From: an uncultured Lactobacillus sp.
Lineage (GTDB): Bacteria; Bacillota; Bacilli; Lactobacillales; Lactobacillaceae
Assembly: GCF_947367085.1 (NCBI RefSeq)
Contig: NZ_CANBCP010000009.1
Location: 1 to 55,723 of the forward strand
Reading direction: 5' to 3'
Length of the DNA stretch: 55,723 bases
The notes beneath the pieces were generated by a model. The model searched no databases. It saw only the letters and a list, made by a program, of their open reading frames with translations, and was not told the DNA's origin. Position numbers and translations under genes: made by a program. Numbering within the stretch: the stretch's first letter is position 1; every line of letters begins with the position of its first letter. Of this stretch, positions 1 through 55,723 are shown one piece after another.

Positions 1-71
1 GGGTTATAGCCAAGTGGTAAGGCAATGGTTTTTGGTACCATCATGCGCTGGTTCGAATCCAGCTAACCCAA
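1..71 (+). tRNA. tRNA-Gln (anticodon TTG), first base outside the window
   Basis: The sequence folds as a tRNA cloverleaf. The T arm is 47-51/59-63 with loop TTCGAAT. The anticodon stem ATGGT/ACCAT encloses the loop TTTTGGT, which gives anticodon TTG (glutamine). The 3' acceptor strand 64-70 (TAACCCA) pairs with GGGTTA at 1-6 plus a T that must lie just before base 1, so one base is cut off by the window edge. Base 71 (A) is the discriminator. No CCA is encoded. It is probably the last gene of a tRNA cluster extending to the left, because a terminator follows. Confidence 0.93.
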
Positions 72-98
72 TAGTTCGAAAGAACACCCAACCCGAGA

Positions 99-135
99 AA
101 AAGAGGTCATCAATCTGATGACCTCTTTTCTTTGT
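99..135. terminator. Bidirectional terminator between tRNA-Gln and the rhodanese gene
   Basis: A perfect 14-bp inverted repeat (99-112 with 116-129, loop ATC) has A-rich sequence on its left and T-rich sequence on its right. It can therefore stop transcription from the tRNA on the plus strand and from the converging rhodanese gene on the minus strand. Confidence 0.85.
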
Positions 136-143
136 AATCTTAA

Positions 144-446
144 TTAGAATCCTGATTCAACTTCACCACGCCAATTAATGAAGCCATCAGTGATATTAGT
201 TATATTTTTGTAACCCTTATTTAGTAATAACCTACAGGCATGTTTTGAACGTATTCCTGTATGGCAGATGAAGTAGTATTGATCATCTTTAGGGAAATTA
301 AATTGATGAATTTCTTCAACAGGAAAATTAATACTTTCAGGAACATGTCCAAAAGCAAATTCAACCGGTGTACGTACATCGATTAAATGAATGTTAGGAT
401 TATCGCGTAAAAGTTCTTTAAGTTTTTGTGTTGATATCTTGTGCAT
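144..446 (-). CDS. Rhodanese-like domain protein (single domain)
   Basis: This is a 100-residue single-domain rhodanese homologue. The signatures are LIDVRTPVEFAFGHVPESIN (residues 21-40) and the active-site loop CHTGIR at 61-66, with Cys61 as the expected persulfide-carrying residue. Such proteins transfer sulfane sulfur, but the substrate cannot be told from sequence. The ORF is open to 488, but I chose the ATG at 446 because GGAGG sits 6-7 bases upstream and the family starts here. It is cytoplasmic, with no signal peptide or membrane segment. It is convergent with tRNA-Gln and divergent from the beta-helix gene, so it is a monocistronic unit. Confidence 0.88.
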   Translation of the reverse strand: MHKISTQKLKELLRDNPNIHLIDVRTPVEFAFGHVPESINFPVEEIHQFNFPKDDQYYFICHTGIRSKHACRLLLNKGYKNITNITDGFINWRGEVESGF

Positions 447-459
447 TTTTAACCTCCAA

Positions 460-488
460 AAATTATTTAAACAACAAAATTTGTTCAA
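460..488 (-). promoter_or_regulatory. Possible promoter of the rhodanese gene
   Basis: On the minus strand TTGAAC (488-483) is followed after 17 bases by TAATTT (465-460), just ahead of the ribosome site of the rhodanese gene. The -10 box is weak. The divergent promoter of the beta-helix gene must overlap this stretch, but I see no convincing boxes for it. Confidence 0.35.
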
Positions 489-532
489 CTATCGAAATTT
501 TTATGAATTTTTTAAGAAGAAAGGACCGCTAA

Positions 533-1654
533 ATGACAAGACTAGTTAAAGTTGGTGTACGTGGAGATGGAATCGACTGGAAAACTGCACTCAAAACCTT
601 AAAAGCAGATGATGTCTTGTTGCTTGCACCAGGATATTATCAATGGCCTCGAGGTTTGGATGTGACCGATATAACTATCAAAGGAACTGGGGCTAGTCCA
701 GAAGATACAATTATTGAAACATTTTTTACCTTAGGCCCGGATTGTAATTTCTTCACAGTTGAGAATGCCTGTATTCAAGCTAAAGCACGTAATAACGCAA
801 TTTTTGTCGAAGAAAGTACAGATACATATTTAACACTTAGAAACGTAGTGATCCGCGGAAATGAAGATGATACTGCTGGTATTGCAGTAAATGGACGATG
901 CACGTTAGAGCTGTTTTCTACACAAGTATTAAATGCTAGTGTGTCAATGTTTAAGAAGTCTAACTTTAGAATTACAATGAATGACTCATTAATCGACTAT
1001 CCTTCTGAAAAATATTCTGCTTTGGGTATTCAAGGTAAGGGAACATCGATTATTTCACATTCACATATCAACGGAAGTATCAGTACTTATCCAGAATCTA
1101 ATAGTGAGTTAGATCTCAATAATTCACTGGTTAAAACAGCTTTAATTCATGGGTCAACTTGGGTAAATATGCTTAATTCTGAAATTTTATCACGACAGGA
1201 TGCGGGTCTTTATATTTCTGATGAATCTTGGGTAAATATCGTAAATTGTAAATTTAAAGGTGGGGTATTTATTGATAAAAATACGCGCACCATTATGCAA
1301 AATACCCAGCTGGATCGGATAATTTGTTGTGATGAATCAAAACTTACATTGATCAATTGTGCAATTATCAGCCATGCAGATTTTCAAGATAATAGCATTT
1401 GTGATGCTATGCGCAGTGCTTTTTCTGGGAGTGAAGAGTTCGAATTCTTTATTGCCTTGAATAAAAACGCATCATTAACAGGTAAAGATTTAGTTTTAAA
1501 TCCTAATAATACAGTGATGGCCGTTCAAGATGATGCTAAAGCAAAGCTGGGTATTCTATCTCTTAGCAGCAAAGACTTAGATATTGAATGTAATAAGCGC
1601 ACTAATATTGAGATTTCTGGTGTTAGATGGAATGCCAAAAAAAGTGATAAGTAA
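533..1654 (+). CDS. Predicted right-handed beta-helix protein of unknown function
   Basis: A 373-residue protein with no signal peptide or membrane segment. The middle and C-terminal parts are built of short alternating strands with periodic Asn, Ser and Thr (for example near residues 95-300), the look of a parallel beta-helix of the pectate-lyase type. The N-terminus (KVGVRGDGIDWKTALKTLKA) resembles the start of such folds, where a short segment precedes the solenoid. I recognise no catalytic triad and no precise family. AGAAAGGA lies 8 bases before the ATG. It is followed closely by a GntR regulator that has its own candidate promoter. Function cannot be inferred, and the lack of a secretion signal argues against a role as a secreted polysaccharide lyase. 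Confidence 0.75.
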   Translation: MTRLVKVGVRGDGIDWKTALKTLKADDVLLLAPGYYQWPRGLDVTDITIKGTGASPEDTIIETFFTLGPDCNFFTVENACIQAKARNNAIFVEESTDTYLTLRNVVIRGNEDDTAGIAVNGRCTLELFSTQVLNASVSMFKKSNFRITMNDSLIDYPSEKYSALGIQGKGTSIISHSHINGSISTYPESNSELDLNNSLVKTALIHGSTWVNMLNSEILSRQDAGLYISDESWVNIVNCKFKGGVFIDKNTRTIMQNTQLDRIICCDESKLTLINCAIISHADFQDNSICDAMRSAFSGSEEFEFFIALNKNASLTGKDLVLNPNNTVMAVQDDAKAKLGILSLSSKDLDIECNKRTNIEISGVRWNAKKSDK

Positions 1655-1689
1655 TGGTGTTTACCAATTAGACCAATTTAAGATACAAT
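1655..1689 (+). promoter_or_regulatory. Candidate promoter and operator of the GntR gene
   Basis: TTTACC (1660-1665) and TACAAT (1684-1689) are separated by 18 bases. The -35 box overlaps an inverted repeat TGGT-4-ACCA (1655-1666), followed by a further TAGACCA (1669-1675). NagR/YvoA-type GntR regulators bind TGGTCTAGACCA-like sites, so this could be an autoregulatory operator. The assignment is an inference from position and half-site resemblance. Confidence 0.45.
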
Positions 1690-1728
1690 AGTAAACGGAA
1701 GAGTATTATTAAGATAGAGGTGGATGTC

Positions 1729-2430
1729 ATGCAAGAACCAATGTATATCAAAATTCATAATCAAATAAAAAAAGACATTGAAAACAAAAAATATACTGTT
1801 GGACAAAGAATTCCTGCAGAAAGACAACTAGCCTTGAAATTTAATGTTTCTCGAATGACTTTGCGTCAGGCGATTAAGACTTTAGAAGATGAAGGGATTT
1901 TAGAACGTCGACTTGGTAGCGGAACTTATGTTGCAAGTCAAAAAGTTCAAGAAAAAATGTCTGGAGTAATGTCTTTTACTGATATTACTAGATCAAATGG
2001 TCAAGTTCCTTCAAGTAGGTTAATTTCTTATCGCGTGACTAAACCATCATTATCAGAAAAAGAAAAATTGAAGATAGAAGATACCGATTTAGTTTTAAGA
2101 ATGGAACGGGTGCGTTCAGCTGACAAAGTACCAATTTGTTATGAAGTAGCGACTATTCCATTTAAATTAGTTTCTAAATTTTCAAAAGATGAAATTTCAA
2201 CTAGTTTGTACAAAACTTTAGAACAAAAAGGTAATTATAAGATAGGAAATGTAGTGGAACATATTGGAGCTAGTGTAGCTAGTGAAAATGATGCGCGACT
2301 TTTATCGGTGCATAAGGGTGAAGCATTGGTAACTAGAAGACAGGTAACTGAGTTATCCAATGGTATCCCATTTGAATATGTTCGTGCATCATATGTTGCA
2401 GAAAGATTTGAATTTACATTTGCTAAGTAA
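1729..2430 (+). CDS. GntR-family (HutC/NagR-like) transcriptional regulator
   Basis: A 233-residue regulator. Residues about 1-70 form a GntR winged helix-turn-helix (RIPAERQLALKFNVSRMTLR followed by an RLGSGTYV wing). The rest is a UTRA ligand-binding domain with the usual SFTDITRSNG, MERVRSADKVPICYE and GIPFEYVRASYV segments. The overall pattern resembles NagR/YvoA, regulators of GlcNAc or other sugar-phosphate use, but the ligand is not fixed by sequence. I chose ATG 1729 because AGAGGTGG lies about 6 bases upstream. An in-frame GTG at 1720 overlaps that site. No sugar-metabolism operon is adjacent, so its targets are probably elsewhere, and autoregulation is likely. Confidence 0.9.
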   Translation: MQEPMYIKIHNQIKKDIENKKYTVGQRIPAERQLALKFNVSRMTLRQAIKTLEDEGILERRLGSGTYVASQKVQEKMSGVMSFTDITRSNGQVPSSRLISYRVTKPSLSEKEKLKIEDTDLVLRMERVRSADKVPICYEVATIPFKLVSKFSKDEISTSLYKTLEQKGNYKIGNVVEHIGASVASENDARLLSVHKGEALVTRRQVTELSNGIPFEYVRASYVAERFEFTFAK

Positions 2431-2437
2431 AAATTAG

Positions 2438-2491
2438 AAATAAGCAAAAAAGGGTAGTATCCATGTGAATACTACCCTTTTTTGCTTATTT
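2438..2491. terminator. Bidirectional terminator between gntR-type gene and tagD
   Basis: A perfect 23-bp stem (2438-2460 with 2469-2491, loop of 8) has A-rich and T-rich flanks in both directions. It lies between two convergent genes and overlaps the last codons and the stop of tagD (2486-2488). Confidence 0.92.
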
Positions 2492-2872
2492 AAGATCTTC
2501 TTTGATTTTTGTGGTTGAGATACCTGGTGTTCTTGGCAAGTAAACTACGTCGCAATAAGGCTTTAAAAAGTCGAATTGACCTTTCCAGTCATCGCCCATG
2601 ACAAAAGTATCAATGTCGTATTTTTGAACATCTTTGACTTTTTGATCCCAATCTTGTTCAGGAATAACCTCATCAACATAACGGATCGCTTCTAAGATGT
2701 ACTTTCTTTCAGCATAATCGTTGTAAGCTTGCTTATGTTTTTTGAACTCATTGAATTCATCAGTTGATAAACCCACAATTAAATAGTCGCCCAATTCTTT
2801 AGCACGCTTAAGCAGACGTACATGGCCGTAGTGTAATAAATCGAAAGTTCCGTAAGTAATTATCTTTTTCAT
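2486..2872 (-). CDS. tagD: Glycerol-3-phosphate cytidylyltransferase
   Basis: A 128-residue protein, the usual length of TagD/TarD. It makes CDP-glycerol from CTP and glycerol 3-phosphate for teichoic acid synthesis. The nucleotidyltransferase signature HYGH is at 14-17 (preceded by TYGTFD), and RTPGIST is at 114-120. The start is supported by AAGGAG 6 bases upstream on the minus strand. It is divergent from the glycerophosphotransferase at 2993, which would use its product. The shared location with TagA suggests wall teichoic acid linkage-unit assembly. The stop codon lies inside the convergent terminator. Confidence 0.96.
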   Translation of the reverse strand: MKKIITYGTFDLLHYGHVRLLKRAKELGDYLIVGLSTDEFNEFKKHKQAYNDYAERKYILEAIRYVDEVIPEQDWDQKVKDVQKYDIDTFVMGDDWKGQFDFLKPYCDVVYLPRTPGISTTKIKEDLK

Positions 2873-2992
2873 AGTTGTCTCCTTATAGATATTTATATTT
2901 TAACAAATGAGAAGTGAAGAAATAGTAAAAGTTTTAATTTTTTTAATTAAAGATTAGGGAGTTTGATAGAATATTTATAATTAGGAGAAATT

Positions 2993-4132
2993 ATGAAAAG
3001 CTTTTTATTTACTGTTTATTTATCATGTATCAAATTTCTATTGAAATTTACAAAAACTGATGACAATTTATATGTTGTTTTAAATGGCGGAGGCCGTTCT
3101 GGCTCTAATGGATATATTTTCTATAAATATTTAAAGCAAAATCATCCTGAAATCCAGGCCGTTTTAGTTGAGCCTTGGCCGACAAGTCACTTACCTTGGG
3201 CTACATGGAAAAAAATCGGTCAAGCTAAATATTTATTTACCACTCATCAGCCATTTAAAATTAAGAAGAGCCAAGTTTGTACTTGCTTTTGGCATGGTAT
3301 CCCTTTAAAGAGAATGGGCTTTATGGCAGCTAATGATAGTTATCAAAACGATGTCAAAAACATGCGCATTTGGCAAAAACAAGCTGATCGCGTTGTATCA
3401 AGTAGTCCTTTATATGAAACATTAATGACGTCTTGTAGTGCAATCGAAGGTGAAAAATACATCGAAACTGGGTTCCCAAGAATTGATGCTTTATTTACGC
3501 CTGCTATTACAAAACAAAAGCTGTTAAAAGATCTTTTTGATACTGACGACTCACAGGCAAAAATAGGTATTTATATGCCAACTTTTAGATTTGAATTGAA
3601 TGATGCTAGTGTCATGGAAAAAATTAAATCTGGAAACTTTTTTGCTTTTGATGATTTTGATGGCGAAAAGTTAAATAAAGAACTGCAAAAATTGCATCAA
3701 TATTTGATTATCAAACTACATCCTTATGAAATGAAGCTAGTAGCAAGCAAAACGCACTTGTATTCAAATATCTGCTTTTTAAACAATTCTTATCTAACTG
3801 ATAAAGATATTGATTTATACGAAATGTTAGCTAGCACAGATTATTTAATGACAGATTTTTCATCAATTTATTTTGACTATCTCCATTTAGACAAGCCGAT
3901 CTACTTTGTAACTAATTATCTTGAGCAATATCAAAAAATTCGTGGTTTATTGCTTGCACCATATGAAGATGTGGTGCCAGGCAGATGTATTAATGATCAA
4001 CATCAAATGATTAAAGCATTAAGTGTCGGTAAAGATGATTTTGAAAAGACGAGAAAATATTGGCTCAATTTAACATATACGATTGATAGCCAAGGTAATT
4101 GTCAGCGTAATTTTGAGAAAGCTAATAGTTAG
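2993..4132 (+). CDS. CDP-glycerol glycerophosphotransferase family protein (TagB-sized)
   Basis: A 379-residue member of the CDP-glycerol:glycerophosphotransferase family, which moves glycerol phosphate from CDP-glycerol to a lipid-linked acceptor at the inner face of the membrane. Family marks are FWHGIPLKRMG (near residue 100), ETGFPRIDALF, KLHPYE, and LMTDFSSIYFDYLHLDKPI (about 285-303). The N-terminal about 20 residues are amphipathic and probably membrane associated. The length matches TagB (single glycerol phosphate priming) rather than the roughly 750-residue polymerase TagF. A ribosome site TAGGAG precedes the ATG. It is the first gene of a co-directional run to the GT32 gene. With TagD and TagA next to it, a linkage-unit primase role is plausible, but a polysaccharide-decorating role is not excluded. 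Confidence 0.85.
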   Translation: MKSFLFTVYLSCIKFLLKFTKTDDNLYVVLNGGGRSGSNGYIFYKYLKQNHPEIQAVLVEPWPTSHLPWATWKKIGQAKYLFTTHQPFKIKKSQVCTCFWHGIPLKRMGFMAANDSYQNDVKNMRIWQKQADRVVSSSPLYETLMTSCSAIEGEKYIETGFPRIDALFTPAITKQKLLKDLFDTDDSQAKIGIYMPTFRFELNDASVMEKIKSGNFFAFDDFDGEKLNKELQKLHQYLIIKLHPYEMKLVASKTHLYSNICFLNNSYLTDKDIDLYEMLASTDYLMTDFSSIYFDYLHLDKPIYFVTNYLEQYQKIRGLLLAPYEDVVPGRCINDQHQMIKALSVGKDDFEKTRKYWLNLTYTIDSQGNCQRNFEKANS

Positions 4133-4142
4133 GTGAGAAGTT

Positions 4143-5573
4143 TTGAAAAAAACATTACTCAATATTCTTTATAATGCTGTATATCAGATATTTTTGGTTT
4201 TGGTTCCTTTAATTACAGTTCCGTATTTATCTAGAAACTTGGGACCAAGCACCTATGGTATTTATAGTAATGTTAACAATACTATTCAATTTTTAATGGT
4301 ATTTTGTTCATTATCTATTTCTTATATTGGGATGCGGACGATTTCTCGTACTCGCGCTCATTCAACTCCACAAGAATTAACTGAAGCCTTTTGGGGATTA
4401 TGGTATTTCCAAGCTTTAGCAAGTGTAGTCATGATTTTAGCTACAGTTGCATTTGTGACTATTGTCAAAGTTAAATACTGGAACTATATCTTATTGATGG
4501 TGCCATTTATGATTTCGGCTCAACTTGATATCTCCTGGTTTTTCCAAGGATTAGCCGAATTTGGGAAAGTGGTTCTTCGTAATACAATAGTTAAGCTATG
4601 TTCTGTAGTCTTAATTTTTGGCTTAGTTAGAAATCCTAGTGATTTGTGGAAGTACTTATTGATTATGTCTTTGTCGACATTAGCTGGGTCAATGGTTTTT
4701 TGGATTAATATTCGTGAATACGTTGGCAAGCCCGTAAAACATTTTTATCGACTAAAAGAATCAGTGATTGCAATTATCACTTTATTGATCCCACAGATTG
4801 CAACGCAAGTTTATACATCACTTGATAAGCCAATTTTAGGACTTTATCAAAATTCCACACAGGTTTCTTTTTATGATAATTCGCAAAGAATTTCAAATAT
4901 GATCTTGGGAGTTATTACAAGCATCACTTTAGTTATGATGCCAAAAATGGCGGCAGAAGAAAAAGAAACACAAAAAGTTGTTTTAAAAAAATCTCTTGAA
5001 GTAACTGTCATGTTGGGGTTAATCTTTGCTGTAGTTGTAATGGTTAATACCAAGCAATTTGTGCCATTCTTTTTTGGTAATAAATATATTCCAATGACTA
5101 ATTTGATGTTTTGGTTTACATTAACAATTGTCATTATTCCTTTAGGGGGAGTTTTTGCCAATCAGTTTGCTTTAGCTAATAAACGCGATAAAGAATATGC
5201 TATTCCAGTTGTTATTGGGGCAATTTGTGAAGTTATTTTGACTTATTTCTTAGATCGTAGTCTAGCTGCTACGGGAGCTTTAATTGCAATCTTAATTACA
5301 GAATTAGTTGTATGTATATTGCGGGTTTGGATTGTAAGAGATGACTATGAATTTGGATATGTGTTTCATGATATTCCCAAATATTTCTTGATTGCACTAA
5401 TTTCATTTGCAATTGGGATGGTTATTCCAAATATTATTCCATCTGCATTTTTGAATATGGCATTTAAGTCTATTATTGTAATGGCAATATATGCAGGATT
5501 AATGTTTATCTTTAAATTTGATCTTAATAAGGACATAATTTTATTAGTTAAGAAGTTTATGAAGAAGGCTTAG
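4143..5573 (+). CDS. Polysaccharide/teichoic acid flippase (Wzx-like, MOP superfamily)
   Basis: A 476-residue polytopic membrane protein with about 12-14 hydrophobic segments and the N-terminal pattern of the PST/Wzx branch (PLITVPYLSRNLGPSTYGIY at about 22-41). Such proteins flip undecaprenyl-linked sugar repeats across the membrane. The start is TTG at 4143 with AGGTGAG about 5 bases upstream, which overlaps the stop of the preceding gene. Gene context (CDP-glycerol transferase before, TagA and three glycosyltransferases after) points to export of a surface glycan. The exact cargo is unknown. Confidence 0.88.
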   Translation: MKKTLLNILYNAVYQIFLVLVPLITVPYLSRNLGPSTYGIYSNVNNTIQFLMVFCSLSISYIGMRTISRTRAHSTPQELTEAFWGLWYFQALASVVMILATVAFVTIVKVKYWNYILLMVPFMISAQLDISWFFQGLAEFGKVVLRNTIVKLCSVVLIFGLVRNPSDLWKYLLIMSLSTLAGSMVFWINIREYVGKPVKHFYRLKESVIAIITLLIPQIATQVYTSLDKPILGLYQNSTQVSFYDNSQRISNMILGVITSITLVMMPKMAAEEKETQKVVLKKSLEVTVMLGLIFAVVVMVNTKQFVPFFFGNKYIPMTNLMFWFTLTIVIIPLGGVFANQFALANKRDKEYAIPVVIGAICEVILTYFLDRSLAATGALIAILITELVVCILRVWIVRDDYEFGYVFHDIPKYFLIALISFAIGMVIPNIIPSAFLNMAFKSIIVMAIYAGLMFIFKFDLNKDIILLVKKFMKKA

Positions 5574-5582
5574 GAGGATGTT

Positions 5583-6311
5583 ATGCCTAAAGTTAACGTT
5601 TTGGGAGTAGATTTTGATAATTATTCTTTAGAAGAATTCAAGGATCAATTTATCAGTCGCATTAATAACCATTTATCGACGATGATTGTGACTGCTAATC
5701 CAGAAATTGTTATGCTTGCTCAGCAAGATCATGACTTTATGAAGTTACTTCAAAATGATCCTGACTTTATTACTGCTGATGGAATAGGTGTGGTTTTAGC
5801 GGGCAAAATGCAAAAAACACCTTTAAAAGAAAGAGTGACAGGCTATGACTTATTCACTTGGTTCATGCATGTTGCTAGCTTGCGTAAATTACGCGTTTAT
5901 CTAATTGGTGCCAAGCCTGAAGTGATTGAAGCTGTTAAAGAAAAAATTGCTAAAGAATATCCCGGCATCGTCTTAGTAGGCGCTCAAGATGGCTACTTTA
6001 AAGAAGATCTCAATACTATGGCCAAAAAAATCGAGGCAACTAAGCCAGATATGGTTTTTGCGGCAGTTGGTTTTCCTAAACAAGAACAACTAATTTCTAT
6101 TATGCGCAAAGACAATTTACCTGCTTTAATGATGGGAGTTGGCGGCAGCTTTGATGTGTTCTCTGGACAAGTAAAACGTGCACCAGAAGCCTTTCAAAAG
6201 ACTCATCTTGAATGGTTTTACCGTTTAATTACAAATCCTACACGTTTTAAAAGAATGCTTGCCTTACCTAAATTTGTAGTAGAAGTACAAAAAGATAAAA
6301 AGAAAAAGTAA
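5583..6311 (+). CDS. tagA: WecG/TagA/CpsF-family glycosyltransferase
   Basis: A 242-residue GT26 enzyme. The family adds ManNAc (or a related sugar) to undecaprenyl-diphospho-GlcNAc, the committed step of wall teichoic acid linkage units. TANPE (37-41) and TADG (64-67, with the conserved catalytic-type Asp66) are present. So are GFPKQE, GVGGSFDVFSG and the C-terminal LEWFYRL segment with basic residues that contact the membrane. AGGAGG lies 5 bases before the ATG. Adjacent TagD and the TagB-sized protein support the teichoic acid reading, but the same family also serves exopolysaccharide pathways. Confidence 0.92.
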   Translation: MPKVNVLGVDFDNYSLEEFKDQFISRINNHLSTMIVTANPEIVMLAQQDHDFMKLLQNDPDFITADGIGVVLAGKMQKTPLKERVTGYDLFTWFMHVASLRKLRVYLIGAKPEVIEAVKEKIAKEYPGIVLVGAQDGYFKEDLNTMAKKIEATKPDMVFAAVGFPKQEQLISIMRKDNLPALMMGVGGSFDVFSGQVKRAPEAFQKTHLEWFYRLITNPTRFKRMLALPKFVVEVQKDKKKK

Positions 6312-6345
6312 GTAATAAAGCTAGTATTAGAAAGAATAATCATAG

Positions 6346-7446
6346 ATGAAAGTTTTACATGTAAATGCGGGTCTTGAAAAAGGCGGAGGCTTATTTCATA
6401 TCGTTAACTTATTAACTCAGGCTAAAGAAAGTGGTGAAGATTTTGAATTACTTACTTTAGCAGATGGTCCAGTTGCCAAAGCCGCTCAAGCTGCTGGTAT
6501 TAAAACAACTGTTTTGGGTACTAAGAGCAGATATGATTTAGGAGCTTTAAAACGGTTAACTAAGTTTATTAATGACAATAACTTTGATATTGTCCATTCT
6601 CATGGTGCTCGTGCAAATTTATTTGTCGATTTAATCCATAAAAAAATTGATGCCAAATGGATCGTGACTGTCCATTCCGATCCTTTGAGAGATTTTGAAG
6701 GTCGCGGATTTTTGGGCGATATATTCACTAAGTTAAATATCAAAGCTTTGAAACAAGCAGATGGGGTTTTTGCTATTACTCAAAATTTCGCTGATCTGTT
6801 AGTTGATAAGATAGGCTTACCTAAAACTAAAATTTGCGTGATTTATAATGGCATCTTTTTTCATCCAGATTCTCAAATCCCGCCAAAATACGATCATCCA
6901 TACTTTAACGTCGTAAATGTTGGTAGAACAGAAAAAGTTAAAGCACAAGATATGCTCTTGAAAGCTTTAAAACAGACAGGCGACCCTAATATTCATTTGC
7001 ATATTGTGGGGGATGGCTCGCAATTAAATAATTTAAAGGCATTAGCTCGTGATTTGGGCATTAATCAGCAGGTAACTTTTCATGGCTTTTTGAGTCATCC
7101 AGAAATTGTAGAACTTTATCGGAAGATGGACTTAGCAGTTCTGACATCATATTCAGAAAGCTTTCCGTTAGTCTTGCTTGAAGCAAGCGATAATTTATTG
7201 CCAATCTTGTCTACTAGTGTTGGGGATGTGCGTAAGATGATCCCAGATGATGAACACGGCTTTGTGATTAAGATTGGTGATCAAAACGATCTGAGTGATG
7301 ATTTGAATAAAGCTAGCCAAATGAGTAAACAGCAACTTAAACAAATGGCTAAAATTGAAAAAGAGTACTTGAGCCATAATTTTTCTATAAAAAATCAATT
7401 AGTTGCTATTAAGAATTACTATGAATTAGTGCTGGATGAAAAATAA
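6346..7446 (+). CDS. GT4-family glycosyltransferase
   Basis: A 366-residue GT-B fold enzyme. The N-terminal domain begins MKVLHVNAGLEKGGGLFHIV with the glycine loop typical of GT4. The C-terminal domain has NVGRTEKVKAQDMLLKAL and the E-x7-E type motif ESFPLVLLE (about residues 268-276). It should transfer a sugar from a nucleotide donor to a growing lipid-linked glycan. Donor and acceptor are unknown. The ribosome site is weak (AGAAAG). It overlaps the next gene by 11 bases, so the two are translationally coupled. Confidence 0.88.
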   Translation: MKVLHVNAGLEKGGGLFHIVNLLTQAKESGEDFELLTLADGPVAKAAQAAGIKTTVLGTKSRYDLGALKRLTKFINDNNFDIVHSHGARANLFVDLIHKKIDAKWIVTVHSDPLRDFEGRGFLGDIFTKLNIKALKQADGVFAITQNFADLLVDKIGLPKTKICVIYNGIFFHPDSQIPPKYDHPYFNVVNVGRTEKVKAQDMLLKALKQTGDPNIHLHIVGDGSQLNNLKALARDLGINQQVTFHGFLSHPEIVELYRKMDLAVLTSYSESFPLVLLEASDNLLPILSTSVGDVRKMIPDDEHGFVIKIGDQNDLSDDLNKASQMSKQQLKQMAKIEKEYLSHNFSIKNQLVAIKNYYELVLDEK

Positions 7447-9427
7447 AATGATTACAAAAACTCGAAAGCTAAACATTTTAGTAGGAATTGTTTTTTTACT
7501 GCCAATTATTGTATTGTCCGTAACCAATTTTGATAATAAATTACAATATGCCTATATTGGAGATTGCGTAATTGGATTAGTTTTACTATTAGCGATTTTT
7601 AGTACTGATTTACGTGATCTTGATCAATGGTTTTTAGAAAAAACAACTAGTACGCTGACAGTTTCTGTAGCTTTAATAAATCTTGGCAGTCAGTTGGGGT
7701 TATACAGTGTCAGTATCGGTAATTTTATTTTTGAATTAGCACTTATTTCATATGCCTTGAGTTTGTATTTTACGGAGAGACATTTCAATATCAAAAACCT
7801 GATCTTGATTACTTTAAATATGAATACATTAGCCAATTTTATGACCAGAAGTGGTGATATCGCTATACTCGTAATTTCAGTTTTGGCATTGGTTTTATAT
7901 TTTGAAAGATTTCTAATTACGCACACGGAACAATTTAGGTTATTAATTTTACTAACTTATCTAATTCCAACTTTGATTGCAATTGTTTGGTTCATACCTG
8001 AATGGCCAATTATTCACCTTAACAATCTTAATTGGTTGATTGAAGCTATTGGCGTAGTTTTAATCGTTTTGATCGCGATTTTTTTGTTAAGAAATAGAGA
8101 GAAATTAGTCTTAACTAGTCATATTATCTTTGGCACCATTATTTACCTTGGAGTAAGTGAATTAGCATTATTATTTGCTCAACCACAAATCTTGAGCGTC
8201 TCTTTTTTAGTTTTGATGCTTTTAGTTTATCTAAGCTTATTAAATTTCCTGGGAAATATCGAGCTTGCTAATACTCAGCGCAAAATTTCGGTAATTATTC
8301 CAACTTATAATGGAGCGGATACAATTGTTGAAACTTTGCAATCTGTGAAGATCCAGACTTATCGTGATTGGGAAGTCGTGATTGTAGATGACGGTTCCAC
8401 TGATGATACTGAAAATGTAATAAAACGATATTTAGCTTATAATAAACTGCCTGTAAGATATATTAAACAAACTAATCAAGATCAATTGAATGCGGTGAAA
8501 CATGGCTTGAAATATATCACTGGTGATATATGTTATATTTTGCATTCTGATGATGTCTTATATGATACGAACGTCTTTTATCGGGCAATGAGTGCATTAT
8601 GTGGCGAGCGATGTGATGGAATCTTTATTGGTATTCAAGAAATTGACGCCAAGGGAAAGTTAGGCAAGATCTTTCGAACGAAATCTTATTATGATAGCAA
8701 AACCACTGTAGCTAAGACTGCTTTAGGATTAGGAAGAAATCCCTATGTTGATTTTACTTATTGGCGGCGCGAAGTTTTTGAAAACCAAGTTAAGCAAAAT
8801 TATTTAACGGATAATTTACCTGCCTGGTATGATGCAAAGTCTAACTTTGGGCTAAAACTTGTTAATAGCAACTTTATTGGTTTAAAGTATCGAGTATTTG
8901 AAGGTAATTATTTAAACTCCGCTGATGGTAGTGTTAATGTTCTTTCTGGAGAGTTGCGCACTTTACACCATATTTTAAGTCGCTTAAATATTCCAAGTTT
9001 TAAATTGCAATCAATTTTTTATCGGGCAATGAACAAGTTTGCACTTTCAAGTATTTGTCCAGTTTTGTTTAAGCAAGGAAGAACTAGTTTAAAAAATATT
9101 ACTCCAAGTGTAGTTAGCCGGCGGGTAAAAGATTTATCTAATCCTTATGTCAAAGCAATTGTTGACTTCAGCCAGAATTATAACGAAGAAATAGAAAAAG
9201 ATATTGCTATTCCTGCTGAATTAAAAATCTTTGATGGAGCTGATATACGTTTATTTAATCGTCAGCTTAGTCAAAACCAGCTTGATCCCTTCTATTTTGA
9301 AATGATGAAGACTATTGGACAAGGAACTGGTAAAATGCGAGTAACACGTCATGATAAAGAAAAACTAGAAAGAATTCTAGAATTTTTCACGATAAAAGAT
9401 TACGTAAAAATTGAGGTAAAAAAATGA
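7436..9427 (+). CDS. Membrane protein with fused GT2 glycosyltransferase domain
   Basis: A 663-residue protein in two parts. Residues about 10-275 hold roughly 8-9 hydrophobic segments with no recognised family signature. Residues about 283-500 are a GT2 GT-A domain (KISVIIPTYNGADTIVETL, VVIVDDGSTDD, and HSDDV as the DxD-type site). The last 150 residues are unassigned. The membrane part could be a polymerase-like or anchoring domain. The start is uncertain: ATG 7436 overlaps the preceding gene, and ATG 7448 is the alternative with a poor upstream GGA. Its stop overlaps the GT32 gene by four bases (ATGA). Confidence 0.82.
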   Translation: MKNKMITKTRKLNILVGIVFLLPIIVLSVTNFDNKLQYAYIGDCVIGLVLLLAIFSTDLRDLDQWFLEKTTSTLTVSVALINLGSQLGLYSVSIGNFIFELALISYALSLYFTERHFNIKNLILITLNMNTLANFMTRSGDIAILVISVLALVLYFERFLITHTEQFRLLILLTYLIPTLIAIVWFIPEWPIIHLNNLNWLIEAIGVVLIVLIAIFLLRNREKLVLTSHIIFGTIIYLGVSELALLFAQPQILSVSFLVLMLLVYLSLLNFLGNIELANTQRKISVIIPTYNGADTIVETLQSVKIQTYRDWEVVIVDDGSTDDTENVIKRYLAYNKLPVRYIKQTNQDQLNAVKHGLKYITGDICYILHSDDVLYDTNVFYRAMSALCGERCDGIFIGIQEIDAKGKLGKIFRTKSYYDSKTTVAKTALGLGRNPYVDFTYWRREVFENQVKQNYLTDNLPAWYDAKSNFGLKLVNSNFIGLKYRVFEGNYLNSADGSVNVLSGELRTLHHILSRLNIPSFKLQSIFYRAMNKFALSSICPVLFKQGRTSLKNITPSVVSRRVKDLSNPYVKAIVDFSQNYNEEIEKDIAIPAELKIFDGADIRLFNRQLSQNQLDPFYFEMMKTIGQGTGKMRVTRHDKEKLERILEFFTIKDYVKIEVKK

Positions 9428-10122
9428 TTCCAAAGATTATTCACTATGTTTGGGTAGGTGGCAATCCTAAACCTAAGAAAATTCAAAAATGTATGAAAAC
9501 TTGGAAAAAGCATTTGGGTGACTACAAGATTATCGAATGGAACGAAAGTAATTTTGATATCCATGAAAATAAGTATGTCGAACAAGCTTATAAGGCAAAG
9601 AAGTGGGCTTTTGTTTCTGATTACATTAGAGCAAAGGCAATTTATGAATATGGTGGTATTTATTTAGATACTGATGTCTTAGTATTAGATGATTTACACG
9701 ACCTTTTAAATAATCGTGCTTTTACCGGATTTGAAAATAAAGATAATCCTTTCACTGCTGTCTTTGGAGCGGAACCACACCATCGCTTAATTAAGGATAT
9801 GCTTGATTATTATAATGATCGTGATTTTGAATTTGATAATCAAGATCAAATGGCAGGCGTAAATACTGTTTCAGTTTCTGATATCTTAAAAGAAAAATAT
9901 GGAGCTAAGCCTAATAACAAAGAACAATGGCTTACTTATGGCATTCATGTTTATCCAGATGGTATTTTATGTAATCCATCTAAAAATTCTAAAACAATTC
10001 ATGTCTTTACTGGAACTTGGATGGAAGGTGCTAAGCCTTTGAAGCGTAAGATTGTAACTAACTTAAAACTCCAAATTAAGACACCATTTGAAGCCGGTTT
10101 ATACGCTAAAGTATTTAGATAA
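9424..10122 (+). CDS. GT32-family glycosyltransferase (OCH1/capsular type)
   Basis: A 232-residue enzyme with the GT32 sugar-binding DxD region. It begins MIPKIIHYVWVGG and carries YLDTDV with Asp82 and Asp84, preceded by SDYIRAKAIYEYGGI. These enzymes add hexoses to surface polysaccharides. The ATG overlaps the upstream stop (ATGA), so it is the last coupled gene of the surface-glycan run. A rho-independent terminator follows immediately. The acceptor is unknown. Confidence 0.9.
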   Translation: MIPKIIHYVWVGGNPKPKKIQKCMKTWKKHLGDYKIIEWNESNFDIHENKYVEQAYKAKKWAFVSDYIRAKAIYEYGGIYLDTDVLVLDDLHDLLNNRAFTGFENKDNPFTAVFGAEPHHRLIKDMLDYYNDRDFEFDNQDQMAGVNTVSVSDILKEKYGAKPNNKEQWLTYGIHVYPDGILCNPSKNSKTIHVFTGTWMEGAKPLKRKIVTNLKLQIKTPFEAGLYAKVFR

Positions 10123-10128
10123 TAAATT

Positions 10129-10157
10129 AGCATTGTTAATTTGACAATGCTTTTTTG
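10129..10157 (+). terminator. Terminator of the surface glycan operon
   Basis: The stem AGCATTGT/ACAATGCT (10129-10136 with 10144-10151) is followed by six T. It ends the run 2993-10122. Confidence 0.88.
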
Positions 10158-10182
10158 ATATCTGCGCGTGTTTGATTATAAT
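10155..10182 (+). promoter_or_regulatory. Promoter of pncB-nadE
   Basis: TTGATA (10155-10160) and a perfect TATAAT (10177-10182) are spaced by 16 bases. The -35 box overlaps the T tract of the upstream terminator. No operator-like repeat is obvious. Confidence 0.75.
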
Positions 10183-10220
10183 TATAGACAAACAATAGAA
10201 AGTTTATTTAGTGAGGAACA

Positions 10221-11693
10221 ATGTTAAATACAAATATTGATCAAGATGATTCATTGATCTTACACACAGATTTATACGAAATTAATATGATGTACACTTA
10301 TTTCAAAAAGGGAATGAGTGAAAGAAATGCCGTATTTGAAGTCTTCTTTAGAAAAGAACCATTTGGCAATGGATATGCTTTAAATGCGGGTTTAAGTCAT
10401 GTAATTGATTACTTAAATAATTTTCACTTTAAAGAAAGTGACTTGCAGTATCTTAAAGAACAAGAAGATTATGATGACGATTTTATTGATTATTTGCGTA
10501 ATTTGAAGCTTAAATTAACTGTTCGTTCTGCTTTAGAAGGTGAGCTAGTTTTTGCTAACGAGCCAATTATGCAAATTGAAGGTCCGCTTGCTCAATGTCA
10601 ATTAGTCGAAACAGCGATCTTGAACATTATTAACTTCCAAACTTTGATTGCAACTAAAGCCGCTCGCATTAAAGTGGCTGTAGGAAACGACAGTTTGATG
10701 GAATTTGGTACTCGTCGCGCTCAAGAAACTGATGCTGCAATTTGGGGAACTCGCGCAGCTTATATTGGTGGTTTTGATTCAACAAGTAATGTTCGTGCAG
10801 GAAAATTATTTGGTATCCCTATTTCAGGAACACACGCACACTCATTAGTAGAAAGCTTTAACAATGAATATGAAGCTTTCAAAGCATATGCGCAGACTCA
10901 CAAAGATTGTGTCTTTTTAGTAGATACTTATGATACTTTGCGCAGCGGGGTTCCAACAGCTATCAAAGTTGCTAAAGAAATGGGCGATAAGATTAACTTC
11001 TTAGGTGTCAGAATTGATTCTGGTGATATGGCTTATATTTCTAAGAAAGTTAGAAAACAGCTTGATGATGCTGGTTTTAGAGATGCAAAGATTTTTGCTT
11101 CGAATGATTTAGATGAAAAAACTATCCAAAACCTTAAGATGCAAGATGCCAAAATTGATGTTTGGGGAATTGGTACTAAGTTAATTACTGCATTTGACCA
11201 ACCTGCTTTAGGTGGTGTCTATAAGTTGGTCGCAATTGAAGATGAAAACGGCAAGATGCGTGATACTTTGAAAATTTCCTCAAATGCAGAAAAAGTTTCT
11301 ACCCCAGGTAAAAAACAAGTCTGGCGTATCCAAGCCAATTCTGAAAAGAAAAATGAAGGTGATTGGGTATCAGGTTATGATGAAGATCCACGTGATTTTG
11401 AAGCACTATTTATGTTCCATCCGCAATATACCTACATCAATAAGGTGGTCACGGACTTTACTGCGCGTCCACTTCTTCAAACTATCTTTTTACAAGGTGA
11501 ACAAGTTTACCATGAACCTAGCTTGAAAGAAATTAAGGACTTTGCTGCTAAGAACTTAGATGGTTTATGGGATGAATATAAGAGAAGCTTGAATCCGCAA
11601 GACTATCCAGTTGATTTGTCACAAGAACTTTATGACCACAAGATGAATTTAATCAATGATATCAGAAGCAAAATTATGAAACGAGGCTATTAA
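10221..11693 (+). CDS. pncB: Nicotinate phosphoribosyltransferase
   Basis: A 490-residue NAPRTase that converts nicotinate and PRPP to nicotinate mononucleotide in the Preiss-Handler NAD salvage route. Typical segments are LHTDLYEINMMYTYFK, EFGTRRAQ, GGFDSTSNVRAGKLFGIPIS followed by GTHAHS (region of the phosphorylatable histidine), FLGVRIDSGDM and WGIGTKLIT. Length fits the Gram-positive long form. A GAGGAA ribosome site precedes the ATG. It is immediately followed by nadE, so the two ends of the salvage pathway are co-transcribed, with nadD presumably elsewhere. Confidence 0.96.
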   Translation: MLNTNIDQDDSLILHTDLYEINMMYTYFKKGMSERNAVFEVFFRKEPFGNGYALNAGLSHVIDYLNNFHFKESDLQYLKEQEDYDDDFIDYLRNLKLKLTVRSALEGELVFANEPIMQIEGPLAQCQLVETAILNIINFQTLIATKAARIKVAVGNDSLMEFGTRRAQETDAAIWGTRAAYIGGFDSTSNVRAGKLFGIPISGTHAHSLVESFNNEYEAFKAYAQTHKDCVFLVDTYDTLRSGVPTAIKVAKEMGDKINFLGVRIDSGDMAYISKKVRKQLDDAGFRDAKIFASNDLDEKTIQNLKMQDAKIDVWGIGTKLITAFDQPALGGVYKLVAIEDENGKMRDTLKISSNAEKVSTPGKKQVWRIQANSEKKNEGDWVSGYDEDPRDFEALFMFHPQYTYINKVVTDFTARPLLQTIFLQGEQVYHEPSLKEIKDFAAKNLDGLWDEYKRSLNPQDYPVDLSQELYDHKMNLINDIRSKIMKRGY

Positions 11694-11696
11694 TTG

Positions 11697-12530
11697 ATGA
11701 GACCCTTACAAGAAAAGATCGTTGCTTATGAACACGTTAAGCCTGAAATAGATCCAAAACAAGAAATTAGAAAGTCTATTGACTTTCTCAAGAATTACTT
11801 AAAAGAGAATCCTTTTTTAAAGACCTATGTCTTGGGAATTTCAGGTGGTCAAGATTCGACTTTAGCAGGTAAGCTTGCGCAAATGGCAATTAGCGAAATG
11901 CGTGAAGAAACTGGTGATAATTCTTATCAATTTATCGCTGTGCGTTTGCCTTACGGTAAACAAAATGACGCTAGTGATGCTGCAGATGCTGTTGCTTTTC
12001 AAAAACCAGACCAAGATTTGATTGTAAATATTAAAGAACCAGTTGATGCTTTAGTTAAAGTTGTTGAAGCTACAGGTCAAAAAATTACCGATTTTAACAA
12101 GGGCAATATTAAGGCTCGGCAAAGAATGGTCGTTCAGTATGCGATTGCTGGTGCAAATTCTGGAGCAGTAATTGGAACAGACCATGCTGCAGAAAACTTT
12201 TCTGGCTTTTACACTAAATATGGTGATGGTGCAGCAGATATCACGCCTTTATTTCGGTTAGATAAGCGTCAAGGCAAGCAAATGCTCAAAGAATTAGGAT
12301 GTCCGAAACACTTATACATGAAAGCTCCAACTGCCGACTTAGAAGAAGAAAAGCCAGACTTACCAGATGAAGTAGCGCTTGGTGTAACTTATGATGAAGT
12401 TGATGATTATCTTGAAGGTCGCCAAGTTAGCGAAAAAGCTGCTGAGCAAATTGAAAAATTGTGGAAAAAGAGTGAACACAAACGTCACTTGCCTGTAACT
12501 ATTTTTGATGATTTTTACAAGAACAAGTAA
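11697..12530 (+). CDS. nadE: Ammonia-dependent NAD+ synthetase
   Basis: A 277-residue enzyme that amidates nicotinate adenine dinucleotide with ammonia and ATP. The ATP pyrophosphatase P-loop SGGQDS is at 49-54, and [20 protein letters not shown] (about 160-179) is the second signature. Its length equals the short NadE without a glutaminase domain. ATG 11697 is preferred over the adjacent TTG 11694, with GAGG about 10 bases upstream inside the pncB end. It lies three bases after the pncB stop, forming a two-gene salvage operon. Confidence 0.96.
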
Positions 12531-12531
12531 C

Positions 12532-12561
12532 TTGATAAAAGATCATATCTTTTAATATAAT
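12532..12561 (+). promoter_or_regulatory. Promoter of the riboswitch-controlled ATPase
   Basis: TTGATA (12532-12537) and perfect TATAAT (12556-12561) are spaced by 18 bases. This would start transcription a few bases before the riboswitch aptamer. Confidence 0.75.
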
Positions 12562-12567
12562 AGTATA

Positions 12568-12686
12568 GGTAATAAGGGAGTAACGGCAAGCGATTGCGAC
12601 AAGCCCAACAACCGAGAGCGCTGACTTTCTGGACTTGTCTTAATGAGTGAGACTTATGCGCCAGAGATGGGCATAAGTCTTTTTTC
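12568..12686 (+). promoter_or_regulatory. yybP-ykoY (Mn2+-sensing) riboswitch with terminator
   Basis: The leader carries the AAGGGAGTAACG element near its 5' end (12573-12584) and the conserved TGAGTGAGAC near its 3' end (12644-12653), both hallmarks of the yybP-ykoY aptamer. An intrinsic terminator follows: 12650-12659 pairs with 12671-12680, then six T (12680-12685). The 3' aptamer strand overlaps the terminator's 5' arm, the layout expected for an ON switch where Mn2+ binding prevents termination. The family is known to sense Mn2+. That this copy does so is inferred from the conserved elements. Confidence 0.85.
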
Positions 12687-12701
12687 TTAGGGAGGAAAGT
12701 T

Positions 12702-15371
12702 TTGAAATATTACGATAAAAATATTCCAGAAGTTGAAAAAGACCTTGATACGTCTTTAAAAACGGGATTAAGCAATGAAGAAGCTAAAAAACGTTTAGAC
12801 AAATATGGTGAAAATGCATTAGCTTCAAAGAAAAAGCGAAGTATAATATCACGCTTTTTTGATCAGTTTAAAGATTTTATGATAATTGTCTTGATCATTG
12901 CAGCCATTGTATCTGGTATTGTTGCCCAGGAATGGACTGATGCCGCAATTATCATGATCGTTGTTTTGATTAATGCTATTCTTGGAACTTTTCAAGAAGC
13001 TAAATCAGAAGCAGCTATTGATGCTTTGAAAGAAATGTCGACGCCAAGTGCACATGTAAGACGTAATAATGTTATTTTGGAAATTCCAAGTACGGAAATT
13101 GTTCCTGGTGACGTTGTCTTGCTTGAAGCAGGTGACGTAATTCCAGCTGATATGCGTTTGACAGTAGCTGAAAGTTTAAAAATTGAAGAGTCTGCCTTAA
13201 CTGGTGAATCGGTCCCTGTTGATAAAAGCAGTGAGACTTTGCCAGATGGTGAGGTTGCATTAGGCGATCGGATTAACATGGCTTATGCTAACACCAGCGT
13301 AACTTATGGACGTGGGGAAGGTATTGTAACGGCTACAGGGATGAACACTGAAGTTGGTAAGATTGCCACAATGCTTAACAATGCCGATGAAACTGATACT
13401 CCTTTAAAGCGCAATTTGAACCAGCTTGGTAAAACTTTAACTATTATGATATTGGCAATCTGTGTGGTTGTCTTTATCGTTGGGGTCTTAAAAGCTAACC
13501 CGGCTGATCGAAACTCAACTTTGATGATTAATATGTTCTTAGTTGCGGTTTCTTTAGCAGTTGCTGCAATTCCTGAAGGTTTGCCAGCAATTGTCACAAT
13601 TATCTTGGCCTTGGGTACCCAGACAATGGCCAAACATAAAGCAATTGTTAGAAAGTTGCCAGCTGTTGAAACCTTAGGTGCCACTGATATCATTTGTTCT
13701 GATAAAACTGGTACGTTAACTCAAAATCAAATGACTGTGGAAAAAGTCTACTATAATGGTGTAATCCACGATCAAGATCAAGAAATTAAACAAGATAATC
13801 CAGCACTTCTTTCGATGATTTTGGCAAATGATACTCAAATTGAAGAAGGCGGCCGACTTTTAGGTGATCCGACTGAAACAGCTCTAATTCAATATGCATT
13901 TGATGAAAATATTGATGTTCAGACACTTTTAAAAGAAGATAAACGAATTCAAGAAGTACCGTTTGATTCAGTTCGTAAGTTGATGTCAACTGTGAATAAG
14001 TTTGGGGATAAGTATTATGTAGCTGTTAAAGGCGCTCCGGACGAATTATTAAAGCGTGTAACTAGCGTAGAAATAAATGGTAAAGTTGACCCAATTACTG
14101 ATCAGCAAAAACAAGATATTTTATCTGCCAATAAAGATATGGCTGAAAATGCGTTGCGTGTACTAGGGTTAGCTTATAAATATGTTGATAAGCCTTATGA
14201 TGATCCGACTACAGATAATGTCGAACAAGATCTGATTTTTGCAGGCCTTGTCGGTATGATTGACCCAGAAAGACCAGAGGCAAAAGCTGCTGTAGCTGAA
14301 GCAAAAAGAGCTGGCATTAGAACTGTAATGATCACTGGTGACCATCAAATTACAGCGGCCGCAATTGCTAGTCGTTTAGGAATATTACAAGAAAGTCCTG
14401 AAAAAAATAAAGCGGTTATTACTGGTGCGCAATTAGATAAATTGTCAGACGATTACTTTATTAAGCATGTTCAAGACTACAGTGTATATGCTCGTGTTTC
14501 TCCAGAAAACAAAGTAAGAATCGTAAAGGCATGGCAGGCAAACGATAAAATTGTTGCGATGACAGGTGATGGTGTAAATGACGCACCAAGTTTAAAACAA
14601 GCTGATATTGGAATTGGTATGGGAATTACTGGTACTGAAGTTTCCAAAGGTGCTAGTGATATGGTCTTAGCTGACGATAACTTTGCGACGATTGTTGAAG
14701 CTGTTAAACAAGGACGTAAAGTCTTCTCTAATATTCAAAAGGCTATCTTGTACTTAATGAGCTGTAACGTAGGTGAAGTTTTAACAGTCTTTATGATGAC
14801 GATGCTAGGCTGGGATATTTTAGAGCCTGTGCAATTATTGTGGATTAACTTAGTTACTGATACCTTACCAGCAATTGCCCTTGGAGTTGAACCTGTTGAA
14901 GCCGGAATTATGGATCGCAAGCCGCGTGGTAAGAAATCTAACTTCTTTAGTGGCGGTGTAGCAAGTTCCATTATTTATCAAGGTATCTTAGAAGGTATTT
15001 TAGTTTTAGGAGCTTACCAATTTGGTCTTCATGTTGGACCACATGTAACTAATCCACAACTGCAACATGCAGATGCATTGACAATGGCATTTTTAACCTT
15101 AGGTTTAATTCAGCTATTCCATGCATTTAATTCAAAATACATCCACCAATCAATCTTTAGAGCACATACTTTTTCTAATAAGTGGTTTAACGGTGCAATT
15201 ATTATTGCCGCACTTATCATGTCTGCTGTAGAATTGCCATTTATGACAAAACTATTTGATGTTACTGAGTTAGATGGAATTCAATGGCTCGTTGTCTTAT
15301 GTGCGGGTGTATTGATGATTTTAATTGTTGAAGTAGTTAAATTAGTTCAACGCTCAATGGGAAAGAAATAA
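12702..15371 (+). CDS. P-type cation ATPase, probably Mn2+ (or Ca2+) exporter
   Basis: An 889-residue P2-type ATPase. It has an N-terminal cation_ATPase_N region, TGES at 167-170, PEGLP at 291-295 in helix M4, the phosphorylated Asp334 in DKTGT, and GDGVND at 622-627. M6 carries NLVTDTLPA as in PacL/YoaB-type pumps. The start is TTG 12702 with GGAGG 6 bases upstream. The yybP-ykoY riboswitch in its leader makes Mn2+ detoxification the best guess. Homologues behind the same riboswitch (YoaB of Lactococcus, MgtA of pneumococcus) protect from Mn2+/Ca2+. Transcribed alone, with a terminator after it. Confidence 0.93.
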   Translation: MKYYDKNIPEVEKDLDTSLKTGLSNEEAKKRLDKYGENALASKKKRSIISRFFDQFKDFMIIVLIIAAIVSGIVAQEWTDAAIIMIVVLINAILGTFQEAKSEAAIDALKEMSTPSAHVRRNNVILEIPSTEIVPGDVVLLEAGDVIPADMRLTVAESLKIEESALTGESVPVDKSSETLPDGEVALGDRINMAYANTSVTYGRGEGIVTATGMNTEVGKIATMLNNADETDTPLKRNLNQLGKTLTIMILAICVVVFIVGVLKANPADRNSTLMINMFLVAVSLAVAAIPEGLPAIVTIILALGTQTMAKHKAIVRKLPAVETLGATDIICSDKTGTLTQNQMTVEKVYYNGVIHDQDQEIKQDNPALLSMILANDTQIEEGGRLLGDPTETALIQYAFDENIDVQTLLKEDKRIQEVPFDSVRKLMSTVNKFGDKYYVAVKGAPDELLKRVTSVEINGKVDPITDQQKQDILSANKDMAENALRVLGLAYKYVDKPYDDPTTDNVEQDLIFAGLVGMIDPERPEAKAAVAEAKRAGIRTVMITGDHQITAAAIASRLGILQESPEKNKAVITGAQLDKLSDDYFIKHVQDYSVYARVSPENKVRIVKAWQANDKIVAMTGDGVNDAPSLKQADIGIGMGITGTEVSKGASDMVLADDNFATIVEAVKQGRKVFSNIQKAILYLMSCNVGEVLTVFMMTMLGWDILEPVQLLWINLVTDTLPAIALGVEPVEAGIMDRKPRGKKSNFFSGGVASSIIYQGILEGILVLGAYQFGLHVGPHVTNPQLQHADALTMAFLTLGLIQLFHAFNSKYIHQSIFRAHTFSNKWFNGAIIIAALIMSAVELPFMTKLFDVTELDGIQWLVVLCAGVLMILIVEVVKLVQRSMGKK

Positions 15372-15391
15372 TAAATTTCTCTTAACAATTT

Positions 15392-15425
15392 GACCTCAAG
15401 CAAATTTTTGCTTGGGGTCTTTTTT
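15392..15425 (+). terminator. Terminator after the P-type ATPase
   Basis: The stem GACCTCAAGCAA / TTGCTTGGGGTC (15392-15403 with 15408-15419, one wobble pair) is followed by six T. Confidence 0.9.
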
Positions 15426-15446
15426 GTTTTGGTTTAAAATGCACGT

Positions 15447-15905
15447 ATGAATGAGAATGAATTACAAAAATTAGTTGAAGTTATTTCATTAAAATATTTT
15501 AACCGTCCCTTTATTCACAAAGTAAAAATAAATAATCGCATGCGTACGACTGGTGGGAGATACTTCTTATCAGATCATCATATTGATATTAATGGCCATT
15601 TTTTAAAACCCGAATACTTTCAAGACCTAATAGGAATAATTAAGCACGAATTAACTCACTATCATTTGCATTTATTAGGCCTTGGGTATAAACATCAAAA
15701 TCGTGACTTTAAGATTTTATTAGCTAAAGTTGGAGGCTCGCGTTATGCACCAGATATTGGATTAAGAAATAGGCGCAAGATCAATTACGTTTATGAGTGT
15801 CAAGCTTGTCATTTTCGATATCCTCGGGTTCGCAGAGTTAATACTGCGCGTTATCGTTGTGGAAAATGTGGTGGAAAACTAAAATTGATTATTAATAATA
15901 AATAA
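15447..15905 (+). CDS. SprT-like zinc metalloprotein
   Basis: A 152-residue SprT-family protein. The zincin motif HELTH is at 67-71, followed by another histidine-rich stretch. The C-terminus has two CxxC pairs (CQAC and CGKC) forming a predicted zinc ribbon. In bacteria the family (YdeI/SprT-like) has no firmly assigned role, while eukaryotic SPRTN relatives cleave DNA-protein crosslinks. Length is normal. No strong ribosome site is visible before ATG 15447, and the coding sequence starts only 21 bases after the ATPase terminator. It probably has its own weak promoter in the AT-rich gap. Confidence 0.88.
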   Translation: MNENELQKLVEVISLKYFNRPFIHKVKINNRMRTTGGRYFLSDHHIDINGHFLKPEYFQDLIGIIKHELTHYHLHLLGLGYKHQNRDFKILLAKVGGSRYAPDIGLRNRRKINYVYECQACHFRYPRVRRVNTARYRCGKCGGKLKLIINNK

Positions 15906-15920
15906 AAGTGAAAAAGATGT

Positions 15921-15949
15921 TTGCTTATTTTGCTTAATTCTGGTATATT
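15921..15949 (+). promoter_or_regulatory. Promoter of tRNA-Leu
   Basis: TTGCTT (15921-15926) and TATATT (15944-15949) are spaced by 17 bases, ending 10 bases before the mature 5' end of the tRNA. Confidence 0.65.
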
Positions 15950-15959
15950 ATTGAAGTAC

Positions 15960-16045
15960 GCGGGCGTGGCGGAATGGCAGACGCGCAAGACTAAGGATCT
16001 TGTGATCGCTTTTAGATCGTGGAAGTTCGAGTCTTCTCGCCCGCA
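15960..16045 (+). tRNA. tRNA-Leu (anticodon AAG)
   Basis: A class II tRNA with a long variable arm. The acceptor stem GCGGGCG/CGCCCGC (15960-15966 with 16038-16044) is followed by discriminator A at 16045, with no encoded CCA. The anticodon stem CAAGA/TCTTG encloses CTAAGGA, which gives anticodon AAG (leucine, CUN box). A34 is unusual in bacteria outside tRNA-Arg(ACG) and would be expected to be edited to inosine or to read CUU only. Confidence 0.94.
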
Positions 16046-16051
16046 CTGGAT

Positions 16052-16081
16052 AAGGGAGTCGTTGATGCGGCTTCCTTTTTT
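16052..16081 (+). terminator. Terminator after tRNA-Leu
   Basis: A ten-pair hairpin with two wobble pairs (16052-16061 with 16068-16077) leads into a run of six T (16076-16081). It lies between the tRNA and the next coding gene. Confidence 0.75.
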
Positions 16082-16117
16082 GCTAGAAAAATAATGAAGG
16101 TTAAGGAGCTTGCCGAT

Positions 16118-16735
16118 ATGACAAGTAAAAAAGTACAAAATATTACCATCGGGGCAATTTTTGTTGCTATTTTAATTATTCAATCTTTCGTGCCATATTT
16201 AGGATATATTAGAATTTTGCCAGCTTTGCCATCAATTACTATTATTCCTTTGACAGTTGCAATTGCAGGTGGTTTATTAGGTACTGGATTTGGAACTGCT
16301 ATGGGACTTGTTTGGGGAGTATTAAGTTTAATTTTGGCTTATACTCAGCCTGGCGACATGGTATCTTTGATGCTATTTCAAAATCCGTTTATTGCCATTG
16401 TACCTAGAGTGGCAGCGGGGTTTGCAGGTGGAATGATTTCGCTTGCAGCTAAAGAAGAAAGTAGACGTCAAAAAACATTTATTTTTGGGCTAAGTGGATT
16501 AGCAGTATCGCTGATTAATACTTTATTGGTAATTACACTGACCAGTTTATTTTTCGCTAATAATCCCGCCGCCCTTCTTCATAATTTGGGTCAAAGTACG
16601 TCGCAAGCTCCATTAATTTGGATTTTATTAGTAGCTTTAGGGATGAACGGAGTAGTTGAGGCAATCTTTACTGGCGTGGTTACTCCTATTATTGTGATGC
16701 CGTTAAGACGTTTTTTAAGTAAGAAGAGTCGATAA
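16118..16735 (+). CDS. ECF transporter S component (vitamin/precursor uptake)
   Basis: A 205-residue membrane protein with about six hydrophobic segments and Gly/Ala-rich helices in the manner of energy-coupling-factor substrate-binding subunits (for example NPFIAIVPRVAAGFAGG). It resembles the HmpT/PanT-type group, so pantothenate or a pyrimidine precursor is possible, but the substrate cannot be fixed by sequence. It needs EcfA/A'/T, which are not in this window. The frame is open back into the tRNA, but ATG 16118 is chosen because AAGGAG lies 9 bases upstream. ATG 16094 has no ribosome site. It has no visible promoter of its own. Confidence 0.85.
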   Translation: MTSKKVQNITIGAIFVAILIIQSFVPYLGYIRILPALPSITIIPLTVAIAGGLLGTGFGTAMGLVWGVLSLILAYTQPGDMVSLMLFQNPFIAIVPRVAAGFAGGMISLAAKEESRRQKTFIFGLSGLAVSLINTLLVITLTSLFFANNPAALLHNLGQSTSQAPLIWILLVALGMNGVVEAIFTGVVTPIIVMPLRRFLSKKSR

Positions 16736-16738
16736 ATA

Positions 16739-17371
16739 ATGCCGAGAAGGTCAAGATCAAGAAGCAATAAAAATAATTTATTACTACTGAAGGTTTTTGC
16801 GTTTGCAATTGTTTTTGTTGTCTTACTTGCTGGACTTTATTATCGTCATCAAGTGTTAACTAATCAGCAGCTTCAACAGCAAGAAATGCTAAAAAAACAG
16901 GCTATGCAAAGTCGTAGTAATTTTATAAAAACTATTGCGCCAATTGCACAAAATGAAGACAAACCCTATGGGATCTTGCCTAGCGTGACGATTGCTCAAG
17001 CCGCTTTAGAAAGTAATTATGGTCAAAGTGAATTAGCTAAAAAATATAATAATTTATTTGGAGTAAAAGGTAGCGATCCTAATACTAGTCAAGTTATGAC
17101 AACACAAGAATTTGTGAATGGCCGTTGGGAAACAATTCATGGTCGCTTTCAAATATATGATTCTTATCAAGCAAGTATTCACGCACACACTATGCTTTTT
17201 GTAAATGGGACAACTTGGAACTCCAAACAATACCAACATGTCCTAGCAGCCAAAGATTATCGAACGCAAGCTAAAGCTTTAGAAACTGATGGTTATGCGA
17301 CTGATCCTGGCTATGCGAATAAAGTAATTCAAATTATTGAGGAATATAATTTAACTCAATACGATAATTAA
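16739..17371 (+). CDS. Membrane-anchored GH73 N-acetylglucosaminidase
   Basis: A 210-residue protein with a basic N-terminus, a single membrane segment (about 14-34) and a GH73 glucosaminidase domain (about 60-205). The putative catalytic Glu91 lies in QAALESNYG, followed by NNLFGVKG and the WETIHGRFQIYDSYQASIHAH region. These enzymes cut the glycan strands of peptidoglycan. The protein should sit with its domain outside the membrane (type II). It lacks LysM, SH3 or S-layer repeats. It starts three bases after the upstream gene and shares its transcript. The ribosome site is a weak AAGAAGAG. Confidence 0.9.
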   Translation: MPRRSRSRSNKNNLLLLKVFAFAIVFVVLLAGLYYRHQVLTNQQLQQQEMLKKQAMQSRSNFIKTIAPIAQNEDKPYGILPSVTIAQAALESNYGQSELAKKYNNLFGVKGSDPNTSQVMTTQEFVNGRWETIHGRFQIYDSYQASIHAHTMLFVNGTTWNSKQYQHVLAAKDYRTQAKALETDGYATDPGYANKVIQIIEEYNLTQYDN

Positions 17372-17400
17372 TAGCTCATCGAACAGATGAGCTATTTTTT
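17371..17400 (+). terminator. Terminator after the GH73 gene
   Basis: A perfect 10-bp stem ATAGCTCATC/GATGAGCTAT (17371-17380 with 17386-17395) is followed by six T. The stem begins at the last base of the stop codon. Confidence 0.92.
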
Positions 17401-17408
17401 GTTATAAT
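17400..17408 (+). promoter_or_regulatory. Extended -10 promoter of the pcrA operon
   Basis: TGTTATAAT (17400-17408) is an extended -10 (TGn plus perfect TATAAT) directly after the upstream terminator. No good -35 is seen at the expected distance, which is usual for extended -10 promoters. Confidence 0.6.
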
Positions 17409-17456
17409 GGATAGGTCAATTTTTACTGTTTTTTGTTTAAGTAGATGGGGAGCAAA

Positions 17457-19703
17457 ATGAGCGAAGAATCAATTTTACAAGGCTTAAATGAGCAGCAAAA
17501 AAAAGCTGTTAAGTGTACTGATGGACCACTTCTAGTTGTCGCTGGCGCAGGTAGTGGAAAAACATCGGTTTTAACTAGAAGAGTAGCTTATCTGATCGAA
17601 GAAAAGAATGTGGCTCCTTGGAATATTTTAGCGATTACTTTTACCAATAAAGCGGCTAGTGAGATGCGTGAACGCGTACAAAAACTTCTTGGACCGGTAG
17701 CTGAAAGTATCTGGATGTCAACTTTTCATGCATTGTGCGTCAGAATTTTACGTAGAGATGCTGATAAAATCGGCTACTCAAAGAGTTTTTCAATTGCGGA
17801 TTCAGCAGAACAATTAACTTTAGTTAAACGAATTCAAAAAGAATTTAACATTAATCCTAAAATGTATGATCCAAAGGCAATTTTGGCTACTATCTCAAAT
17901 GCAAAAAATGACTTGATGACGCCTGATGCCTTTGAAATGCAAGCTAAGAGCCCATTTGAAAAGGTGACAGCCAAGGTATATCGTGAGTATCAACATCATC
18001 TGCAACGTGATCAGATTATGGATTTTGATGATTTAATTATGCAGACGCTTGTTTTATTCAAAAAAGATAAGGCTACTCTGCATTATTATCAAAATAAATT
18101 CCGTTATATCTTAGTCGACGAATATCAGGATACTAACCAAGCTCAATATGAACTTTGTCATATGTTAGCAGCTCAATATAAAAATATCTGTGTTGTTGGG
18201 GATGCCGACCAGTCAATTTATGGCTGGCGTGGCGCTAACATGAACAATATTTTGAATTTTGAAAAAGACTATCAAAATGATGAAGTTCACACTATTAAGT
18301 TAGAGCAAAATTATCGTTCAACCGGCCACATTTTAGATGCGGCTAATGCGGTGATTAAGCACAATTTTAAACGTAAACCTAAAAAGCTTTGGACTGATCG
18401 CGGGGAAGGTCAAAAGGTAAATTACTATCGTGCCCAAAGCGGCAATGATGAAGCTCACTTTATTGTTTCTAAGATTCAAGAAGAAATGAAAAAAGGAGAG
18501 CGTAAGTACAAAGATTTTGCAGTTCTTTATAGAACAAACGCTCAATCTCGTAACGTCGAAGAAGCCTTTGTTAAATCTAATGTGCCTTACAAGATTGTTG
18601 GTGGTCACAAGTTCTATGACCGAAAGGAAATTAAAGATATTTTAAGTTACTTGAAGATAGTAGCTAACCCTGCTGATTCGATGAGTTTGAACCGAATTAT
18701 TAATACTCCTAAACGAGGAATTGGGCCAATCAGCATGGCAAAGTTCAATAGCTTTTTAAATGAACATGATTTTTCTGTTTTAGAAGGTTTTCAAAATTTG
18801 GCTCTAGCTCCAATTAGCGGCAAGGTAGCTAAGACATTTGCTGAATTCGGTAGCAATTTAGAAGATGCTATCAAGTATGCAAAAGATCATAGTGTCACCG
18901 GATTAACTGAGAAGATTCTTGAAGATTTCGGCTATAGTCAAGCTTTGAGAAATGAACATACAATTGAAGCAGATACCCGTTTGGAAAACTTAGATGAATT
19001 CTTGACTGTAACTAAACGTTTTGATGATAATTATGAGCCAGAAGACGAAGATTCAACAGCTTTGGGTGATTTTCTATCAGAAGTGACCCTGCTGAGTGAT
19101 CAAGATGATTTGGCCGATCAAGAAAATCAAGTAGCACTGATGACTCTACATGCAGCTAAAGGTCTGGAATTTCCAGTAGTCTTTTTAGTTGGGATGGAGG
19201 AAGGATTATTCCCATTAGCTCGCTCATCTCAAAGTGAAGATGATCTTGAAGAAGAGCGTCGTTTAGCATATGTAGGAATTACGCGTGCTGAAAGAGAATT
19301 ATACGTAACAAATGCTTTTTCAAGAATGCTTTATGGACGTCCACAAAATAATCCGCCTTCTAGATTTTTAGATGAAATTGAAGATAAAGATATCGACAAT
19401 ATTTCACCAGATAATAACATTATTGATGTTTCTTCACGTAACTTTACTAAACAAACAATTCCTTTTGCCAAGTTAAATGAAAGAGCTCATGCTCAAGTTT
19501 ATACTGCTAAGAAAGCTTCTGGAGCAGTTGGAGCTGATAAAAAATCTTGGAATGTTGGCGATCAAGTTGAACATAAAGCTTGGGGTAAAGGAGTCGTCGT
19601 CAAAGTCAATGGAACAGGCGAAGATATGGAATTAGATATTGCCTTTTCTGGAATGGGAATAAAGCGCCTTTTAGCTGCATTTGCACCAATTAAAAAGCTA
19701 TAA
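17457..19703 (+). CDS. pcrA: ATP-dependent DNA helicase PcrA (UvrD/Rep family)
   Basis: A 748-residue superfamily 1A 3'-5' helicase for DNA repair and plasmid/replication fork processing. Walker A GAGSGKT is at 30-36. It also has DEYQDTNQAQY (motif II), GDADQSIYGWRGA (motif III), LMTLHAAKGLEF (V) and RRLAYVGITRA (VI), plus the C-terminal Tudor-like tail (VEHKAWGKGVVVKV). ATG 17457 is chosen because GGGGAG lies just upstream. The ATG at 17445 overlaps that site. It is the first gene of the operon pcrA-ligA-camS-gatCAB-dgkB. Confidence 0.96.
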   Translation: MSEESILQGLNEQQKKAVKCTDGPLLVVAGAGSGKTSVLTRRVAYLIEEKNVAPWNILAITFTNKAASEMRERVQKLLGPVAESIWMSTFHALCVRILRRDADKIGYSKSFSIADSAEQLTLVKRIQKEFNINPKMYDPKAILATISNAKNDLMTPDAFEMQAKSPFEKVTAKVYREYQHHLQRDQIMDFDDLIMQTLVLFKKDKATLHYYQNKFRYILVDEYQDTNQAQYELCHMLAAQYKNICVVGDADQSIYGWRGANMNNILNFEKDYQNDEVHTIKLEQNYRSTGHILDAANAVIKHNFKRKPKKLWTDRGEGQKVNYYRAQSGNDEAHFIVSKIQEEMKKGERKYKDFAVLYRTNAQSRNVEEAFVKSNVPYKIVGGHKFYDRKEIKDILSYLKIVANPADSMSLNRIINTPKRGIGPISMAKFNSFLNEHDFSVLEGFQNLALAPISGKVAKTFAEFGSNLEDAIKYAKDHSVTGLTEKILEDFGYSQALRNEHTIEADTRLENLDEFLTVTKRFDDNYEPEDEDSTALGDFLSEVTLLSDQDDLADQENQVALMTLHAAKGLEFPVVFLVGMEEGLFPLARSSQSEDDLEEERRLAYVGITRAERELYVTNAFSRMLYGRPQNNPPSRFLDEIEDKDIDNISPDNNIIDVSSRNFTKQTIPFAKLNERAHAQVYTAKKASGAVGADKKSWNVGDQVEHKAWGKGVVVKVNGTGEDMELDIAFSGMGIKRLLAAFAPIKKL

Positions 19704-19709
19704 TTATAG

Positions 19710-21746
<2,037 letters not shown>

Positions 21747-21760
21747 AAGGATTTAAAAAA

Positions 21761-22900
21761 TTGAAAAGATTTTTAAAGATAACTGCTATTTTTGGAGCGC
21801 TCGTATCGTTAAGTGCTTGCGGTAATTTAAAAAATTCAGATCTGGCTAATAACCCTACCACTTCAACGACAAAACAAAAGAACTACCAAACTACAAGTAC
21901 CAATAACAATGGTTACAATGTTTTGCTTAAAGATGGCAAATATTTAACTAGTCCGATTGAAGGAATGACCGCTAATACTAGTGATAACACAGTCGATACG
22001 CGTGCACTTGAATCTGGCTTAATTACACTTTCTAAGAATGAATTTGCTACTAATAAGTATGTATTTCAAGAAGGTCAGCAGCTTTCTACTGCCACAGTAA
22101 CTGATTGGTTGAATCGTAAATCAAAAGATAATAAAGAAGGGTTAAATCCAGCAAAAAGCACCAGTAAAAAGTCTTATTCACCGATTCTTTTGGATCAAAT
22201 AATTGAACAAGATTATTTACAAAAATCTGGTTCTAGCTATAAATTGGGTGGAATGAGTTTAGGTTTAGCCTTGAATTCAGTTGATTACTATACTGAAGGT
22301 AAAAAAGGTATCGAACGACATGTTGATATTTCTAGCGCTCGTCAAAATGAATTTGGTAAAAAAGCGGCAGATGACATTGTAGCTCGACTAAGAAAGCACA
22401 AAGCTACTAAATCAATTCCAATTATGATCGGTTTATTTAGAAAAACTGGAAAAGATTCTCTTGTTGGAGGGAATTACTTTGCATATGGAATTGCGAACGC
22501 AAATAGTAGTAAAATAAATGAATGGAAAACAGTCAATTATCGCAGTCAAGTATTGCCAACTGTTGGAAATGAAAAAGCAATCAATTCGACGGATGCAGCA
22601 GCCTTTAGTAATTTTAAGGCCGCAGTTCAAGGCTATTTCCCTAACATTAGTGGGGTAACAGCAACAGTGCATTATCAAGGTAAAGAGTTAATTCAGATGA
22701 ATATTAATATTACGACTCAATTCTTTGGATATGCTCAAATTCAGAGCTTTTCAAGATTAGTTGCTTCATCTGCTAAAAAATATCTACCTGCACATGCACC
22801 AGTTGAGATACAGATTAATTCTGTTAATGATATTCAGGCTTTAGTTGCAAAGAATTCCGCAGATGACAGTTACTATGTCCACGTCTTTGGCGGTGAATAG
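21761..22900 (+). CDS. camS: CamS-family lipoprotein (sex-pheromone precursor family)
   Basis: A 379-residue lipoprotein. The signal peptide ends in the lipobox LSAC at 17-20, so Cys20 is the lipidated residue. The rest is a CamS domain with a Ser/Thr/Asn-rich linker near 22-60. In other Firmicutes the lipoprotein signal peptide of CamS is processed into a peptide pheromone for conjugative plasmids, but the role of the mature protein is unknown. TTG start with AAGGAT upstream. It lies between ligA and gatC, which is conserved synteny in the group. Whether the signal peptide is a pheromone here cannot be judged. Confidence 0.9.
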
Positions 22901-22910
22901 GAGGCAAACG

Positions 22911-23213
22911 GTGAAAATTACAAAAGAAAATATAAACCACGTTGCAAAATTATCGCGACTTGAATTTAGTGATGATGTAATTGATTCATTTACAAAACAA
23001 ATGGGTGACATTATCAATATGGCAGATCAATTAGCTGAAGTAGACACTGAAGGTGTTGAAGAAACAGTTCAGGTAGTAGATCGTGATACTGTCTACAGAC
23101 AAGATAAGCCGCAGCATTGGGAAAGTAGAGCTGAATTAATGGAAAATGTTCCTGAAAAGGCAGACGGATTCATTAAGGTACCAGTGATTATTGATAAGGA
23201 TGATAACGAGTAA
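22911..23213 (+). CDS. gatC: Glutamyl-tRNA(Gln)/Asp-tRNA(Asn) amidotransferase subunit C
   Basis: A 100-residue subunit that stabilises GatA in the GatCAB complex, which converts Glu-tRNA(Gln) to Gln-tRNA(Gln) or Asp-tRNA(Asn) to Asn-tRNA(Asn). It begins [20 protein letters not shown], the family start. GTG 22911 is chosen because a perfect AGGAGG lies 6 bases upstream. The frame is open further into camS, but without a ribosome site. Its TAA overlaps the gatA ATG (TAATG), giving tight coupling. Confidence 0.95.
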
Positions 23214-24652
23214 TGAATTACTTAAATGAAAACATTGACTCTTTAAACAAGAAATTAAAAGACGGTGAAATTTCAGCTGAATCTTTAGCAAAAGATACAA
23301 TTGAAAACATCAAAAAAACTGATGAAAAGTTAAATGCTTGGATTACTGTAAAAGAAGATGCAAAACCTGCAGAAAATCTTGATTTCAACGCTAATAAGTT
23401 AGCTGGTATTCCAATTGCCATTAAAGATAATATTATTACTAATGGAATTAAGACTACTGCAGCAAGTCATATGCTTTACAATTACATGCCAATGTATGAT
23501 GCCACTGTAATTAGCAAGTTAAAGAAGGCTCAAGCTACAATTGTGGGTAAAACAAACTTAGATGAATTTGCGATGGGTTCATCTACTGAGCACTCATACT
23601 ATGGTGCAACTCATAATCCTTGGAATTTAGATAAAGTTCCTGGTGGCTCTTCTGGTGGTTCTGCCGCAGCAGTTGCAAGTGGCCAAGTCGTTGCAGCACT
23701 TGGTTCAGATACTGGTGGTTCAATTAGACAACCAGCTGCTTTTAACGGTATTTTTGGTATTAAACCAACTTATGGTCGAGTATCTCGTTGGGGTCTTATC
23801 GCATTTGGTTCTTCACTCGATCAAATTGGTGTAATGACTAAGCGTGTTAAGGACTCAGCTGAAGTATTAAACGTTATCGCAGGTAGTGATGAACATGATT
23901 CAACTGTTTCTGAAAAAGAAGTTCCTGATTTTACTAGCTTTATTGGTCAAGATGTTAAGGGCTTACGCGTAGCAGTTCCTAAGGAATATATGGATGCAGT
24001 AAGTGGTGAAATGCGTGAAGTTATTCAAAAGCAAATCGATAGCTTAAAAGATGCTGGCGCAATCATCAACGAAGTATCATTGCCACATACTAAGTATGTT
24101 GTTCCCGATTACTATATCATCGCTTCAAGTGAAGCTTCTTCAAACCTTCAAAGATATGACGGCATCCGTTATGGATATCGTGCAAAAGACACTAAGAACT
24201 TACTTGATGTTTACGTTAAATCACGTTCTGAAGGTTTTGGTACAGAAGTTAAGCGTCGTATTATGCTTGGTTCATTTGCATTATCAGCTGGTTCATATGA
24301 CAGATTCTTTAGACAAGCAGCTAAAGTTAGAACTTTGATTTGCGATGACTTTGACAAGATTTTTGCTGAAAATGATGTAATCGTTGGACCAACTATTACT
24401 GAACCTGCATTTGGCATTGGTGAAGAAGTTTCTGACCCAATCAAGATGTACAACAACGATATCTTAACTATTTCTGCAAACTTAGCAGGTGTTCCTGCAG
24501 CAAGTGTTCCAGCTGGATTAGTTGATGGTATGCCTGTTGGATTGCAAATTATGGCTAAACGTTTTGATGAAGGAAATGTCTTTAAGACTGCTGACTTTAT
24601 TGAGCGTACTAATAAATTCTATGAAAAAACACCAGCTGGAATGGAGGATTAA
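23213..24652 (+). CDS. gatA: Glutamyl-tRNA(Gln) amidotransferase subunit A
   Basis: A 479-residue amidase-signature glutaminase subunit. It hydrolyses glutamine and channels ammonia to GatB. The Ser-cisSer-Lys catalytic triad is recognisable as Lys71 (AIKDNI), Ser146 (PGGSSGGS) and Ser170 ([12 protein letters not shown]). Length is normal. Overlaps gatC by one base and precedes gatB by 3 bases. Confidence 0.97.
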
Positions 24653-24655
24653 TTA

Positions 24656-26086
24656 ATGAATTTTAAATCGACTATCGGATTAGAAGTTCACTTCGAATTA
24701 AAGACTAAGAGTAAGATTTTCTCTCCATCACCAGTAACTTATGGGGCAGAAGTCAATACTGCAACTAACGTAATTGACTGGGCAATGCCTGGTGTTTTGC
24801 CTAAGCTTAACAAGGATGTTTATCGTTTAGGTATTATGGTCGCATTGGCAACTCATTCTCATATTTTGCCAACAACTCACTTTGACCGTAAGAACTACTA
24901 CTACCCAGATAACCCAAAGGCTTACCAGATCACTCAGTTCTTCCAACCACTTGCTCGCGATGGTTATATCGAAGTTGAAGTTCGCGGCAAGAAAAAGCGT
25001 ATCGGTATTCACGAAATGCACATCGAAGAAGATGCTGGTAAAAACACTCACGGAGCTAATGGATATTCTTACGTTGACTTAAACCGTCAAGGTGTGCCAC
25101 TTCTCGAAGTTGTTTCTGAACCAGATATGGAAGATCCAGAAGAAGCTTACGCATACTTAACTAAGTTACGTCAAATTGTTCAATTTACTGGTGCTTCTGA
25201 CGTTAAGATGGAAGAAGGATCAATGCGTGTTGATACCAACATTTCTATCCGTCCTGCTGGTCAAAAAGAACTTGGTACTAAGGTCGAAATGAAGAACTTG
25301 AACTCATTTGACCACGTAAGACGCTCACTTGCTTATGAAGAGCAACGTCAACAGCAAGTACTTCTTTCTGGTGGAAAAGTTCAACTTTCTACTCGTCGTT
25401 TTGATGAAGCAACTGGTAAGACAGTTTTAGAGCGTGTTAAGGAAGGTGACGCTGATTATCGTTACTTCCCAGAACCAGATATTGCACCATACCACATTAA
25501 GCAAAGCTGGATTGATGAAATTAAAGAAACTCTTCCAGAATCACCATTTGAACGTCGCAATCGTTACATCAATGATTACGGCATTAAAGCTTACGATGCA
25601 GATGTTATTTTGCAAACTAAAGAAAGCTCTGACTACTATGATGCAGCAGTTCAAGCTGGAGCAGATCCAACTTTGGCTGCTAACTGGTTGAATACGCAAA
25701 TTAATGGTTACTTGAATGAAAACCAAATTGGCATTAAGGATATCAAGCTTACCCCTGAACATTTAGCTGAAATGATCAAGATGATCAAGGATGGTACTAT
25801 TTCCACTAAGATCGCTAAGAAGGTCTTCAAAGAATCTATGGAAAATGGTACTGATCCTAAGAAATACGTTGAAGATAAGGGTATGGTTCAATTATCAGAT
25901 CTATCTGTCTTAGAGCCAATGGTAACTAAAGTGGTTGATGATAACCCACAATCAGTTGAAGACTTTAAGAATGGTAAAGATCGTGCTATCGGCTTCTTAG
26001 TTGGACAAATTATGAAGCAGACTCGCGGTAAAGCTAACCCTAAAGTTGTCAACGAACTTTTAAACAAAGAATTACAAAGTCGTTAA
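24656..26086 (+). CDS. gatB: Aspartyl/glutamyl-tRNA amidotransferase subunit B
   Basis: A 476-residue kinase/amidotransferase subunit that phosphorylates the tRNA-bound Glu or Asp and adds ammonia from GatA. It opens with STIGLEVHFELKTKSKIFS and contains the HIEEDAGK segment. The C-terminal part is the YqeY-like tRNA-binding tail. GGAGG lies upstream of ATG 24656. It is the third gene of the gatCAB set. Confidence 0.97.
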   Translation: MNFKSTIGLEVHFELKTKSKIFSPSPVTYGAEVNTATNVIDWAMPGVLPKLNKDVYRLGIMVALATHSHILPTTHFDRKNYYYPDNPKAYQITQFFQPLARDGYIEVEVRGKKKRIGIHEMHIEEDAGKNTHGANGYSYVDLNRQGVPLLEVVSEPDMEDPEEAYAYLTKLRQIVQFTGASDVKMEEGSMRVDTNISIRPAGQKELGTKVEMKNLNSFDHVRRSLAYEEQRQQQVLLSGGKVQLSTRRFDEATGKTVLERVKEGDADYRYFPEPDIAPYHIKQSWIDEIKETLPESPFERRNRYINDYGIKAYDADVILQTKESSDYYDAAVQAGADPTLAANWLNTQINGYLNENQIGIKDIKLTPEHLAEMIKMIKDGTISTKIAKKVFKESMENGTDPKKYVEDKGMVQLSDLSVLEPMVTKVVDDNPQSVEDFKNGKDRAIGFLVGQIMKQTRGKANPKVVNELLNKELQSR

Positions 26087-26104
26087 TATTGGAAGGTGAA
26101 GGCA

Positions 26105-27013
26105 ATGGCAAAAAAAGCAAGATTGATTTATAATCCTGTTTCTGGTCACGAGCAAATGATCTCGAATGTAGCTGATATTTTAGATGTATTGGAGCAAGCT
26201 GGCTTTGAAGCTAGTGCATATCGAACCACGCCAGAGCCATTGTCTGCCCAAAATGAAGCAAAAAGGGTTAGTTTAGAAGGCTTTGATTTAATTGTGGGTG
26301 CTGGTGGCGATGGAACGATCAGTGAAATTGTCAACGGAATTGCTCCTTTAGAAAAAAGACCAAAACTTGCAGTGATTCCAGCAGGAACTACTAATGATTT
26401 TGCTCGGGCATTGAAGATTCCTCGTGATAACTTGGTCGATAGTGCTAAGGTTATCTTAAAAGGAAAAACGCAAAAGATGGATATTGGCCGTGCTGGCGAA
26501 AAGTATTTCATGAATATTGCAGCTAGTGGTTCTTTAACAGAACTAACTTATGGAGTTCCGTCAGAGTTGAAATCAGTCTTAGGTTATACCGCATATTTGC
26601 TTAAAGGTGCAGAAATGCTGCCACATATCTCAAGCAATAAAATGCGATTAATTTATGATGAGGGCGTGTATGAAGGCGACATCTCAATGTTTTTATTAGG
26701 GATGACGAATTCAATCGGTGGATTCGAACAGATCATGCCAGATGCTCAATTATCTGATGGATTATTCCAATTAATTGTAGTTAAAACCGCCAATCCAATT
26801 GATATGCTTAGACTTATGGCGATGGCTTTAAATGGAAAGCATATCAATGATCCTCAGGTTATTTATACTAAGACTAAGTCACTCAATGTCGAAGTTTTAA
26901 ATGAACCTAAGGATGGAAAAAAGATCCCTGTTAACTTAGATGGGGAAGTTGGAGGATATCTTCCAATTGATTTTGAAAATTTAAAACAACATATCGAGTT
27001 TTATGTTGGCTAA
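26105..27013 (+). CDS. dgkB: Diacylglycerol kinase (DgkB/DagK, soluble type)
   Basis: A 302-residue DAGK_cat-family lipid kinase that recycles diacylglycerol from lipoteichoic acid synthesis to phosphatidate. It has GGDGT at 67-71 (nucleotide binding), PAGTTNDFARAL after it, and GFEQIMPDAQLSDGLFQL in the second half. ATG 26105 is preferred, with AAGGTGA 5 bases upstream. The in-frame GTG 26096 is part of that site. Last gene of the operon, with a strong terminator after it. Confidence 0.93.
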   Translation: MAKKARLIYNPVSGHEQMISNVADILDVLEQAGFEASAYRTTPEPLSAQNEAKRVSLEGFDLIVGAGGDGTISEIVNGIAPLEKRPKLAVIPAGTTNDFARALKIPRDNLVDSAKVILKGKTQKMDIGRAGEKYFMNIAASGSLTELTYGVPSELKSVLGYTAYLLKGAEMLPHISSNKMRLIYDEGVYEGDISMFLLGMTNSIGGFEQIMPDAQLSDGLFQLIVVKTANPIDMLRLMAMALNGKHINDPQVIYTKTKSLNVEVLNEPKDGKKIPVNLDGEVGGYLPIDFENLKQHIEFYVG

Positions 27014-27014
27014 T

Positions 27015-27043
27015 AAAAAGGCTTCTGAGTAGAAGCCTTTTTT
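27015..27043 (+). terminator. Terminator of the pcrA-dgkB operon
   Basis: A perfect 12-bp stem AAAAAGGCTTCT/AGAAGCCTTTTT (27015-27026 with 27031-27042), loop of four, has a T run. It marks the boundary to the accessory Sec island. Confidence 0.92.
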
Positions 27044-27055
27044 GTGTGTCTAAAT

Positions 27056-27152
27056 TTGACCAATTTATCAAATGAACAACCATTACTGTATTAAATTAGA
27101 GGAGGGTTGTAATGTTAACCTAAAAAAATGATAGACTACTATTATATAACAA
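27056..27152 (+). promoter_or_regulatory. Leader region of the accessory Sec operon
   Basis: This gap holds the likely promoter(s) of secY2. Candidates are TTATCA (27065-27070) with TATTAA (27089-27094, spacing 18), and TTAACC (27115-27120) with TATTAT (27140-27145, spacing 19). Neither is strong. Between them lies a near-ideal ribosome site followed by a three-codon reading frame, listed separately. Confidence 0.4.
27098..27123 (+). other. Three-codon leader ORF with strong ribosome site
   Basis: AGAGGAGG (27098-27105) is followed after six bases by ATG TTA ACC TAA (27112-27123), a complete frame encoding Met-Leu-Thr. Its ribosome site is better than that of secY2, 30 bases downstream. It could be a regulatory leader or the remnant of a lost gene start. 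Confidence 0.45.
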
Positions 27153-28379
27153 ATGAGTAAAAGTCGATATAAAGATGGGGTATTGATCTTGATTAAAAAT
27201 AAAAACCTCTTGAATGTTATAAAAAGAGTGAGTTTTAGCTTAATGATTGTATTTATATACTTAATGGGTACATACATTCCTCTTCCTTTTGCGGAAATTA
27301 CCCAACAGTATTCGCATACCATTCATCAAACTCCACTTTCTATTTTAGGAGTGTTTACGGGTGCAAATTATGCCAGACTATCCATCTTTTCCGTAGGAAT
27401 TAATCCTTTAATGTTTGTCATGCTAATAGTTCAATTGCTGACAATGACGAAGCTGTTCGGTTTTGATGCGTTATCACAAACTCAAATTGAAGCTTTTATG
27501 CAGTTTTTGACTTTAGTTTTTACTATTATTCAGGCAATGCTCTTAGTTTTTGGATTAGTGAGCCAGCGCAACTTCTTAAGAGATTTTACGATGATCACCA
27601 TTTTGACAGCGGGATCTTGTCTAGTAGTTTGGCTTTGTTTTAGAAATATTAAATATGGCGTCGGTGCAAGTGCGCCAATAATTCTGGCAAGTATTTTAAA
27701 TGGCGCTATTCCAAATATTATCAATAACGTTCGAATGCTTTTAACTTTCAAGTATGCATGGCTTTGGATAACTATCTTATTTGTCTTTATCTTACTTTTT
27801 ATTTTATTCTGGATGGCATTTAATAAAGCTTACTATCCTCTAGAAGTTATCAATCCTAGCCTACCTTCCAAAAGTAAAGCAATGTTAGTTCCGATTGGAT
27901 TAAATATGGCTGCAATGATGATGTATATGGTAGGGATGGCAATTTTAACACTTCCAATCATGCTCACCCCATATTTCCCGGAAAATAAAATTCTCACGAG
28001 TTGGCAATTTTCCGCTATTTTTTCAACAGTTATGGCAATTTTATTATTTTATTTCTTTACTTTTGTTTCATTTGATCCAAAAGATGAAGCCAAGGGTCTT
28101 AGAAATAGCCATAATTATATTCTAGGTATAAAGCCGGGGTTGCCTACACAAAGATATTTGAGAAAAATAGTTTTGATTATCGCTTTTCCAGGTGCAATTT
28201 TAAATGCAGCGCAATTAGTTTTAGGGCTATATGGAGCCCGTTTTTTAGGGCGATATGCTGGTTTTGCGATTATTCCAATGAATATCGTAATGATTGTAAT
28301 GTTTATGAGTGGGATAAGAGACCAAGTTGCAGCTCTTTTGTTCCCATATAAATATGATCGACTAGAAAGAGAAGAATAA
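27153..28379 (+). CDS. secY2: Accessory Sec translocase channel SecY2
   Basis: A 408-residue polytopic protein with about ten membrane segments, a shorter relative of SecY (about 430). The pattern MGTYIPLPFAEI after helix 1 and the later LPSKSKAMLVPIGLNMAAMM region fit SecY2. With SecA2 it forms the channel that exports glycosylated serine-rich adhesins. The start is uncertain. ATG 27153 has no ribosome site, while TTG 27189 (residue 13) has AGATGGGG 8 bases upstream and would still keep helix 1. First gene of the island, with asp1 starting two bases after its stop. Confidence 0.92.
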   Translation: MSKSRYKDGVLILIKNKNLLNVIKRVSFSLMIVFIYLMGTYIPLPFAEITQQYSHTIHQTPLSILGVFTGANYARLSIFSVGINPLMFVMLIVQLLTMTKLFGFDALSQTQIEAFMQFLTLVFTIIQAMLLVFGLVSQRNFLRDFTMITILTAGSCLVVWLCFRNIKYGVGASAPIILASILNGAIPNIINNVRMLLTFKYAWLWITILFVFILLFILFWMAFNKAYYPLEVINPSLPSKSKAMLVPIGLNMAAMMMYMVGMAILTLPIMLTPYFPENKILTSWQFSAIFSTVMAILLFYFFTFVSFDPKDEAKGLRNSHNYILGIKPGLPTQRYLRKIVLIIAFPGAILNAAQLVLGLYGARFLGRYAGFAIIPMNIVMIVMFMSGIRDQVAALLFPYKYDRLEREE

Positions 28380-28380
28380 G

Positions 28381-29886
28381 ATGGAGTATTTCATTCCTGC
28401 TTGGCATGATCAATATAATGATTGGTCAATTAGTATACCCGCCATCGATGCTTTAGATGCTACAGGTTACATGCGGATCTTAAAGAATAATAAGCACCAA
28501 CTTGGCTTGATAGTTTCTGATTATCAGCCTCAGTTAACTACGAAATTGAATCAGGAGTCTTTTTATCCCGATAAGTTATTTTCAATTTATGACTATTTAC
28601 AAGGAATTGATACACTGCAGAGTAAAGTTGTAGAGTTAAGCGACTTTAATTGGCCAGAAAATGCAATTTTTGATTTTAGTCCTTTTAGAACTCTAATTGT
28701 CCAAGAAGATAAGTTAATTGCGACTGTTTTTTATGATCTCGAAGGGAAAATTTTGAGGATTACCTATAAAAAGAAGACTGGTGAAGATGACTATACTTTA
28801 TTGATGGATAGTCGCGGATTTGTTTCTTCTAAGATTAATCAAACAGATCAGATCTTTTATGATCCTTATGGTAATTGGAGGTTTAAAAGAGATTATTCTT
28901 CTGGAGAAGTCACTATAAATACAAATTTTAACTTTTGTCAAAAAAATAAGTATATTTCTATGAAGCACCTCATTAATGAAGTATTGAAATCATATCTAAT
29001 TGCTAATATTCAAGATAATGATAATTTACTGGTCAGTTTAGATGAAGATGCTAGTTTTGATATCTCTTTATTGAATAGTTATAAAGCTGCGTATATTGTT
29101 AATGAAAAACTTAACTATGAAAATCAATTAAGTAAGATCAAATCCAAAACATTGATTGTCAATAGCTCCGAATTAGCAGATAAGGTAAAAAAACAAACTA
29201 ATGATGAAGCAGATGTTGATGTTATTCCAATATACAATTCTCAATTTCAGCTCGGACATAGTGCTAGAGAAAAGATTCAAACTATTGTATTTTTTGCAGA
29301 AAATGCAAATGATGAGGATATTGCCGAAATCATCTTGAATTTATGTAAATATGTAAAAAAAGATTATAAGAATAAAAGAATTATAGTTTTTACGTATAGT
29401 TTGCAGAAAAATAATCTAGTTAACGAAGTTGTTGAAAAAATAAAGAAGGAGCATTCAGATGAATTTGTGATTAGTGAAAAGCGAGATAATAACGAAAATG
29501 CTGATATAGTAGGTCTGAACCAAAAAAAGCTTGCGGCGGTGATTGAACTTAAAAGTTTACGTTTAACTAATATTTCTGAATTGCTTGAAAGTATGGATCG
29601 GGCAAGAGTTTTAATTAGTTGGGGAAAAGCTGACGAATTAATGCAAATGGCGGCTATTAGTATCGGAATCCCACAAATTCAGAATTTTGCTTCTAATACA
29701 GTTAAGGATCAAAAAAATGGTTATCTTTGTTCAAAAATAGAGGATATTAAAGTAGCACTTGATAAATATCTGAATAGTTTGACGAATTGGAATAATGCGG
29801 TTGTTTACAATGTTGATATGATGAATAAATATTCCGAAGAAAATATTATGAAGCGCTGGCAAAGGATTTTAGGTGACAAGCAATGA
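28381..29886 (+). CDS. asp1: Accessory Sec system protein Asp1
   Basis: A 501-residue Asp1 homologue, recognised from its start (MEYFIPAWHDQYNDW), length and place between secY2 and asp2. Asp1 has a GT-B-like fold without demonstrated transferase activity and forms a complex with Asp2 and Asp3 that delivers the adhesin to SecA2. It is soluble, with no signal. It overlaps asp2 by four bases. Confidence 0.9.
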   Translation: MEYFIPAWHDQYNDWSISIPAIDALDATGYMRILKNNKHQLGLIVSDYQPQLTTKLNQESFYPDKLFSIYDYLQGIDTLQSKVVELSDFNWPENAIFDFSPFRTLIVQEDKLIATVFYDLEGKILRITYKKKTGEDDYTLLMDSRGFVSSKINQTDQIFYDPYGNWRFKRDYSSGEVTINTNFNFCQKNKYISMKHLINEVLKSYLIANIQDNDNLLVSLDEDASFDISLLNSYKAAYIVNEKLNYENQLSKIKSKTLIVNSSELADKVKKQTNDEADVDVIPIYNSQFQLGHSAREKIQTIVFFAENANDEDIAEIILNLCKYVKKDYKNKRIIVFTYSLQKNNLVNEVVEKIKKEHSDEFVISEKRDNNENADIVGLNQKKLAAVIELKSLRLTNISELLESMDRARVLISWGKADELMQMAAISIGIPQIQNFASNTVKDQKNGYLCSKIEDIKVALDKYLNSLTNWNNAVVYNVDMMNKYSEENIMKRWQRILGDKQ

Positions 29887-31436
29887 AGGTTCTACAGCTA
29901 GGATTGGAAAATTGGGCCAATTCGTATCAATTAAGTGAAAACTTAAAATGGTATTTCAATGATTTTCCACCAATGGAAAAGGAAAAAATAAGAGATAAGG
30001 ATAATAAAATTAAGCTAAAGAGAAAAGTAATCTCTTATGATGTAGTATTGATCACGGGTAAAGCTGACCTAACTCAAAAGAACTGGAAACGATTAAAAGA
30101 ATTAGTTCCATCATATCATGTTCTCTATTTACCTGAAATAAAAAGCCAGCTTGATCAAGCTGGACAACTTTTTCTAAAAGAATGTGCAGCACAGGAAATA
30201 ACGCAAGATCCTCAAACTTTAATAGATAAACTTGAGGTACGGTATTTTTCTGGTCAATCTGGGATGAGAATTTTTCCTACGACTTTAAAATTAAATGATC
30301 GCAAAATAAGCTCTTTTGAATACTTAGGTACTGGAGAACTAAAGCTTAATCTAGATACACATGGACAATGGATGGATATAGGTACATACAAAACTGGGAT
30401 TTTTATTGATCCAAATAAGTTAATAAACTTATGGTTGTCTATTAAGCTAAATAATTTTAAAGCTCGACTGAGAATTTTTGTACAAAATCCAGGAACTGAT
30501 GGTGATCCGAAAGATCAACGAATTATCGATCTTACAGATTTTCAAAAGGATGAATATTTTTCTCAAATTCAGCCAAGTAAGCAGTATCGAACGGCTACAA
30601 TCGGAATAGAAGTTAATGGTAGTGGTGAGCTAATCATTGGAATTTTACACTCTCGTTGGGGTAGAGACGGAGTAGGCAATTTTTTAACTGGAGGGAAAAG
30701 ATTGGTTAATCCAACTAATCGAGAAGATATTGCTTACTACTTTAACCTGGGTGATTTAAAACCACCATTGAATGTTTATTTTTCAGGCGCGCGTGAAGCA
30801 GAAGGCTTTGAAGCTTATTTTTTGTTTAAGAGTTTTAAAGCTCCGATGCTTCTATTTACTGATATGAGAATTAGTATCGGACAGTTTTATGATGATCAAG
30901 ATGGCTATATTGGTCAGCAAGTTCTCAAGACTATTAAAGATACTTTAGCAAAACTAGGCTTTAAGTCGTCAGAGTTGACTGTAAGCGGAATTTCGATGGG
31001 GACTTATGCAGCTATTAAATATGGCGCCCAGCTAGCGCCTTATGCGATTGATGTTGCTAAGCCATTGATTAGTTTAGGTTATATTGCAAGTCGTATGGCT
31101 CTGGATAGACCAGATGGCTTTGATACTATCTTTGATATTGATCAGCAAATTAAAGGTTCTCTTACTAAAGAAAATTTAGAACAATTAGATCAAGATTTTA
31201 TGGATGAGTTTGATAAAAATGATCTATCAAAAACCAGATTATTTGTTGGCTATATGAAAGATGATGATTACGACGATCTAGCCATTAATAAATTCAGAAA
31301 ATCCCCCGCAGTCAAAGAAGCCTTACAGTTTTCTGCTAAAGGTTTTGCAGGACGACACAATGATGATCCGGCGGTTAACTATTGGTTTATTGATAGACTA
31401 ACGGCAATAATGAAAGAGTTTGGTCCAAGAGATTAA
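29883..31436 (+). CDS. asp2: Accessory Sec system protein Asp2 (O-acetyltransferase-like)
   Basis: A 517-residue protein. The C-terminal half is an alpha/beta-hydrolase-like domain with the nucleophile elbow GISMG at 369-373 (Ser371) and a candidate catalytic His492 (GRHNDDPAVNYW). In Streptococcus gordonii Asp2 acetylates GlcNAc on the adhesin and is needed for export. The retained Ser and His suggest this copy is active, which is inferred. ATG 29883 overlaps asp1, and asp3 starts two bases after the stop. Confidence 0.92.
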   Translation: MKVLQLGLENWANSYQLSENLKWYFNDFPPMEKEKIRDKDNKIKLKRKVISYDVVLITGKADLTQKNWKRLKELVPSYHVLYLPEIKSQLDQAGQLFLKECAAQEITQDPQTLIDKLEVRYFSGQSGMRIFPTTLKLNDRKISSFEYLGTGELKLNLDTHGQWMDIGTYKTGIFIDPNKLINLWLSIKLNNFKARLRIFVQNPGTDGDPKDQRIIDLTDFQKDEYFSQIQPSKQYRTATIGIEVNGSGELIIGILHSRWGRDGVGNFLTGGKRLVNPTNREDIAYYFNLGDLKPPLNVYFSGAREAEGFEAYFLFKSFKAPMLLFTDMRISIGQFYDDQDGYIGQQVLKTIKDTLAKLGFKSSELTVSGISMGTYAAIKYGAQLAPYAIDVAKPLISLGYIASRMALDRPDGFDTIFDIDQQIKGSLTKENLEQLDQDFMDEFDKNDLSKTRLFVGYMKDDDYDDLAINKFRKSPAVKEALQFSAKGFAGRHNDDPAVNYWFIDRLTAIMKEFGPRD

Positions 31437-31437
31437 G

Positions 31438-32298
31438 ATGAAAAATATTATTAACCAAATATACTGGGAACAAATAAGTAGTACTTATATGGCTGGTACC
31501 AAATTAAAGAAAACAAGTGATGATAAAGTGTTTTTTGAAAATTTATTGATGACTCCGGGTAAGAAAATCATGGATTGGTCATCTAGACTTAATTATCAGG
31601 TCTTTAAAGAAGTTCCGAGTCTCCCGATCTTACAAAATGGCAAAAAATATCAAATAAAGTTGTCATTAAGTGCTAAACCGGTGAATACAGTTATTTTTTG
31701 TCTACGCTTTTTTGACTTACAGATGAGTGAAATAAGTAATATTGTTTTTTCGAGCTTGGAAAAAACTTTTACTTATCCCCAAAATGCCGTCTCTTATACA
31801 TTTGAAATTCTCAATGGGGGATGCAGTGAGATTGAATTCTCTAAGTTTCAAATTGGAAATGCTGCGTTATCTGAAAATTGCTTTGAAGATTTATACCTGA
31901 TGCCGCTAAATAAAAATGAGCTGGCCTCAAAATTAGTTTTAATATTAGTGGCAGATAGTAAGCGAAGTCGTGAAATAGAGCAAATAAAATTAGATTCTAA
32001 TATTGAAGGACAGTTTTATTTAGTATATACAAGCTGGCAAAAGCGCAATCAATTGGAGTCATCTCTCAAACAGTGGCTAAAATCGCATCCATATGATGAA
32101 TCTTTTATTTTTACTAACAAGGCAAGTCTTAATCAGAAAATAGATAATTTGAGCAGAGATAATAAGAACGTGAAGATAATTGATATGGGTGATGAATTTT
32201 CACTCAAAGATAAGAAAGCACAATGGTTTGTACCGTCTGCTATCCAAATTAATCAAAATCAATTGGTCAAAGATGCATTAAAATATTTTAAAGGGTAA
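31438..32298 (+). CDS. asp3: Accessory Sec system protein Asp3
   Basis: A 286-residue protein placed where Asp3 is expected, with the typical IYWEQISSTYMAGTKLK start and a beta-rich, carbohydrate-binding-like first half (to about residue 150). The C-terminal about 130 residues are longer than in streptococcal Asp3 (commonly about 150-300 in total). ATG 31438 is preferred over TTG 31420, which lies inside asp2. It stabilises the Asp1-Asp2-Asp3 complex. Confidence 0.85.
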   Translation: MKNIINQIYWEQISSTYMAGTKLKKTSDDKVFFENLLMTPGKKIMDWSSRLNYQVFKEVPSLPILQNGKKYQIKLSLSAKPVNTVIFCLRFFDLQMSEISNIVFSSLEKTFTYPQNAVSYTFEILNGGCSEIEFSKFQIGNAALSENCFEDLYLMPLNKNELASKLVLILVADSKRSREIEQIKLDSNIEGQFYLVYTSWQKRNQLESSLKQWLKSHPYDESFIFTNKASLNQKIDNLSRDNKNVKIIDMGDEFSLKDKKAQWFVPSAIQINQNQLVKDALKYFKG

Positions 32299-32302
32299 TA
32301 AT

Positions 32303-34669
32303 ATGTTAACTGATACGCTCAGATTAAAAAAGCCACGAAAAATTCTAAAAAAGATCAATAAGCTTGCTCCTAAAATGAGGAAGATGAGTGATGAGGAGTT
32401 AAAAAAGCAAACCCAGAGTCTTCGAGCTCAGCTTGAGAATGGAAAAGAACTCGAGGATATTTTACCTGAAGCTTTTGCTACCGTTCGGGAAGCTGATTAT
32501 CGTGTTTTAGGTTTATATCCATATGATGTTCAAGTATTGGGAGCAATTATTTTAAGTCAGGGTGCAATTGCAGAAATGAAAACTGGAGAAGGAAAAACTC
32601 TAGTTGCAACAATGCCCTTGTATTTAAATGGCTTGACGAAAAAAGGTGCGATGTTAGTTACACCGAATGGCTATTTGGCTGCTCGAGACGAACATGAATT
32701 AGCTCCAGTATATAAATTTTTAGGCTTAAGTGTGGAATTGGGCTTTTTGGATGATGGTGATGATGAAAAAAAGGCTACTCCAGAATTGAAACGTAAATGG
32801 TATAACGCAGATATTACCTATACCACTGCTTCTTCATTAGCGTTTGATTATCTGTTTAATAATTTGGCTGCAGACAAAGAAAACCAATATTTAAGACCCT
32901 TTAATTACGTTATTATTGATGAAGTTGATGAAGTGCTATTAGATGATGCTCAATCGCCATTTGTTGTTTCTTCAAGACCGACGGTTCAATCTAATTTATA
33001 TGGCTTAGCAGATCAATTTGCATGCTTGCTAGATCCGGAGAAAGATTATGAATATCGAAAAGACGATGGAATTTTTTGGTTAACTGAACATGGAATTGAG
33101 AAGGCCGAGCGCTTTTTTGGATTAAAAGATTTGTTCGATCAAAAAAGTCGCCCTGTTTATCGTCATATCATTTTGGCGTTAAGTGCTCATTTATTGATGC
33201 GTAAAGGACATGATTACTTAGTAGTTAAGGGAAAAGTTATTTTACTTGATGAAAAAAGTGGACGTCTTAAACAAGGAGTTCAGATAAGTACAGGTTTGCA
33301 TCAGGCAATTGAAGCAAAAGAAAAGGTAGACTTAACTGATATTCAAAAAACAGCCGCTTCCATTACTTTTCCAGCCTTGTTTAGTCTGTTTAATAAGGTT
33401 AATGGTATGAGCGGCACCGCTAAAGTTAATGAAGAAGAATTTTTGAATATTTATAATTTGAGGGTTATTTGTATTCCTACACATAAACCGGTTATAAGAA
33501 AAGACAAAAAGCCGCTTTTGTTTTTAACTACTCGTGATAAATTGATGTCGGCTATTGATTATGTGGTCAAGCTTCACAAAACGGGACGTCCGATTCTTTT
33601 AGTAGCGGGTTCAGTTGAAAATTCAGAAATAATTTCAGAATTACTACTTAATATCGGGATCGCTCATAATGTCTTAAATGCTTATAGTGCTGCCTATGAA
33701 GCCCAAATTGTAAAAGGAGCGGGCCAAAAAGGTGCAGTTACAATTGCAACAAATATGGCAGGACGTGGTACAGATATTAAGTTAGGTAAAGGGGTTAAAG
33801 AACTTGGTGGTTTAGCCGTAATTGGGACCGAAATGTTGCCTAAAAGAGTTGAACTACAATTAGCAGGACGTGCAGGCAGACAAGGAGATCCAGGATCTAG
33901 TCAGTTCTTTATTTCATTAGAAGATGATTTTATTTCGGGACATAATACAAGCCGCCAAAAACGTCATTATCGTAGATTAATTAAGAAGAAAAAGAAGGGC
34001 AGAAATGTCGTTGTTCTTAAATCACCAGTCTTAAAATTTAGTTTGCATATGTTGCGAGACCGTGTAGCTTCTATGCAGGAGCTCGAACGAAGTCAGACTA
34101 ATAAAAATGAGCTGATTCTTTCTTTACAGAGAAAAAATTACTATGATTTGCGTAATCGAATCATGAAACAGCAAAACTTGCAGGGCAGAATTGATCAAAT
34201 AATTGATCAGGCAATCAGCTACTATCTTGAAAAATATAAAATAACAGATCGAGATAGTCTAAAGTATTTTATTAATCAGCATGTAACTTATAATAAAGTT
34301 GTTATCCCAGATGACATTAATGGTTCAAAAGAGATAAAGCAATATTTGAAATCGTTCGTGTATCAGCTTGTTGAAGAAAAGAAAAAGATCTTAATCACCG
34401 ATAAACAGATCAATGATTTTTATCGTCAAATCATTATTTCAGCGATGGATAGTTGCTGGATCGATCAAGTTGACGTAATTGAAAAATTAAAGATATCGGC
34501 TCGTGGTTGGAATAGAGCGGGAAGGCCGCAAGAGCTGCTCCATCATCAAGCAGCATTTAAATTATATTTAAAATTCTTAGATAAGATTACTTTGGCGGTT
34601 TTCAATAATTTAATGCTTAGTCGAATCAATGTTAATGAAAAAGGACAATTAATAGTAGTGTTTAACTAA
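32303..34669 (+). CDS. secA2: Accessory Sec system translocase ATPase SecA2
   Basis: A 788-residue SecA paralogue. Walker A MKTGEGKT is at 92-99. Walker B reads DEVD (206-209) where housekeeping SecA has DEAD. GRAGRQGDPGSS marks motif VI. It lacks the C-terminal zinc-binding tail of SecA, typical for SecA2. It drives export of the serine-rich adhesin through SecY2. GGGTAATAAT is a weak ribosome site, and translation is probably coupled to asp3, four bases upstream. Confidence 0.95.
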   Translation: MLTDTLRLKKPRKILKKINKLAPKMRKMSDEELKKQTQSLRAQLENGKELEDILPEAFATVREADYRVLGLYPYDVQVLGAIILSQGAIAEMKTGEGKTLVATMPLYLNGLTKKGAMLVTPNGYLAARDEHELAPVYKFLGLSVELGFLDDGDDEKKATPELKRKWYNADITYTTASSLAFDYLFNNLAADKENQYLRPFNYVIIDEVDEVLLDDAQSPFVVSSRPTVQSNLYGLADQFACLLDPEKDYEYRKDDGIFWLTEHGIEKAERFFGLKDLFDQKSRPVYRHIILALSAHLLMRKGHDYLVVKGKVILLDEKSGRLKQGVQISTGLHQAIEAKEKVDLTDIQKTAASITFPALFSLFNKVNGMSGTAKVNEEEFLNIYNLRVICIPTHKPVIRKDKKPLLFLTTRDKLMSAIDYVVKLHKTGRPILLVAGSVENSEIISELLLNIGIAHNVLNAYSAAYEAQIVKGAGQKGAVTIATNMAGRGTDIKLGKGVKELGGLAVIGTEMLPKRVELQLAGRAGRQGDPGSSQFFISLEDDFISGHNTSRQKRHYRRLIKKKKKGRNVVVLKSPVLKFSLHMLRDRVASMQELERSQTNKNELILSLQRKNYYDLRNRIMKQQNLQGRIDQIIDQAISYYLEKYKITDRDSLKYFINQHVTYNKVVIPDDINGSKEIKQYLKSFVYQLVEEKKKILITDKQINDFYRQIIISAMDSCWIDQVDVIEKLKISARGWNRAGRPQELLHHQAAFKLYLKFLDKITLAVFNNLMLSRINVNEKGQLIVVFN

Positions 34670-34681
34670 TTGAGGTAAAAA

Positions 34682-36211
34682 ATGACAGTATATAACGTAA
34701 ACTTAGGTATAGGTTGGGCAAGTTCTGGTGTGGAATATGCTCAAAAATATCGCGATCAGAGCTTTACAGAAGCAGGGATTGAAGCCAAGTTTATTTTTTC
34801 AGATTTGATTTTAGAAAATAATATTGAAGATCTAACCGCTAACTTGGGCTTTAAAGACACGAGTATTATCTGGTTGTATAACTTTTTTACTAATATAAAA
34901 ATAGCGCCTTCTTCATATAAACTAAGTGATTTAGAAGCCAAGATTGATTTAAAAAAGTACCCTAAAAAAATAAGTGAGGACGGCAAAGAAGTTTTCTATT
35001 TAGTAAATAACGACCTTGTAATTATGGCACGCTTGAATAATCTAGACAAAAGAACCATTGACCAGGTCGTATATCGCCGTAAAAATATTATTTTAAAAAG
35101 AGAGTTTTATTCTTACACTAAATACGCTAGTGAGTATTATTTGGGGACAGCTGCGAATAATAAAGTGGCCTTTAGAGAATTCTATAATGAAGATGAATCG
35201 GTTGCTTATACTCAATATCTGAATAATGATAAGGAAACTTTTGAATTTTCGGATGGTGAGATCATCTATTCTAAAGATGAGCTTTACTTAAAGATGCTAA
35301 AAAAGCTGCGTTTTACTAAAGATGATGTTATCTTGCTAGATCGAGAAGATGAAGATGCTAATTTGATCAATGGTCAATTAATTTTTCAAAATCATGGCCA
35401 AGCAAAAATAATAGTCGTTGTCCATGCAGATCACTACGACAAGCACTTTACTAATAATGATCATATTTTGTGGAATAACTTTTATGAGTATCAATTTTCT
35501 CATGCTAAGGAAGTGGCGAGCTTTGTAGTTGCAACCCCAACTCAAAAGCAGGTATTAGAAGATCAGTTTAAAAAATACTATGGCTATATTCCGCGTGTTG
35601 ATTGTATCCCTGTTGGAAGCTTATTAGAATTAACGTATCCTAATAAGAAGCGGATGCCGTTTTCTTTGATTACTGCTTCTCGATTAGCCAAAGAAAAACA
35701 TTTAGATTGGCTAGTGAAAGCTGTAATAGCCGCAAAGAATCAAGTGCCAGAATTAAAATTAGATATTTACGGTAATGGTGGACAAGCAGCTGTTTTAAAA
35801 GAGATGATTAATAATCATCAAGCTGGTGATTATATTCACTTGATGGGGCAGAAGGATTTAACCAAAATTTATGCAAATTATGAAGCATATATTGCGGCTT
35901 CTACAAGTGAAGGCTTCGGCTTATCTCTTCTTGAAGCAATTGGATCTGGATTAGCGATGATCGGCTTTGACGTACCATATGGAAATCCTACTTTTATTGA
36001 TAATGATAAAAACGGCTTTTTATTGCCATATGATGAAGACTGGAACGACTTCAAGAAGATAGAACTTTTAACAAAGGCTATTATTAAGTTATTTAAAGAG
36101 AGTGATTTAGCCGAGTTTAGTAAAAAATCATATGAAATTGCGACACCATACCTTACTAAGAAGGTGGCCAAGCAATGGAAAAACTTACTGGAGGAAATAG
36201 TAAATGATTAA
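34682..36211 (+). CDS. gtfA: Accessory Sec glycosyltransferase GtfA (catalytic subunit)
   Basis: A 509-residue GT-B enzyme that starts O-glycosylation by adding GlcNAc to Ser/Thr of the serine-rich adhesin. The N-terminal part carries the GtfA-specific beta-meander region (about 90-210) that binds the acceptor and GtfB. The C-terminal GT4 domain has ITASRLAKEKHLDWLVKA and the E-x7-E motif EGFGLSLLE at 410-418. Ribosome site TTGAGGT. It overlaps gtfB by eight bases, so equimolar expression is expected. Confidence 0.95.
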   Translation: MTVYNVNLGIGWASSGVEYAQKYRDQSFTEAGIEAKFIFSDLILENNIEDLTANLGFKDTSIIWLYNFFTNIKIAPSSYKLSDLEAKIDLKKYPKKISEDGKEVFYLVNNDLVIMARLNNLDKRTIDQVVYRRKNIILKREFYSYTKYASEYYLGTAANNKVAFREFYNEDESVAYTQYLNNDKETFEFSDGEIIYSKDELYLKMLKKLRFTKDDVILLDREDEDANLINGQLIFQNHGQAKIIVVVHADHYDKHFTNNDHILWNNFYEYQFSHAKEVASFVVATPTQKQVLEDQFKKYYGYIPRVDCIPVGSLLELTYPNKKRMPFSLITASRLAKEKHLDWLVKAVIAAKNQVPELKLDIYGNGGQAAVLKEMINNHQAGDYIHLMGQKDLTKIYANYEAYIAASTSEGFGLSLLEAIGSGLAMIGFDVPYGNPTFIDNDKNGFLLPYDEDWNDFKKIELLTKAIIKLFKESDLAEFSKKSYEIATPYLTKKVAKQWKNLLEEIVND

Positions 36212-37532
36212 TTTATTTGAAAATCTTGATGTTGAATCGGCAGATTTTTTAAGATCGCAATTGTTTGCAAATATGAAGATTCCTTCAGTGGTTATTCATG
36301 ATAATGGCTTTTTGCCTAAAGAAGTTGATTCACCGGTTAAGTTTTATTGTAAGGTCACCGATAAAAATTCTCCATTGTACTTTGATCGATTGACAGTACC
36401 AAAGTTTTATCGAATTACGGCAACGGCTCAAAATGCGCAAGTATATGATCTTCATCAAAAAAGAGCAGATATAGTTTTTACAGCTGCTGATAATACTCGC
36501 TTGGTTAAAGAAGTACGCTGGTTAGATGACCAAGGAAATTTAAACTGGATTGATCATTATAATCGCGAAGGTAGACTCTTTGCGAAAACTTATGTCACAA
36601 ATGGTCAAGAGGTTGTGCGCAAATACTTTGATAACGAAAATAAAGAAGTTATCACCCAATATCTACTTGCCGGGGATGTCTTCCTACATTTAGAAGATCA
36701 AGAACTTCACTTTGCCAGTTTGGTTGAATTCGTTCAGTTCTTCTTAAAAGAAAGAAAATATAACCTAGATCATATTTTTTATAATACTTTGAATCAGTCG
36801 ATGCTTGTGAGCTTGGGTATTAAAGAAAATGGTACTGACACATTGTTTTGGCATGAAAAGCTCAATGATGACTTGCCAGGCAATATGAAGTATTTGGCGG
36901 CCAATAAGACTAGAACTAAGCATGTGGTATTTCAAAATTATGCTGACTGGCAGAACTGGAAAGACCGTTTGCCTAAGTCAGATAATTTAGATTTTAGGTT
37001 TCTTGGAATGATTTATCCTCATCCTCGAGGAAATAAGTTGCGTCCAGAGGTAGTTATTTTGACTAATTCTGATCAGATTGAGCATTTGACCGAAATAGTC
37101 GAATCTATGCCTAATATTACTTTTCATGTGGCTGCGATTACTGAAATGTCGGATAAGTTATTAAGCTTTAACAAGTATAATAATGTGCAATTATATCCAA
37201 ATGCGACGCCTAAACGAATTCGTCAGTTATACCAAGAATGTGATATCTATTTAGATGTTAACCATGGTAATGAGATTATGGATGCTGTTCGAGGTGCGTT
37301 TGAGCAGAACATGTTAATTATGGGATTTACGAATACAATACATAATCCTAATTTTATTGATCCAGAAAATGTTTTTGAGTTAAATGAAGTAGATAAGATG
37401 GCAAACAAAATCAGAAGTGCCTTGGAGAGCACTGATAAAATGCGTGAATTAGTAGATAAGCAACGTTTAAGTGCAGGCGATACAACAATTGAAAAATATC
37501 ACAGAGCATTTGAGGATATAACAAATGAGTAA
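36204..37532 (+). CDS. gtfB: GtfB, stabilising subunit of the adhesin O-GlcNAc transferase
   Basis: A 442-residue non-catalytic partner that binds and stabilises GtfA and recognises the partly glycosylated adhesin. It lacks the E-x7-E catalytic motif. Its C-terminal half (about 300-440) has LPKSDNLDFRFLGMIYPHPR, VVILTNSDQIEHLTEIVES and IYLDVNHGNEIMDAVRGAF. A very similar segment occurs in the middle of the three tail glycosyltransferases. It overlaps both neighbours by eight bases. Confidence 0.93.
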   Translation: MINLFENLDVESADFLRSQLFANMKIPSVVIHDNGFLPKEVDSPVKFYCKVTDKNSPLYFDRLTVPKFYRITATAQNAQVYDLHQKRADIVFTAADNTRLVKEVRWLDDQGNLNWIDHYNREGRLFAKTYVTNGQEVVRKYFDNENKEVITQYLLAGDVFLHLEDQELHFASLVEFVQFFLKERKYNLDHIFYNTLNQSMLVSLGIKENGTDTLFWHEKLNDDLPGNMKYLAANKTRTKHVVFQNYADWQNWKDRLPKSDNLDFRFLGMIYPHPRGNKLRPEVVILTNSDQIEHLTEIVESMPNITFHVAAITEMSDKLLSFNKYNNVQLYPNATPKRIRQLYQECDIYLDVNHGNEIMDAVRGAFEQNMLIMGFTNTIHNPNFIDPENVFELNEVDKMANKIRSALESTDKMRELVDKQRLSAGDTTIEKYHRAFEDITNE

Positions 37533-37707
37533 AAAGAATCTGACACTTGCTGAGAGGCACGCTCTCAAACGTTTAGATAAGGTTGAGCAGAATCAACAAA
37601 AAGCCTATGAAAAAAAGCCAGAGCCCTTTCCATGGAAGACTCTCATCATGGGAGCATGTTTTGTAATAATTCTTATTTTATTTCTGATTCAAATATTTAT
37701 TAAATAA
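37525..37707 (+). CDS. Small single-pass membrane protein, candidate Asp4/SecE2-like subunit
   Basis: A 60-residue protein with a charged Lys/Glu-rich N-terminal part (about 1-38, amphipathic) and one C-terminal membrane helix (about 39-59). That is the layout of SecE and of the small Asp4 subunit of accessory Sec systems. Its start overlaps gtfB by eight bases, and a terminator follows. So it is the last gene of the export operon. I do not recognise its sequence firmly. Role assignment rests on size, topology and position. Confidence 0.8.
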   Translation: MSKKNLTLAERHALKRLDKVEQNQQKAYEKKPEPFPWKTLIMGACFVIILILFLIQIFIK

Positions 37708-37710
37708 TAT

Positions 37711-37758
37711 AAAAATAAAGCCAAAGCGTTATATTGGGTTAAGCTTTGGCTTATTTTT
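37711..37758 (+). terminator. Terminator of the secY2-gtfB operon
   Basis: AAAAATAAAGCCAAAGC (37711-37727) pairs with GCTTTGGCTTATTTTT (37743-37758) with one bulged A, and the right arm ends in T. It separates export genes from the adhesin. Confidence 0.85.
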
Positions 37759-37824
37759 ATGAAATTTATTTTGATATAAGAGTTTAATTTAATAACAGAA
37801 AGTGTATTATAGATATGTAATTAT

Positions 37825-37859
37825 TATAATAAATGATAGCATAAAGTTTTTATTATAAT
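37825..37859 (+). promoter_or_regulatory. Adhesin promoter region with two TATAAT boxes
   Basis: The AT-rich gap 37759-37898 contains two perfect TATAAT boxes (37825-37830 and 37854-37859). No clear -35 was found for either. They are the best candidates for separate transcription of the adhesin after the terminator. A ribosome site (AGAGG, 37888-37892) lies before ATG 37899. Confidence 0.45.
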
Positions 37860-37898
37860 GCTTTTGAATTAGGGATAAATAATTATTAGAGGTTAAGT

Positions 37899-40800
37899 AT
37901 GAAAAGACTACATTTTGGAAAGAAAAGAAATTCTGAAAAAATAAAGCAATACACTGATCCTAATCGTTTGAAAGAAGATAGGGACGATCCTAAAGCATAT
38001 CTTAAGGAACTTGCCGGCTTAGCTACAATTCTTGGAGCCGGTGCTACAGGTGCAACGATTTTACCTAATGATCGTGTTTATGCGGCACAAACTTCTGTTG
38101 ATCCGAAGTCACAAATTGTGGGATCTGTATCTCATAGTACTCAAACAGGAACTTCTGATAAAGCAGCCAGCAAATCTAATGAAAAAGAATTCAGCATCAG
38201 TAATTCTGAGGCAAAGAGTATCTCTGCATCAACTTCTAAGAGTATAAAGCTTTCACAAAGTGCTTCAACTTCTTTAAGTCAGTCTGAAAGTATGCTTAGT
38301 TCTTTAAGCTTGGCCAAAAGTGAAGAAAAAGAGAGAAAATCTAATATTCAAAAATCGGCTACTTCGCATAAGTCTGTCCACAAGCAAGCTAACTCAGAAG
38401 TAGTGAAAAATAGTGAAAATAGTCAATCAACGGCAGATTCGACCATTGTGTCTAACTATGGCTCTACTTCTAATAACCTTGAAACTAAAGCTCAAGCTAG
38501 TCTTGATTTGAGCAATGATATTTCTTCGCTTGCTAAGTTACCGTTAGCTACAAATAAGATAATACATAGTAATAATTCTACCTCTAACTCTAATAATTCA
38601 AATTCTCAATTACCAATTACCTTAGCTGCTAAACTTATGACATTAGCAGCAACTACTGATACTGTCACAAAGCCAACATTTACTGGTACAGTAATGATTA
38701 AAAATGCTGATGGTAGTGCTGTTAATGAAACTACATTTAAAGATGGAGCAGTTCCTAGTTATACTTTTCGGTTGTCAACTTTTGGTGATTCGACTGTTAC
38801 TAATCCGCAATTTGTCGTTATGATACCGAAGGGATTCACAGCACAGACTAGCGATTTTTCTACTTTAACTGGCGCTGAAGGATCTAATATCTTTGGAGGA
38901 GGATCTTTTGCTGGTCCTTATAATGGTACAAGTTCTATTAAAGAACTTGGTAATTATGGGCCAAATGGCGAACAACTATTTCTCATTACTTTAACTGGCC
39001 AGACGCCTACATGGGGTAATAATTATGGTGGTCAGATTAAGTTAACTTTAGATCCTAATGCAACTGGTTCAGCTTCATATAGTACATGGGGAGCACCACT
39101 TATTTCTGAATTAGCTGATGATGCTAACTCTAATACCAATCAATATAATTCAAGTAATTATGGTGGTGGTCCATATACTTTCAAGGTAGATGGACAAGAT
39201 CTAAATGTTATTAAAAATTCTTCTGGGATTAATGGTACTCAAGGCTCAATTAGTTACATCTTAAATAACAGTAGAGTTTTACCACAATTTACAGGTACAG
39301 CTTCTTTAGGGAGTCTAAATGCTAGTGGTAATTTTGTGTCGGCTAATGATACTAATTACACTGCTGACACGCCAGCAACTGAATTACCTACCTTCAATGT
39401 TCGTTTATCGACAAGTGGAACCTCTAATGTTAATAATCCACAATTTATCGTTACAATACCTAAGGGATTCAAAGTAACAGGCAGTAACTTAATTTCATCT
39501 GATGCTGTAAGTAAGTATTTCAATGGTAATTTCAAAGGCAATAATAGTTTTAGTGCTAGTGACTACACTGTTGAATCACTTGGAACTAATAGTAATGGTG
39601 AAGAGGTTTATAGTGTAAAGTTAAACTTTAATCCATCTGAAGGTGATAATAAAGATTTAGGTTTGCAGTATAAGTTAGCTGTAGATTCAACTGCAAAAGG
39701 TAACTTCAAATATGATAGCAATACGCCGTTAGTAACTGAATTAGCTAGTGATGCTCAAAGTACAGCAGGAACTACCCAAATTACTGTTAATGGCACAACT
39801 TATGACGTTGTTAAGAGCAGCAATCCAACTAATGTAAGCTACTATGTAAATGATGCCCAACTTCCACAATTTACTGGTACTGTCGCCTTTGGTAATTTAG
39901 ATTCAACAGGTAAATTTATTCCTGGAGATAACATTAACTACACCTCTAAAACACCACCAGCAGATCTTCCAACTCTTTCTGTTCGTCTTTCTACATTGGG
40001 GAGTTCAACAGTTAATGACCCACAATTTGTTGTAATGATTCCTAAGGGATTCAGCTCAAGTGTTTCTGATTTCAATTTAATAAGTAAAAATGTAAGTAAT
40101 TATTTCGGTGGTAACGGATTCTTTAGTGGAACTAATAACTTCACCTCTAATGATTATTCCGTTGAAGATTTAGGAAAAGTTGGTCCAAATGGGGAACAGC
40201 TATTCAAGATAAAGTTAAACTTTAATCCAGGCTGGGGTGCTGCGAAGAACTTTGGTGGACAATTTAAATTAACTTTAGATTCAAAGCAAACAGGAGTTTA
40301 TAACTACGGCAGTACTGGTGCACCAATCGTATCAGAACTTGCAAGTGATGCAAGTTCATCAAAAGATAATACTTATACTTTTGATGCTAATGGTCAAAAT
40401 ATTGAAGTTGTTAAAAGTGGTACGCCGGGTGTTAATTACGCCATTAATACCAATATAGTACCAACATTTACAGGTACAGCAATTCTGGATGCGAATGGTA
40501 AAGACTATAGTGGTGACTCTGTGCCTAGCTATAGTTTCCGGTTATCAACAAGTGGAAATTCCACAGTGCAAAATCCTAAATTTATCGTAATGATTCCGGA
40601 TGGCTTTAAAGCAGATGCTAAGGATATTACCTTTCAAATGGGTAATTATCCAGGAACTGCTTCAGTCAAGGCATTAGGTAATTATGGACCAAATGGGGAG
40701 CAGATTTTTGAAGTTTCGTTAACGGGTACAACACCTAACTTTACAACTGCTTCAGTAATGGGACAGATCAAATTAAGTCCAAACTTTAATGGTGAAAATG

Positions 40801-42587
40801 GTGGTAGTCACACTTACTCTAATGCTACTGCTCCGCTTGTATCTGAAGTTTCAGATTATTCCTCAGCACCTTACGGTTCATATACTTTCCATACAGATGA
40901 CGGAGAGATCAAAGTTGCTCAAAGTCTACAAACTGTAAACTGGACTAATGCAGGCACTACTGCAGCTAATAGTAGCGCTAGTGTTACCTACGCAATTCAA
41001 GTAGGGAAAGAAAAATTACCTACTAGTGCCTATACTATTAGTAATATTCAAGCCAAACCTGTTGCTGGAGCGACGAACAATAATGCAGGATATGAACAGC
41101 TTAGTTTTTCTTTCACACCTAAAGAAACTCTCAAAGAGGGCCAATATATTGATGTAAATTTAGGATTACCAGGTGCTAACGGAATTGAATTATACGACAG
41201 TAAGTTGGGAGCCAATATTCCACTTAAAGCTCCTGATGGAACTCAGGTGGCTACTGCTTATAATATGGGAACGTATTATAGAATAGTCTTTAATTCAGCA
41301 GCTACTACTTACACTAGTGGTAATAATAACCTAACACTTACACCAATTTTACGTTGGGGAAATCCGCAATCGCAACAACCATCAATTAGCCCAAATCAAG
41401 CCAGCAGTAATACAACTGATTTAGGAAAAGTCTTTGTTTACCAATATACTGATAATGAAACTCTAAATGGACAAAAATTTGCCTATACTCCTACTAATGA
41501 TGTAACTATAAATGGCCAAACATATGCGAGTGGTCTCCATATTCAAGGACAATACGTCTATGATAAGCAATATTTGGACTACAACAAGGAAACTGGCGCT
41601 GTAATTTATTATAATAACAATAGAATTTGGAGTCCGAATAATGGTGTTTCTATAAATACCAATTGGGCAAACTCACCAGCTTTTCAGATTGCTACTAGTG
41701 GAGCAACTAATCCTGAGGATAATACAAGTACTGATTTTGATATAACGGTTACTGTAGGAAATAGTAAAGAATTTAATTATAATTGGCTTACTGACCAGGA
41801 GATGGAAGAACAGATTAAAAAACTGTATGCCTGGTATGTAAACAATAAGTTAAGTAACGAGGTTGCTGGGGACTCTACTAATAAAGTTTATTTGAATAAT
41901 GAGTTAAAACAAGATAAACAGACAACTTCTCCTATTACTGTAACCGATGAAGAAACAATTACAGATGGTAAGACCACTCGAATTTATCATATTAAAATTG
42001 CTGATCCAACAATTAGATTAAAGGGATGGATTATACCTCTAACAGTAAGTGCTTCTGGGTTTACGATGCCAGATGATATCAAGTCATATCAAGAGGATTT
42101 GGATAAGTCATCAACTGTAGATAAGAATAACTATACTAATGTTGCGAAGAGTGGGGCTGCTACAAGTAACACGGCACTGCAAGAGGCATTACAAAATACA
42201 GCTCATCCAGTTATGAGTATAAAGAATAATTCTTCTGATAAGACAGTTCCTCTACCAGATACAATTAATTGGGATACTTGGAAAGCTGGAATTGCATATG
42301 ATTCTAACGGAAATCTTTCTAACTCAAGTGATTCTGCTAATACTAGAATGGCTACACTTGTGTTTGTTGATGATACAGATCCAGCTCATCCAATTACTAT
42401 TACCACAACAACTACCAAAGGACCATCAGATGGAGAGATTGTTTTCAAGGATGCTACAACGACGTTAGAGGGACTTGAAAAACAAGGATATATCCTTGAA
42501 AAAGTTGTTGACAATCAAACTGGTGACACGATTACCCCCCCCATCTGGGGTAAATGTGTCCCAGCTAAGTCAGTATGGATATGGTAA
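37899..42587 (+). CDS. Adhesin N-terminal part: signal peptide, SRR1, binding region
   Basis: A 1562-residue product as written. Residues 1-62 are a long signal peptide with basic start and a glycine-rich core ([12 protein letters not shown]), ending near VYA, as required for SecA2/SecY2 export. Residues about 75-195 are the short serine-rich SRR1. Residues 259-1008 hold four repeats (see repeat entry). Residues about 1010-1480 are a further unassigned beta-rich region. Residues about 1484 onward start a MucBP-like module ([14 protein letters not shown]...LEKQGYIL). After the C tract the frame reads 14 foreign residues and stops. Without SRR2 and LPQTG the product cannot be wall-anchored and might be released. 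Confidence 0.9.
38673..40925 (+). repeat. Four tandem binding-region repeats of about 200 residues
   Basis: Repeats begin at residues 259, 462, 656 and 855 (bases 38673, 39282, 39864, 40461), each opening with P-x-F-T-G-T. Shared landmarks in each are RLST, a N-P-x-F or D-P-x-F followed by V/I-x-IPKGF or IPDGF, then ELG/DLG-type and E-x-x-SD blocks. The fourth is shorter (about 154 residues). They look like a tandem-duplicated ligand-binding beta-sandwich. The ligand is unknown. Confidence 0.85.
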
Positions 42588-45500
42588 GTTGGTTGATGGA
42601 CCTAATAAATTTACTGTCTATTTACGTAAGATAGATGAAACAAGTATTAGCCAGAGTATCAGTACATCTATTGAAAATAGTAGGAGTACATCTCAGTCAA
42701 TTAGTCAGGACGCATCTACTTCACACAGTGAAAGTTTATCCGCTTCTATTAGTGATGCAGTAAGCAATTCAGCAAGCCGAAGCGATAGTTTGTCAAATTC
42801 GGCAAGTCATAGTGAAAGTTTGAGTAACTCGGCAAGCTATAGTGAGAGTTTGTTCAACTCAGCAAGCTATAGTGAAAGCATATCTAACTCCGCAAGTCAC
42901 AGCGATAGTTTGTCAAATTCGACAAGTCATAGTGAAAGCTTGAGTAACTCGGCAAGTTATAGTGAGAGTTTGTCTAACTCGATAAGTCAGAGCGAGAGTT
43001 TGAGCAACTCGGTAAGTCAGAGTGAAAGCTTGAGTAACTCAGTAAGCCAAAGTGAAAGCCTGAGCAACTCAGTGAGTCAAAGCGAAAGCTTGTCTAACTC
43101 AGTGAGCCAAAGTGAAAGCTTAAGTAATTCAGTATCGCAGAGCGAAAGTTTGAGTAACTCAGTGAGCCAAAGCGAGAGTCTGTCTAACTCAGTGAGTCAA
43201 AGTGAGAGTCTGAGCAACTCAGTAAGTCAAAGCGAAAGCTTGAGTAATTCAGTCAGCCAGAGCGAAAGCTTGTCCAACTCAGTATCGCAGAGCGAGAGTC
43301 TATCTAACTCGGTAAGCCAAAGTGAGAGCTTGTCTAACTCAGTAAGTCAGAGCGAAAGTTTGAGTAACTCAGTGAGCCAAAGCGAGAGTTTGAGTAACTC
43401 AGTAAGCCAAAGCGAAAGTTTGAGTAACTCAGTAAGCCAGAGTGAGAGTTTGAGTAACTCAGTAAGTCAAAGCGAAAGTCTGTCCAACTCGATCAGCCAG
43501 AGTGAGAGCTTGAGCAACTCAGTAAGCCAAAGTGAGAGTTTAAGCAACTCGTTATCGCAGAGTGAAAGTTTGAGTAATTCGGTGAGTCAGAGTGAAAGCT
43601 TGAGTAACTCAGTAAGTCAAAGCGAAAGTCTGTCTAACTCAGTATCACAAAGTGAAAGCTTGTCCAACTCAGTGAGTCAGAGTGAGAGTTTGAGTAATTC
43701 GGTGAGCCAAAGTGAGAGCTTGTCTAACTCAGTAAGCCAAAGTGAGAGCTTGTCTAACTCAGTAAGCCAAAGTGAGAGCTTGAGTAACTCAGTATCACAA
43801 AGCGAGAGCTTAAGTAATTCAGTGAGTCAGAGTGAAAGCTTGAGTAACTCAGTAAGTCAAAGCGAGAGTTTGAGCAACTCGGTATCGCAAAGTGAGAGCC
43901 TGTCTAACTCAGTAAGTCAGAGCGAAAGCTTAAGCAACTCAGTAAGTCAAAGCGAAAGCTTGAGCAACTCGATCAGTCAGAGTGAAAGCTTAAGTAACTC
44001 ACTAAGTCAAAGTGAGAGTTTGTCCAACTCGATCAGCCAAAGCGAGAGCTTGAGTAATTCAGTATCACAAAGTGAAAGTTTGTCTAACTCGGTATCACAG
44101 AGTGAGAGCTTGAGTAACTCAGTAAGTCAAAGCGAGAGTTTGAGTAACTCAGTATCACAAAGCGAGAGTTTGAGTAACTCGGTCAGTCAGAGCGAAAGCT
44201 TGAGTAACTCGATCAGTCAAAGCGAGAGTTTGAGCAACTCGGTATCGCAAAGTGAGAGTTTATCTAACTCCGTGAGCCAGAGTGAGAGCTTAAGTAACTC
44301 GGTCAGTCAAAGTGAGAGCCTGAGCAACTCAGTGAGTCAGAGCGAAAGTTTGAGTAACTCAGTCAGCCAAAGTGAAAGCTTAAGCGACTCTATCAGTCAG
44401 AGCGAGAGTCTATCTAACTCAGTCAGCCAAAGTGAAAGTTTGAGTAACTCAGTAAGTCAAAGCGAGAGCTTAAGTAACTCAGTGAGTCAAAGTGAAAGCT
44501 TATCTAACTCAGTAAGTCAAAGCGAGAGTTTGAGTAATTCGGTAAGTCAGAGTGAAAGCTTGTCCAACTCAGTATCACAAAGTGAAAGCTTGTCTAACTC
44601 GGTAAGTCAGAGTGAGAGTTTGAGCAACTCGGTAAGCCAGAGTGAGAGCTTATCGAACTCAGTATCGCAGAGCGAAAGCTTATCGAACTCAGTATCGCAG
44701 AGCGAAAGCTTGTCCAACTCTATATCGCAGAGTGAGAGCTTGAGCAACTCAGTAAGCCATAGTGAAAGTTTAAGCAACTCAGTAAGTCAAAGCGAAAGTT
44801 TGAGTAACTCGGTAAGTCAGAGCGAAAGTTTGAGTAACTCGATCAGTCAGAGTGAAAGCTTGAGTAACTCAGTAAGCCAAAGCGAGAGTTTGAGTAACTC
44901 GGTCAGTCAAAGTGAAAGCTTGTCTAACTCAGTAAGCCAAAGTGAGAGTTTGAGGAACTCAGTAAGTCAAAGTGAGAGCTTGTCGAACTCAGTATCGCAA
45001 AGCGAGAGCTTGAGTAATTCGGTCTCCCAGAGCGAAAGCTTGAGTAACTCGGTAAGCCAGAGCGAGAGTTTATCTAACTCAGTAAGTCAAAGTGAAAGCT
45101 TGAGCAACTCGGTGAGTCAGAGTGAAAGCTTGTCCAACTCAGTAAGTCAAAGCGAAAGTTTGAGTAACTCGGTGAGTCAGAGCGAAAGTTTGAGTAACTC
45201 GGTGAGTCAGAGCGAAAGTTTGAGTAACTCGGTATCTCAGAGCGAAAGTTTGAGCAATTCTGTATCACAGAGTGAAAGCTTAAGTAACTCAGTGAGTCAA
45301 AGCGAGAGTTTGAGTAACTCAGTAAGTCAAAGTGAGAGCTTAAGTAACTCAGTATCACAAAGTGAAAGCTTGAGTAACTCGGTAAGTCAGAGCGAGAGTT
45401 TGTCTAACTCGGTAAGTCAAAGTGAAAGCTTAAGCAACTCAGTAAGCCAGAGTGAAAGCTTGTCCAACTCGGTGAGTCAAAGTGAAAGTTTAAGCAACTC

Positions 45501-48500
45501 AATAAGTCAGAGCGAAAGCCTGAGTAACTCGGTGAGTCAGAGTGAGAGCCTGTCTAACTCTGTAAGTCAGAGCGAAAGTTTGAGTAACTCCGTATCACAA
45601 AGTGAGAGTTTGAGTAATTCAGTAAGTCAAAGCGAAAGCCTAAGCAACTCAGTAAGCCAGAGCGAGAGTTTAAGCAACTCCGTATCACAAAGTGAGAGTC
45701 TGTCTAACTCGGTATCTCAGAGCGAAAGCTTAAGTAACTCAGTATCGCAGAGTGAAAGTTTGAGTAATTCAGTGAGTCAAAGCGAAAGCTTGTCCAACTC
45801 GGTGAGTCAAAGTGAGAGCCTGAGCAACTCAGTAAGTCAAAGCGAAAGTTTGAGTAATTCGGTATCTCAGAGCGAAAGTTTGAGCAATTCTGTATCACAG
45901 AGTGAAAGCTTGTCCAACTCAGTAAGTCAGAGCGAAAGCTTGAGTAACTCAGTAAGTCAAAGCGAGAGTTTAAGCAATTCAGTATCACAAAGTGAAAGTT
46001 TGAGTAACTCGGTATCACAAAGTGAGAGTTTGAGTAACTCAGTAAGCCAGAGCGAGAGCTTGAGTAACTCGATCAGTCAAAGTGAAAGCTTATCTAACTC
46101 GGTATCACAAAGTGAAAGCTTGTCTAACTCAGTAAGTCAGAGCGAAAGCTTGAGTAACTCGGTGAGCCAAAGTGAGAGTCTGTCTAACTCAGTATCACAA
46201 AGTGAAAGTTTGTCCAACTCGGTATCTCAAAGCGAGAGTCTGTCCAATTCAGTAAGTCAGAGCGAAAGCTTAAGTAACTCGATCAGTCAAAGCGAAAGCT
46301 TGAGCAATTCAGTATCACAGAGTGAAAGCTTAAGTAACTCGGTCAGTCAGAGCGAAAGCTTGAGTAATTCGGTCTCCCAGAGCGAGAGCTTGTCCAACTC
46401 CGTATCACAAAGTGAAAGTTTGTCTAACTCGGTATCACAGAGTGAAAGTCTAAGTAACTCGGTCAGTCAGAGTGAAAGCTTAAGCAACTCAGTATCGCAG
46501 AGTGAGAGTTTGAGCAACTCAGTAAGCCAAAGTGAGAGTTTGAGTAACTCAGTAAGCCAGAGTGAGAGTTTGAGTAACTCAGTAAGTCAAAGCGAAAGTC
46601 TGTCCAACTCGATCAGCCAGAGTGAGAGCTTGAGCAACTCAGTCAGCCAAAGTGAGAGTTTGAGTAACTCAGTAAGTCAAAGCGAAAGCTTAAGTAACTC
46701 AGTAAGTCAGAGCGAAAGCTTGTCTAACTCGATCAGTCAAAGCGAGAGTTTGAGCAACTCAGTAAGTCAGAGCGAAAGCTTAAGTAATTCAGTATCACAA
46801 AGTGAGAGTCTGTCTAACTCGGTATCTCAAAGCGAGAGCTTGAGTAATTCGGTATCACAGAGTGAGAGCTTGAGTAACTCAGTAAGTCAGAGTGAGAGCC
46901 TGTCTAACTCAGTAAGTCAGAGCGAAAGCTTAAGCAACTCAGTAAGTCAAAGCGAGAGCTTGAGTAACTCGGTCAGTCAAAGTGAAAGCTTAAGCAATTC
47001 AGTCAGCCAGAGTGAGAGTTTGTCCAACTCGGTATCACAAAGTGAGAGTTTGAGTAACTCAGTAAGCCAGAGCGAAAGCCTGTCTAATTCAGTGAGTCAA
47101 AGTGAAAGCTTGTCCAACTCAGTAAGTCAGAGTGAGAGCTTGAGTAATTCGGTCAGTCAAAGCGAAAGCTTATCTAACTCGATCAGCCAAAGCGAGAGCT
47201 TGTCCAACTCGGTGAGTCAGAGTGAAAGTTTGAGTAATTCGGTATCACAGAGCGAGAGCTTGTCCAACTCAGTATCGCAAAGTGAGAGCTTGAGCAACTC
47301 AGTAAGCCAAAGCGAAAGCTTGAGTAATTTAGTATCACAAAGTGAAAGTTTGTCTAACTCGGTATCACAAAGCGAGAGTTTATCTAACTCGGTCAGTCAG
47401 AGTGAAAGCTTGTCTAACTCAGTAAGCCAGAGCGAAAGTTTGAGGAACTCGGTATCGCAGAGCGAAAGCTTGAGTAACTCGATAAGCCAAAGCGAGAGTT
47501 TGAGGAACTCGGTATCGCAGAGCGAAAGCTTGAGTAACTCGATCAGCCAAAGCGAGAGTTTGAGCAACTCAGTAAGTCAGAGCGAAAGCCTGTCTAATTC
47601 AGTAAGTCAAAGCGAGAGTCTGTCTAACTCGGTGAGTCAAAGTGAAAGTTTAAGCAACTCAATAAGTCAGAGCGAAAGCCTGAGCAACTCGGTCAGTCAG
47701 AGCGAAAGCTTGTCTAACTCAGTATCGCAGAGCGAGAGTTTGTCCAATTCGGTAAGTCAAAGTGAAAGCTTAAGCAACTCAGTGAGCCAGAGCGAGAGTT
47801 TAAGCAACTCCGTTTCCCAGAGTGAAAGTTTGAGTAACTCAGTGAGTCAGAGCGAAAGCTTGTCTAACTCAGTCAGCCAAAGCGAGAGCTTGTCTAACTC
47901 GGTGAGTCAAAGCGAGAGTTTAAGTAACTCAGTAAGTCAGAGCGAAAGTTTAAGCAACTCGGTATCGCAGAGCGAGAGTTTAAGTAACTCAGTATCACAA
48001 AGCGAGAGTTTGAGTAACTCAGTAAGTCAAAGTGAGAGCTTAAGTAACTCAGTAAGCCAGAGTGAGAGCTTGAGCAACTCAGTCAGCCAAAGTGAAAGCT
48101 TAAGCAACTCTATCAGTCAGAGCGAGAGTCTATCGAACTCAGTCAGCCAAAGTGAGAGTCTGTCTAACTCAGTATCACAAAGTGAAAGCTTGTCCAACTC
48201 GGTAAGTCAAAGCGAAAGCTTGAGCAACTCGATCAGTCAGAGTGAGAGTTTGAGTAACTCAGTCAGCCAAAGCGAAAGCTTGTCTAACTCCGTCTCCCAG
48301 AGCGAGAGTTTATCTAACTCGGTCAGCCAGAGTGAAAGTTTGTCCAACTCAGTATCGCAAAGTGAGAGCTTGAGTAACTCAGTAAGTCAGAGTGAGAGTT
48401 TGAGTAACTCAGTATCGCAGAGTGAAAGTTTGTCCAACTCAGTATCGCAAAGTGAAAGCTTGAGCAACTCGGTAAGTCAAAGCGAGAGTTTGAGTAATTC

Positions 48501-49854
48501 AGTAAGTCAAAGTGAGAGCTTGTCCAACTCGGTGAGTCAGAGCGAAAGTTTGAGCAACTCAGTGAGTCAAAGCGAGAGTTTAAGTAACTCAGTAAGTCAT
48601 AGCGAAAGCTTGAGCAACTCAGTATCGCAAAGTGAGAGCTTGTCCAACTCAGTAAGTCAGAGTGAAAGCTTGAGTAATTCGGTATCGCAGAGCGAGAGTT
48701 TGAGTAATTCAGTAAGCCAAAGTGAGAGTTTGAGTAACTCAGTAAGTCAAAGTGAAAGCTTGAGCAACTCAGTAAGTCAGAGCGAGAGTTTGTCCAATTC
48801 GGTGAGTCAAAGTGAAAGCTTGTCTAACTCAGTCAGCCAAAGTGAGAGCTTGTCCAACTCAGTAAGTCATAGCGAGAGTTTGAGTAATTCGGTCAGTCAG
48901 AGTGAAAGCTTGTCCAACTCAGTAAGTCAAAGTGAGAGTTTATCTAACTCCGTCTCCCAGAGTGAAAGTTTGAGTAACTCAGTATCGCAGAGCGAAAGTT
49001 TGAGCAACTCCGTGAGCCAGAGTGAGAGTTTGAGCAACTCAGTAAGTCAAAGCGAAAGCTTGTCTAACTCAGTATCGCAAAGCGAGAGTTTGAGTAATTC
49101 AGTAAGCCAAAGTGAGAGCTTGAGTAACTCAGTATCGCAGAGTGAAAGCTTGAGCAACTCAGTAAGCCAAAGCGAAAGTTTGAGTAACTCTATATTGCAG
49201 AGTGAGAGCTTGAGTAATTCGGTATCGCAAAGTGAGAGTTTGAGTAGCTCGATCAGTCAGAGTGAAAGCTTGAGTAACTCGGTAAGTCAAAGCGAAATGA
49301 GCAACTCGATCAGTCAGAGTGAAAGCTTATCTAACTCGGTAAGTCAGAGCGAAAGCTTAAGTAATACGGAATCTCTGAGCCAAAGTGGAAGAAGATCTAC
49401 CGGTGTTCCACTGTCTACGAGTCTAGAACCGTTCCCTCTTTCAACAATTGAATCGATCTCAACATCAATTTCAATTAGTATGAGTGAAAATATCTCAGAT
49501 ATCACAAGTATGTCTAATTCATCGAGTGAAAGTGTTGTCGATAGTGGATCGAATACTACTGTTTCAAACAGTGAATCTACTTCAACTAGTCATGAACCTG
49601 TTCCTGGTACTTCAACTAATACATTGATACCATCTACTAAACCTTCAAGATCTGTAGAAAGTAGAAACGTTGTCCATAATAGACAAGCACGTCAACATGT
49701 TCGTCAGATGAGAAATAGAGCACGATACAGTAGTCATCGCAGATTGCCACAAACAGGTAGTGCTAACGAATCAGAGTTATTACTTGGAGCAATTACAACT
49801 GCTTTAGGCGGCTTGCTTGGATTTAGACGTAATAAAAAACGTCGAAAAAGATAA
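42475..49854 (+). CDS. Adhesin C-terminal part: end of MucBP-like module, SRR2, LPQTG anchor
   Basis: 2459 residues as an open frame. The ATG at 42475 has no ribosome site and lies within the upstream frame, so true expression needs the corrected tract. From the tract onward it completes the MucBP-like module ([15 protein letters not shown]...FTVYLRK), then SRR2 (Ser about half of residues), a Ser-rich linker, a basic stretch, and the sortase signal LPQTG (bases 49744-49758). The end is a hydrophobic segment and [12 protein letters not shown]2 is the expected GlcNAc carrier for GtfA/GtfB and the tail glycosyltransferases. Confidence 0.85.
42535..42550 (+). repeat. Poly-C8 tract with adjacent CCCC/GGGG inverted repeat: frameshift site
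   Basis: Eight C (42535-42542) in an AT-rich gene, with the last four able to pair with GGGG (42547-42550) around ATCT. Seven C restore the adhesin frame, eight stop at 42587, and nine stop at GGG-TAA just beyond. Homopolymer tracts of this kind undergo slipped-strand mispairing, and polymerase slippage or +1 ribosomal slippage at CCC-C are alternatives. Confidence 0.85.
42781..49290 (+). repeat. SRR2: 217 contiguous 30-base units coding for [10 protein letters not shown]-type decapeptides
   Basis: Units keep perfect 30-base register for 6510 bases. The consensus is [10 protein letters not shown]. The first units differ ([20 protein letters not shown]), and the far end is degenerate, including a 6-base-shortened unit at 49291 (SE-MSNS) and variants such as SILQ. 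The DNA varies by synonymous codons between units while peptides barely change. Rare variants in the core are I for V, L/H for V/Q, and R for the third S. Confidence 0.95.
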
Positions 49855-49902
49855 AAAATAAGTCTTGAAACTTCAAAATGAGGTCTCAAGGCTTTATTTT
49901 TT
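49854..49902 (+). terminator. Terminator after the adhesin gene
   Basis: The AT-rich left arm 49854-49868 ends in GTCTTGA. The right arm 49885-49902 (TCAAGGC followed by TTTATTTTTTT) forms a hairpin with a T tail. Confidence 0.7.
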
Positions 49903-49965
49903 TAGTTTAATTCTATTAATATAATAAAATAACGATTTAGCTCATAAATAATGATAAGATAAATA

Positions 49966-49971
49966 TATAAT
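49966..49971 (+). promoter_or_regulatory. Candidate -10 box for the tail glycosyltransferase operon
   Basis: A perfect TATAAT lies 38 bases before the ATG at 50010. No clear -35 was found 15-19 bases upstream, so confidence is low. The surrounding 49903-50009 holds nothing else recognised. Confidence 0.4.
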
Positions 49972-50009
49972 GTTTACTTTTGTTAGCTTTAATAAAGAGG
50001 AAATTATTG

Positions 50010-52040
50010 ATGAATATAATTGCGTTGAGTGGAAATTATGGATATTTGGATAAAATAGAAACTACGATTAAATCTATTTTATGGCATAACAAGAATGTAG
50101 AAATTCATGTGATAAATCCTGATATACCGCATGAATGGTTTATTAATCTAAATCAATATGCAAATCAATTTGGTGTTTCAATTATTGATGAAAAAATTGA
50201 TCCACAAAGATTAGCTGATATGAAACCTTCATATGCTCACATTAATCAAATGGCATATGGTAGGTTTTTAATTCCACAACTTATTAAGGATGACAAAGTA
50301 TTATATTTAGATTCAGATATTGTTGTTGACGATAATATTGAGGATATTTTTGATGTTGATCTGGGAGATAAGATGCTTTACGCAGTGCGTGATTACCATG
50401 CTACTGATCAATTTAATTCTGGCGTTATGCTAATAAATAATAAAAAATGGCGCGAAGAAGAAATAACTCAGAAGTTAATTGATATGGGAAAGCAGCATTT
50501 GCCTAATGGCGATCAAACTGTAATTAACGAGATCTTTAGAGATCAAATGGGTGATCTTGATCCTGCTTATAATTATCAAATTGGTTTTGAGAAAGATGCT
50601 TTTTGGAATAATTTTGATAGTGTATTTGCATATTTTGAAGAAGTTCAGCATCCTAAAATCATTCACTATGTTAGTGGTGATAAACCATTTAATCTTGTAT
50701 CGAGCGGAAGTATGCGAGATAAATGGTGGCATTATCGTAATTTACAGTGGTCAGATATTGTAGATAAGTATGTGAAGTTTGATAGCAGCAAGCTTGGAAA
50801 ACTTCATTTCAAAGCGCAAGCATTTTTATTTACAAGAGTAGCTGAAACACAAGATGTAGAAGAACTTATTAAAAGATTGCCAAATGTCCAATTCAATATC
50901 GCAGCATATACCCCGATGGCCTTTTTATTATTAGGATTAACAAAATACGATAATGTTCACTTGTTTCCAAGTATTATCGGCACGACTTTGACTCGCTTAA
51001 TTGACACCTGTGATCTATATTTAGACATCAATTATGGTGGTAAGGAATACCAAGTTCTTCATCGAATTACGCCGAGAAATGTTCCAATGTTTTCTTTTGA
51101 AGCTACTAAGAGCCAAAATTTAGATTATGATAATTATCATGTCTTTCAAAATGGACAAGTTGATGCTATGGCTACTGCCATCGAAGATTATATTAAGAAT
51201 AACCAAAATAAAGTAAATAAACCTTTATTCAATATTGATGTTAAAGATACAGGAGAGTCTCTTGATTTAATTGCAAAAGATCATAAATCTGTCGTGCGTT
51301 TTGGTGATGGAGAATTTGACTTGATTAATGGAAAATCTATTCCCTATCAACAATATGATGAAAATTTATCTAAGCATCTAAAAAATATTGTGTTAAGAGG
51401 AAATTATAATAATACCTTGGTATGTTTACCAGACGTTTTTAGAGATTTAGATCGATATGGCCACTATGCTCAAGGTTTCTATGAGGTATCCTTTTTCCCA
51501 GATAATGAAGCAATTCTGACTGATATTGAAAAGACAGGCAATTGGTATGGTTCTACTTTCATATCTAGACCTTATATTGATTTAATTGATAAAAGTAAAA
51601 GCCAACATTATTTTGATAAGTGGAAAGAAATATGGAATGGACACGATCTTTTAATAGTTGAAGGAAAGTTTACCCGTTCAGGAGTTGGCAATGACCTTTT
51701 TGACAATGCTAATTCAGTTGAGAGAATTATTTGTCCACCACGTGATTCTTACGCTAAAGTCAATGAAATTGAAGATGCTATTAAAGAACATGCAGCAGAT
51801 AAGCTGGTGTTATTAATGCTGGGACCAACAGCTAAAGTAATCGTAGATGATTTGCAAGATTTAGATAATCAGATCATTGATCTAGGTCATATTGATTCAG
51901 AATATGAATGGTTCAAGATGGGAGCCAAATATAAGGTTAAGTTAAAGGATAAACATACGGCTGAATTTAACTATGATGAAAATATTGAACCAATTCAAGA
52001 TGCAAAATATCAAGAAGAAATAGTAGCTAGAATTGATTAA
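50010..52040 (+). CDS. Three-domain glycosyltransferase (GT8 + GtfB-like + GT-D/DUF1792), copy 1
   Basis: 676 residues. Residues about 1-255 are a GT8 GT-A domain (DSD at 101-103; IHYVSGDKPF late in the domain). Residues about 265-400 resemble the C-terminal half of GtfB (LPNVQFNIAAYTPMAFLL, LYLDINYGG). Residues about 410-676 are a GT-D fold of the DUF1792 type with RFGDGE at 430-435 (Asp433, Glu435). DUF1792 enzymes add a later sugar on the Fap1 adhesin of Streptococcus parasanguinis, so this protein likely extends the O-GlcNAc on the adjacent adhesin with two sugars. ATG 50010 is chosen with AGAGG 9 bases upstream. The frame is open to TTG 49980. Confidence 0.88.
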   Translation: MNIIALSGNYGYLDKIETTIKSILWHNKNVEIHVINPDIPHEWFINLNQYANQFGVSIIDEKIDPQRLADMKPSYAHINQMAYGRFLIPQLIKDDKVLYLDSDIVVDDNIEDIFDVDLGDKMLYAVRDYHATDQFNSGVMLINNKKWREEEITQKLIDMGKQHLPNGDQTVINEIFRDQMGDLDPAYNYQIGFEKDAFWNNFDSVFAYFEEVQHPKIIHYVSGDKPFNLVSSGSMRDKWWHYRNLQWSDIVDKYVKFDSSKLGKLHFKAQAFLFTRVAETQDVEELIKRLPNVQFNIAAYTPMAFLLLGLTKYDNVHLFPSIIGTTLTRLIDTCDLYLDINYGGKEYQVLHRITPRNVPMFSFEATKSQNLDYDNYHVFQNGQVDAMATAIEDYIKNNQNKVNKPLFNIDVKDTGESLDLIAKDHKSVVRFGDGEFDLINGKSIPYQQYDENLSKHLKNIVLRGNYNNTLVCLPDVFRDLDRYGHYAQGFYEVSFFPDNEAILTDIEKTGNWYGSTFISRPYIDLIDKSKSQHYFDKWKEIWNGHDLLIVEGKFTRSGVGNDLFDNANSVERIICPPRDSYAKVNEIEDAIKEHAADKLVLLMLGPTAKVIVDDLQDLDNQIIDLGHIDSEYEWFKMGAKYKVKLKDKHTAEFNYDENIEPIQDAKYQEEIVARID

Positions 52041-52078
52041 TGCAGCCTTTATCTAAAAGAAACTAGGAAAGTAAAGTT

Positions 52079-54109
52079 ATGAACGTAATTGTTCTAAATG
52101 GTGATTATAATTATGTCGATAAGATAGAAACTACGATTAAGTCTATTTTGTGGCACAACGAAGATATAGAAATTCATCTAATAAATCCGGATATACCGCA
52201 TGAATGGTTTGTTAATCTGAATCAATATGCAAAACAAATTGGTTCAATAATAATTGATGAAAAAATAGACTTTGGGCAACTATCAGAGCTGAATGCTGCT
52301 GGAGCAAGTATTAATAAGATTCGGTATGGAAAATTCTTAATCCCAGATCTGATTTCAGCAAATAAAGTGCTCTATTTAGATTGCGATTTAGTGGTTAATG
52401 GAGAACTTGACGATCTTTTTAATTTTAGTTTTGATACACCGATAGCTGCGGTACGAGATTTTAAAGAACCAGACCAATTTAATTCTGGCGTTATGCTGAT
52501 TAACAATCAATTCTGGCGTGAAAATCAAGTCGGACATAAGCTGATCGAAATGGGGAAAGATCCTAATTTAATAGATAGTGATCAATCGGTAATCAATAAT
52601 TTCTTTAAAGATAATTTTACTGAATTACCACCTACCTATAATTATCAGATTGGATACGAAAGAAAAGCTTATTGGAATGATATTGATAGCACTTTTGCAT
52701 TTCTAGATCAGGTGAAAAATCCTAAGATAATTCATTACACCGCTGATGATAAACCATTTAACATGGTTTCAACTTCAGATATGCGACCAAAATGGTGGCA
52801 CTATCATAATTTAGAATGGTCAAAGATTGTAGCTGAACATGTAGCTTTTGATGATAATAAAGTTGGAGAAGCTAAATTTGATGCAGAAGCCTTCATTTTT
52901 ACGCAGTTTGCAGAAACACAGAATTTAGAAGCTTTGGTTAAAAAACTACCTAATGTTCGCTTTACTATTGCCGCATATACTCCAATGGCATTTTTGCTTA
53001 CACAAATGGTTAAGTACGATAATGTGCGGCTATATCCAAGTATTGTTGCTAGAACACTGGTTGATTTGATGGATACGTGTGATATCTATCTAGATATCAA
53101 TTTTGGCGCGGATGAAGATAAGGTTGTTAGAAGAGTAATGGATAGGAATATCCCCATTTATGCTTTTGAAACAACAAAGTCTGAAAATTCTAATTACAGT
53201 AATTATCGACTTTTTAAAGATAATGAAGTTGATGAGATGGTAAGTGATATTAAAGACTATCTTAATAAACCTACTTCTTTAAACTCAAAGCCGAGATTTA
53301 ATATTGAAGTTAAAAGTATTGATGAAACGTTAAATTTTATTTTGAGGGATAGGAAGTCTGTTATTCGTTTTGGAGACGGTGAACTTTCTTTAATTCGCGG
53401 AAAAGGAATTACTTATCAGGAGGCTGACGAAAGCTTAGGAAAGAGACTTAGGTCAATTCTATTTAATGGAAATTATAAAAATACTTTAGTTTGCTTACCT
53501 GATGTGTTTGATCATATTGAGAGATTTGGACAATATGCACGAGATTTCTATGAAACGAATTTTATTCCTAATAATTATGATCTTCTAAGGGAAATCGAAC
53601 AGACAAATAATTGGTATGGATCTAGTTTAATATCACGACCTTACATGGATTTGCTGGATAAAAGTAAGAGTGCTAATTATTTTGAAAGATTAAAACAAAT
53701 CTGGCACAGACGAGATATTTTAATTGTTGAAGGTGATTTGAGTCGCTCAGGCGTTGGCAATGACTTGTTTAGTAAAGCTAACTCAATCAAGAGAATTCTT
53801 TGTCCATCGAGAAATGCGTATGAAAAAATCATCCAGATTGAAGAAGCGATTAGGGAAAATTCTGAAGATAGGTTAATTTTATTAATGCTAGGGCCAACGG
53901 CTAAAGTAATAGTTGACGATCTCAAAGATCTTAATAATCAAATGATTGATTTGGGACATATTGATTCAGAGTATGAATGGTTCACAATGGGAGCTAAATA
54001 TAAGGTTCGCATAAGGGATAAGCATACAGCTGAATTCAATTCTGATGATAATATCGAATCGGTTTTTGATGAGGCTTATAAAGAAGAAATAATAGCAGAG
54101 ATCAAATAA
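52079..54109 (+). CDS. Three-domain glycosyltransferase (GT8 + GtfB-like + GT-D/DUF1792), copy 2
   Basis: A 676-residue paralogue of the preceding gene with the same three domains. The metal site is DCD at 101-103 (central residue changed but both Asp kept), the IIHYTADDKPFN segment is present, the GtfB-like middle has IYLDINFGADEDK, and the C-terminal domain has RFGDGELSLI. A ribosome site AGGAAAG precedes the ATG. It starts 38 bases after copy 1. Differences from copy 1 suggest a different sugar donor or acceptor, but this cannot be read from sequence. Confidence 0.9.
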   Translation: MNVIVLNGDYNYVDKIETTIKSILWHNEDIEIHLINPDIPHEWFVNLNQYAKQIGSIIIDEKIDFGQLSELNAAGASINKIRYGKFLIPDLISANKVLYLDCDLVVNGELDDLFNFSFDTPIAAVRDFKEPDQFNSGVMLINNQFWRENQVGHKLIEMGKDPNLIDSDQSVINNFFKDNFTELPPTYNYQIGYERKAYWNDIDSTFAFLDQVKNPKIIHYTADDKPFNMVSTSDMRPKWWHYHNLEWSKIVAEHVAFDDNKVGEAKFDAEAFIFTQFAETQNLEALVKKLPNVRFTIAAYTPMAFLLTQMVKYDNVRLYPSIVARTLVDLMDTCDIYLDINFGADEDKVVRRVMDRNIPIYAFETTKSENSNYSNYRLFKDNEVDEMVSDIKDYLNKPTSLNSKPRFNIEVKSIDETLNFILRDRKSVIRFGDGELSLIRGKGITYQEADESLGKRLRSILFNGNYKNTLVCLPDVFDHIERFGQYARDFYETNFIPNNYDLLREIEQTNNWYGSSLISRPYMDLLDKSKSANYFERLKQIWHRRDILIVEGDLSRSGVGNDLFSKANSIKRILCPSRNAYEKIIQIEEAIRENSEDRLILLMLGPTAKVIVDDLKDLNNQMIDLGHIDSEYEWFTMGAKYKVRIRDKHTAEFNSDDNIESVFDEAYKEEIIAEIK

Positions 54110-54155
54110 TAGATTTGAACTTGGCAACCATAGAAAAGAGAAATTTTAACTAATA

Positions 54156-55349
54156 ATGAATACAATAGCTCTAAGTGCGGATTACAATTATAGAGATAAA
54201 ATAGAAACAACAATTAAATCTATTTTAGACCATACTGATAATGTACAGATTCATCTTATTAACCCAGATATTCCACATGAATGGTTCGTGAATATTAATC
54301 AATATATCAATCAAGTTGGCGCGAGTGTTATAGACGAAAAAATTGATCCGGGGCTTTTATCAGAAATTAATTATCCTGATGAACGAATTAGCAATATAAT
54401 TTATGGTAAATTTTTGATTCCAAAATTAATCAATGCAGATAAAGTCCTCTATTTAGATAGTGATGTAGTAGTTGAAAATAATTTAAATAAGCTTTTTGAA
54501 ATAGATCTTAGTGATAAAATGTTAGCCGCTACTATTGATTTTAGTAATCCACATATCTTTAATTCCGCCGTCATGCTAATCAATAATAAAAAATGGCGTG
54601 AAGACAATGTTAGTGAAAAATTGCTTGAGTTGAGTAAAGATCAAAGTAGGGCACATGATGATCAAAGTATTATTAATAACTTTTTTAAAGGACAAATTAT
54701 AAAGCTTGATCCTTCATATAACTATCAAATTGGCTACGAAAATATTGGTTATTGGATTGCTCGTGGTCCGATTGAAGCTTATTTAGATGAGGTAGATAAA
54801 CCTAAAATCATCCATTATATAACCGATGATAAACCTTCTAACTTACTTTCTAAGACTAGTTTAAGAGAAAAATGGTGGCATTATAACACCTTAGAATGGT
54901 CTGCCATTATTAGTAAGTATACTCAATTTGATAAGAAAAAAATCGGTGAATTGAATTTTGATGGGGAGGCACTCTTATTCACCCAGGTTGCTGAAACAAA
55001 AGATCTAGAATCATTAGTAAAAAAATTACCGAATATTCATTTTAATATAGCTGCCTATACCCCTATGGCATGGCTATTAGTAAAGTTAACTAAGTATGAT
55101 AACGTTAGCTTATATCCATCAATTGTATATAAAAAACTAGCCGAATTGATTGATAATTGTGATGTTTATTTAGATATCAGTTATGGCCCGAAAGAAGCAA
55201 ATGTCTTTAGTAATGTTATTCATCAAGATATACCAACCTTAGCTTTTGAAGCCACTAAAGATCCGAACTTACATCGGGATAATTACCATGTATTTAAAGA
55301 TGATGAAGTTGATCAGATCGCTAAAGCAAAAGAAGTTTTATGCTGGTAA
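54156..55349 (+). CDS. Three-domain glycosyltransferase copy 3, N-terminal part (frameshifted)
   Basis: 397 residues with GT8 (DSD at 101-103, IIHYITDDKP) and the GtfB-like middle domain (LPNIHFNIAAYTPMAWLL, VYLDISYGPKEANV). It ends in AKAKEVLCW at a stop where copies 1 and 2 continue into GT-D. One extra A in AAAA (55328-55331) explains the loss of frame: with three A the reading joins directly to the downstream fragment. The ribosome site is weak and distant. Without GT-D the product might still act as GT8. Confidence 0.85.
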   Translation: MNTIALSADYNYRDKIETTIKSILDHTDNVQIHLINPDIPHEWFVNINQYINQVGASVIDEKIDPGLLSEINYPDERISNIIYGKFLIPKLINADKVLYLDSDVVVENNLNKLFEIDLSDKMLAATIDFSNPHIFNSAVMLINNKKWREDNVSEKLLELSKDQSRAHDDQSIINNFFKGQIIKLDPSYNYQIGYENIGYWIARGPIEAYLDEVDKPKIIHYITDDKPSNLLSKTSLREKWWHYNTLEWSAIISKYTQFDKKKIGELNFDGEALLFTQVAETKDLESLVKKLPNIHFNIAAYTPMAWLLVKLTKYDNVSLYPSIVYKKLAELIDNCDVYLDISYGPKEANVFSNVIHQDIPTLAFEATKDPNLHRDNYHVFKDDEVDQIAKAKEVLCW

Positions 55350-55723
55350 GAAGCATAAAACTTCTTTTGACAATATGTTCAATATTAAGGTTAAGAATAC
55401 CAATCAGACGCTTGATCTCATCTTAAAGCATAAAATGTCAGTAATTCGCTTTGGTGATGGAGAATTTGACTATATTAATGGTAAGTCAATTGTTTATCAA
55501 GAATATGATGAGAAACTTGCAAAAAGGTTGCGAGAAATAGTTTTAAGAGGAAACTATGATAATACTATCGTTTGCTTACCTGATGTGTTTAGAAAACTTG
55601 ATCGTTATAACCGTGGTTGGCAAGATTTATATGTATCGACATTTTTCCCCGAAAATTATGATTTGCTAAAAGGAATTGAAAAAAGTAATAATTGGTATGG
55701 TTCAACTTTTATCTCAAGACCGT
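55303..55723 (+). pseudogene. Copy 3 C-terminal GT-D fragment, off-frame and cut by the window edge
   Basis: In the frame one base later, the sequence is open from ATG 55303 to the end of the window. From about 55332 it matches copies 1 and 2 (FNIKVKNTNQTLDLI, then SVIRFGDGEFDYINGKS, LVCLPDVF-type IVCLPDVF and NNWYGSTFISRP). It has no start of its own with a ribosome site, so it is the detached end of copy 3. Whether it is complete to the right is unknown. Confidence 0.85.

Follow-up and report, generated by a model that had tools for sequence, protein, structure and literature searches.

A poly-C tract parts the two halves of a serine-rich repeat adhesin in an uncultured Lactobacillus and is a probable phase-variation site

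The locus studied here raises the question of why a giant surface adhesin of Lactobacillus is divided into two open frames at a run of eight C, and whether this run could act as a switch. The window, which is the whole stretch of 55,723 nucleotides that was analyzed, is contig 9 of a 110-contig, 2.0-Mb draft genome of the genus Lactobacillus (own genome, G000). A previous sequence-only reading had placed eight C exactly where the two adhesin frames part, had described both halves as intact, and had proposed that the tract turns the adhesin on or off. The first two points were confirmed, as the run is exactly C8 and each half is an open frame. The features of the site are:

37899..42587, + strand, N-terminal ORF of the serine-rich repeat adhesin, 1562 amino acid residues (ORF list and homologues)
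42475..49854, + strand, downstream adhesin frame, 2459 amino acid residues (open frame, LPXTG anchor, PF00746)
42535..42542, + strand, C8 tract, the point where the adhesin frames part (exact run read; GGGGGGGGTAAT on the other strand)
42585..42587, + strand, TAA that ends the N-terminal frame at C8 (sequence read)

Inspected by eye, the N-terminal ORF contains a signal region, a first Ser-rich stretch, repeated domains and a last domain cut at the tract. The downstream frame shows the remainder of the interrupted domain, about 2190 residues of repeats and the LPXTG anchor (PF00746). The frame arithmetic of the previous reading also holds: C7 gives 3984 residues, C8 leads to the stop at 42587, and C9 gives GGG TAA just past the tract. 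A long G/C run inside a reading frame, a frame that depends on its length and two intact halves, as found here, are the hallmarks of a homopolymer contingency locus.

The adhesin is surrounded by genes of an intact accessory-Sec locus, all of which were assigned by NCBIfam model matches above the cut-off:

27153..28379, + strand, SecY2 (TIGR02920)
28381..29886, + strand, Asp1 (TIGR03713)
29883..31436, + strand, Asp2 (TIGR03712)
31420..32298, + strand, Asp3 (TIGR03711)
32303..34669, + strand, SecA2 (TIGR03714)
34682..36211, + strand, GtfA (TIGR02918)
36204..37532, + strand, GtfB (TIGR02919)
49980..52040, + strand, accessory glycosyltransferase of the SP_1767 family (TIGR03728)
52079..54109, + strand, accessory glycosyltransferase of the SP_1767 family (TIGR03728)

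As in a serine-rich repeat protein (SRRP), SecY2, Asp1-3, SecA2, GtfA, and GtfB (27153-37532) adjoin the adhesin, which precedes the two glycosyltransferases, and the Ser-rich repeats and LPXTG motif lie in the downstream frame, here separate from the frame of the signal part. The N terminus is long and basic, with a hydrophobic stretch (by eye); its signal region gave no Pfam match and no exact occurrence of the KxYKxGKxW form named in PMC5566788.

The C8 run is a clear outlier in length. The window contains ten C4 runs, one C5 and one C8, which is the sole run longer than five, and the previous claim that long C runs are otherwise absent from the adhesin is correct, with a maximum of three C and four G in the rest of the gene. 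CCC is used in none of the 69 Pro codons of the adhesin up to 42533 and in none of the 10 from 42541, compared to 22 of 456 in the 30 other ORFs of the window. Across the whole draft genome, C/G runs of exactly six, exactly seven, and eight or nine (internal) number 17, eight, and eight, respectively, the last count being 11 places minus three at contig ends that are likely artefacts. The fall-off of shorter runs predicts about 1.5 runs of exactly seven and about 0.15 of at least eight; the excess of runs of at least eight has a Poisson probability of 5.5e-12, or 1.9e-5 without the four runs located in two prophage-like stretches. Poly-C/G runs were also seen at or near the ends of contigs C2, C25, C26, C35, and C61 of this genome; these are likely artefacts and were excluded from the counts, and the sequence beside the end runs of C35 and C61 is one that we take to be adapter-like.

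These artefact-like contig ends speak for a sequencing or assembly error in the tract length, with a stable, in-frame tract in the actual genome, as does the report that poly-G/C is hard to sequence and that database tract lengths can be wrong (PMC9187656). The same C8 is nevertheless found in G031, a separate one-contig assembly, and the adapter-like contig ends suggest that the draft was built from short reads. Short reads rarely miscount eight bases, and since exact repeats in 42801-49500 reach at most 107 bases, they could span the repeats. An error of this kind is highly improbable, and there is no doubt that a long tract exists.

Homologues of the pre-tract region were found in eight of 75 genomes of the genus, counting the own genome, and in six of 395 genomes of the order, all of them within the genus and one (G011) being a short weak match. 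The adhesin homologue of G031, which belongs to another species of the genus, shares 56% amino acid identity and carries C8 at the same codons as the window tract and in the same wrong frame, with 1361 open codons before the run and, behind it, 1406 that end in an LPXTG anchor. G031 is the only one of the five relatives inspected with the tract, which is absent in G090, G016, G070, and G081. According to the alignment, the extra base is absent at the site in G090, G070, and G081; in G090, G016, and G081 the frame is open through the site, and in G090 and G016 it reaches an anchor. The G070 homologue is broken in several places and is a decayed copy. G021 (partial match) and G006 (last domain alone) were left out of this comparison. 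Furthermore, G016 shows two tandem adhesin genes of this type (L064:2-4624 and 5319-18089), the first cut by the end of the stretch, and the part of L064 that was read has no C/G run of six or more.

An alternative is an ordinary, recently fixed frameshift, which would make the gene a young pseudogene or the source of a stable short secreted form, with the C run as the site of the indel. In its favor, the two tract-bearing orthologues found, one genome for each species, have exactly C8 and no other known length; pseudo-SRRPs in adjacent ORFs are on record (PMC6973325), and the broken G070 copy is in keeping with such decay. Against it, length and codons are the same in two species despite only 67% DNA identity over the 300 matched bases, and no second break was seen in the adhesin gene of the window or of G031.

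Protein-level selection beyond the tract argues further against a fixed frameshift. The 209 ten-residue units of the window repeats correspond to 186 distinct DNA units and only seven distinct peptides, and relative to the consensus their codons show 871 silent and 31 replacement differences, although these are not independent changes because repeats also spread by duplication. G031 shows 456 silent and 14 replacement differences in 105 units, and the intact adhesins show 154 and one (G090) and 793 and five (G016). Since the differences in the window are mostly silent, the half beyond the tract has recently been selected as protein, and the adhesin is not an old pseudogene. Replacements are somewhat more frequent in the two split copies (45/1372) than in the intact ones (6/953; Fisher 8e-6), which could mean relaxed selection, favors the fixed frameshift and counts mildly against phase variation; 31 of the 45 are V>I (18) or Q>E (13), and the addition of Q>H brings this to 36, all three changes being recurrent. 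Taking into account also the wider set of genes split by G/C tracts in the genus, described below, we consider a fixed frameshift unlikely.

The tract is also spanned by a predicted secondary structure:

42520..42564, strand not assigned, imperfect hairpin with C1-C4 in the stem and C5-C8 in the loop (fold computation)

The sequence-only reading had paired the last four C with a nearby GGGG and had taken this structure as likely to promote slippage. Four C do pair with GGGG at 42547-42550, but they are the first four (42535-42538). The DNA fold of 42520-42564 has z values of -4.55 and -4.40 on the two strands, and its RNA fold (-26.1 kcal/mol) is the second most stable among 7953 windows of 56 nt, whereas the 19-base short version of the fold, taken alone, is unremarkable (z +0.29). 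No hairpin was predicted at the C8 tract of G031 (z +1.27), and a role of the hairpin as a general cause of slippage is therefore unsupported.

The same structure is relevant to recoding, by which ribosomes would slip +1 on CCC-CCC, so that short and full-length protein would arise in a constant proportion from a fixed C8. A strong hairpin at the window tract, the rarity of CCC elsewhere, the two C8 tracts that require the same forward shift, and the shift-prone E. coli tRNA-Pro(UGG) on CC[C/U]-N (PMC4519876) are all consistent with it. The hairpin is not shared by G031, most other tracts of the genus consist of G and differ in length, and a strain pair described below differs at the DNA level, which together make recoding very unlikely. 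The draft genome has 33 tRNAs, an incomplete set, and the 22 loci scanned contain one tRNA-Pro, with anticodon CGG.

Next to this single locus stands a survey of C/G tracts in 61 genomes of the genus that are at least 90% complete, 33 of which have runs of at least eight, at 107 places. After removal of three runs at contig ends of the own genome and merging of one place that had an identical flank, 103 tracts were left. According to labels that rest on open frames only, 62 of these have no clear frame, 25 are in frame and 16 are split, and 2040 random positions of the same loci gave 613, 1363, and 64, respectively. Thus, 16 of the 41 coding-labelled tracts part two frames, vs. 64 of 1427 random positions. 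G is on the coding strand in 38 of the 41; the adhesin tracts of the window and G031 are C. The genes at these tracts encode YSIRK surface proteins, PRD and HTH regulators, a DD-carboxypeptidase, methyltransferases of type IIG, type III and C5, an NlpC/P60 protein whose frame is parted within the likely signal peptide, and others without an assigned family. YSIRK surface proteins, methyltransferases and regulators are the usual targets of contingency loci.

In the own genome, a PRD-domain regulator is split at G8 (C16:30306, L057), the NlpC/P60 protein is split at G9 (C22:3231, L058), and an HTH regulator of contig C12, named via its relative L153, has G8 in frame. In the HTH regulator family, the tract is an in-frame G8 in two genomes and a splitting G10 in a third; in the DD-carboxypeptidase gene, it is out of frame both as the G8 of one genome and as the G9 of another.

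Several further arrangements were observed during the survey. L150 contains tandem methyltransferase genes with G8 (in frame, L150:1508) and G9 (split, L150:3516) near their starts; the first of them matches type III models, and the pair is a possible phasevarion. Small ORFs are arrayed on contigs C13 (L068:2992-3815) and C33 (L069:2679-3795) of the own genome; they resemble one another at the N terminus (ISEIITSAGKF is an example) and have a G7-G8 tract near each 3' end, at a spacing of about 310-410 bases. These arrays sit in prophage-like stretches with matches to holin and phage head or tail families, and the two small ORFs that were tested gave no PHROG match. In contig C31 (L077:2620), a G7 run ends seven bases 5' of the ATG of an ORF that is transporter-like by eye, thereby occupying the expected position of the ribosome-binding site. 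Finally, two groups of non-frame tracts (L085, L087, L099, L100, L168, L176 and L091, L097, L105, L174) have similar flanks within each group, come from several species and range in length from 8 to 10.

A difference between strains of one species was found in a type IIG restriction-modification gene of L. gasseri plasmids, which at megablast sensitivity occurs in two of 72,556 plasmid records (HL20 and VSI26 only). HL20 has G9 and two CDS (L212:5262), whereas in VSI26 the tract is G8 and a single CDS spans 1248 codons (L213:5258). Over 3907 aligned columns, the two records differ by 28 substitutions, a single 6-base gap, overhangs at the ends and the tract indel, which is the sole one-base indel of the alignment. 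Therefore, a frame-toggling G8/G9 difference exists within one Lactobacillus species, and it is presumably reversible.

Flanks of the tracts were compared on the G strand for 102 tracts (one masked flank dropped; L053-L060 and L084-L177), which formed 72 flank clusters at a loose setting (50% identity over 85 bases), so that hidden kinship may remain. The run is followed by T in 50 and A in 51 of the 72 clusters, positions +7 to +12 are C-rich, and YTRY starts at +12 or +13 in 34 of 72, compared to about 5.7 expected from G3-G5 flanks. Leave-one-out AUC values against G3, G4, and G5 flanks were 0.89, 0.89, and 0.87, respectively. No separation was found from the flanks of 12 G6 runs of the same loci (AUC 0.56, p 0.25), and these G6 runs may belong to the set as its shorter members. 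Among the 24 protein families with coding-labelled tracts, the motif is present in the representative of 11. The pattern GGGGGGGGTA-N9-10-YTRY gave 14 matches in 15 sampled genus genomes and none for the reversed control, a count that is no independent test because the pattern was drawn from these genomes; elsewhere in the order (380 genomes) it stayed at control level, with six matches vs. nine for the reversed control. The adhesin tract of G031 fits the motif exactly and is one of the 14 matches. The window tract is not among them and fits poorly, with TA present, CAGT at +13, and a score that 21% of G3-G5 flanks reach.

A G8 run folds somewhat better onto the shared flank (-5.23 kcal/mol) than onto control flanks (-3.52 kcal/mol), which makes a hairpin a simpler reading than a binding protein. 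We tentatively suggest that Lactobacillus might possess genus-specific hypermutable G-tract elements, composed of G8-G11 followed by TA, a stretch rich in C and, roughly a helical turn further, YTRY, at which a flank-bound factor or a flank structure would keep or destabilise the tract; this would amount to targeted slippage in a beneficial gut genus. If this doubtful proposal holds, such elements would sit in genes for surface proteins, methyltransferases, regulators and prophage functions, including the accessory-Sec adhesin of at least one species.

For the adhesin of the window, the C8 tract is probably a contingency (phase-variation) site, judging from its sequence and that of its relatives. 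The on/off role given to it by the previous reading has good comparative support from the same-site C8 of G031, the selected downstream frame, the 16 of 41 tracts that split frames and the L. gasseri pair. We infer slippage at this C8, its rate, and the outcome for the protein as follows. DNA polymerase slippage would add or remove a C and shift the frame beyond the tract. At C8, synthesis and export would be confined to the 1562 residues of the N-terminal part, with neither the Ser-rich stalk nor the sortase anchor, and we propose that this product would therefore be released or lost; a tract of in-frame length would give the 3984-residue anchored adhesin. Eight C is short for a slippage tract, which counts against phase variation, as do the C on the coding strand and the poor fit of the flank. 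In Bifidobacterium breve, a G11 tract slips strongly and G10 much less (PMC9187656), while C. jejuni tracts have been counted from seven up (PMC4965091).

In rodent lactobacilli, the accessory-Sec genes are specific to the host, and the gut fitness of L. reuteri is lowered by loss of secA2 or of the adhesin gene (PMC12188725). If such adhesins flip, the ability of a strain to adhere cannot be read from one sequenced genome, and some genes annotated as "pseudogenes" in lactobacilli may be in an OFF phase. According to the genus survey, a whole group of genes, among them those for DNA methyltransferases, could be of this kind, and with the shared flank motif it becomes possible to test the idea that slippage is directed to particular sites in some bacteria.

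Campylobacter jejuni belongs to another phylum than Lactobacillus. Its poly-G/C loci resemble those of the window genome in being unexpected G/C runs of at least seven in switching genes of an AT-rich genome, but 29 loci are described in NCTC11168 and switching was measured there (PMC4965091). A search of open-licence PubMed Central titles and abstract starts found no report of G/C-tract phase variation in Lactobacillus; the nearest cases are the pili of B. breve and the srr genes of the L. casei group, both described below, and Gardnerella colony variants (PMC11287997). The kind of system is already known, and the adhesin tract and its genus-wide setting appear new within the literature searched.

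The SRRPs of L. reuteri and L. johnsonii share with the window the same secretion and glycosylation locus and similar SLSNSVS-type repeats, but the excerpted texts describe no tract switch (PMC6973325, PMC12188725). The srr1 and srr2 genes of the L. casei group also encode Ser-rich adhesins of the accessory-Sec type in lactobacilli and are likewise frameshifted; their frames are broken close to the N terminus, where a dinucleotide is deleted or A5 has gained an A (PMC5566788). Phase variation was suggested for them, so that the previous statement that it is not known for such adhesins has to be softened; the excerpted text of that source describes no G/C tract. The sortase-dependent pilin genes of B. 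breve UCC2003, with G10/G11 (PMC9187656), differ in encoding a pilin instead of an accessory-Sec adhesin, in their longer tract with G on the coding strand, and in that variation was measured in B. breve only. They are, as in the window, surface genes of a Gram-positive gut commensal, the first gene being parted by its tract into a signal half and an LPXTG half, and there replication slippage fuses the two.
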